From an uncultured Verrucomicrobiota bacterium (GTDB lineage Bacteria > Verrucomicrobiota > Verrucomicrobiia > Opitutales > Opitutaceae), in the NCBI GenBank assembly GCA_903906135.1, contig CAIVJE010000008.1, positions 1-38,973 of the forward strand: a DNA stretch of 38,973 nucleotides. The letters run 5' to 3'. Of this stretch, positions 1-38,973 are shown piece by piece. Below the pieces are notes generated by a model. It was not told the origin of the DNA, ran no database searches, and saw nothing but the letters and a program-made list of their open reading frames with translations. Positions within the stretch are counted from its first letter, which is position 1. The number at the start of each line of letters is the position of its first letter. The position numbers and the translations under genes were made by a program.

Positions 1-777
1 ATCAGAGAGAGAAAAAACAAAACCAAATTCTAGGGCCACCCGCCAGAGGGCTTGTTGTTTTTCGCGTTCGGCGCGAGCGGTCTCACGGTTTTCAACCGCG
101 GTCGTAGCTTCCGCGATGGTCGAGCAGAGCACGCCATAGCGTCTCATATCCACCATGCCGCCCGGAGACATCAGCAGGCACCAGTTAAGAGCAAAACCGA
201 CATAGATCAGGTGATTGATTTCGTGTGCTCGGCAAAGAGCGGCGAGTTGGGTGCCATCGGCCGCGATGCCCTCGGCGCCGATCGGGCGTGCGGTCGCCGC
301 AAAATCAAGTTGCGCGAAGCCGGCGGAAATATCGGCAACATTGTGGGCGCCCGGAGAGCCCTGCGTGGCCCGGAGTTTTTGCAGGCGCTCGTATACTGGA
401 TCGGGCGCGAGGGGGAGTAAACTGGCCGGAGTTCCCGCTAGTTGGACGGCGCGTTGGTGGCCGGGGAGGTGAGAATAATAATCCTTACTGCCGCCTACGA
501 CATGAAAGACCGGCAGGGGAGAACGGCGCACCGCCGATAATAGCGGGGGGAAAACATCGGCGAGGATTTGCTCAGCCCGCGCATGATATTCAACCGCCCG
601 GCGCCAGCCGGGGAACTCGTGCGCTTGGCCGCAATCCCAGGCATGCATGACGACCAGCGCGGTGTGGGCTGGGGCTAGTTCCGCTTCCACGGTCTGCCAA
701 CCGGCATAACCTTCGGCCGGGACGGGGAGCGTGGGATCGGCGTCGAATTGCCGATAGAGTCGGGCCGGAAGGCGCAT
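1..777 (-). CDS. Isochorismatase-like cysteine hydrolase (3' end outside window)
   Basis: The reverse complement gives an open frame of 259 codons from an ATG at 777 to the window edge with no stop, so the C-terminus is missing. The pattern is that of the isochorismatase-like superfamily: a buried strand ending in Asp (VVMHAWD, D48), a second strand ending in FHVVGG (91-96), and a late strand plus helix IYVGFALNWCLL whose Cys200 sits where the family has its nucleophile. Members hydrolyse amides, ureides or vinyl ethers; the substrate cannot be read from sequence. There is no signal peptide, so it is cytoplasmic. It starts 11 nt after the symporter stop codon and is probably cotranscribed with it. 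The visible length suggests only a short tail is lost. Family assignment is fairly sure, function is not. Confidence 0.78.
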   Translation of the reverse strand, partial: MRLPARLYRQFDADPTLPVPAEGYAGWQTVEAELAPAHTALVVMHAWDCGQAHEFPGWRRAVEYHARAEQILADVFPPLLSAVRRSPLPVFHVVGGSKDYYSHLPGHQRAVQLAGTPASLLPLAPDPVYERLQKLRATQGSPGAHNVADISAGFAQLDFAATARPIGAEGIAADGTQLAALCRAHEINHLIYVGFALNWCLLMSPGGMVDMRRYGVLCSTIAEATTAVENRETARAEREKQQALWRVALEFGFVFSLSD

Positions 778-788
778 GGGTTTAATGG

Positions 789-2561
789 TTAAAGCTTTTT
801 CACCTGAGCTGGGCGGGAGGCGCGCCAGAGTAGACCACCAATAATGAAGAGCAAACCGCCCGCGACAACATTGATGCTGGGCGGGGCCAGCGGCGATGAA
901 GGTAGCACGATGCACGCGATGAGTACGCCGCCAAGCAGCACGCTGACCAAGGCCAGCATTTGATAATCGCGGAGACCACCGACGGGGGTTGCTGGGTCAA
1001 TGGGCACAGGGGTTTGCAAATCGTGATCTAGGCGTTGGCATTCCGCGCTGCGCGGATCATCGGCCCGATAATAAAAAGCGGAGAGAGCGAACATCAAGGT
1101 GGCGGCGATACTCGCGCTGAGAATATTGCGTTCATAGACATGGTCAGGAAATGCCCCGATAGCGAGCAGGCCAAAGGCGGCCACAAAGGCGGCAATGCTC
1201 GAGGCCATCCCCGACCACCACGGAGTCTTACGGTAGATCATGCCCAATAGCACCGGCATCATGAAGCCAGGTCCGGTGAGGGAATAATATTTAAGGCCAA
1301 AATCGAAAGCGCCGCCGGTCTTCGCAATAAATAAGGCAGCGACGATTCCGAGTCCACCAATGACCAACATAGTAACTTGGGCCACACGCATCTGGTGATG
1401 ATCGGAGGGAGCCGCCCAGCCTATGCGCCGGCGGAGGGGCACGTAGATGTCGCGGGTGGTGGTGGCCGCGAGCCAATTGAAACCATCACTCGCTTGGCCG
1501 AGGGTGGCCGATAGGATGGCGGCGACCACAAAGCCGATCATGCCGTGCGGGAGCAGCAGCAGGGCGAGACTGACATAGGAGGCCTCTTCGGGCGCGGCGA
1601 ATTGCGGCCATAGCGTCGCGATGTTGGGGAAGAGCACGCGCGCTCCCATCATGGGAAGAATCCACAGCAGCGGTCCAATGAAGGAGAGCCCCGCGCAGAG
1701 AAAAGCCATTTTGCGGGCACTGCGTTCGTCAGGTACGCTCTGGTAACGCTGCACCTGCCACCACGCTACATTGTAGCCGAGGAGGACATTGATAGCCCAG
1801 CAAACAAGAAAGAGGGGCTGACCGGTCTGGCCACTCAGACCAAAGTACCCCGCGGGCGCTTCGTGCCACAGGCGGGCAAAGCCGGCGCCTAAGCCGGCTC
1901 CTTGGCCAAGATAGAGGAAGGTGATCGGGAAAATTATGAGCGAAGTGACGAGAATAATCACTCCCTGGACCGCGTCGCTCAGCACCGCAGCCCACAAGCC
2001 TCCAATCACGGTGTAAGCAATCATGACGAGACCAACCGTGATCATCGTCAGCTCAAGACCGCTCAAGGTTAACCCGAGCACGACGTGGGTGCCGCCCGCG
2101 AAGCCCAGCGCGGTCGCGACAAAGATGCAGAGAATGTAAAGACCTTGGCCGATGCCGATAATTTGCGGCACGACTGCCGTCACCGAATAAAAATAAGTCG
2201 TCGACGGCGAGAAGCGGCGGGTGAGGAATTCGAGTGGCGAGTTGATGCGTGCTCGGCGCCAGCGCGACGCGAAGTAAAAGGCGCCGACGAGATAAGCCCA
2301 CGTCGCCGAGGTAAACACGACCACCGCACCCAAGCCGTAGCGGTACGTGAAGCCCGCGGCCGCCACGAACATGAACGCAGAAAAACCGGATACCCAGTTG
2401 GAGACGCCCGCGAGAAACCAGGGGATTTTCCCGCCCCCCTTGAAATAATCATCGGTGTTTCGATTTTTTCGGGACGAATACCAACCCACAAAAATAACGA
2501 TGCCAAAGTAGAGTGCGATGAGCGCATAATCGGCACCGTTAACATGATTAAAGTCGGGCAT
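789..2561 (-). CDS. Sodium:solute symporter (SSS family)
   Basis: A 590-residue integral membrane protein with about 13-14 hydrophobic segments. The N-terminus has the SSS layout: a first helix (about 11-29), then the motif TDDYFKGGGKIPWFLAGVSN (about 36-55), where family members carry YF.gGr..pww..g.S. Known SSS proteins use the sodium gradient to import sugars, uronates, amino acids or vitamins. The start is the only well-placed ATG and is followed directly by a hydrophilic lead and TM1. Upstream lie two heparinase-like enzymes (81 nt gap) and downstream the isochorismatase-like gene (11 nt gap), so it probably imports the products of those exported enzymes. That substrate link is inference from position. 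The leader before ATG is pyrimidine-rich, without a Shine-Dalgarno sequence. Confidence 0.93.
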   Translation of the reverse strand: MPDFNHVNGADYALIALYFGIVIFVGWYSSRKNRNTDDYFKGGGKIPWFLAGVSNWVSGFSAFMFVAAAGFTYRYGLGAVVVFTSATWAYLVGAFYFASRWRRARINSPLEFLTRRFSPSTTYFYSVTAVVPQIIGIGQGLYILCIFVATALGFAGGTHVVLGLTLSGLELTMITVGLVMIAYTVIGGLWAAVLSDAVQGVIILVTSLIIFPITFLYLGQGAGLGAGFARLWHEAPAGYFGLSGQTGQPLFLVCWAINVLLGYNVAWWQVQRYQSVPDERSARKMAFLCAGLSFIGPLLWILPMMGARVLFPNIATLWPQFAAPEEASYVSLALLLLPHGMIGFVVAAILSATLGQASDGFNWLAATTTRDIYVPLRRRIGWAAPSDHHQMRVAQVTMLVIGGLGIVAALFIAKTGGAFDFGLKYYSLTGPGFMMPVLLGMIYRKTPWWSGMASSIAAFVAAFGLLAIGAFPDHVYERNILSASIAATLMFALSAFYYRADDPRSAECQRLDHDLQTPVPIDPATPVGGLRDYQMLALVSVLLGGVLIACIVLPSSPLAPPSINVVAGGLLFIIGGLLWRASRPAQVKKL

Positions 2562-2642
2562 AGGATGGAATGAAACGCTGAGCAGGATTGAATTATTTTT
2601 AATGGCCGACGCTTAACGGCGAATGGCGGCTAAGGAATTTCT

Positions 2643-4724
2643 TTAGGCGATCGTAATGACAGGGAGGGCGTCGGTGGGGTCAATCGTGACATTTAATTTT
2701 TGCCCCCGATGAATTCCCTGTACGCGCCAGCGCGCACCTTCGCGGGTGACGGCCAGGGCACCGGATGGCTCGCCGGCGGGTTTAGCCGCCGCGACCGTGA
2801 GCAAGATATGTTCAGTTGCGGTCGGCGAAGTTGCTTCGACGTACGGATGAACGCCTTCACTTTCCGGTAGATCATGGCGAGCCGTTGCGCAAATTACGGA
2901 AGTGAGGCCCGTGACGCTCGCCTGTAATTGGGCAAAAGGCCGCGTGATTTGAAAAGTTGCGCCCGTCGCCGTCGCCGCCCCCCGCGTATCATCGTTATAA
3001 ACTTGGAAGCGAAGTTGGACGGGTTGGGCGGTGGTGAGTGAGACGCGATCGAGAATCAGGAGCACATCAGGTTTGAGGTAAACCAAGGTGCGATCGACGC
3101 GCTGTACTTCCGGCAGGACCAATTGATAGGCCTCGGTGGCTTCGCTGGTCACGGTCATCCAACCTGGGCCCGTCTTAAATGATTGGACGCGCGCCCACGC
3201 GGCGGAGGCGTTGGTGCCCTCGTGGCCATCGTGGTATTGGTGCCCTTGGCCGTTAATCAGCAGGGCGGTGTGCGCGGCGGTGAGGCGGAGCTGCCAACGC
3301 GGTGTCGTGTAAGAGTAGCCAGCGCGGAAAGGATCGTGGAAGAGGCGTTCACCGTGGGCCTTGAAGATAACACTGTTGCGATCGGCGTGTTCATGATTCG
3401 AAGGCCCGCCGCTGCGCAACGCTACGACGCTATCGGCAGCGGCCCAGCCAGTGCGAGAAACGACGATATCGTTGGAAAGATGGGCGTCTTGCTGCGCGAC
3501 TTCGGGCGCCGCGCTCGGAGTGGCCTCATCGAACCAGATAAGTCCGAAAGGCGTTTTCATTTCCGCCGTATGTTTGGCCATGTGTTGGGCCAGCGGGTCG
3601 CGATGCGTGCGGGCCACCCAAGCGGCGATCGAGATATCGCTGGCGGTGAGGGCATCGCTAAAATTAACAATATCATTGGCTGGGTCGACCTTCAGCGTGG
3701 GCACCGCAAGATTGCGCGGTGCGTGGGTGGGATCGAAGCCGGCCCCTTGGGTTGGCATGGTAAAAGCGAGGGCGTAGCGCACCGTGCCAGGATAATTAAT
3801 GAGACTGCGATCATCGATGCCGAGTCGGCGCCAGAGAGTTTCGGCAAACATCGCCAAATGCATCGTGGTGTAACCCCAGTAACTCGCCCCTTCATCGTAA
3901 GCACCGTCAGAGCCATACATGGTGGAGAAGGCTTTGGCGCTCGACCGGGCGAGTTCGAGCCATGACGCGGCCTGAGGGTGACGGCCATGCAGGAGCACCC
4001 CCGCGATGCCGAGAGCGGCGGTGGGAATTATCTTAAGATTCGTCGAGTTAAGAATGAGCGGCCAACGCGCGAGGCTGACGCGGAAAGCCTGCGGGTAATC
4101 ATCTTCGGGATCGAAGCCCCAGCCTTTAACTCGCTCAGGATATTTCATGCCGTAAAGCGTCGTGAAGCAGGCGGGCGCTCCTTTCGTGGCGATATTATTT
4201 TCGATTTCAGCCACTTCCGCCGGAGTTAAAACGTCGACCAAACAGTCGAGCGCGTAGGCGAGCGCGATGGTGGCCTCAGAGGCGCGTTGGAGGCCGATCA
4301 CTTTTTTTCCAGCTTCTAGGAAATAATCCCACTTAGGGTAATTGAGCAGTTGGCGAATCGCGAGTTTGGTCACCGCAAGATGCGCGGCATCGTGATTGAC
4401 GACGTAAACAAAAGAGGAGCGTTCGACGATTTGGCGCACGCGCATCATGTCCGCCACATGGTTATTGTAGCGGACCGCGTGCATCAAAAATTGGGTATCA
4501 GCAGCCAGATCAGCTTCGGTCATCTCGCGCCACAGCTTCGCGAAACGGGGGTGCTGAGTATTGGCGCGAATGCGCGGCAGGTCAGCAGCATCAAAGAGGA
4601 GACCGCCTTGAGCATTCGGGGCTGAATCGGGCGCAGCCGCGCGCAGGCTAAGATGGGCGAAAGGCAGGCTCGCCGCGAGAACGGCGGAGCTTTTTAGAAA
4701 CGTGCGACGAGATGAGGTATTCAT
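2643..4724 (-). CDS. Tat-exported heparinase II/III-like enzyme, copy 1
   Basis: 693 residues. The N-terminus SSRRTFLKSSA is a twin-arginine signal followed by a hydrophobic core ending near residue 30, so the protein is exported folded. The next 370 residues are helix-rich and carry features of the alpha/alpha-toroid lyases: LLFDAADLPRIRAN (42-55), an Asn-Asn-His at 87-89, and DGAYDEGASYWGY (273-285). The C-terminal half is beta-rich and contains GGPSNHEHADRNS (439-451), the His/Asp signature of the heparinase II/III C-terminal domain (PF07940 type). Such enzymes cleave uronic-acid polysaccharides by beta-elimination, but substrate cannot be predicted. It is a close paralogue of the gene just upstream (78 nt gap) and is followed by the symporter. 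Asn87, Asn88, His89, Tyr282 and His443-446 region are the residues to test. Confidence 0.87.
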   Translation of the reverse strand: MNTSSRRTFLKSSAVLAASLPFAHLSLRAAAPDSAPNAQGGLLFDAADLPRIRANTQHPRFAKLWREMTEADLAADTQFLMHAVRYNNHVADMMRVRQIVERSSFVYVVNHDAAHLAVTKLAIRQLLNYPKWDYFLEAGKKVIGLQRASEATIALAYALDCLVDVLTPAEVAEIENNIATKGAPACFTTLYGMKYPERVKGWGFDPEDDYPQAFRVSLARWPLILNSTNLKIIPTAALGIAGVLLHGRHPQAASWLELARSSAKAFSTMYGSDGAYDEGASYWGYTTMHLAMFAETLWRRLGIDDRSLINYPGTVRYALAFTMPTQGAGFDPTHAPRNLAVPTLKVDPANDIVNFSDALTASDISIAAWVARTHRDPLAQHMAKHTAEMKTPFGLIWFDEATPSAAPEVAQQDAHLSNDIVVSRTGWAAADSVVALRSGGPSNHEHADRNSVIFKAHGERLFHDPFRAGYSYTTPRWQLRLTAAHTALLINGQGHQYHDGHEGTNASAAWARVQSFKTGPGWMTVTSEATEAYQLVLPEVQRVDRTLVYLKPDVLLILDRVSLTTAQPVQLRFQVYNDDTRGAATATGATFQITRPFAQLQASVTGLTSVICATARHDLPESEGVHPYVEATSPTATEHILLTVAAAKPAGEPSGALAVTREGARWRVQGIHRGQKLNVTIDPTDALPVITIA

Positions 4725-4802
4725 GGGGAAGTGGGATCAGGGAGTAGTCGACGGTGGGTGGTGAATAAAATTTTAGTCAGGCTGGGGGGAAGGTTGAGAG
4801 CT

Positions 4803-6899
4803 TCACGCAATGGTGATCACGGGCAATGATCCCGCGGTGTTGAGCGTGACGTTGATCGTTTGACCGTGGTGCGTGCCTTGCACGTGCCAGAGCGCGCCAG
4901 AGCGGGTGAGGCTTAATTCGCCGTGGGGTTCACCGGTGGGGGCGGCGCTACAGACGGTCAGGATTTCATGCGCCGGAGCGGCGGCTGACTCGATTTCCGC
5001 GTAGGGCTGTGAGCCATCTTTTTCGGCCAAGGGTAATTGGGCTAAGCGCACGACGATGCCCGGGGCGCGGGCGACACGGCCGAGCAGCGAAGCTCGGGGC
5101 CGGGTGATGAGAAAATTTCCGCCGGGTAAAGCGAGCTGCGCCGCGAGGTCTTCATTGTTAGCCTGAAAGCGCACTTGGACGGAGGCTGGGGCCTCGCGCA
5201 GAGCCACCTGATCGAGGAAGATAACAATATCCGGTTTGAGGAACACGAGCGTGCGGTGCACGCGGCTAACGTTCGCGTTGACCAGCTGATAGGCATCGGT
5301 CGCATCGCTCGTCACGGTCATCCCATGAGGGCCGGTGCGATAATCGAGGACTCGAGCGAAAGCCCAGGAGGGGTTGGTGCCTTCGCTGCCATCGTGATAT
5401 TGGTGGCCTTGGCCATTGATCAAGACGGCGGTGTGGGCGCTCGTGAGTCGGAGGATCCAGCGCGGTTGTTTGGAAATATAGGCTGCGCGCGTGGGATCGT
5501 GCAGCAGGCGTTCGCCGTAAGCTTTGAAAATGACGCTATTGCGGTCGGCGTGCTCATGATTAGCCGGACCGCCACTGCGCAGGGCGAGTACGTTGTCGCG
5601 CGCGGTCCAGCCGGTCCGAGCGATGACGAGATCGTTCGCGAGGCGCTGATTAAGCATGCTTTTTTCCGGAGGGGCGACGACCGCCGCCGCATCGTACCAG
5701 ATTAAGCCGTAGAGGTATTTAGCTTCACCGATCTCGCGGGCGAGAAAGTTAGCGACGGGATCTTGGCGCGTGCGGCCGATCCAAGCGGCGACGGAGACAT
5801 CTACGGCTCCATTGGCGTCGCCGAAATTAATGATATCAAATTCTGGCTTTACCGTGGGCATGCTAAAGCCCGCGATGTGTTGGAAATTAGCCACGGCATG
5901 ATCATTGCCACTCGTCGGCATCGTCATGCTCAAAGCATAGCGCGCCGTCCCCGAGTAATTAATGAGCTCGCGATCATCAATGCCTTGGGTGCGCCAGAGG
6001 GCTTCGGAAAAAAGCGACATGTGGAGCGTCGTGTAGCCCCAGTAACTGACGCCTTCGTCGTAACTGCCATCGCTGCCGTAGGCCGTCGAAAAAGCGCGCG
6101 CACACGAGCGGGCAAGTTCGAGCCAGCCAGCCGCCTCGGGGCGGCGACTGAGAAAATGGCAGGCGATGAGACCGAGTGCCGCCGTCGGGATAATTTTTAG
6201 ATTGGTTACGTTGAGAATCAGGGGCCAACGCTTGAGACTGATGTGCCGGAAATCATCCACCTCACTGCGTGGGCTCCAAGTCCAACCCTGGACGCGGTCG
6301 GGATATTTCATGCCGTAGATGGCGGTGGCGCAGGGCGGTGCGCCCTTGGTCAGGATGGCCTCTTCAATGGCGGTAACTTCCGTCGCAGTGAGTGCGCCTT
6401 TGAGCCAAGCCAACGCCATCAACAGAGCGATGCTCCCTTCTGAGGCGCGTTGCAGCCCGAAAATCTGCCGGCCGCCTTCGAGGAAACTATCCCATTCTGG
6501 GTACTCGAGCATCTTGCGGATAGCGGTGCGGGCTAACTCTAATTGGATCGGATCACCCTCCACCGCATAGAGCACACAGGCGCGCTCTAAAATTCGCTGT
6601 ACCCGCAGGAGATGCGTGACGTGGTTGGTGAGGCTAACGCCGTGCGCGAGGAAATTACGGTCTGCGGTTAAATCAGCGTCATGCATGCTTTGCCAGAGCG
6701 TGGCAAAGCGCGGGTCCCGGGCATTGGCGCGAATGCGCGGAAGATCAGCGTCATCGAAGAGCAGGCCCGCATGCGCAGATGGTCTGAACGGCGCGGCCTG
6801 GGTGGCTTCGGCTCCAGACAGGTCGAGGCGTGCGAAGGGCAGGCCGGCGGCGAGGGCAGCGGAACTTTTAAGAAAGGTTCGGCGGGTCGGGAGGGGCAT
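4803..6899 (-). CDS. Tat-exported heparinase II/III-like enzyme, copy 2
   Basis: 698 residues, alignable to the downstream neighbour over its whole length, including the Tat signal TRRTFLKSSAALAAGLPFA (5-23). Family marks are at matching places: LLFDDADLPRIRAN (46-59), Thr-Asn-His (91-93, where copy 1 has Asn-Asn-His), YGMKYPDRVQGW (195-206), DGSYDEGVSYWGY (277-289) and GGPANHEHADRNS (443-455). The two genes probably arose by tandem duplication and then diverged, most visibly in the 325-350 loop, which may shape the substrate cleft. Predicted role: exported, toroid-fold polysaccharide lyase or a relative. The ATG at 6899 is followed immediately by the Tat motif, which fixes the start. It lies downstream of the GxGYxYP gene after a 135-nt gap holding two hairpins. 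Confidence 0.87.
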   Translation of the reverse strand: MPLPTRRTFLKSSAALAAGLPFARLDLSGAEATQAAPFRPSAHAGLLFDDADLPRIRANARDPRFATLWQSMHDADLTADRNFLAHGVSLTNHVTHLLRVQRILERACVLYAVEGDPIQLELARTAIRKMLEYPEWDSFLEGGRQIFGLQRASEGSIALLMALAWLKGALTATEVTAIEEAILTKGAPPCATAIYGMKYPDRVQGWTWSPRSEVDDFRHISLKRWPLILNVTNLKIIPTAALGLIACHFLSRRPEAAGWLELARSCARAFSTAYGSDGSYDEGVSYWGYTTLHMSLFSEALWRTQGIDDRELINYSGTARYALSMTMPTSGNDHAVANFQHIAGFSMPTVKPEFDIINFGDANGAVDVSVAAWIGRTRQDPVANFLAREIGEAKYLYGLIWYDAAAVVAPPEKSMLNQRLANDLVIARTGWTARDNVLALRSGGPANHEHADRNSVIFKAYGERLLHDPTRAAYISKQPRWILRLTSAHTAVLINGQGHQYHDGSEGTNPSWAFARVLDYRTGPHGMTVTSDATDAYQLVNANVSRVHRTLVFLKPDIVIFLDQVALREAPASVQVRFQANNEDLAAQLALPGGNFLITRPRASLLGRVARAPGIVVRLAQLPLAEKDGSQPYAEIESAAAPAHEILTVCSAAPTGEPHGELSLTRSGALWHVQGTHHGQTINVTLNTAGSLPVITIA

Positions 6900-6962
6900 T
6901 TGCGGGTAACGGCTGACGGTTGATGGGGGCGATCAGTTAGAGGGGGGAAGCGACGCGGGTGA

Positions 6963-7004
6963 GCCCGTCGGCTGACGGGCCGCGGCGGCTCGTGAAAGCC
7001 GCCG
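6963..7004. other. Two adjacent GC-rich hairpins between minus-strand genes
   Basis: Stem 1 pairs 6963-6969 (GCCCGTC) with 6974-6980 around the loop GGCT. Stem 2 pairs 6983-6990 (CGGCGGCT) with 6997-7004 around CGTGAA. Both lie between the GxGYxYP stop (7035) and the heparinase-like start (6899). No T-run follows on the minus strand, so this is not a standard intrinsic terminator; it could pause RNA polymerase, protect the upstream mRNA end or set the dose of the downstream genes. Confidence 0.45.
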
Positions 7005-7034
7005 GCAGAGACTCAGGATGAAGCAATCGCGCGC

Positions 7035-8675
7035 TCACTTATATCCCTTAAAATGTTTTGGATCGGCGGGATCTTGGTAACGGGTGGTGTAAGTTTTCTT
7101 ACTCGCGGCGAGTTTGAGGAAGACATCGACCGGCACCACTTCCGTGGGGCCATCGAGTTGTTTGGTAATGGTGATCAGGCTATTGACGTCGTTTGATTCG
7201 CGCACGTGGACGAGCAGGAAATAGGGCCGCGTCGTATTGAGTGCGATGAGCTCGTTCAGGTCGGCGGCCACCTCGGCCCGTGGGCGGCGCGGGTCGATGT
7301 AGTAGTCGTAGGAAATCATCGGCCGAGTATCACGCAGGTCGCGCGTGCGGGCGGGGCCGTAGCCATTGATAAACCCAATTACATTGGGGAAAGCTGCGTA
7401 ATAACGATCGACGGTTTCTTTTGTCAGATCGGCATTGCCCACGTTCCCGTCGGCCGCGGAATTATCCATGATCTCCATGATATGTTCATCAAGCTCGGTC
7501 ATCAGCTCGTTCGCCTCCTGCATCAGTCGAGGGAAGCGCTCCGCTGGGATATGGTTGGGATACATATAACCGGGGCCACTCAGTCCGCCGATAAAGTAGT
7601 CGTTGGGCGTGGCGCTCTCGTGGAAATATTCGAGAGCGGCCGGAGAGAACTTGGTCCAGTTCATCGTGACCTGCCACGCGAAGGGCAATTTCCCGCGGCC
7701 GGGCTTGGTCCAGACGCCGATGCCAATGCTGTCGGACTGCACGAAGGACAGGTAGACTTTTGCCTCGGCCGTCAGCTGCGCGTCGCGGGCGACATGGTGG
7801 TGGTTGGTGAACTTGAAACCGGGCGTGAAGCCGAACTGGGAATTGAAGCTCAGGTTGGGCAGATTGTGCAGGCCCTCCATCTTATGACCGTACCCGGAAA
7901 GCAGGGTGGTCCATTGCTCCTCGGTATCTTTGCCGTAGGAATGCCAGCCAAAGATAATCGCGCCTGGGCGCAATTCGCTCAGCAGTTTTTGCGCGAGGGC
8001 CAGTTCCTCCGGATGCCGCGCGGGATTAGCCGAGAGGTCGTGAAAGAACATTTTTTGCTGAACGCCCCAGTCGGCCATGGCGGGCTGGCGCACCGCGCCG
8101 GCATGACCGCCCATCAGCATGATACTGTCGCGGGAGCAGCGCGCCCAGTAGCGGGTGACGGCGTCAGTGTAGATCTGGGCATCCGTCTGCCCGGTGTAGC
8201 GACCACGGAGGTCATCGATGGGCGGCAGGCGGTGTTTTTCCATCTGCGCTAGCTGCGCGGTCGTTACGACCAGCGCGTTCTCTAATCCTGCAATGGTCAG
8301 CGCGACATTCATCGAGGCGGGGACGGCCGGGTCCCAGATGACATAGCCCTTGGCGTAGTGGGCGAAGCGGTTGAGCGCCTCTTCCGCATTTTTCACTTCC
8401 GTAAATTTTACGCCATGCTTGCGCTGGTAGAATTCGAAGAGGGGTTCGGTGATCTCCCACTGAAAATCGCGCGGATGAACAATGTAGAGCTGCGGGGTCG
8501 CGCGGTTGGTGAGGCCCTGCAAGCTGAGTAGGAGAACTTTCTCGGGGAGGGCGCCGGCGACCTTCCAGTCGCCGTCCCAGCGCATGACGAAGCCCGTTTT
8601 AGCCGGCGCTTCCGCGCGGCAAAGTGTTGCAAAGCTGGCGCAGCAGATGGTCAGGAGCAGAAAGAATCGATGCAT
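7035..8675 (-). CDS. GxGYxYP-domain exported protein (putative glycoside hydrolase)
   Basis: 546 residues from the ATG at 8675. The open frame extends upstream to 8891, but this start gives a clean Sec signal peptide (MHRFFLLLTICCASFATLCRA, cleavage near 21-23), while the upstream extension runs through repeat-like DNA and has no signal. The motif GPGYMYP (367-373) matches the defining GxGYxYP signature (PF14323 type), and the N-terminal part (about 25-270) fits the associated N-terminal domain. The family is predicted to act on glycans but its chemistry is, as far as I know, not established. Neighbours (two heparinase-like enzymes, a receptor, symporter) support a glycan role. No Shine-Dalgarno sequence is seen before the start. 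Confidence 0.85.
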   Translation of the reverse strand: MHRFFLLLTICCASFATLCRAEAPAKTGFVMRWDGDWKVAGALPEKVLLLSLQGLTNRATPQLYIVHPRDFQWEITEPLFEFYQRKHGVKFTEVKNAEEALNRFAHYAKGYVIWDPAVPASMNVALTIAGLENALVVTTAQLAQMEKHRLPPIDDLRGRYTGQTDAQIYTDAVTRYWARCSRDSIMLMGGHAGAVRQPAMADWGVQQKMFFHDLSANPARHPEELALAQKLLSELRPGAIIFGWHSYGKDTEEQWTTLLSGYGHKMEGLHNLPNLSFNSQFGFTPGFKFTNHHHVARDAQLTAEAKVYLSFVQSDSIGIGVWTKPGRGKLPFAWQVTMNWTKFSPAALEYFHESATPNDYFIGGLSGPGYMYPNHIPAERFPRLMQEANELMTELDEHIMEIMDNSAADGNVGNADLTKETVDRYYAAFPNVIGFINGYGPARTRDLRDTRPMISYDYYIDPRRPRAEVAADLNELIALNTTRPYFLLVHVRESNDVNSLITITKQLDGPTEVVPVDVFLKLAASKKTYTTRYQDPADPKHFKGYK

Positions 8676-8768
8676 GTTAGGAAGAGCGGAGGTGAGGCCG
8701 GCGAAAGATACGAGACGGTGCGCAAGAGGCGCGGGGCCGGCCTGAACCGCAATCATCCTTTCGGAATT

Positions 8769-8795
8769 AACCACTGATTCCACGGAACTCCACGG
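8769..8795 (+). repeat. Left arm of imperfect inverted repeat (ACCAC..CACGG words)
   Basis: The 27 bases here match the reverse complement of 8882-8908 at 20 positions. Both arms are built from the words AACCAC, CACGGA and ACGG. The arms are separated by 86 nt. Confidence 0.6.
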
Positions 8796-8881
8796 CTGCA
8801 GAGATAATTCATGGAGAAAATCTGGATCAAATTTATTCACCTGTTGAGTGAAAGCCTGGGGATTTGTCTTTGCTTGATTAT

Positions 8882-8908
8882 CCGTATTCATCCGTGAAAT
8901 CCGTGGTT
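8882..8908 (-). repeat. Right arm of imperfect inverted repeat
   Basis: Partner of 8769-8795 in opposite orientation. On the plus strand it reads as the repeated words CCGT, ATCCGTG and ATCCGTGG, a style of short-word intergenic repeat rather than coding DNA. Confidence 0.6.
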
Positions 8909-8954
8909 AGAATTGGCTGAGCTTGGCTGATTGAGTGGAGTTGAAGGAATCATT

Positions 8955-8984
8955 TTTCGCGTCAGCTCGCGTATTTCGCGGGCA
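8955..8984 (-). repeat. Dispersed repeat, copy 1 (CGCGAAA words)
   Basis: The reverse complement of these 30 bases matches 33768-33797 at 27 of 30 positions. The unit contains three spaced CGCGA words. The two copies lie nearly 25 kb apart in opposite orientation, both in gene-free DNA next to the 3' end of a gene. Confidence 0.7.
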
Positions 8985-8988
8985 ATCT

Positions 8989-9498
8989 TCATTTCTGCTC
9001 GGGGACTTTGCTGAAGCGGTAGACGAGCGGTTGCGGGCGGGAGTGGTGCAGTTCGATCAGGACTAGGGTCGTGTCGCCCTCGAGCAAACGATACTCGGAG
9101 TAGATCCGCATGGTGGCTTGCCCTTGGGAAATTTCGAGCGGAGTTTCGGCCTCGAGGCGGAGCGTGCGGCCAGCGTCCATCCAACTGGCGCGGACAGGGG
9201 TGACGCCGCCTTGGGCTGGATAGAGGGCCATGTGGCGTTGTTCGACGCGAAAGAAATTCGGTAAAGCAACTGACTGCGTGGTATCGACGGTATTGGTCGC
9301 GGAGAATTTAGTGGAATGCCATTGCATGTCATGGTGCAGGCTGACGCGAGGTCCGGCGACGGTGATGACTAGGTCCCAGGTGCTCCAGCCGTCGAGGGCG
9401 GTGCTGCGTGCGTTATCCAAGCGCCAGCGTCCGGTGAAAGGGGAATCAGCTAACGCGGTGAGTGGGAGGAGCAGAAAAAAGGCGAAGAAGAGGCGCAT
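8989..9498 (-). CDS. Small exported protein, lipocalin-like beta-rich
   Basis: 170 residues from the ATG at 9498. The frame is open back to a TTG at 9561, but the ATG gives a good Sec signal (MRLFFAFFLLLPLTALA, cleavage near 17-19) and is preferred. The mature part begins SPFTGRWRLDNARST, the G.W.ld pattern seen at the start of lipocalin-type barrels, and continues as alternating polar/hydrophobic strands to the C-terminus, ending KVPEQK. I do not recognise a named family and no catalytic motif is visible. It lies between the receptor terminator and the GxGYxYP gene and may begin a separate transcript. A ligand-binding or accessory role is only a guess. Confidence 0.75.
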   Translation of the reverse strand: MRLFFAFFLLLPLTALADSPFTGRWRLDNARSTALDGWSTWDLVITVAGPRVSLHHDMQWHSTKFSATNTVDTTQSVALPNFFRVEQRHMALYPAQGGVTPVRASWMDAGRTLRLEAETPLEISQGQATMRIYSEYRLLEGDTTLVLIELHHSRPQPLVYRFSKVPEQK

Positions 9499-9670
9499 GT
9501 TAGAGTGAGTCAAGTTATCGACGGAGCGTGAGGAAAAATTGGGGCGCTGATTACAGGCCAAGCGGCGGGCTTTGGGTCTGAACGATGCTGCGCGGGCGGC
9601 GAGTACTGGGCCGGGTGATTTTGCTGAGCAGCGGCGGACGGTTGAGGGTTGAAGCGGGCGGGTTGGGCAG

Positions 9671-9702
9671 AAAAAGGGCGGCGCCTAGAGAGGCGCCGCC
9701 CT
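9671..9702 (-). terminator. Intrinsic terminator after the TonB-dependent receptor gene
   Basis: On the minus strand a perfect 12-bp stem AGGGCGGCGCCT / AGGCGCCGCCCT (9675-9686 with 9691-9702) with a 4-nt loop is followed at once by five T residues (9671-9675). It begins 32 nt after the receptor stop codon. This is the clearest terminator in the window and should end the receptor transcript. Confidence 0.88.
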
Positions 9703-9733
9703 GAATAGTGACGGTAAACGTTAGTTTAACCGA

Positions 9734-12700
9734 TTAGAACGTGACGGTATTCGTCAGGACCGCATTACGCGCAGGTGAGCGGACGTACGAACCTTCCGAG
9801 TACTCAACATTGGTAACGTTATAGATACCAACGCTGGTGCGGATCTTGTAGCCAGCGAGTTCCCACGGTACACCAACGGTTAGGTCGGCGACGACGTAGT
9901 TGCCGGCTTGGAAGCCGCCCGCGAGAGGATTCCAATCCACGGAACGGGAAACAACCGTCTCGGAAGAGTAACGCACACCGAGGCCGATGCTCGAGCCGCG
10001 GCCGAAGCTGCCGACGAGGGGCTGGGTGAACGTGTACTTCCCGAAGAAGTTGAACCGATACTCAGGGATGTTCTCAACGCGAGCGTTCCACAGAATATTG
10101 GAATCGCGTTGTTGAGCCAGCGTGAGGGCAGCAAACGCCGTCGTGCCTGGTTGGGCATAGACAGGACGATTATCCGCGATCGTAGCTGCTTTGGGCATTA
10201 CCGAGCCGTTGATGACGGCTTGGAAGTTGCGAATCGGGGTCCAGATGACCTCGGCCTCGGCACCTTGCACTTGCACGTCGTTGCCGTAAGAGCGAACGCG
10301 GAAGAGACGACCGGAGTTGGTCGTGGCCACGCCGTAGGTAGCACCCATGGCAATCGCACGATTTACAGCGGCAATGATGTTCGGATCAAAGCTAGAGTTG
10401 AATGGCTCAACTGCATTGGACTGAGCGACGCCATCGTCTTCTTTACGATTGATGCGGTTCGCACTGAAGATTGAGAACGTACCCACGTACTTCTGATCCT
10501 TCGAGCTGTACTTAAGCCCAACCTCATAGTTCACGCCGGACTCGTTCGGGATCATTTCAGAATACCGATTAGCGGCGAGGGCAGCTTGGAACCCAGCAAC
10601 CGAGGTGATGGTCTTGCCGCCGTAGGTGAAGCCAGTCTGGCCGATGCTCGCGTATTGGGCGAGCAGACCGAGTGCGAGCTTCTCTTCGTCGCCAGGATAG
10701 TAACCACCAATGTTACCGGTGTTGAACTTAAACACCGTCGACATGGAGGCATAAGCCGACAACTGCGGAGTGATGGCATAGGAAGCACCGGCCATCCAGG
10801 ACTTGCCATCTTGATCCAGCGGGATCGTTTTTTGGTAGTTGATGCTGTGACCCCAGACATTCTCGGGGTACTTTACAGGATCTTTCCACATATCTTCGTC
10901 TAAAGGATAAACGTACCACGGGAAGTTATTCAGCTGGGCTTGGACTTGCTCGAGGCGATTCTCTTTACGAATACCCGCCAACACGGTCAGGCGATCGTTC
11001 AGCAGGGTGCTTTGTAGATTCACATACATACCCGTCAAGGTAGGCATATAGCCATCCAGCGCCGTGCGATCGCGGAGCCAGAATTTCTGGACGTCAGGCT
11101 GAATTTCAAAGCCTGGGTCGTAGTTGCTGAAGATCTGTCTAACTGGCTTGATGCTGCCATCGCGCTGGTAGATGACTTGCATCACAGGTACGCCCATCCA
11201 GTCGTACTTGGCCTTGTTCACGCCCGCGTAGTCAGGGTTGGAATCGACATTCCGCGCGCCTGGGAGGCCGGCGTAGTTCAGATCGGTGACGCCCGCATTG
11301 GCGTTGTATTGTTGGAACCAATCCGAGCGTTGAAAGCCCGCAAGAATCTTGTTCTTGGTCCCGAAGACATCGTACTTAAACACGACGTCAATATTTTGAA
11401 TGACGGTGTCGCGGTAGTAGCCTGAGGTGGAGGCCGTGGCGGCATTAAAGTGAACGCCGTCAGCGTAAGGCGTGATGAGCGCGCCACCTTGGCCGATGGC
11501 ATCGCTATCGCCGTTGTCCTTGGTGTAGACGTAACGAACGTCCATCCAATCGGTAGCTGCAATATCGATGCTGGCGCTGAGAACTTTATTAATGTCCCAG
11601 TTTCTAGCACCGCGGTTGCTGTAATTGAAGTCCTCGTCGTAGATATGCACCCCAGCCTTGTTGGTGTAATAAGCACCCCGTTTGACCGCAGTGTAGGCTG
11701 GCAGGTTGATGTTGCCGGTCGAGGCACGTAGGTTGTTGATGTACGTCGCGTAGGCGAGGGTCGGGGTCGTGGTCATCTGCGTGACGTTAGCCGCGAGGCC
11801 GTTACCGGCGTTAGCAGCAATCACGTTATTGACGAAGCCCGTATTCTGCGAGGTCCTCGACGCGGCGTTCCAGCCGGCGAAGTCGCTGTAGATCCACTCG
11901 TAGTCGTTAGCATTAACGCGTTGGTTGGAATATTCAGCGTCCAAGTTGATTTTGATTTTGCCGCTCTCCAAAGGATTGAGCGTCAAGCTGGGATTGGCCG
12001 TGAATCCTTTGCGGAAAGCAAAGCGACGCTCGCCCTTGGTGTCTTCCCAGCCACCGACAAAGCGCATAGCCGCTTTCTTCGACAGCATGGTATTTTGGTC
12101 GATCAGCACGCGCTCGCCGCCGTAGGCGTCGTGTTGGTCAGTAATGGTCGTCGGGATATTGCGGAATTCACCACGCTTCGTGATGAAGTTGATGACGCCG
12201 CCGGGATAGCCTTGACCGAAGAATACGGAGGCAGGTCCTTTGACGATTTCGATGCGTTCCACGTTGTCGAAGTCATGCGACACATAGCGGAATACACCGT
12301 TACGCATGATATTATTGACCTGGAAACCGCGCATCGTGAAACCACCCTGAGGGGTGTTTTCGTTGGAAGGCACGCGCATGCCGCTGAAGCGGTTATCACC
12401 AGAAGCGGCCGCCGAATAGCGGAACAAGTCGGTGACGGAGCGAGCGTTCGTATCTTTGAGGAATTCCTCGGAAAGCACCGAGATATTCAACGGTACATTC
12501 TGAATTTCCATACCGACGCGAGTCGCGGTGACCGCATTCGTCTTCAGGTAGCCGAAATCCTTGTCGCTCTTCACTTCGAAGGGCGTGAGGACTAAGACAT
12601 CCTTGTCGACGGGCTCGGCGGCCATGGCCGGACGAGCAGCGGCGGGAGCAGCAGCCTGAGCGGCAGGAGCCGCGGGCTGGGCTTGGCCTTCGAGGGAGGC

Positions 12701-12853
12701 GAGACGCTTGCGCAGAGCAGCGTTTTCTTCTTGGAGACGGCGAACTGAGTCGTCCGACTGCCCGAAGGCGATCGAAGACGTCAGCAATGCCGCCAAACCG
12801 ACGACCAGAACTTGCTGGGCGCGGTTGCGGTAGCTATGGAGGGCTAGTTTCAT
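9734..12853 (-). CDS. TonB-dependent outer-membrane receptor
   Basis: 1039 residues. Order: signal peptide (hydrophobic 14-30, cleavage near AFGQ), a short heptad-rich coiled coil (about 35-57, RRLQEENAALRKRLASLEG), an Ala/Pro-rich linker (58-80), a TonB-box-like stretch (VLVLTPFEV, 86-94), the plug (about 105-230, with VERIEIVKGPASVFFGQG and PGGVINFITKRG), then a long 22-strand-type barrel ending in an aromatic residue (TNTVTF). It should import a ligand across the outer membrane using TonB energy. Its N-terminal coiled coil before the TonB box is a layout I associate with Opitutaceae receptors. There is no SusD-like lipoprotein gene nearby. It sits 75 nt downstream of a LacI regulator, the likely controller, and ends at a strong terminator. 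Confidence 0.95.
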   Translation of the reverse strand: MKLALHSYRNRAQQVLVVGLAALLTSSIAFGQSDDSVRRLQEENAALRKRLASLEGQAQPAAPAAQAAAPAAARPAMAAEPVDKDVLVLTPFEVKSDKDFGYLKTNAVTATRVGMEIQNVPLNISVLSEEFLKDTNARSVTDLFRYSAAASGDNRFSGMRVPSNENTPQGGFTMRGFQVNNIMRNGVFRYVSHDFDNVERIEIVKGPASVFFGQGYPGGVINFITKRGEFRNIPTTITDQHDAYGGERVLIDQNTMLSKKAAMRFVGGWEDTKGERRFAFRKGFTANPSLTLNPLESGKIKINLDAEYSNQRVNANDYEWIYSDFAGWNAASRTSQNTGFVNNVIAANAGNGLAANVTQMTTTPTLAYATYINNLRASTGNINLPAYTAVKRGAYYTNKAGVHIYDEDFNYSNRGARNWDINKVLSASIDIAATDWMDVRYVYTKDNGDSDAIGQGGALITPYADGVHFNAATASTSGYYRDTVIQNIDVVFKYDVFGTKNKILAGFQRSDWFQQYNANAGVTDLNYAGLPGARNVDSNPDYAGVNKAKYDWMGVPVMQVIYQRDGSIKPVRQIFSNYDPGFEIQPDVQKFWLRDRTALDGYMPTLTGMYVNLQSTLLNDRLTVLAGIRKENRLEQVQAQLNNFPWYVYPLDEDMWKDPVKYPENVWGHSINYQKTIPLDQDGKSWMAGASYAITPQLSAYASMSTVFKFNTGNIGGYYPGDEEKLALGLLAQYASIGQTGFTYGGKTITSVAGFQAALAANRYSEMIPNESGVNYEVGLKYSSKDQKYVGTFSIFSANRINRKEDDGVAQSNAVEPFNSSFDPNIIAAVNRAIAMGATYGVATTNSGRLFRVRSYGNDVQVQGAEAEVIWTPIRNFQAVINGSVMPKAATIADNRPVYAQPGTTAFAALTLAQQRDSNILWNARVENIPEYRFNFFGKYTFTQPLVGSFGRGSSIGLGVRYSSETVVSRSVDWNPLAGGFQAGNYVVADLTVGVPWELAGYKIRTSVGIYNVTNVEYSEGSYVRSPARNAVLTNTVTF

Positions 12854-12928
12854 GCTTATTGGTGGTTTGTAGTTTCCGAAAATGAACGCCGCGGAGCGGG
12901 CTCATCGGGTCGGGAAAGTGATAAAATA

Positions 12929-13972
12929 TTAGTTGGTAGCGCCGTTGACGGCCAAAGGGGGGATGAGTCGGGGAGAAATGGTGACTCCAATCCTACCAGA
13001 AACATCGCGATTTTCAATTCTCCAGAGCAGGTGGTCAATCACCTTTCTGACCAGCATGGGAAGATTGATATCTAAAACCGCTGGTGAATGATCAAGATTG
13101 TGGTAAATCACTGGGTTGTAATTACCTAAGATAGCTTCAATATCGCGACCAGGCTTTTTCCCGGCTGCGCGCAGGGCGCGGAAAAAAGCGCCGCAGAAGT
13201 GATCCACAGGGATATACAAGCCGGTGGGCTTTGGGGTGCAGGCGAGGAGACGGCGGGCCAGCCCTTCGCTTTCACCGTGGAGCGGGGCGATTTCAAGGTA
13301 GCTAACCCCGGGATTGGATTGGCCTAAAATCGTATGAACCGCTAAGCCAAGCTCATTAGCTCGATTCACAAAAGCTTGATTGCGAGCAACTACCGCACTA
13401 TAATCGGGATCTGTTGATATCACGGCGACTGATTTATGGCCGCGTTCCTTGAGGTAGTCAGCCGCCATGCGGCCATTTTCCACGTTATTGGGCTCCACGT
13501 AATCGCCTGGGTAACTAGCTGACCGGCGGGTCATGAACCACACGTGAGGGAGTTCGCGCAATTTCGCGAGGCACTCAGCGGAGGGTTCCATGCCTTGGAT
13601 AATGACCCCATCCAAATTTTCGCTGGCCAAGTTCCGCGGGAGCTCATCCGGGTTGTTGGAGAAAAGCACGCGGAGATCGACGCGGTAATGCGGATCGGTC
13701 GACTGAACTTCCAGGAGTTGATCTTGAAACCAGTTGAGATTGGAATTGTTGGCTTTGGCGCCGACAAACCATACGCCGATACGCCGCTGTTCGGGGAGGC
13801 GAGCCTTGGGGCCGCGGCGACGATTGAGTGGGGCGGGGACGTAATTATGCTCCAGCATCACGGCGCGAATGCGCGCGAGACTCTCAGCCGCGACGAGTTG
13901 CGGCTGGTTGATGGCGCGTGACACCGTGGCCGGTGAGACGCTGGCTTTCTTGGCAATATCAGTGAGGAGCAT
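12929..13972 (-). CDS. LacI-family transcriptional regulator
   Basis: 347 residues from the ATG at 13972. The frame is open to a GTG at 14017, but starting at MLLTDIAKKASVSPATVSRA places the helix-turn-helix exactly at the N-terminus, as usual for the family. The hinge region (about 40-60) is followed by a periplasmic-binding-protein-like effector domain (about 60-340) with the expected TRRSASYPGDYVEPNN and sugar-cleft patterns. These proteins repress or activate carbohydrate genes and respond to a sugar or sugar phosphate. Adjacency to the receptor and isomerase genes suggests local control. A promoter-like sequence and an 11-bp palindrome upstream may provide autoregulation. Confidence 0.92.
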   Translation of the reverse strand: MLLTDIAKKASVSPATVSRAINQPQLVAAESLARIRAVMLEHNYVPAPLNRRRGPKARLPEQRRIGVWFVGAKANNSNLNWFQDQLLEVQSTDPHYRVDLRVLFSNNPDELPRNLASENLDGVIIQGMEPSAECLAKLRELPHVWFMTRRSASYPGDYVEPNNVENGRMAADYLKERGHKSVAVISTDPDYSAVVARNQAFVNRANELGLAVHTILGQSNPGVSYLEIAPLHGESEGLARRLLACTPKPTGLYIPVDHFCGAFFRALRAAGKKPGRDIEAILGNYNPVIYHNLDHSPAVLDINLPMLVRKVIDHLLWRIENRDVSGRIGVTISPRLIPPLAVNGATN

Positions 13973-14005
13973 GGGGTGGGCAATGGGGTGGGGTATCGCC
14001 CATAC

Positions 14006-14016
14006 TGAAACTTTCA
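14006..14016. promoter_or_regulatory. Candidate LacI operator (TGAAA-C-TTTCA)
   Basis: An 11-bp odd palindrome TGAAACTTTCA lies between the putative -10 element (14023-14028) and the regulator start codon (13972), a position suited to autorepression. LacI-family operators are often palindromes of this size. Binding is inferred only. Confidence 0.4.
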
Positions 14017-14022
14017 CGTAAA

Positions 14023-14050
14023 TTTATGAAAAATGCTTAGTCTTAGTCAA
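14023..14050 (-). promoter_or_regulatory. Candidate sigma-70 promoter for the LacI-family gene
   Basis: On the minus strand TTGACT (14045-14050) and CATAAA (14023-14028) are 16 nt apart, matching the -35 consensus at 5 of 6 and the -10 at 4 of 6 positions. It precedes the chosen start codon by about 50 nt. Confidence 0.4.
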
Positions 14051-14112
14051 GGGGTTTTCAGCAATTTTGGGCCAAATATTGTAGGCCTCACAATCGGATG
14101 TTGCGCACCATT

Positions 14113-14187
14113 GCGACTGGCTCATTTGAGTCGCGCCGCAAACCCCGCTGGCCGGGGCTAGCGATCAGCCGACCGGGCTCGGCCCGG
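14113..14187. other. Cluster of inverted repeats in the LacI upstream region
   Basis: The gene-free stretch 13973-14225 contains GCGACT (14113-14118) paired with AGTCGC (14129-14134), enclosing the small palindrome CTCATTTGAG (14121-14130), and a GC-rich stem CCGGGC (14173-14178) with GCCCGG (14182-14187). No T-run follows on the minus strand, so the second stem is a weak terminator candidate for the isomerase-like gene; the first could be an operator. Confidence 0.35.
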
Positions 14188-14225
14188 AGCTAAAAATGAT
14201 CAGTGCGTGCTGAAAGAATCAGCAA

Positions 14226-15080
14226 TTATCCTGCTCGTTTCAGCGCTTTCGCCCAAGCGCCGAGGAGTTCTTGGCGGCACCGGATAGCGTCGGGCCAGAC
14301 GGGGGGATTCGTACTGACGTTATAGCCCACGCTGGTGCCCAGTTCAGGGCAGACCCAGAGTTCGCCACCCGGGCGCGGGCCTTGCAGCCAGAGGGTAAAT
14401 AAATCCTCGGTGAACGCTAAATAATCGCGAAATTCCGGAGTGAGCCGACCGCGGCCATTCGTTACGGGGATTTGGCAATGCTGACTATTGAAGGGGCGCA
14501 GATGAAACATTTGGGAGTGCTGAATCGACTCGGGCCAGGCCAGCAGACGGGCGGAATAATCTTTCGGCAGCATGTGCTTGGAGACGGCGAAGTGCGAATG
14601 ATCCCACGTCACGGGCATGATCTCGCCGGTGGCTTGGCGGTAAAGGCGCGCGATCTCCGTGAATTTCTCCGGAGTCTCGGTGGCGGTGTCGCGGTGCACT
14701 TCAATGTGCACGCCGAGACCGAGCCGTTTCGAGAGTTTGATGAGTCGTACGGCGAGCGCGGCCGCTTGGGCGGGTGGCGTGTCGTGATTGAGTAATTGAA
14801 TATTGATGAAATGCACTCCGAGCGCTTTTTGCGCTTCGAGGCGCGGGCGCGTCACGGCTAAATCGCTGCAATCAAATCCGCTCATCAGCGCTAAGCCGCG
14901 CCGCGCGGCGCCGGCTTTTAGTTCCGGGGTGACGTTGGCGCAGACGCCATCAAAGCCCGCTGCTTGGATGGCGGTGAGTTTGCGCTCCAGCGACCATTCG
15001 CGCGACGCGGTGGGGTGTCCTTCGAGCGACCAAGTCGTGGCGCACATGATCAAGCGAGGCGGCGGTGAAACAATTTTCAT
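14226..15080 (-). CDS. Sugar-phosphate isomerase/epimerase-like TIM barrel
   Basis: 284 residues from the ATG at 15080; an upstream ATG at 15137 would add 19 hydrophobic residues that do not belong to the fold, and M31 of the long frame (15047) is a further option. The sequence has the xylose-isomerase-like TIM-barrel pattern: LIMCATTWSLEG, ERKLTAIQAAGFDGVCAN, INIQLLNHDTPP, LGLGVHIEVHRDTATETP (metal-site Glu/His), ITWDHSHFAV-like segment (VTWDHSHFA) and LWVCPELG near the end. Family members isomerise or epimerise sugars, or act on 3-keto sugars beside Gfo/Idh oxidoreductases, one of which is encoded at 37339-38451. No signal peptide, so cytoplasmic. It is the first gene of the minus-strand block and faces the GH78-like gene. 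Confidence 0.85.
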   Translation of the reverse strand: MKIVSPPPRLIMCATTWSLEGHPTASREWSLERKLTAIQAAGFDGVCANVTPELKAGAARRGLALMSGFDCSDLAVTRPRLEAQKALGVHFINIQLLNHDTPPAQAAALAVRLIKLSKRLGLGVHIEVHRDTATETPEKFTEIARLYRQATGEIMPVTWDHSHFAVSKHMLPKDYSARLLAWPESIQHSQMFHLRPFNSQHCQIPVTNGRGRLTPEFRDYLAFTEDLFTLWLQGPRPGGELWVCPELGTSVGYNVSTNPPVWPDAIRCRQELLGAWAKALKRAG

Positions 15081-15197
15081 GAAGGAAGTGAAAATAACTG
15101 AAAACAGATGTTGAAAAATAGGGCCTAAGTAAGCCATTTTTGGTGGGACTAGCGTTGCTTGGCCAGCTTAGAAGCGAAAAACCCCTGTAAAACCCTA

Positions 15198-15221
15198 TGA
15201 AAACGACTGAATCGAATTTCA
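15198..15221. promoter_or_regulatory. Candidate operator in the divergent promoter region
   Basis: The 282-nt gap 15081-15362 separates the two divergent blocks. In it TGAAAACGA (15198-15206) and TCGAATTTCA (15212-15221) form an imperfect inverted repeat around CTGAA, sharing TGAAA/TTTCA ends with the palindrome near the LacI gene. A second imperfect repeat, ACCAGAC (15234-15240) with GTCTTGGT (15246-15253), follows. No strong -35/-10 pair could be chosen for either direction. Confidence 0.35.
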
Positions 15222-15362
15222 GGATATTGGGCTACCAGACCGGATGTCTTGGTCGGTTCTTGCCTGAGAGGTACTGTGGTTTGGGTGTTTTTAGCAGGCT
15301 AGGGATGGTCAAATTGGCGAAACCTGCACTAAGCTACCGCCTCTAATTGCGAATACCCCGTT

Positions 15363-17804
15363 ATGTTACCCTTACCCTTTGTTCAGCGCGCGTCGTGGAT
15401 TTGGTCAGCCGAAGGTACCCACGCGGTGCCAACTTCGGGGCAAGCCTCGCCCTCTCATTATCAGGTGCGTTATTTTCGGCGCACGTTTGAGCTCGCTGAT
15501 CCTAGGGCGGTGGCGCTTACCGTTCATTTGTCCGCTGATAGTCGTTACGTCTTTTACTGTAATGGGATTTGTGTGGGTCGCGGGCCGGCGAAGGGAGACA
15601 TCAACCATCATTTCTATGATACTTTTGATCTGACGCCCCACTTGCGGAGCGGTCGCAATGCGCTCGCGGTGATTGTGCAGGATATGTCGCGCGTGGCGCA
15701 CCGGCCGGCGCTGTTGGGCGCACCTTGCTCGGTGATGACTTATGCGGGTGGCTTCGTCTTAGAGGGGTCGGTGGTCGATACCGCGGGGGCGGAGCTCGTC
15801 GATTTGCAGACGGATGCGCAGTGGCGAGTCGCGGTGGATCATGGTCATCGTTTTCAAAATGATCACACGACGTTTGAAGGCTATTTAGGTTATTTCGAGC
15901 ACCGGATCTCCGCGTTGGTTCCGGCCGGTTGGACGACGCCCGAATTTGATGACCAAGCGTGGTTGGCCGCGGAAGTGCTTTTTAAAGCGGAGCGTTTAGA
16001 AAATCGCCGCGACCCCGCTAGTCCTTACGGGTTGTTGCCGCGGATGATTCCGATGTTGACCGAAGGAGAGCTCACGCCGTTTCCCGATGCTTATATGGTC
16101 GGTGGTGGCGCAGTGTCGCCGGCTTGGCAGAAATTGCTGACGGCCGGCGTGCCGCTCACGTTAGCCGCGGGCGAAAAAATTGATCTCGTGCTGGATATGG
16201 GCGTGCTGACGACAGCGTTTCCCCATCTCGCGGTCAGTGGCGGCGCGGGCAGTCGGGTGCGGTTAAATTACGCGGAGGCCTTGCGTTTGCCCTGGGGCAC
16301 CGCGGGGGCGAAATTGCTCGGTAAGCAGCAGTCACTCGCGAATCTCGCTTCGCATTTTGCTGATGAAAGCACCGGCTGGACCTTTGATCGCCGCGGCAAA
16401 GTAACGGGTTGGGGCGACACGTGGGAGCCGGCGGGCCGCGCCGATATTTTCGAGCCACTGCATTGGCGGGCTTTCCGTTACGTGGGCTTGCAAATTACCG
16501 TGGGGGCGACGCCGCTCACGTTGCATGCAGTGCAGCAGCGCTACACCGCGTATCCGTATCACGTGGCGGCGAAATTTAGTTCGTCCGATGCCGCGCTCGA
16601 TAAAATCTGGCAGGTGGGCTTGCACACGATGCAGATGTGTTCGCATGAAACATTTGAGGACTGTCCGCATTATGAGCAGATGCAGTATGCGGGCGACACG
16701 ATGATCACCTCGCAGCTCGCGATGTTGACGACGGGTGACTCGCGGTTGAGTCGGCAGGCACTTTATCAATTTGATTGGTCGCGACTGTCCGATGGACTGA
16801 CGCAGGCGCGTTTCCCTTCGCGGCTCTTGCAGGTTATTCCGGCGTGGAGCGTGCATTGGATCACCAACATTCGGGATTATTTTTTATGCACGGGCGATCG
16901 GGCCACGGTGCAGGATTTGTTGCCCGGGGTGCGCGCGGTGCTCGATTGGTATCGGCGCCACACGGATGCCGCGGGTTTGCCGGCAAAAATGCCTTACTGG
17001 AATATCACCGACTGGTGTCCGTGGTGGCCGCGCGGGGTGGTGCCGGGCGCGGATACGGGCGCAACTTGTATTCATGCGGCGCAATACATCAACGCGCTCG
17101 ATGAGGCGGCGTGGCTGTTGCGTTATTTCGATCGCGGGGTCGAGGCGACGGCGCTCACGACGGAGGCCGCGGGGCTGCGCCAGAAAGCGCATGCGCTTTT
17201 TTGGTCCGAGAGCGAAGGGTTGTATTTTGATCGTCCGGGTGGTCCGGAAATTAGTCAGTACGGCAATGCGTGGGCGATCCTCGCGGGCTTGGCGGGCGAG
17301 CGGGAGCGGTCGATTATGCTGCGGCGTTTTCCGCACGATCCGAAACTCGCGCCGGGCTCTTTCTTCTGGTGGCACATTGGCTTCAAGGCGCTGGCGATCT
17401 GCGGTCGCTCCGATGATATGCCGCAATACTTGGGCCCTTGGCATGAGTCCGTCAGTTACGGCTTATCTACTTTCGTCGAGGAGAACAGTTACTGGCGCTC
17501 GTTGTGCCACGCGTGGTCTGCGCATCCCGTGCTAGAATTTCAGCAGCGCATTTTGGGCGTCATGCCCGTCGAGCCAGGGTTCGCGCGCATTCGCCTGCAA
17601 CCGCATCGCTGTGGACTCACGCACGCGCAAGGCAGTGTCTGCACACCGTTCGGTTTAATCACCGTGGCGTGGCGGGTGGTCGGAGCGACTTTCACGCTCG
17701 AGGTCGCGGGGCCCAAAAATATTCCTGGGCAAGTAATCTTGCCTGATGGCAGCACGCATGAATTTGCGGGCGGTCAGGCCAGCTACACAGTGGCGCTCTC
17801 ATGA
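15363..17804 (+). CDS. Alpha-L-rhamnosidase-like glycosidase (GH78 type)
   Basis: 813 residues without a signal peptide, so probably cytoplasmic. Order: N-terminal beta-sandwich regions (about 1-390) with the carbohydrate-binding-like pattern FRRTFEL..., SADSRYVFYCNG and GDINHHFYDTFDLTPHL; a six-hairpin catalytic domain (about 400-725); a C-terminal beta domain. Family motifs are DCPHYEQMQYAGD (433-445), where E438 is the candidate acid, and STFVEENSYWRSLCHAWSAHP (E706/E707 as candidate base), followed by the usual GVMPVEPGFARIRLQP. GH78 enzymes release terminal alpha-L-rhamnose. The acid motif deviates from the common DCPqRdE form, so the substrate may differ. It heads a plus-strand operon; the next gene starts in an ATGA overlap. 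Confidence 0.87.
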   Translation: MLPLPFVQRASWIWSAEGTHAVPTSGQASPSHYQVRYFRRTFELADPRAVALTVHLSADSRYVFYCNGICVGRGPAKGDINHHFYDTFDLTPHLRSGRNALAVIVQDMSRVAHRPALLGAPCSVMTYAGGFVLEGSVVDTAGAELVDLQTDAQWRVAVDHGHRFQNDHTTFEGYLGYFEHRISALVPAGWTTPEFDDQAWLAAEVLFKAERLENRRDPASPYGLLPRMIPMLTEGELTPFPDAYMVGGGAVSPAWQKLLTAGVPLTLAAGEKIDLVLDMGVLTTAFPHLAVSGGAGSRVRLNYAEALRLPWGTAGAKLLGKQQSLANLASHFADESTGWTFDRRGKVTGWGDTWEPAGRADIFEPLHWRAFRYVGLQITVGATPLTLHAVQQRYTAYPYHVAAKFSSSDAALDKIWQVGLHTMQMCSHETFEDCPHYEQMQYAGDTMITSQLAMLTTGDSRLSRQALYQFDWSRLSDGLTQARFPSRLLQVIPAWSVHWITNIRDYFLCTGDRATVQDLLPGVRAVLDWYRRHTDAAGLPAKMPYWNITDWCPWWPRGVVPGADTGATCIHAAQYINALDEAAWLLRYFDRGVEATALTTEAAGLRQKAHALFWSESEGLYFDRPGGPEISQYGNAWAILAGLAGERERSIMLRRFPHDPKLAPGSFFWWHIGFKALAICGRSDDMPQYLGPWHESVSYGLSTFVEENSYWRSLCHAWSAHPVLEFQQRILGVMPVEPGFARIRLQPHRCGLTHAQGSVCTPFGLITVAWRVVGATFTLEVAGPKNIPGQVILPDGSTHEFAGGQASYTVALS

Positions 17805-18658
17805 GTACCGCGCTGCAACTCGTTCGCGACGGCGACCGCGCGGTGGAAATCCATCGGGTTGGCGGCGGGCGTTTGCTGCGTTATGTCTTTCGGCCCGAGA
17901 CATCTTTAGATGAGGCGGCGCGGCCCTACGCGCATCCGGTCTGTACGCTGGCAGGGGAGGAATTAACGAATTTCCGGCCCAACGATCATCGCTGGCAACA
18001 TGGGCTGAGTTTCACCATCAACTGTTTGGCGGGCTATAATTTTTGGGGTGGCGGCACTTATCGCCGAGCGGATGGTTATCAATGGCGTGATGATCATGGT
18101 ACGCAGCAGCACACGGCGTGGGTGGAGCAGAGCAGTAATCATTTAGCGCATCTTTTGGACTGGCGGGTTGGCACGGCGGGCGAGCTGCTTTTGCAGGAGA
18201 GACGTGCGTTAACTTTCACGATTCTTTCGGCGCAGGCCTGGTCATTGCGTTGGGTGGCGACGTTGCAAAATGTGGCGGGGCGCCCGCTGGCGTTGGGCCA
18301 GTATCATTCGCACGAAGGGCTCACCGGCTCGCATTATAGTGGTCTACAATTTCGGGGGGCGCGCGATTTGCTCGACGAACACGGCGATGCCTCCATCGGA
18401 ATTTTCGCGGAGGGTGATCGCGCGGGTGAGGCCGCGGTGCATGGGGCCGCTAGTTCGTGGATGGAATGGCGCGGGCAGAAAGATGTTTCGCAGCGGCGCG
18501 TCAATCTTCGCTTCACCAATAATACTGGGCCGCTGCACTGGTTTGTGCGGCGGGGCAATCCCCTCGCGGCGCTGCCGTTTCAATATGAAAGCGATCTGCA
18601 ACTCGCGCCGGGCGCTGCTTTCACCATCGACCACACGTTAACGTTTACCGACCTATGA
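17801..18658 (+). CDS. DUF6807 / PmoA-like family protein
   Basis: 285 residues without signal peptide. The conserved core VCTLAGEELTNFRPNDHRWQHGL (about 46-68) followed by NFWGGGTY and later GQYHSHEGLTGSHYSG matches the PmoA/DUF6807 family, common in Verrucomicrobiota and Planctomycetota glycan loci. Despite the PmoA name there is no sign of a methane-oxidation role; the fold is mutarotase-like beta-sandwich as far as I know. The His-rich motif could bind metal or act on a sugar. Start and stop overlap the neighbours by 4 nt (ATGA) on both sides, so translation of the three genes 15363-19944 is probably coupled and their products work on the same path. Biochemical function unknown. Confidence 0.8.
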   Translation: MSTALQLVRDGDRAVEIHRVGGGRLLRYVFRPETSLDEAARPYAHPVCTLAGEELTNFRPNDHRWQHGLSFTINCLAGYNFWGGGTYRRADGYQWRDDHGTQQHTAWVEQSSNHLAHLLDWRVGTAGELLLQERRALTFTILSAQAWSLRWVATLQNVAGRPLALGQYHSHEGLTGSHYSGLQFRGARDLLDEHGDASIGIFAEGDRAGEAAVHGAASSWMEWRGQKDVSQRRVNLRFTNNTGPLHWFVRRGNPLAALPFQYESDLQLAPGAAFTIDHTLTFTDL

Positions 18659-19944
18659 AAACCAATCGACGGACATTTATCCAAGGGCTGGGCACGGGTG
18701 TAGTGGGCGCGTGGGCCAGCGGGAGTGCGGTCGCGGCGGCGCCGGCCCCGGCGGTGGCGGCGAGTTGGCCGATTTTTGATGCCGCGCACCCCGCCGCTTT
18801 CTGGCGGGCGGTGCGAGCGAGCTATCCTCTCCTCGAAGATCCGCTCTATTTAAATACGGGCGGGATTGGCCCCGTCGCCCAACCGGTGCTCGATCAGATG
18901 ATCGCGACCATGTATAAATTGCAGCAGCATTCCGAGACGGGGCATGATTTGTTTGAGCCGGCGCGTGTCACGGTGGCAAAATTCGTCGGCGCACAGTCGC
19001 GAGAAATTTGTTTCGTGCGCAATGCCACCGAGGGCAACTGCATCATCGCGGCGGGCTTGGCCCTCACCGCGGGCGACGAGGTTATTTTTGAATCCCACGC
19101 GCATCCGGGCGGATCTTTCCCTTGGTATAATCAAGCGAAGTTGCGGGGGATTACGGTGCGCTTGTTTGAGCCTGATCCGACGAGTCCTGAGGCTAACCTA
19201 GCGCGGATTCGTGCGCTGATTACTCCGCGGACTAAAGTGATTCAGGTGAGTCACATTACGTGCACCACGGGTCTGGTGATGCCGGTGGCGGCGATCGCCC
19301 GCCTCGCTCAGTCGCAGGGGATTTGGTTTCATGTCGATGGCGCGCAGGCGGTCGGCATGATCCCGGTGACTCTGAACGCACTCGGTTGTGATTCGTATGC
19401 ATTTAGCGGTCACAAGTGGCTGGGCGGACCGCACGAAACGGGGGTGTTTTATATTCGCCGCGATCGCTTGGCCGATGTGGCCCCGACTTCCATGGGGGCA
19501 CATGGCGCGGAGTTACCGTTCTTGCCCGGTGAACTGAAGTATTTTGACGGCACGATGCGCCACGAATACGGCACGCGTAACGCGGGGCTGATTACGGGCC
19601 TGGCCGAAGCGGTGCGCGGTCAAACTTTAATGGGGCCTGAGCGCATTGCCGCTCATGGCCGTGAGCTCGCTACTTTATTACAGACAGAGTTGGCGCGGAT
19701 TGAGGGGATCACGGTGCTCACGCCGCGCGCGGATGATATGCGCGCTGCCATGACTACGATTCGCCACGCACGAGTAGGGGCACATAAATTATTTACCTAT
19801 CTCCTCGACGAACATCGGCTGCGTTGTCGTCCGGTTACGGAGCAAGGGCTCGAGGTGGTGCGTATCTCGACGCACCTATTCAATTCCCCCGCCGATTGCG
19901 AACGCGTGATCAACGGGGTACGCGCGGCGGCGCGGGCGCTCTGA
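18655..19944 (+). CDS. Tat-exported class V aminotransferase-fold PLP enzyme
   Basis: 429 residues. NRRTFIQGLG (4-13) begins a twin-arginine signal with an Ala-rich cleavage region near 28-36, fitting export of a protein folded with its cofactor. The rest is aminotransferase class V: YLNTGGIGP (65-73), NATEGN (123-128), HVDGAQ (226-231, D228 to the pyridine nitrogen) and SGHKWLGGP (251-259, K254 as Schiff-base lysine). Closest recognised types are isopenicillin-N-epimerase-like and cysteine-desulfurase-like enzymes, so racemisation, beta-elimination or transamination are possible. All key residues are present. It is the last gene of an ATGA-coupled trio, and a convergent exported RidA gene begins to end 39 nt downstream. 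The substrate is unknown. Confidence 0.9.
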   Translation: MKTNRRTFIQGLGTGVVGAWASGSAVAAAPAPAVAASWPIFDAAHPAAFWRAVRASYPLLEDPLYLNTGGIGPVAQPVLDQMIATMYKLQQHSETGHDLFEPARVTVAKFVGAQSREICFVRNATEGNCIIAAGLALTAGDEVIFESHAHPGGSFPWYNQAKLRGITVRLFEPDPTSPEANLARIRALITPRTKVIQVSHITCTTGLVMPVAAIARLAQSQGIWFHVDGAQAVGMIPVTLNALGCDSYAFSGHKWLGGPHETGVFYIRRDRLADVAPTSMGAHGAELPFLPGELKYFDGTMRHEYGTRNAGLITGLAEAVRGQTLMGPERIAAHGRELATLLQTELARIEGITVLTPRADDMRAAMTTIRHARVGAHKLFTYLLDEHRLRCRPVTEQGLEVVRISTHLFNSPADCERVINGVRAAARAL

Positions 19945-19983
19945 TTTATGCGCGCGCGTCTTTCAATTTTTTCGGCCGCGGGT

Positions 19984-20517
19984 TTAGTCCGCCACTTCCG
20001 CGATCAGGTCAATCTCGACGGGGGCGCCCGCGGGCAGGGCATTAACGCCGACGGCGGCGCGGGCGTGACGACCCGCCGGGCCGAAGACGGCGACCAGCAA
20101 GTCAGAAGCGCCATTAACGACCTTGGGCTGCGCGGTGAAATCATCGGTGCAATTAACGAAGCCGCCCACGCGCACGATGCGCTGGACGCGCGCCAAGTCA
20201 CCGAGTTCCGCTTGGAGCACCGCCAGCAATTGCAGCACGCACGTCCGCGCGGCTTCCGCCGCTTGGGCTTCCGTCAGCTCGCGCCCGACTTTACCGGTGA
20301 GCGGTTGGCCGTTGGACCCCCGCGCGATTTGTCCGGCCAAAAAAATCAATTTACCGCTCCGCACGGCGGGCACGTAGTTAGCGATGGACGGCGGGACGGC
20401 GGGCAGGGTCAGGCCCAGTGCGGCGAGTCGTTGCGTGGGCGTCGACGTTGTCGCGCCGCGGGACGTGACGGTCAGACAAAGGATTGCCAGCAGTCCAATC
20501 ATCAGAGTAGTTTTCAT
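19984..20517 (-). CDS. Exported RidA (YjgF/UK114)-family enamine/imine deaminase
   Basis: 177 residues from the ATG at 20517; the frame reaches 20556, but this start gives a good Sec signal (MKTTLMIGLLAILCLTVTSRG). The mature part is a full RidA domain: SGKLIFLAGQIARG, a mid-domain VQRIVRVGGFVNCTDDF, and the C-terminal GRHARAAVGVNALPAGAPVEIDLIAEV. The Arg of ARAAVG and the Glu of VEID are the residues that bind and hydrolyse the imine in characterised members. RidA proteins remove reactive 2-aminoacrylate-type enamines made by PLP enzymes. Most are cytosolic, so the signal peptide is notable, and the neighbouring PLP enzyme is also exported. It lies alone on the minus strand inside the plus-strand block. 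Confidence 0.9.
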   Translation of the reverse strand: MKTTLMIGLLAILCLTVTSRGATTSTPTQRLAALGLTLPAVPPSIANYVPAVRSGKLIFLAGQIARGSNGQPLTGKVGRELTEAQAAEAARTCVLQLLAVLQAELGDLARVQRIVRVGGFVNCTDDFTAQPKVVNGASDLLVAVFGPAGRHARAAVGVNALPAGAPVEIDLIAEVAD

Positions 20518-20528
20518 AAAGTTTTTAT

Positions 20529-20564
20529 TTCTGTCGTCGTGAGCCGCGCACCGCAACGACAGAA
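20529..20564. promoter_or_regulatory. Perfect 9-bp inverted repeat between divergent RidA and propeller genes
   Basis: TTCTGTCGT (20529-20537) and ACGACAGAA (20556-20564) are separated by 18 nt. They sit 12 nt upstream of the RidA start codon and 77 nt upstream of the propeller gene, in the shared regulatory gap. A dimeric regulator site or an RNA hairpin in the RidA leader would both fit. Confidence 0.45.
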
Positions 20565-20641
20565 CGCAGGAGGTGGTGGAGTCGAGTTTGGTCGCCTGGC
20601 GGCGATCAACTCACGTGCGCCGCACCTCTTGATTTGCTGTC

Positions 20642-21694
20642 ATGAGTAAAATCAAAATAGCCAGTGCGTTATTTATTAGTTTGGTCGCAGCGCTGGGCGC
20701 CGCGGCCGGACCCTCGCACGATTTGGTGTTGTGCGTTACATTTCGAGTCCCTGGGGGACTCACGGCCACGGCGTTGCCGGTACCGTTGCCGCCCTGCGGA
20801 TTGCACCAGCGCGGGACGGATAATCGCTTCACGCATTTCGGGCCGAACTATCCCCGTTTCAATAATTTGGCCCGAGATCCGCGAGATCCGCGGGTGTTAT
20901 ACGCGGCGTCGCTCAATGGAGTTTTGTGTTCCACTGATGGCGGTGAGGTTTGGCGGATTGGGACGAGTTGGGATATGACGGAGCCGCGGGATGTTTGCAT
21001 CGACCCGCACGCGCCGGATCACATTTACCTCGCCTTGCCTGATGGCATAGCCGTCTCAAAAGATCGGGGGCTGACGTGGCCCCGCCGCGAAACAGGGCTG
21101 CCGGACCGCGGTAAATACATGCAAGTGGTGAAAGTGGATCGCACGCAAGCGGGCCGGGTGTTGGCCGGTTGTGAGTCGGGGATTTATTTAACGGAGACTG
21201 CCGCGCAATCGTGGCGGCGGGTTTTTACCACGCAGACCACGATTACTGATCTGCAGCAATCGCCGCATGATGCGCAACTCTGGCTGGCGACAACGCAAAG
21301 TGATGGCGCGCTGCGCTCGCGTGATGGCGGCCGTACGTGGGAGAAAATTGCCGGCGTGCCGGCCGCGGCCGCTCTTTACAATATCGCCTTTGATGCGACG
21401 ACCGCGCGGCGCTATGCGGTCGCTAGTTGGACGTATGGAATTTTGACCACAGAAGATGGCGGTGAGACGTGGAGTGAGCGCAATGTGGGGCTGCCGGTGC
21501 CGCATCGGGTTTTCCGTTTGGGGATCGATCCTGATAACGGCCGGCTGTACGCCGGAGTTTATGAAGAAGCGGTTTACGAGTCGCTTGATTTTGGTCGCAC
21601 GTGGCGGTCGGCCGGATTCGAGCATTCCGTCGTTTACAATTTCGTTTTTTTACCCCGTTTCGCTAACTCACCGGCGCTCGCCCACTTACCATGA
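20642..21694 (+). CDS. Exported Asp-box (BNR) beta-propeller protein, copy 1
   Basis: 350 residues with a Sec signal (about 1-22). At least five Asp-box motifs are visible: STDGGEVW (97-104), SKDRGLTW (139-146), SRDGGRTW (226-233), TEDGGETW (270-277) and SLDFGRTW (314-321), spaced about 44 or twice that, which fits a sialidase/sortilin-type propeller. Such propellers serve as glycosidases, lyases or protein/sugar-binding scaffolds; I see no sialidase Arg triad or FRIP motif, so catalysis is not supported. It overlaps the next gene by ATGA and has a paralogue at 23588-24610 next to a paralogue of that gene, so the two products probably form a pair, in the periplasm or at the cell surface. Confidence 0.85.
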   Translation: MSKIKIASALFISLVAALGAAAGPSHDLVLCVTFRVPGGLTATALPVPLPPCGLHQRGTDNRFTHFGPNYPRFNNLARDPRDPRVLYAASLNGVLCSTDGGEVWRIGTSWDMTEPRDVCIDPHAPDHIYLALPDGIAVSKDRGLTWPRRETGLPDRGKYMQVVKVDRTQAGRVLAGCESGIYLTETAAQSWRRVFTTQTTITDLQQSPHDAQLWLATTQSDGALRSRDGGRTWEKIAGVPAAAALYNIAFDATTARRYAVASWTYGILTTEDGGETWSERNVGLPVPHRVFRLGIDPDNGRLYAGVYEEAVYESLDFGRTWRSAGFEHSVVYNFVFLPRFANSPALAHLP

Positions 21695-23574
21695 TCGCTC
21701 GCCTGTTTTTAATTTTCAGTTGGGCGCTTGGTGGCGCCGTGATTTTGTTGGCGCAACCGGCTTTCGTTGGTCCTGCCCCGTCTCGGGCAATCCTGCCGAC
21801 CCCCGAGCTGCAGCGCGCCGCCTATTTAGCGCGGATCGATGAAATTTTGGCGTGGCGGTCGAGTCAGGCGAAGCCCGGCGAGCTTTTCCCCGAGATGACG
21901 ATGATCGCCACCAAGCTCGCGCTGCATCAGGATGCCGAGCTTTGTTCCCGCAGTGTGATTGCGTTGATGAAGACGCCGGCCAGTGGCCCGTTTTGGATGT
22001 TTCCGACGGTCAATGTTGCTTTTCTTGGCCGCGACCAGCTTTCCCTCGAGGCGCGCCAGTCGATTCGCAAGGCGTGGAGTCGGGAGATGCAGATCCGCGG
22101 GGATACCGAAAATCACTGGGTTATGTATTATACTTCGCTCTACCTGATGGCGGAGTTGTACCCGCATGAACCAGGGAGCAGTTGGTATTCGGGAAAAAGT
22201 TCGGAAGAAAATTTAGCCGAGGCCAAAGCATATCTGATCGATTGGATGAACCTCGCCACGACGGTCGGGCAGGGGGAGTTCAATCCGACGCACTACATCG
22301 GTGAATACGCGATCCCGATGCTTTATCTGGCCACGTGGGCGCAAGATCCCGCCATGCGGTTGCGCGGGAAAATGACGCTCGATTGGTTGTTTGCTGATCT
22401 GGCGGAAAATACGCTCAATGGCGTGCTGCATGGGGCTAATGCGCGGACAGATGACATTTCCGTAATTGAGCGGGGTAAAGCGCTGGCGTCATTTTTCAGT
22501 TGGGTGCTTTTCGGCAATGTCCCGCCGATCGCTGCCTACGGGGGCTGGGGCATCTATTTTGCGACGGTGGCCCAAAATTACGAATTGCCTGAAGTGATCT
22601 ACCGGATCGCGGTGGATCGGCCGAGCGATTACCTCCAGCGCGATCTTAAACGCACGCGGCGCCGCTGGCGGAATAGCGACGTGCTCATGGCCCCGATCTA
22701 CAAGACCAATTATACCCGCCGTGATTACGCCGTGGGTTCTTATCAAGGTGGGCTGGCGGATCCGATCCAGACGCATGTCTGGGATGTCACGTGGGACGTG
22801 CCCGATCCACGTGGGGTGCACAATACGATGTTCTCGATGCATCCCGTATCCTCGAGTTATGACCTGCAGACTTATTTTGCTGAGTTGCCTGATCAAATGG
22901 CGAAAGAGGTCACCAAGGAGGGTAAGGCCTCTTATGATTCCCCGGATAAATTTCTGGGAGGTTCCCGGTTTGAGCAAGTGTTTCAAGATTTGGATACCGT
23001 GATTGCGTTGTACGATATCCCGGTTGGCACGCGTTTCCCGCACATCAATGGATTTCTCTCCAAAGATTTATTGCAACTCACGGTCGATCCTTCCGGTTGG
23101 ATTTTTGCGCAAGGCGGTTCGTGCTATCTCGCTTATCGGCCGCTGGCTGCGTACCAGCTGCGGCCGGTCGCGCGGGTTAAATCTTCAATGACAGGGGAGC
23201 GCGCCAGTCTCGGTGACCAGCAGCTGTTTAGTCCTTATCTAAAAAACGGCACGATTGTGCAGGCTGCCGCGGTGAGTGAGTTTAAGGATTTTGCGGCCTT
23301 TCAAGCGGCGATTCGAGCGCTGCCCTTGAGTTTTCAGCTGGCGACGAAACCGACGGTGACCTTTCAAACGCTCCGCGGTAAAGTCGTTACCTGCACGTTT
23401 GGCGCGGCGCCGATTGTTAATGGGCAGCCGTTTGATTACACGCCGTGGAAGCTTTTCGAAGGGCCTTACCTCAATGCGGAGAAGGGTGCGGGGCGCCTGA
23501 CGATTACGCACGGCGCCCTGGAACGTATTCTAGATTTTAAAACACTCAGTATCACTGATCGCGTGAAACTCTAA
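21691..23574 (+). CDS. Large exported protein of unknown family, copy 1 (toroid-lyase-like layout)
   Basis: 627 residues; residues 1-22 form a Sec signal. I do not recognise the family. The first 320 or so residues are helix-rich with motifs SGPFWMFPTVNVAFLGRD (98-115), GDTENHWVMYYTSLYLMAE (137-155), SSEENLAEAKAYL (170-182) and GQGEFNPTHYIGEY (193-206). The rest is beta-rich with WDVTW, HNTMFSMHP, FEQVFQDLDTVIALYDIPVG and SGWIFAQGG. A helical toroid followed by beta-sheets, with an Asn-His pair (N141-H142) and Tyr residues, resembles the layout of several polysaccharide lyase families, but this is inference from pattern. It starts in an ATGA overlap with the propeller gene. Paralogue at 24627-26519. 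Confidence 0.8.
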   Translation: MIARLFLIFSWALGGAVILLAQPAFVGPAPSRAILPTPELQRAAYLARIDEILAWRSSQAKPGELFPEMTMIATKLALHQDAELCSRSVIALMKTPASGPFWMFPTVNVAFLGRDQLSLEARQSIRKAWSREMQIRGDTENHWVMYYTSLYLMAELYPHEPGSSWYSGKSSEENLAEAKAYLIDWMNLATTVGQGEFNPTHYIGEYAIPMLYLATWAQDPAMRLRGKMTLDWLFADLAENTLNGVLHGANARTDDISVIERGKALASFFSWVLFGNVPPIAAYGGWGIYFATVAQNYELPEVIYRIAVDRPSDYLQRDLKRTRRRWRNSDVLMAPIYKTNYTRRDYAVGSYQGGLADPIQTHVWDVTWDVPDPRGVHNTMFSMHPVSSSYDLQTYFAELPDQMAKEVTKEGKASYDSPDKFLGGSRFEQVFQDLDTVIALYDIPVGTRFPHINGFLSKDLLQLTVDPSGWIFAQGGSCYLAYRPLAAYQLRPVARVKSSMTGERASLGDQQLFSPYLKNGTIVQAAAVSEFKDFAAFQAAIRALPLSFQLATKPTVTFQTLRGKVVTCTFGAAPIVNGQPFDYTPWKLFEGPYLNAEKGAGRLTITHGALERILDFKTLSITDRVKL

Positions 23575-23587
23575 ACTTATTTATTTT

Positions 23588-24610
23588 ATGGTCATCAAAA
23601 ATATTACGGGCCCGCTGGTGGGTCTCCTGCTCTGCTCTCTCGGGGTTGCCGCGCCGACTCCGATACCCGCGTATGATTTTTATGTCTGCGCGAACATTAA
23701 CCGAAATTATGTCATCGGTTCAAAAATTGTGACGATGAACGGAGTTTATCGGCGGGACGCCGCCGGCGCGTGGCAACACTTCGGTTACAATGATTCCGGC
23801 ATCACCGCGGTGGCCTTTGACCCGCGTGATCACCGTGTCTGGTATACTTCGGCGCTCAATGGTCTCTGGCGCACGCTTGATGGCGGTAAATCGTGGCGCA
23901 TGTGCAATGGTTGGGAGATGACGGAAGCGCGGGATGTCGCGGTTGATCCGAATGCTCCTGATCATGTTTATTTGGCCTTGCCGGACGGGGTGGCGGTCTC
24001 GACCGATCGGGCGCAGACCTTGGAGCGGCGCGAAAACGGTTTGCCTGAGCGCGGCAAATACACGCAAGTGATTAAGGTAGATCGCACACAAGCGGGTCGC
24101 GTGTTCGCCGGCTGCGAACTGGGTATTTATCTGACCGACGATGGGGCCGCACACTGGCGACAGGTCTTGCCGACCAAAGAAATGGTGACGGATATTCAGC
24201 AATCGCCGCATGATCCTCAGGTGTGGTTGGCCGTCACGCAGAATGCGGGAGCGTGGCGATCGACCGATGGTGGGGTGACGTGGATCAATTTTCCGAACGT
24301 GCCGACGAGCCGCGCGCTTTATAATGTGACCTTTGACGTGACCCAGGCATCGCGCTACGCCATCGGCAGTTGGGCTCACGGCGTGCTGACGACGGAAGAT
24401 GGGGGCGTCACGTGGCAGGACCGCAATGCCGGGCTGCCAGCGCCGCATCGGGTGTGGCGGGTGGGGGTTGATCCGGCGGGGTGGCTTTATGCGAGCGTGT
24501 TTGGCGAAACCCTTTACGTCTCAAAAGATTTTGGCCGCACCTGGCGAGCGGATGCGCTGGTCGGTTCCGTCGTGAATAATTTCCTCATCCTGCCTCGGAG
24601 TGTTAACTAA
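23588..24610 (+). CDS. Exported Asp-box (BNR) beta-propeller protein, copy 2
   Basis: 340 residues with a Sec signal (about 1-22, ending VAAP). It aligns with the first propeller throughout, sharing for example GKYTQVIKVDRTQAGRVFAG and DIQQSPHDPQVWLAVTQ. Asp boxes: TLDGGKSW (96-103), a degraded STDRAQTL, STDGGVTW, TEDGGVTW and SKDFGRTW. The N-terminal 60 residues differ from copy 1 and may give each copy its own partner or ligand. It begins 13 nt after the first module; the leader TTATTTATTTT has no Shine-Dalgarno sequence, which suggests coupling to upstream translation. It pairs with the downstream copy of the unknown protein, 16 nt away. Confidence 0.85.
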   Translation: MVIKNITGPLVGLLLCSLGVAAPTPIPAYDFYVCANINRNYVIGSKIVTMNGVYRRDAAGAWQHFGYNDSGITAVAFDPRDHRVWYTSALNGLWRTLDGGKSWRMCNGWEMTEARDVAVDPNAPDHVYLALPDGVAVSTDRAQTLERRENGLPERGKYTQVIKVDRTQAGRVFAGCELGIYLTDDGAAHWRQVLPTKEMVTDIQQSPHDPQVWLAVTQNAGAWRSTDGGVTWINFPNVPTSRALYNVTFDVTQASRYAIGSWAHGVLTTEDGGVTWQDRNAGLPAPHRVWRVGVDPAGWLYASVFGETLYVSKDFGRTWRADALVGSVVNNFLILPRSVN

Positions 24611-24626
24611 GTACCCTTTTCTCGAC

Positions 24627-26519
24627 ATGAAACGAATTTTTTCCCTGATTTTTTTGTTAACGTTTACGGTGATCAGCGCGTCAGCCCGGTCTGCTCTGTC
24701 TGGCCCGCCACCCTCCACCGCGCCGGTGTTGAATGAGCAACAACGTCACGCTGACTATATTCGTCGCATCGATGAGGTGATCAATTTCGCGGCGGGCGGC
24801 GCTAAATTTAAGACGGATGATCCCGCTAAATTTGATTTGGTCACCATTGCGTCAAAATTGGTGCGCGGGCAAGATTACGAGCGTTGCTCTCGGCGGGTCA
24901 TCGAGCTGATGCGCGAGCCTGGGACAGGGCCTTTTTGGATGTTTCCCACCGTATGTGCGGCCTATGTGGGCCGCGATCGGCTGACACCCGCTGCGCAGGC
25001 GGCAATTCGCGAGGCTTGGCGGACAACTCGGCAGGTGCGCGGTGACACCGAGAATCATTGGATGATGTACTACGCCTCGCTCTACCTGATGTCGGAGCTG
25101 TATCCCAACGATCCCGCGGAATCATGGTACACGGGAAAGTCGTCGTCGGAAAATCTAGCCGAGGCGCGCGCTTATCTCATCCACTGGGCGGATCTCTCGA
25201 CGAGTATGGGGCAGGGGGAATTTAATCCGACCGAGTATATTGGTGAATATGCAATCCCGTTACTTTTTCTGGCCAGTTGGGCGAAGGACCCAGTGATTAA
25301 AGAGCGTGGTCGCCTGATGCTCGATTGGCTTTTTGCAGAATTGGCTGCAAATACGCTTAACGGTGTGCTCCGCGGACCTAATTCGCGCACCACCGAAGGG
25401 CCGGTCGCCGAGCGGTGGAACGCGATGGCTTCAGACTTTAGTTGGATGTTATTTGGCAATACACCGCCGACCGCTGGGTATGGTGGCTGGGCCCTTTATT
25501 TTGCGCCGGTGGCAAAGAATTATAATGTGCCTGAGGTTATCTACCGTATCGCGACCGATCGGTCAGCGGACTACCTGCAGCGGGATCGGGCGCGCACGCG
25601 CCGGCGTTGGCGCTACAGCGACGAACTTTCTCCGCTGGTCTATAAAACGAATTATTTGCGGACCGATTACGCCGTGGGCTCCACGCGCGGTGGGATGATT
25701 GACCCGATTCAGTCGCACGTGTGGGACGTTACGTGGGCTGAAGCGGATCCGCGTAAAAAACATAACACGATGTTCTCGATGCATCCGCATTCTTCCATGG
25801 TGGCGATGCAATCGTCGTTCACCTGTTATCCTGAACCGATGATTAAGGCGGTTACGATGGAAGGTAAACCCACGTATGATTCGCCGGATAAGATTCTCGG
25901 CAGTTCGCCTTACGAGCAAGTGTTTCAAGATCTCGATACGGTCATCGCACTTTATGATATTCCGGTCGGGGAGCGTTTTCCGCACATCAACGGATTTTTC
26001 TCCAAAGATCTGGTTAAGGTGACGGAGAGTCCTTCGGGCTGGATCTTTGCTCAGGGTGGGCGGGCTTATCTCGCCTACCGCCCCCTAGCGGGCTACACGT
26101 GGACTAAGTACAGCCACTTTGCGGGTGGCTGGGCCAAGGTCGGGCTCGATCTCGGCGGACGTATTCTCACTAGTCCGCACTTAAAAAATGGCACAATCGT
26201 ACAAGTCGCGAGTGCCAACGAATTCCCCAGCTTCGCGGCTTTTCAGGCGGCGATTAATGCGCTCCCGCTGCAATTTTCCCTCGAGCCGGTGCCGACCGTG
26301 AATTTCACCACCCTGCGGGGTAAAAAGGTGACCTGCACTTATGGCCAAACGCCCACGGTAGACGGCAGCCCGCTGGATTATTCTAAGTGGAAATTATTTG
26401 AGGGCCCGTACCTTAATTCTGAAGTGGGCAGCCGTCGCCTCACCATTACTCACGGTCAATTGGAGCGCGTACTTGATTTAAATGCGCTGACCGCCACTGA
26501 CCGCGTGCGGACCCCATGA
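24627..26519 (+). CDS. Large exported protein of unknown family, copy 2
   Basis: 630 residues from the ATG at 24627; the frame is open to a GTG at 24600, but the ATG gives the signal MKRIFSLIFLLTFTVISASA. It is a full-length paralogue of 21691-23574 with the same marks: GTGPFWMFPTVCAAYVGRD, GDTENHWMMYYASLYLMSE, GQGEFNPTEYIGEY, HNTMFSMHPHSS, YEQVFQDLDTVIALYDIPVG and SGWIFAQGG. Positions kept between the two diverged copies (the Asn-His pair, GQGEFNPT, the Arg-rich RTRRRWR before the DVTW strand) are the best guide to active-site residues. Predicted exported glycan-active enzyme, unproven. The stop overlaps the next start by ATGA. Confidence 0.8.
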   Translation: MKRIFSLIFLLTFTVISASARSALSGPPPSTAPVLNEQQRHADYIRRIDEVINFAAGGAKFKTDDPAKFDLVTIASKLVRGQDYERCSRRVIELMREPGTGPFWMFPTVCAAYVGRDRLTPAAQAAIREAWRTTRQVRGDTENHWMMYYASLYLMSELYPNDPAESWYTGKSSSENLAEARAYLIHWADLSTSMGQGEFNPTEYIGEYAIPLLFLASWAKDPVIKERGRLMLDWLFAELAANTLNGVLRGPNSRTTEGPVAERWNAMASDFSWMLFGNTPPTAGYGGWALYFAPVAKNYNVPEVIYRIATDRSADYLQRDRARTRRRWRYSDELSPLVYKTNYLRTDYAVGSTRGGMIDPIQSHVWDVTWAEADPRKKHNTMFSMHPHSSMVAMQSSFTCYPEPMIKAVTMEGKPTYDSPDKILGSSPYEQVFQDLDTVIALYDIPVGERFPHINGFFSKDLVKVTESPSGWIFAQGGRAYLAYRPLAGYTWTKYSHFAGGWAKVGLDLGGRILTSPHLKNGTIVQVASANEFPSFAAFQAAINALPLQFSLEPVPTVNFTTLRGKKVTCTYGQTPTVDGSPLDYSKWKLFEGPYLNSEVGSRRLTITHGQLERVLDLNALTATDRVRTP

Positions 26520-27910
26520 GTGATCGTGCGCGCCTCCGTGGTAGGTTAACGCTCTCGCTCGGCGCGCTGCTGTTTAGTTTGCCGCTGAGTCAGCTGTTCG
26601 CGGAGGCGGCGCCGTGGACTGATTCAGCCCGAGTTGGTCACGCGATGCTGACGCGGCTCTGCGATGATTTCGGCGGTCGGCTCACGGGCAGCGTCGCCAA
26701 TGAAGGAGCGCTTACGCAACTAGCCGCTGAGCTCCGGGCCTTGGGGCTGCAGCCGGAGCGAGTGCCGTTCTCGATGCCGGGGTGGGAGCGGGGCGCGGAT
26801 CACGTTGAGTTGTTGGCGCCCCTGAGCCGACCGTTACGCGTGGCGGCGCTCGGCTATACGTCAGCGCATGCTCCTTTTGAAGCTGAGGTGGTTGCTATCG
26901 GCGCGGGCGGGGTGGCTGATTATCCGACGGACGTGACAGGAAAAATTGCGCTCTTAGATCCCGCCTGCGCGCTCACCGCGCGGGAATTTTCGCAACTGGC
27001 CTTCCAACGGGGCGCGCGGGGTATCTTGTATATTAATCGTGAAGGGGGCGGCCAATTGTTGGCCCGGACGGGGAGTTTTATTGGCGAACCCTTAGCGCTG
27101 CCGGTTTATTCTTTGGCGCAGGAAGAGGGACGGTGGCTGCAGCGTTTACTGCAGCGGGGCCAGACGGTGCGCGTGCGGGTGGCGACAAAATCGCAGTGCC
27201 GCGCTGTGACCACCGCAAATTTAGTGGTGCGCTTGCCGGGTCGATCGCCAGCTCGCCTGATTGTGGGTGCGCATTTTGACAGCTGGGATCTCGGGCAGGG
27301 CGCGCTCGATAATGGGATTGGCATCGCCCAATTGTTTGCGCTGGCCCATGCCCTCCGCGGTCGTGAGCTCGCGCACTCGGTTGAGCTGATTTGGTTCAAT
27401 GGCGAGGAGGAAGGCCTGTGGGGTTCGCGTCAGGCGGCGGCGCAATTAGGCGCCGATCCCATCATCGCCATGATCAATCTCGACATGGTCGGGGTGCCCA
27501 TTGGGGTCAATGCGCTCGGTGATACCGCACTGGTGCCGGTGCTGCAGCAGTGGGCGCAAAAGCGGAGTCCCGCGGCGCTGCCGCGGGGCGTGGAGAACAT
27601 TAATTGGTTTGGTAGTGATCACACGCCTTACCAATTAGCTGGGGTGCGGGCGCTCACCTTTAACGGGCCGATTCCGCGCGAGTCGGTGCGTTTTTATCAT
27701 GATTTTGCGGACACAATTGATAAATTGCCGGAGCAAATTATTGTCGATTCGACGGCGGTGATTGGTGACCTCGTGTTGACCTTGGCCAATCACCCCGCCG
27801 TGAGCGCCACGCGGCGGACGCCCACTGCGACGGAGAAATTATTTACAGATTTTGGGCTGGAGCGTCGCATGCAGGCCGTCGGCTATTGGCCGTTCAAAGC
27901 TACTCCATGA
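26516..27910 (+). CDS. Exported M28-family zinc aminopeptidase with PA insert
   Basis: 464 residues. Signal-like N-terminus (Arg-rich, hydrophobic 11-28, cleavage near AEAAP). A PA-like domain (about 100-230, ALLDPACALT...RGILYINREGG) precedes the M28 catalytic core. Zinc and catalytic residues are all present in the family order: H253 and D255 (GAHFDSW), D265 (ALDNG), E297/E298 (NGEEEGLWGS), D323 (INLDMVG) and H395 (RFYHDFADT). It should release N-terminal amino acids or cleave amino-acyl groups outside the cytoplasm. Starting in an ATGA overlap with the unknown gene links it to the glycan block and is one of several hints that the substrate contains amino acids. Confidence 0.92.
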   Translation: MSDRARLRGRLTLSLGALLFSLPLSQLFAEAAPWTDSARVGHAMLTRLCDDFGGRLTGSVANEGALTQLAAELRALGLQPERVPFSMPGWERGADHVELLAPLSRPLRVAALGYTSAHAPFEAEVVAIGAGGVADYPTDVTGKIALLDPACALTAREFSQLAFQRGARGILYINREGGGQLLARTGSFIGEPLALPVYSLAQEEGRWLQRLLQRGQTVRVRVATKSQCRAVTTANLVVRLPGRSPARLIVGAHFDSWDLGQGALDNGIGIAQLFALAHALRGRELAHSVELIWFNGEEEGLWGSRQAAAQLGADPIIAMINLDMVGVPIGVNALGDTALVPVLQQWAQKRSPAALPRGVENINWFGSDHTPYQLAGVRALTFNGPIPRESVRFYHDFADTIDKLPEQIIVDSTAVIGDLVLTLANHPAVSATRRTPTATEKLFTDFGLERRMQAVGYWPFKATP

Positions 27911-27990
27911 AAATTAATCGTGGCGCGCTTTCGCGGGAATCAATGACCATGAAAGGTGGCGTCTACGGGCGAACCGGCTCGGCCTATTGA
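27907..27990 (+). CDS. Possible 27-codon ORF overlapping the peptidase stop
   Basis: An ATG in an ATGA overlap with the M28 stop opens 27 codons (MKINRGALSRESMTMKGGVY...) and ends in TGA at 27988. The overlap style equals that of four true starts in this block (17801, 18655, 21691, 26516). It could be a translated leader for the symporter gene 44 nt downstream, the remnant of a lost gene, or chance. No homologue is recognised. Confidence 0.2.
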   Translation: MKINRGALSRESMTMKGGVYGRTGSAY

Positions 27991-28034
27991 CCTAACGCGC
28001 TTCAATCAGCACCTATTTTTTACCCCCTGTTCTT

Positions 28035-30110
28035 ATGCATATTCTTGGCCTGCACCTCATCGACGCGCTCATTATCGTCGCCTATATTGTGATCGTTTTA
28101 GCGATCGGAAAAATTTTATCCCACGGGGTGAAAGGCGAAAAAGATTTTTTCCTGGGGGGGCGCTCGCTCGGTAAGTGGTTTCAGTTTTTCCTGAGCTTTG
28201 GCACGATGACGGATCCGGGGCAGGCGACGACGACGGCAAGCTCAGTCTATCGTCAAGGGGCGGGAGGGGCCTGGCTCGCGCTCATTACTTTATTTTTGAC
28301 TCCCTATTATTGGTTTACCGCCGTGTGGTTTCGGCGCGTGCGGCTGACGACGATGGCGGATTTATTTCAAGACCGCTTTGGCCGGCGTTTCCTCGCTACC
28401 TTGTATGCGGTGACCACGATCATGATGGTGATTGTCTCGATTGCTGCCGGCAACGTGATCGCCTTGAAAACCTTGCAGCCCTTGATGGTGAAAGAGCCGG
28501 CAATTTACTCGGTCGCAGAAAAGCAGATGGTGGCCGAGTATTATGAATTTACGGCTCTGCGCAAAGCGCGAGCCACGACGCCGTTGGCGGGACTGGCGGC
28601 ATCGCGCTATGAAGGACTAAAAGATTCCTATGATCGCGGCGCGTTGCAACCGCACGTAACTTATCTGCAGCCGGCGACTTTTTATTGGGTCACCTCTATT
28701 TTAGTGGCGATTTTTGTGATGCTCGGGGGGCTAAAGGCCTCCGCCGTGGTGGATGGGGTGCAGGCGGTCCTCGTGATTATTATCTCCGTGATCTTAATTC
28801 CCTTTGGTCTCGCCAAAATTGGCGGGGTCTCAGGGCTGCACGCCAAAGTGCCGGCAGTGATGTTCAATTTATTTGGGGGAGGTGGGTCGAGTGAATACAC
28901 GTGGTATTCGATCTTGGCATTATTGCTGGTGCAATTTCTCGGGATTGTAGGATCGCAGGCCAATATGACGATCGGGGGCTCGGCCAAGAGCGAGATAGCT
29001 GGGCGCATCGGGGCCGTGTCCGGCGGATTCAGCAAACGCTTTGTCACCATCGCGTGGGCCTTTAGCGGTTTAATTGCGCTGGCTATTTTCGGGCCTAATT
29101 TAGCAGATCCCGATCAAGTGTGGGGTTTGCTGACGCGTTCGCTTCTGCCGGTCGGGTTGATTGGCGTTATGATCATCGGTATTCTCGGTGGTAAGCTGGC
29201 GCTGCTCGGAGCCCAATCGGTCGTGCTCTCGGGGCTGGTGGTGAAAAATTTATATGAACCGCTTTTCCCGGGCAAAACAGAGGGTCACTATATGGTGGTG
29301 GCGCGTTTGACGGTCCCGGTGGCGCTCGCGTGCGGGATCGGCGTGGCCCTCTACCTGCATAGTGTCATCGCCTTGTTGAAATTCGCAATTGTGCTGCTGG
29401 TGATTTGGGGCGTGCCCATCACGCTGATTTTCCTGTGGCGCCGTTTGACGGAAATGGCCGTCCGCGTGCAAGTTCTCGCCACGGTTACGTTGGTCGCAGT
29501 GATTCCGTGGAGTGTGCCGGCGATTCCGGCGCTGGCGCGTTCGGCTACTTTGACGCAAATGACGCGCGAGCAGGTGATCATGGTGAGCGTGCCCGGGAAT
29601 TCGGCGCTAACGCAGCCGCATCGCATCGAGCCGGTGTCGATTTATTTTGAAGAAGGGGTCGTGCGGAGTAATCCGCAGGACTTGCAGTCGCCCAAGACGG
29701 GCAAGGGACTGTTTCGCATTGAGGTTTATTTACTCGCCGTTCTCGGGGTGGATGTGGCGGGTTTTAATCCGGCGCAGTTGTTAATGACCCGTTATTTAGT
29801 CGATGCGTTGTTGCCCCTTTTAATTCTCATCGTGGTTAGTCTGCTGACTACCCCAACTGATCCGGTGCGGGTAGCGCGTTTTCATGCGCGGATGAAGACT
29901 CCGGTGGGAGCCACGCTGGAGGAAGATGCCGTTGCCGTCGAAGCGAGTTACGCCAGCCCGACACGTTATGATCACCTGAAACTATTTCCCCGCTCTCAAT
30001 GGGAGCTAACCAAGTGGAACCGCCAAGATGGGTGGGGCTTCCTCGGTTGTTGTGCGCTCGTGGGCTTTATTCTCGTATTCTTTAAGGCTGTGTTACTGCT
30101 CGGCAGTTAA
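28035..30110 (+). CDS. Sodium:solute symporter (SSS family) with two large loops
   Basis: 691 residues, about 100 longer than the other symporter in the window. N-terminal SSS pattern: TM1 (10-29), KDFFLGGRSLGKWFQFFLSFGT (36-57, the conserved ..F.lggRslg region). About 13 TM segments follow. Two extra soluble stretches are visible: about 150-213 (Lys/Glu/Tyr-rich, between TM helices) and about 500-585 (between late TMs, with the sequence VSIYFEEGVVRSNPQDL). The C-terminal tail (610-670) is hydrophilic before a last TM. Only SSS transport by Na+ is established for the family; its position at the end of the plus-strand block suggests import of the final product. Start ATG at 28035 is preceded by a pyrimidine-rich leader. 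Confidence 0.9.
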   Translation: MHILGLHLIDALIIVAYIVIVLAIGKILSHGVKGEKDFFLGGRSLGKWFQFFLSFGTMTDPGQATTTASSVYRQGAGGAWLALITLFLTPYYWFTAVWFRRVRLTTMADLFQDRFGRRFLATLYAVTTIMMVIVSIAAGNVIALKTLQPLMVKEPAIYSVAEKQMVAEYYEFTALRKARATTPLAGLAASRYEGLKDSYDRGALQPHVTYLQPATFYWVTSILVAIFVMLGGLKASAVVDGVQAVLVIIISVILIPFGLAKIGGVSGLHAKVPAVMFNLFGGGGSSEYTWYSILALLLVQFLGIVGSQANMTIGGSAKSEIAGRIGAVSGGFSKRFVTIAWAFSGLIALAIFGPNLADPDQVWGLLTRSLLPVGLIGVMIIGILGGKLALLGAQSVVLSGLVVKNLYEPLFPGKTEGHYMVVARLTVPVALACGIGVALYLHSVIALLKFAIVLLVIWGVPITLIFLWRRLTEMAVRVQVLATVTLVAVIPWSVPAIPALARSATLTQMTREQVIMVSVPGNSALTQPHRIEPVSIYFEEGVVRSNPQDLQSPKTGKGLFRIEVYLLAVLGVDVAGFNPAQLLMTRYLVDALLPLLILIVVSLLTTPTDPVRVARFHARMKTPVGATLEEDAVAVEASYASPTRYDHLKLFPRSQWELTKWNRQDGWGFLGCCALVGFILVFFKAVLLLGS

Positions 30111-30129
30111 CAACCGCCTCGGGGCTGGC

Positions 30130-30163
30130 GTTCGTGACTCCGGCCAATCCTGCCGTCACGAAC
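30130..30163. terminator. Candidate bidirectional hairpin between convergent genes
   Basis: GTTCGTGAC (30130-30138) pairs perfectly with GTCACGAAC (30155-30163), extended inside by GGC/GCC (30142-30144 with 30152-30154) after a 3-nt bulge. It lies between the symporter stop (30110) and the stop of the convergent gene (30184). No T-run follows on either side, so termination is plausible but not certain. Confidence 0.4.
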
Positions 30164-30183
30164 ATGCGTCCAGGTTGATTGGC

Positions 30184-32784
30184 TTACGGGCGCGCGCGCG
30201 GGAAAGTGATTTCAGCGGAAGCGCCGGGGGATATTTCTAGGAGACCATTTTTTGCAGGTGGGGGCACTGCGAAGCCGGCGCGGGCGAGGCTAGCGGTGTG
30301 AACAAAAATCCGAATTTTTTTATCCAGGCGGGCGATTGGCTGGATCCGCAAATGGGCCGCGCGGCCATCGGCCGTCACCGTTAGGCTGAGGGTTACGGTC
30401 CCCGCCGCCGTGTGCCAATTATCCAAGCGGTTAACGGCCCCCGCCTGTAACCATTCGGCGGGCACGCTCCCCAGTAAGTGGAGGGTGTTCTCGCGATCGT
30501 AGGCGAGCATGGCGCCGGTGAGATGCGCAAACATCGCCGCGGCAAAACAGTGGGGCTGGTCGCCGGCGAGCTTCAGCGGATCACCGATCAGGGATTGTTC
30601 TTCAACCCACGTTCCGCGCGGCGAGGCGTGATTGGCCGCGGCGTAAAGCATGTCGGCTGTTTTAGCGTCATGGCCGAGAACAAGATGTTGGCGGGCGATG
30701 AACATTCCCATGCCGGCCCAATTGCCATCGGGGAGCCAACCGAGACTCGCGGGGAGTCCTTGTTTTTCGACCGACGCAAGCAGCGCCAGCGTGCCGGTGA
30801 ATAATTCATGCTGAGAGGAGATCCACCCTTCGCCGTTGAGGTGGGCATCGAAGATCGCCCATTGGGTTAGTTGGGGAATCGGATCAGCGCCCTTGAAGCC
30901 AACGCGGACCGGTAGGTAGAGATTGCCGTGCGCATCGCGGCGTTGGTCGCGCAGTCGATGGTGATTAAAAGAGGTGAGGAATTCCTGCGACAGGGCCTCA
31001 ATCATGCGGGCATCGGCTTCGTAGCCGAGCGCGTGAGCGGCGCGGACCGTGGCGTTGAGTCCGGTGATGGTGCAATACACCGAAGAATATTCTGCGCCAA
31101 TATCCATGATGCCGCCGTCGCTGAAGCCGGGGGGGAATAGGCCGGCGTACGGCGCGTCGGGCTGCGCCAGCGTCCGGTTGCGGAGCGCGCGAATCCCTTC
31201 CACTCCGCGCAAGATTTGGGGCCAATGGGTGCGAGCGTAATCCCAGTTTCCGGTGATTTGCGCATCGCGTTCGACGGCCCAGAGAACCTCCGCCGTGGCG
31301 CGGTAAATTTGTTGGGGATGTAATTCGTCAATGATGCCGCTGGCATTTTGATGGCTAAAAAGTGCATCCAGAGTTTGGCGGCCGCTGGCAGAATCGCCGA
31401 GCATCGCGGCGAGCTCAGTGAAATAAACGGCATCCGCCGCCCAGAGCCCGCGATACAGGGTGAAGCTGGCATTAAATTGGGACTGACCGTTAATATTTTC
31501 CCGGGCCTGATAAAGGGTGCGAATGGCCGCATCGACCATCGCTTGAATCGCGGGATCGGCCACCGTGATATGACCGAAGGGAATGGGATACTGGGCCCAC
31601 TGGGCGCGCGCTTGAGCGATCGCAGCCGGTACGGATAATTTTTCGGCAAGGGCCACATCAGCGTCAGTCGCTTGGCCGGAAAAAATGCAGGCCGTGACAT
31701 CTGGGGTGCCAGCGGGGAAAGTTAACTGCCAGCCGGTGGCGGTTAGCTCAATCTTACTCGCCTGGGGACGCGTGAGTACAAAAGGGGCGCCATCATAGGT
31801 CATCAGCCCATTGTGAGCGGCCTTGAGGACCCGGCCGGACTTGATGGTTAACTGCGGTTGGGCCGCGCCGGTATAATGGGCGTGGATGAGATCGGTGCGG
31901 GCGGGTTCGCGGCTTACTTCTGTGCCGCAGGCGATGCGCAATTCCGCGCGATCTTCTGGACCGGCGGAGCCCGCGACGAGTTCGGCGCGAGTGAGTTTAA
32001 TTCCTGGCGGGTAAAGTGCGATGCACGCCAAGGTGGTATTGGGATCGCGGCCTTGCGGTGCGATGATGCTGATATTGATCCAGCCATTGCGATCCGTGTC
32101 GACGGCCTCGAACAAGAAAACCTGAGGCTGGTTGAGGGGCGCATTGAGCGCGAGATCGAGGAGCAAGGGAGTGGCGCCTTCGACCTGCATGTCGGCGAAG
32201 CGATCACCGAGGCGAAGTTTATAGCTTTCACAAAAACCGAGCATGACGCGCTTGGCGGCGCCGGGGGTAACGCGTACGCGGTAACGCAGCGGGCGATTAA
32301 CGCCCCACGCGACGTTGCGGAATTCGGGGGAAACGGTGGCGTCGGGCTGAGCCCAGCCCAGCGCGCCGGTGATGCCATCGAGTCGTTCCCATTGGGCGGT
32401 GCGGCCGTTGGAAACCGCGGGCGCCGCGGGCGGCAGGGCGAGCGTCGTAAGTTCGATCACCGCGGCGTCGCGGGTGAGGATGGTGCGGACGGCAGGGAGA
32501 CGAGCGGACTCGAGCCAAGTTTGCTCCTTAAGTTTAAAAGCTTCACCGACCGCGCTCGCCGCGATGATGGTCGAGGGTTGAGCATAGGGGCCCGGACCGA
32601 AATCGTAAAGGAGCGCGCCCCGCTCGTCTGCCATGGGTTTGTGCCAGTCATCGGGTGCGCCGAGCGGCTGATGCCACGTGGGCATCCCAAAGCGCAGGTC
32701 AACGACCCGCGCGGGGGTCGTCGCTCCACTTAAGAGGGGGAGGCTAAGGAGTAGGACAGGAAGCAGGCGAGGGGGGCACAGCAT
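30184..32784 (-). CDS. Large exported six-hairpin-glycosidase-like protein
   Basis: 866 residues with a Sec signal (about 1-21). The first 400 residues are beta-rich; the rest has the repeated helical pattern of six-hairpin glycosidases (GH78, GH95, GH63, GH15 relatives): YRGLWAADAVYF (444-455), HQNASGIIDELHPQQIYRATAEVLW (about 478-502), PPGFSDGGIMDIGAEYSSVY, GTWVEEQSL and the closing QPHCFAAAMFAHLTGAML before a C-terminal beta domain (LGSVPAEWL...). Conserved Asp and Glu in AAD and WVEEQ are acid/base candidates. I cannot assign a GH family. It is transcribed away from a peptidase-E-like gene across a 117-nt gap. Predicted role: exported glycan hydrolysis. Confidence 0.78.
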   Translation of the reverse strand: MLCPPRLLPVLLLSLPLLSGATTPARVVDLRFGMPTWHQPLGAPDDWHKPMADERGALLYDFGPGPYAQPSTIIAASAVGEAFKLKEQTWLESARLPAVRTILTRDAAVIELTTLALPPAAPAVSNGRTAQWERLDGITGALGWAQPDATVSPEFRNVAWGVNRPLRYRVRVTPGAAKRVMLGFCESYKLRLGDRFADMQVEGATPLLLDLALNAPLNQPQVFLFEAVDTDRNGWINISIIAPQGRDPNTTLACIALYPPGIKLTRAELVAGSAGPEDRAELRIACGTEVSREPARTDLIHAHYTGAAQPQLTIKSGRVLKAAHNGLMTYDGAPFVLTRPQASKIELTATGWQLTFPAGTPDVTACIFSGQATDADVALAEKLSVPAAIAQARAQWAQYPIPFGHITVADPAIQAMVDAAIRTLYQARENINGQSQFNASFTLYRGLWAADAVYFTELAAMLGDSASGRQTLDALFSHQNASGIIDELHPQQIYRATAEVLWAVERDAQITGNWDYARTHWPQILRGVEGIRALRNRTLAQPDAPYAGLFPPGFSDGGIMDIGAEYSSVYCTITGLNATVRAAHALGYEADARMIEALSQEFLTSFNHHRLRDQRRDAHGNLYLPVRVGFKGADPIPQLTQWAIFDAHLNGEGWISSQHELFTGTLALLASVEKQGLPASLGWLPDGNWAGMGMFIARQHLVLGHDAKTADMLYAAANHASPRGTWVEEQSLIGDPLKLAGDQPHCFAAAMFAHLTGAMLAYDRENTLHLLGSVPAEWLQAGAVNRLDNWHTAAGTVTLSLTVTADGRAAHLRIQPIARLDKKIRIFVHTASLARAGFAVPPPAKNGLLEISPGASAEITFPRARP

Positions 32785-32807
32785 GGATTAGAGAATTGCG
32801 GCAAATG

Positions 32808-32862
32808 AATTCAGCACAAAATGAATGTTAATGAAAATTTCGAATGGGTTGAATGCTGAGTT
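32808..32862. promoter_or_regulatory. Inverted repeat in divergent promoter gap
   Basis: AATTCAGCA (32808-32816) and TGCTGAGTT (32854-32862) match as an inverted repeat at 8 of 9 positions with 37 nt between, in the 117-nt gap between the glycosidase-like and peptidase-E-like genes. A shared regulator site is possible. Confidence 0.3.
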
Positions 32863-32901
32863 GTATCAGAGGCTTAACTTGCTCTGCTTGAGGGTAATTC
32901 T

Positions 32902-33690
32902 ATGCGTACTTTTTGGCTATTTTTAGCAATCCTGTTCACCGTTTCTTCCGCGCGCGGCGCGGCTCAATCGGCGCGGAGTCCCTCGGTGGTGGTGGTGGGC
33001 GGGGCCATGAGTGACGGCCAGCACTTTATTAGCAGCACCCGGGCGGCCATGCAGCGACATTATGCGGGCTGCCAAAAAATCGTCCTCGTGCTGCATGCTG
33101 ATTTACCCCGCGATCGGGATCGACGGGAGATCCAGCTCAAGGCGGCCTTTGGCGAGCTCGGTTTTGCGCACGTGGAATCCCTGCATCATGCGGATCTAGC
33201 GGGGCAGCGGATGTTATTGGAGCAAGCCGATGGAATTTTTGTGAGCGGCGGCGAAACTTTTGTGCTGTTGGCGGAACTGTACCGGACGGGGCAGTTAGAC
33301 CTGATTAGGTCGCGAGTGGCCGCGGGGGTGCCGTATGGTGGTTCGAGCGCGGGGGCCAATGTGGCGGGGTTGTTGATTGGCACCACCAACGATTTTCCGG
33401 TAGCGGAAATTCCTAGCCGGCGCGCGCTGGCAATTTTCCCGGCCGTCATCAATCCGCACCATCCGGCACCTTCTGCTCAAGGTGATTTTAATTATCGGGC
33501 GGAAAAAATTAATGATTATCTCGGCTTTAACCCCACTGAGATTGTGTTGGCCCTGGGTAATGGCGCGCTGGCGCGCCTCCATGATGGGCGGGTGACCTTG
33601 GAGGCGGGGCTAGGCTGGGTTTATCAAGCGAAGGGCCGCCGATCACTGGTGCCCGGTGATTTGATTCCCGAGCTGCTGCTAAGAAAATAA
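32902..33690 (+). CDS. Exported peptidase E-like (S51) serine peptidase
   Basis: 262 residues with a Sec signal (MRTFWLFLAILFTVSSARG). The catalytic pattern of the S51 family is complete: GIFVSGGETF (111-120), the nucleophile elbow GGSSAGAN (146-153, S149), TTNDFPV (161-167, D164) and INPHHP (183-188, H186). This matches dipeptidase E, which cleaves Asp-X dipeptides, more closely than cyanophycinase. E. coli PepE is cytosolic and about 30 residues shorter, so export is unusual. One of the few genes here with a Shine-Dalgarno-like GAGGG, 8 nt before the ATG. Together with the M28 peptidase it points to peptide-bond cleavage outside the cytoplasm. Confidence 0.88.
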   Translation: MRTFWLFLAILFTVSSARGAAQSARSPSVVVVGGAMSDGQHFISSTRAAMQRHYAGCQKIVLVLHADLPRDRDRREIQLKAAFGELGFAHVESLHHADLAGQRMLLEQADGIFVSGGETFVLLAELYRTGQLDLIRSRVAAGVPYGGSSAGANVAGLLIGTTNDFPVAEIPSRRALAIFPAVINPHHPAPSAQGDFNYRAEKINDYLGFNPTEIVLALGNGALARLHDGRVTLEAGLGWVYQAKGRRSLVPGDLIPELLLRK

Positions 33691-33767
33691 TTTTAGGGGT
33701 GAGGAGGCCGCTCGCCTCCAAGTAGCCACAAAAAGCACAGAAGGCGCAGAACCGACCAAGGCATTTT

Positions 33768-33797
33768 TGCCCGCGAAAAACGCGAAATGACGCGAAA
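33768..33797 (+). repeat. Dispersed repeat, copy 2 (CGCGAAA words)
   Basis: Matches the reverse complement of 8955-8984 at 27 of 30 positions. Confidence 0.7.
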
Positions 33798-33900
33798 GGA
33801 AATCCGAGCTTAAGACTTAAACCTTAAAATTAAGTATGCGCCGCGAAGGGTTCGAACTTAAACCCGCCACCGCTCCCGCGCGACAGAGGATAGGCCCTAT

Positions 33901-33990
33901 AACCTCTCACCTCTCACCTCTGACCCAGCTTCTCCGTGCCGCCTCAAGCCTCAAGCCTCTCACCTTTTGCCTCTGTGCCGCCTCTCACCT
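33901..33990 (+). repeat. Degenerate heptanucleotide, pyrimidine-rich repeats
   Basis: ACCTCTC, ACCTCTC, ACCTCTG follow one another from 33902; GCCTCAA, GCCTCAA, GCCTCTC run 33941-33961; the word GTGCCGCCTC occurs twice. The strand bias (almost only C and T plus few purines) is strong. Confidence 0.7.
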
Positions 33991-34007
33991 CTCGTCCCTA
34001 CCCTCAG

Positions 34008-34859
34008 CTACTTAGCGGGGCCGAAGTCGTAGGTTAGGTTCCACTCGCGGGTCTCACCGGGCGCAAGATTGAGGGCGAGATAAGGTTCGAGTGAGAGGGT
34101 GTTTCCGTTGGCCCACAGCACGCATTTAAAGGGGACGAAGTCGGTGGTGAAATGAACTGAACTCAGCTTCGGATGGGTCAGGGTTGCGACTAAGGGCTGG
34201 CCCATGGGCAGTCCTAGAAGCTCCAGATGGCCGCCATCGACTCCGATGAAAGGGCGATGGAGGGTGAGCGTGCGCCCGGTTAATTTATAACCGATATTTT
34301 CGGCAAGTTGCGTGCCGACCGGCAAAGTGACGACCTGCAAGCCATCAGTCTGTAGTGCGAAAAAAGGATGGGCAAACCACTCGAACTTGAGCGGAGTGCG
34401 GCCGCGATTAGTCAGTCGCGAAGTGGAGCGCAGGTGGCGACCCTCTAAGGCGATGGTGCGTTCGATCTCGTAGGACCAATGACCCACGGTTTGCGCCGTG
34501 CGAAAAATTGCCTGAGTGGGCGTGAGTTCACTTTCCCACTGGCAGGGTTGGGTGACACTGACATTGCCTTCCGCATCGCGGCTGAGTTGGCCGGCGCCGG
34601 GAGCGAGGCCGATGGGGCCATCCCAGAGCAAGGGCTGTCCCGTCATGGTACTATGGCGAAACGATTCGGGCAGGCCTTGGCCGTTGCGCGGGATCGGATC
34701 GGGCTTGGGCCATTCGGGGCCAGTGAGCAAATCGCCGACGTGCTGGTCGTGAATTTGCCAGATATACGCGCCCCAGCAGAAGCGGGGTCCTAAGTGAGCA
34801 TGTTCCGCAACCGGATCGAGCAGATCGACGGTGAGTTCGGCGTTGGCGATATGCAGCAT
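34008..34859 (-). CDS. Galactose-mutarotase-like (aldose 1-epimerase fold) protein
   Basis: 283 residues without signal peptide. All-beta pattern with GAYIWQIHDQHVGDLLTGPEWP (about 30-51), SRLTNRGRTPLKFEWFAHPFF (about 155-175, the conserved His of the fold) and a C-terminal LSLEPYLALNLAPGETREW stretch, which is typical of mutarotase-superfamily proteins. Mutarotases interconvert sugar anomers; many relatives have unknown roles. The conserved His and Glu are visible but I cannot confirm both catalytic residues. It is downstream of a small exported protein gene (66 nt gap) on the same strand. It would be a cytoplasmic sugar-handling enzyme in line with the rest of the window. Confidence 0.75.
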   Translation of the reverse strand: MLHIANAELTVDLLDPVAEHAHLGPRFCWGAYIWQIHDQHVGDLLTGPEWPKPDPIPRNGQGLPESFRHSTMTGQPLLWDGPIGLAPGAGQLSRDAEGNVSVTQPCQWESELTPTQAIFRTAQTVGHWSYEIERTIALEGRHLRSTSRLTNRGRTPLKFEWFAHPFFALQTDGLQVVTLPVGTQLAENIGYKLTGRTLTLHRPFIGVDGGHLELLGLPMGQPLVATLTHPKLSSVHFTTDFVPFKCVLWANGNTLSLEPYLALNLAPGETREWNLTYDFGPAK

Positions 34860-34925
34860 GAGCAGAAAAACCGTTAGGTGAGAGCGCGGGCTGGAGGGAT
34901 CCTGCGCACGAGCGCCAATAAAAAA

Positions 34926-35462
34926 TTAGCGCAGGCGCATGAGGCGCAGCGTGGTACTCTGGCCGTCGATAACTAAAACAAATTGGCCATGCGGACGGGC
35001 GTGGATTTCGATACTTTTACCCACGAGTTCATAGGTGATCGGCTCAAAGCCTTCCCACACTTGACCGTTATCGAGGCGGAAGCGATTGGCTGATTCCCAT
35101 TTCACCACGGTGCCGACCAACGGAGGGAGCGTGCGCCACTCCGTGTCGTCGAAGGCAGGCAGACCAAAGCGCTGGAGCCAGCCAGTCTTGGGCTGGACCA
35201 TGGGCAGGGGCGCAGGGGTCGCGGCGGCGACGGCCGCCGCGCGGGCGGTCACGAGCGCTGTTTGTAAATGAGTCGTCGTCGCCGCCTGTTGGCGAATGAG
35301 GGCGGCATCGATGACGCCGAGTTCGTCCGGACTGAGGCGATCGAGTCCCGCGCGTTGCCATTCTGCTGGGGTGAGGACGGCTTGGAGGCCGGGAAATTTT
35401 TCCGCGGCAGAGCAGGCGACGGTGAGGAGCAAGCAAAGGAACCAGCGTGGGGCCAATTTCAT
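34926..35462 (-). CDS. Small exported protein of unknown function
   Basis: 178 residues; a Sec signal ends near VACSAAE (about 14-21). The VACS lies where a lipobox would be, so a lipoprotein is possible (Cys17 or 18). After it comes LTPAEWQRAGLDRLSPDELGVIDAAL, a helical pattern, then an Ala-rich helix (about 60-84), and a C-terminal half of beta type: VGTVVKWESANRFRLDNGQVWEGFEP...GQFVLVIDGQSTTLRLMRLR, which looks like a small beta-barrel of the kind that ends many Opitutaceae hypothetical proteins. No catalytic motif. It lies 110 nt downstream of the ABC exporter gene and could be transcribed with it. Confidence 0.75.
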   Translation of the reverse strand: MKLAPRWFLCLLLTVACSAAEKFPGLQAVLTPAEWQRAGLDRLSPDELGVIDAALIRQQAATTTHLQTALVTARAAAVAAATPAPLPMVQPKTGWLQRFGLPAFDDTEWRTLPPLVGTVVKWESANRFRLDNGQVWEGFEPITYELVGKSIEIHARPHGQFVLVIDGQSTTLRLMRLR

Positions 35463-35572
35463 GGGGAAAGTTTGAGGCGATCGCTGCCAGTGAACGAGGA
35501 TAAAATATCTAGCTCGGCTGAAAATTCACGAAGGTCCACTGGCCGATTTTGCGCACCGCGGGGCGCTTCGAG

Positions 35573-37327
35573 TTAGAGCTGCAGAAAATCATCGCCCGTA
35601 TTTTGGGCGGCGACCATGCGGGCGAAGGGACCGCCGCGGGCGACGAGGGTGAGAAAATCACCTTCTTCAGTGATGCGACCCGCCTCGAGCACGATAATGC
35701 GACTGGCGTTGCGGATGGTGCTGAGGCGGTGGGCGATGGTAATCACGGTGCGCCCGGCGGCGAGACGGTCGAGGGCTTCTTGGATCAACCGCTCGCTTTG
35801 ATAATCGAGCGCGGAAGTGGCTTCATCCAAAATGAGCACGGGCGGATTACGCAAAATGGCGCGCGCGATCGCGAGGCGCTGGCGTTGGCCGCCGGAAAGA
35901 GTGACGCCGCGCTCGCCCACAGCGGTCGCGTAGCCGTTGGGTAAGCGCAGAATAAATTCTTCGGCATTTGCCTGCTGCGCGGCTTGTCGTAACTCGTCGT
36001 CGGTGGCGTCGGCGCGAGCAAAACGTAAATTGTCACTGATCGAACCTGATAGCAGCAGGCTATCTTGTAACACCACGGCCAATTGCCGGCGAACCCAGCG
36101 CATGTCCCATTCTGACTGGGGGACTCCATCAATAAAAATTTGGCCGCTGGAGGCGGCGTAGAGTCCGAGCAGTAAATTTGCCAACGTACTTTTCCCTGAG
36201 CCCGAAGGTCCGACCAAGGCGACCTGCTCCCCGGGTTTAATGGAAAGATTAATTTGGTGGAGCACCAGTTGCTCGGGGGCGGTGGGGTAGGCGAAGTTAA
36301 CTGAATCGAATACGATATCACCGCTGAGGCGGTCAGCGCGGCGCGTGCCTTGCCATTGTTCGACGTAGGCGGAATCGATGAGGTCCTTGATGCTATGGAA
36401 ACTTTCGCGGCCGATAAAAAATTGTTCGCTGAGGCTCACGAAGGCTTGAATGGGGCCGAGGACGATCGGGAGGCCCGCGACAAAGGCGAAAAGGGTGCCG
36501 TAGGAAATGTCGCCCCGGATGGCGAGCAAGGCCCCTCCGGCCATCACGACCAGCGCGATGACCTGCGTGCTCACATACCAAAAGGTGCCAAAAATTGCGT
36601 TGAGATAGCTCTGGTGGATGCGTTGGCGGGCAAAATCTAAACTGCTGCGGTCCAAGTCGGCCTCGGCTTGTTTTTCTTCACCGAAGCTGCGGACCAGACG
36701 GAGCGCGGAAATATATTCGCTGGCGGTGCCGGTTAGTTGTTCCTGCGCGAGCCGGGCAGCGTGATTACTATACTGAATTCGGGCGAAGAAATAATATTTA
36801 GCGAGAGCGTAGGCGGGGATGACGAGGCCGAGGACCAAGGCGAGGCGCCAATTGAGAATCGTGAGAATAATAAAAATACTCACGCCATAGAGCACATTGG
36901 GCAGAAATTGATTGAGGATATTATAAAGCAGCGCCTCAACTTTTTGCGTATCGAAGGCGTATTTTGCCAATAAGCGCCCCGTTTTTTGCTGGTCTAAATA
37001 ACCGAAACTCAGGAACTGCAGTTTGAAGAAAATGCGACTGCGCATCTCGACCATCATTTGCGCCATGGCTTGGGCGATGACGTGGGCGCCCCAGACAGAG
37101 AAAACATAATGCACCCCGAGTAAGAGAAGGAACCACCCGCTCAGTTGCAAAATGGCGAATGAATTGTGGGCGGGGACCGCGACATCAATCATGCGTTGGA
37201 ACAGCCACGCGCACGGGGCCACGGCGAGGGAGCGCAGCAGCGAGAGACCAAAGCCGCGCCAGAGGCGGTCGCGGCTGCCCCACAAATAACCGGCCAAGGT
37301 ACGCGAGGCGAGGGCCTCTGGAGTCAT
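35573..37327 (-). CDS. ABC exporter (fused membrane and ATPase domains)
   Basis: 584 residues from the ATG at 37327; a TTG at 37342 would add five residues and overlap the oxidoreductase stop by 4 nt, and is an acceptable alternative. Six TM helices (about 25-310) are fused to an ABC ATPase (about 335-580): Walker A GPSGSGKST (K379), Q-loop Q421, signature LSGGQ (477-481), Walker B LILDEA (D501, E502) and switch His533. All are intact. This MsbA/type IV exporter family moves lipids, peptides or drugs outward as a homodimer or heterodimer. Coupling to a Gfo/Idh oxidoreductase is odd for a housekeeping exporter and suggests it could move a sugar-linked product. Substrate unknown. Confidence 0.93.
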   Translation of the reverse strand: MTPEALASRTLAGYLWGSRDRLWRGFGLSLLRSLAVAPCAWLFQRMIDVAVPAHNSFAILQLSGWFLLLLGVHYVFSVWGAHVIAQAMAQMMVEMRSRIFFKLQFLSFGYLDQQKTGRLLAKYAFDTQKVEALLYNILNQFLPNVLYGVSIFIILTILNWRLALVLGLVIPAYALAKYYFFARIQYSNHAARLAQEQLTGTASEYISALRLVRSFGEEKQAEADLDRSSLDFARQRIHQSYLNAIFGTFWYVSTQVIALVVMAGGALLAIRGDISYGTLFAFVAGLPIVLGPIQAFVSLSEQFFIGRESFHSIKDLIDSAYVEQWQGTRRADRLSGDIVFDSVNFAYPTAPEQLVLHQINLSIKPGEQVALVGPSGSGKSTLANLLLGLYAASSGQIFIDGVPQSEWDMRWVRRQLAVVLQDSLLLSGSISDNLRFARADATDDELRQAAQQANAEEFILRLPNGYATAVGERGVTLSGGQRQRLAIARAILRNPPVLILDEATSALDYQSERLIQEALDRLAAGRTVITIAHRLSTIRNASRIIVLEAGRITEEGDFLTLVARGGPFARMVAAQNTGDDFLQL

Positions 37328-37338
37328 GGGGGCAGTGT

Positions 37339-38451
37339 TCAACCGCGTTCCGGCGGCTGACCTTTCGTCCGCGGCGGGGCGCGGTGACCATGGAGGGCCG
37401 TGTAGAAAGAATCACCCGGCCGGATGGAGCCACGCGGGACAATTTCACCGGTGAAGGCTGATTTGTAGATGGCCGTCAGCAGCTCAAGTGTCTGGCGCGC
37501 TTGGAATCCGGACGTGAGTGGTCGCCGTTGCGCATCACGATCCGCCACAAAGGCGTTGAGCTGCGCGCCGTGGGAGGAGCTGATTTCCGCGGGGAAATTC
37601 TGCCACGCTTGCATGAGGCTATCATCTGGCCCCGGTGGGATTGGCGTGAGCTTCCAATTGTCGCGGGAGTAACCGTAAAGATGAGTGAGCTCCAGAGTCG
37701 CACGCTGATAGTCGAGCCGGAGATAGGTTTCTTGGCGCGGGCTGAGGGCGCTGTTGACGATGGAGCCCATGGCGCCGTTGGCAAAGCGGACGATGGCCAT
37801 GGAAACATCTTCGACTTCGATCGCCCGATCGAGCGTGCCGGCCGCCGCGCGGACGTCACGCCAGTCGCCCATCAGGTGGAGAAAATGATCCATCGCGTGA
37901 ATCCCGAGCCCCATCGTGGGACCGCCGAGTTCTGTATTCCAACGACCCCGCCATGGCACCGCATAATACGCCGCATCGCGGAACCAGAGTGTGTTGCAGA
38001 CTCCGACGAGCGGTTGTCCTAACTGGCCTTGGTCGGCGAGGTGGCGAACATGCGCCGTCGATGAACCAAAGCGCATCTGGAAAATACACGAAGTGAAACA
38101 GCCCGTGCGTTGCTCGGCTGCTTCGATCAAATCCAATTCGGCTAAGGAGCCGCAGAGAGGCTTTTCGCACAGTACCCAGGCGCCTGCTTCCATGCCAGCA
38201 ATGCTCATGCTGGCATGCTGGGCGGGCGGCGTGGCGATTAAAATAATATCGGGACGCTCGGCCTTCAGCATCGTGGCGTAATCCGTGTAGTGGCGGGGAA
38301 TTTTATGCTGCCCCGCAAAATCTGCTACCCGCTTGGCGTCAATATCGACCGCCGCATCGAGGGTTACCCGGCCCTGCGTGTCCTCAACCGCGCGCACATG
38401 CGCATCGCCGATTGAACCGGTGCCGACAAGGACAGCGCGGTAGGTTTTCAT
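37339..38451 (-). CDS. Gfo/Idh/MocA-family NAD(P)-dependent oxidoreductase
   Basis: 370 residues. The N-terminal Rossmann domain has VGTGSIGDAHVRA (9-21), followed by IATPPAQH (72-79) and the family hallmark EKPLC (96-100). The C-terminal alpha/beta domain (about 120-340) carries GIHAMDHFLHLMGDW (183-197), with the active-site His/Asp region. These enzymes oxidise sugar or sugar-acid hydroxyls, often forming 3-keto sugars, or reduce related carbonyls. No signal peptide, so cytoplasmic. It is the first gene of a two-gene operon with the ABC exporter. Together with the isomerase-like protein at 14226 it fits a keto-sugar route, an inference from family habits. Confidence 0.93.
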   Translation of the reverse strand: MKTYRAVLVGTGSIGDAHVRAVEDTQGRVTLDAAVDIDAKRVADFAGQHKIPRHYTDYATMLKAERPDIILIATPPAQHASMSIAGMEAGAWVLCEKPLCGSLAELDLIEAAEQRTGCFTSCIFQMRFGSSTAHVRHLADQGQLGQPLVGVCNTLWFRDAAYYAVPWRGRWNTELGGPTMGLGIHAMDHFLHLMGDWRDVRAAAGTLDRAIEVEDVSMAIVRFANGAMGSIVNSALSPRQETYLRLDYQRATLELTHLYGYSRDNWKLTPIPPGPDDSLMQAWQNFPAEISSSHGAQLNAFVADRDAQRRPLTSGFQARQTLELLTAIYKSAFTGEIVPRGSIRPGDSFYTALHGHRAPPRTKGQPPERG

Positions 38452-38568
38452 GGGTTAATGGTGGGTGAGGATGAAGAGCGCAAAGGGAGTCCGCGAAACG
38501 CGGAAGTATGAGAGAGCCTATTTAATAGAAATGGGCGATATGAATTATCTGAAAATAAATGAAAATTA

Positions 38569-38597
38569 ATTACAGGCTGCCATCGGTCTAGGGGCAA
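38569..38597 (-). promoter_or_regulatory. Candidate sigma-70 promoter for the oxidoreductase-exporter operon
   Basis: On the minus strand TTGCCC (38592-38597) and TGTAAT (38569-38574) are 17 nt apart, matching -35 at 4 of 6 and -10 at 5 of 6 positions. The start codon is about 118 nt downstream, leaving a leader of about 110 nt. Confidence 0.4.
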
Positions 38598-38767
38598 GAA
38601 AGAGGAAAAAAGATATAAATTTGGGCACCGTCCACCATTGAATTGAGGGCTGCCATCCTCGCCGCCACGAGTCCTCGGGCGGGGCGGTCATTGGGTCCTA
38701 GCCGCAGCCACGCTCAGTGCCCGTGCGGCTATGCACCACCCGCCGCCCGTGCGCCTAATTCTAATCT

Positions 38768-38814
38768 CCTGACGCTTGTTTGTAATATATTATATTACAA
38801 ACGAGCGTTTCAGG
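38768..38814. other. Long palindrome with a perfect 23-bp AT-rich core
   Basis: 38779-38801 is a perfect palindrome (11 bp each side of T38790, with TTTGTAATATA as the left half). The pairing extends outward through 38773-38778 with 38802-38807 (one G-T pair) and, after a 2-nt bulge, 38768-38772 with 38810-38814. It begins 4 nt after the stop codon of the right-edge gene. It could be a terminator of that gene, although no T-run follows, or a regulator site. Confidence 0.65.
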
Positions 38815-38817
38815 GCG

Positions 38818-38973
38818 TTACTTCACGCCGACGAGGGTGAGGATTTTATCTCCCGTGAGCCGGCGCTCGGGTGGCAGGCTGTGCGGGGTGCGATTGCCGA
38901 AGACTTTCGCTAGTTCGACGAATTTAGCTTGGGTCGCTTTAACAAATTCCTCCACCGGGCGGGTCTCGCCCCC
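38818..38973 (-). CDS. C-terminal part of an unidentified gene (5' part outside window)
   Basis: The reverse complement reads 51 uninterrupted codons from the window edge to a TAA at 38818. The fragment contains VEEFVKATQAKFVELAKVFG, then NRTPHSLPPERRLTGDKIL and ends LTLVGVK. Codon use is like that of the neighbours. I do not recognise the family. It runs off the right edge. Confidence 0.6.
   Translation of the reverse strand, partial: GGETRPVEEFVKATQAKFVELAKVFGNRTPHSLPPERRLTGDKILTLVGVK

Follow-up and report, generated by a model that had tools for sequence, protein, structure and literature searches.

Tandem gene pairs encoding a beta-propeller and a predicted polysaccharide-lyase-like protein from an Opitutaceae-related bacterium

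The closest described counterparts of the large protein considered here are the (alpha/alpha)n-toroid polysaccharide lyases of families PL8, PL12, PL15, PL17, PL33, PL35 and PL39, which are matches of its structure model and have the same predicted fold; PL40 can be added from a published study (PMC12915356), which gives Asn245/Tyr305/His485 (spacings of 60 and 180). In a published table (PMC12088678), the corresponding residues are Asn192/Tyr246/His401 in a PL35 enzyme, Asn240/Tyr294/His424 in PL12, Asn201/Tyr258/His413 in PL17 and Asn186/Tyr239/His405 in PL39. The rows for PL12, PL15, PL17, PL35 and PL39 have Asn-Tyr spacings of 53-57 and Tyr-His spacings of 130-166, and in those for PL8, PL21 and PL23 the His or the neutraliser has another position (PMC12088678).

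The propellers considered here are Asp-box propellers, as are the GH74 xyloglucanases, which have two propellers and a catalytic Asp, whereas the present proteins have a single propeller and lack that Asp. Binding propellers such as Ycf48/HCF136, sortilin and DAIP are also of the Asp-box type, with other partners and in other settings. By their titles, structures have been solved for Ycf48 with a bound D1 peptide and for DAIP with a thermolysin fragment.

The window (the whole stretch analysed, 38,973 nucleotides) is from a bacterium related to the Opitutaceae and carries two tandem paralogous gene pairs, prop1-big1 followed by prop2-big2, in which a propeller gene precedes the gene for a large protein (Table 1). 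The propellers share 53% identity (348 columns, E = 3e-126) and the large proteins 62% (611 columns, E = 0.0), in both cases over nearly the full length. The ORFs and these identities confirm two successive pairs with the same order and full-length similarity, as given in the preliminary description; the divergence, there called strong, is moderate. There is a 4-base overlap between the stop of prop1 and the ATG of big1, 13 bases separate big1 from prop2, and the stop of big2 is overlapped by 4 bases by the next gene, which encodes an M28 peptidase. The true start of big2 is likely ATG 24627 (residue 10 of the called ORF) rather than GTG 24600: a signal-peptide-like stretch begins directly at this ATG, and Met occupies its column in 27 of 76 aligned relatives. 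With that start, prop2 and big2 would not overlap.

Table 1. Features of the window, with residue codons of big2 and the natural fusions found in other genomes
Feature	Position	Strand	Remarks
Rest of presumed utilisation locus: second SSF symporter, two heparinase II/III proteins, GxGYxYP protein, TonB-dependent receptor, LacI regulator	789..14017	-	
Alpha-L-rhamnosidase-type protein (Pfam Bac_rhamnosid domains, GH78-like)	15363..17804	+	relatives in 18/23 loci
DUF6807 protein	17801..18658	+	relatives in 18/23 loci
Class V aminotransferase-like protein	18655..19944	+	conserved neighbour; relatives in 20/23 loci
RidA/YjgF-like protein	19984..20556	-	just upstream of prop1, opposite strand; relatives in 15/23 loci
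prop1	20642..21694	+	GH74/Ycf48-like Asp-box beta-propeller, partner of big1; structure model made for prop2 only
big1	21691..23574	+	paralogue of big2; polysaccharide-lyase-like by kinship with big2
prop2	23588..24610	+	beta-propeller, partner of big2; AF2 model, pLDDT 91.8
big2	24600..26519	+	predicted (alpha/alpha)-toroid plus beta-sheet, lyase-like; ORF as called
R147-H153 (RGDTENH) codons of big2	25038..25058	+	all seven residues invariant, 84/84
N152 codon of big2	25053-25055	+	predicted carboxylate neutraliser; codon checked
H153 codon of big2	25056-25058	+	codon checked
Y213 codon of big2	25236..25238	+	predicted general acid; invariant 84/84; codon checked
H373 codon of big2	25716..25718	+	predicted general base; His in 66/66 prop-big pairs; codon checked
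M28 peptidase	26516..27910	+	conserved neighbour; relatives in 18/23 loci
Na+/solute symporter (SSF)	28035..30110	+	Pfam
S51-family peptidase	32902..33690	+	relatives in 19/23 loci
Fusion, 985 aa	L133:8316-11270		genome G271, one contig
Fusion, 1060-aa frame	L134:7237-10416		genome G018, one contig
Fusion, 967 aa	L135:7540-10440		genome G091, one contig

The conservation of neighbouring genes was counted in 23 loci of at least 20 kb (Table 1). The window resembles polysaccharide utilisation loci in combining a TonB-dependent receptor (plug domain present), a regulator, enzymes and transporters, but a Pfam scan of 20 window proteins showed no SusD-like protein. It looks like a locus for the utilisation of a rhamnose- and uronate-containing glycan; at a guess, the peptidases, the aminotransferase and the RidA-like protein hint at an amino-acid decoration on that glycan.

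A scan of public genomes yielded 50 loci, 49 titled as Verrucomicrobia lineages (mostly Opitutaceae, Opitutales and Opitutae) and one as Rhodothermia. With loci from further searches added and the window's own loci left out, there were 115 large-protein rows of at least 200 bits, and 90 full-length large proteins after 25 partial or repeated rows were dropped. A propeller on the same strand adjoins 85 of the 90, upstream in 70 cases and only downstream in 15. The other five lie at contig edges (L019, L041), are an extra tandem copy (L029) or are distant relatives of ~300 bits (L083, L084). Three of the downstream cases (L011, L016, L032) merely touch the propeller of the next pair, so that large proteins with a propeller of their own number 82 of 90; L011 is cut at a contig edge, and L016 and L032 are extra tandem copies. 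Extra tandem large proteins lacking their own propeller exist. Conversely, a large protein adjoins 85 of 87 propellers, and the remaining two are at locus edges.

Because these loci had been fetched by means of the large protein, a separate search for each of the two proteins was made in one and the same set of genomes. Among 200 genomes of the family, 97 contain both genes at E ≤ 1e-60, three only the large protein (G447, G509 and G527, assemblies of 470-770 contigs) and none only the propeller. In a set of 387 genomes from the phylum, the 23 genomes that match the large protein strongly (E ≤ 1e-200) are also those that match the propeller strongly (E ≤ 1e-100); a further five have weak propeller matches only (108-139 bits), to four proteins of 715-743 aa and one fragment. 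Only the best candidates per genome were scored, and copy numbers are therefore lower bounds. With the limit set at E ≤ 1e-5, 53 of the 387 genomes contain a match to the large protein, and 30 of them lie outside the 23 with strong matches. In the 13 regions fetched around weaker matches (L083-L095), there is no strong propeller within ~7-10 kb, and L087 has one 18-bit match. Since these distant relatives lack this propeller, it seems to have been acquired by a single branch within a wider family of enzymes.

A FastTree phylogeny of 84 pairs contains a branch of support 100 that separates 66 propeller-first pairs from 18 that are large-protein-first or fused. This sister clade carries the reverse gene order, with adjacency kept, and three pairs are each a single ORF encoding the large protein followed by the propeller (Table 1). 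A propeller in a 1055-aa frame (G475:C112) is a further possible fusion. Large-protein and propeller distances are correlated (r = 0.94; best of 500 permutations, 0.27), with r = 0.81 within the propeller-first clade. Partner matching agrees in 95 of 98 quartets drawn from 15 loci with at least two propeller-first pairs (35 near-ties dropped). The quartets and distances show a stable partnership, although joint copying of linked genes alone could suffice. Adjacency and co-divergence do not prove contact, as both could also arise if the genes were copied jointly as one DNA segment. The preliminary description had proposed that the two proteins function as a unit, a proposal supported by adjacency in 85 of 90 cases, co-occurrence in genomes, the existence of both gene orders and the three fusions. 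The separation of homologues, which it had named as evidence against a unit, is not the rule in the close family and is found among the distant large-protein relatives (13 regions).

All four window proteins have, by eye, a signal-peptide-like N-terminus. In a hydropathy screen with a threshold of our own choice (11-residue mean hydropathy of 2.1), the window's clade has such a stretch in 60/66 of its large proteins and 58/66 of its propellers, and the sister clade in 11/15 and 13/15, respectively, whereas only 0.9% of 555 internal stretches pass. The three fused proteins have no signal peptide (one exceeds the threshold through a stretch inside the conserved domain), which suggests that not all members act outside the cytoplasm.

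Neither big1 nor big2 belongs to a Pfam or NCBIfam family. Pfam searches with 76 members gave only six single-member hits at chance level (E = 0.03-0.1), and none of the 76 was listed with a match to the heparinase II/III family (PF07940) at E ≤ 0.1. Comparison of the large protein with the window's own heparinase II/III proteins (hhalign, a profile of 3 rows only) yielded nothing, and sequence searches of the PDB gave only chance-level hits to unrelated proteins. The AlphaFold model of big2, computed from 76 aligned sequences (mean pLDDT 91.4, pTM 0.90), has helices at residues 46-319 followed by mostly strands at 325-636. In a Foldseek search of the PDB with this model, every one of the 30 hits with E ≤ 1e-3 is a polysaccharide lyase; the top match is PL15 3a0o (E = 4.8e-7), and other leading matches are the chondroitinase/GAGase structures 9o3q and 8khv, PL17 7bm6 and heparan sulfate lyase 4mmi. 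Whole-chain TM-scores over the 30 hits are modest to low (0.24-0.46), and the kinship of big2 with these lyases is therefore remote (at the level of the fold), or the domains are placed differently. What had been called an unknown protein still has no family by sequence, and Foldseek narrows it to a polysaccharide-lyase-like fold. Based on the model, the large protein most likely represents a lyase-like family of which we found no description. It differs from known toroid polysaccharide lyases in the lack of detectable sequence similarity, in its propeller partner and in having, in the sister clade, Gln in place of the His.

Residue conservation was scored in the alignment of the 84 pairs (66 propeller-first, 18 large-protein-first or fused). 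N152, H153, E207, Y213 and R263 never vary among the 84 large proteins. At position 373, all 66 sequences from the window's clade have His, whereas 17 of the 18 from the sister clade, including all three fused proteins, have Gln. In a 19-row alignment with distant relatives, which includes 14 proteins of the weaker matches (L083-L095), N152 and Y213 are again invariant and H153 varies. As read from these alignments, the replacement of H373 in the sister clade and the variation of H153 in distant relatives weaken the case for the residue set as catalytic throughout the family. The spacings in big2 (N152-Y213, 61; Y213-H373, 160) compare with 53-60 and 130-180 in the chosen PL families, an agreement of order and spacing made without superposition. 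In big2, the Asn/His, Tyr and His are thus spaced comparably to those of PL12, PL15, PL17, PL35, PL39 and PL40, and they would be predicted to lie in one cleft; as the rows for PL8, PL21 and PL23 deviate, the comparison rests on chosen rows.

Pfam Sortilin-Vps10/BNR matches and the confident model of prop2 bear out the earlier reading of the smaller proteins as propellers. Sortilin-Vps10 (PF15902) matches prop1 with 50.2 bits and prop2 with 48.4 bits, above the gathering score of 33; the best stretch covers ~110 of 446 profile positions and is a partial, repeat-level match. The structures nearest to the prop2 model in fold are 3b7f, GH74 xyloglucanases and Ycf48, and GH74 structures are the best matches at the sequence level too. 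The proteins are 340-350 aa long and form one propeller, vs. GH74 chains of ~700 residues or more; the two tandem propellers of GH74 are absent from the window proteins. The profile alignment has a gap opposite Asp35 of 1sqj, which we take to be the catalytic Asp of GH74 (numbered by our own count). The nearest NCBIfam family, F510_1955 glycosylhydrolase (NF045728), is matched by all 76 aligned propellers at E ≤ 1e-5; prop1 and prop2 score 94.7 and 82.6 bits, below the cut-off of 175, and the score against the NCBIfam Ycf48 family is far below its cut-off. At least 80 of the 84 propellers agree at 33 positions; G, W, D or S occupies 26 of these, as would be expected of Asp-box and turn positions. 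A binding or accessory role fits the propeller better than GH74 catalysis, and it may have another activity.

On balance, we consider it somewhat probable that the pair is a two-protein unit for processing sugar polymers, composed of an exported toroid lyase and a propeller partner. The large protein, exported in most of the window's clade, would probably cleave a uronic-acid-containing glycan by beta-elimination, with N152 (together with H153) neutralising the carboxylate, H373 abstracting the C5 proton and Y213 giving a proton to the leaving sugar. The propeller may bind the enzyme and/or position the glycan at its cleft. Products of the cleavage could enter through the TonB receptor and the symporters, and the rhamnosidase would trim them. 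The glycan itself is a putative substrate, suggested by the gene content of the locus.

The two proteins could instead be independent enzymes, the propeller attacking the shared glycan as a glycosidase or lyase in its own right and being linked to the large protein by pathway rather than in a complex. GH74 enzymes are among its Foldseek neighbours, its nearest NCBIfam family is named a glycosylhydrolase and matched by every aligned propeller, and in other polysaccharide lyase families, such as PL24 and PL25, the propeller is the lyase fold. We nevertheless regard this as unlikely: the counterpart of Asp35 is gapped and the second propeller absent, prop1 and prop2 fall short of the NCBIfam cut-off, the conserved positions are largely those of Asp-box and turn sites, and the gene fusions suggest more than a shared pathway. 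Doubt may also be cast on the large protein, which could have the toroid fold and yet be hydrolytic or lack catalysis altogether, e.g., as an arabinofuranosidase-like or a glycan-binding protein. The weak Foldseek matches to GH146 (E = 0.054) and GH127 (E = 0.14) and the loss of H373 in the sister clade favor such a role, which is nonetheless quite unlikely given that the E-value for PL15 is lower by some five orders of magnitude and that the invariant Asn/His and Tyr occur at a lyase-like spacing.

Shared regulation might by itself account for the arrangement, with the pair inherited as a block in a conserved operon and having no special relation. Other genes of the locus are indeed nearly as constant (aminotransferase, 20/23; S51 peptidase, 19/23; rhamnosidase, 18/23). 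Yet the propeller and the large protein are retained in the five loci (of those reaching 20 kb) that have no rhamnosidase, all of them retrieved through the large protein; the divergent clade is partly found in other surroundings, in reverse order or fused, and tandem copies retain their own partners. We therefore judge an explanation by shared regulation alone to be very unlikely.

The second pair had also been proposed to be adapted to a different ligand. Differences fixed at 90% between the pair-2 clade (42 rows) and the pair-1 clade (11 rows) are limited to three positions in the large protein (260, 437 and 438) and one in the propeller (290), and the predicted catalytic residues are common to both clades. 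With only 3 + 1 sites, we dropped these differences as a sign of a new ligand; the sequences do not support the proposal, although a change of ligand between the pairs is possible.

More tentatively, and with the odds in our view somewhat against it, the two-protein unit might constitute a new class of two-subunit lyases, in which a new family of toroid lyases would depend on an obligate partner, a GH74-type propeller that has lost its own catalysis, the two forming a composite cleft. Such a unit would have been duplicated as a whole and occur in both gene orders, with one lineage fused, apparently cytoplasmic and carrying Gln in place of the catalytic His, hence with altered chemistry. Among the matches listed in our literature search, for which titles and abstract openings were covered and few subscription journals are represented, no pair of a propeller and a toroid lyase is named; the pair may nonetheless have been described already.

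The analysis turns two unannotated genes into a testable enzyme family with named residues, which half of the sampled genomes of this bacterial family (100 of 200) contain. The natural fusions offer a ready-made construct for determining the structure of the assembly. If the propeller is an obligate subunit, the activity of such toroid proteins would be missed when they are assayed alone.

Among the 23 loci of at least 20 kb, relatives of the class V aminotransferase-like protein occur in 20 and those of the RidA-like protein in 15; the 866-aa protein, for which Pfam and NCBIfam gave no family at the thresholds applied, has relatives in two. Judged by eye, the start of the aminotransferase-like protein is twin-arginine-like and that of the RidA-like protein signal-peptide-like. 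The two are odd company in a polysaccharide locus.

Features of the window and of loci from other genomes (L-numbers)
Feature	Coordinates	Strand	Remark
Two heparinase II/III proteins	2643-6899		in tandem
Class V aminotransferase-like protein	18655-19944		adjoins propeller/large-protein pairs
RidA-like protein	19984-20556		adjoins pairs
866-aa protein	30184-32784	-	no assigned family
Large protein	L048:640-2544		partial propeller upstream; record named Rhodothermia
Additional tandem large-protein gene	L029:11920-13767		no upstream propeller of its own
Additional tandem large-protein gene	L016:4283-6202		as L029
Additional tandem large-protein gene	L032:11788-13827		as L029

The L048 large protein shares 44% identity with big2, the large protein of the second pair, and its presence in a Rhodothermia record would reflect either transfer or a misbinned contig. 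Near the more distant large-protein relatives (L083-L095), no strong propeller match was seen; many of these relatives carry ENH-like and GxGExDSxxY-like motifs. A Pfam scan of 10 distant relatives returned no match for nine and, for the remaining one, C-terminal matches only (DUF1961/DUF6250).

The heparinase II/III proteins of the window are 57% identical to each other, and their arrangement is a second tandem duplication of a lyase-type gene within the window.
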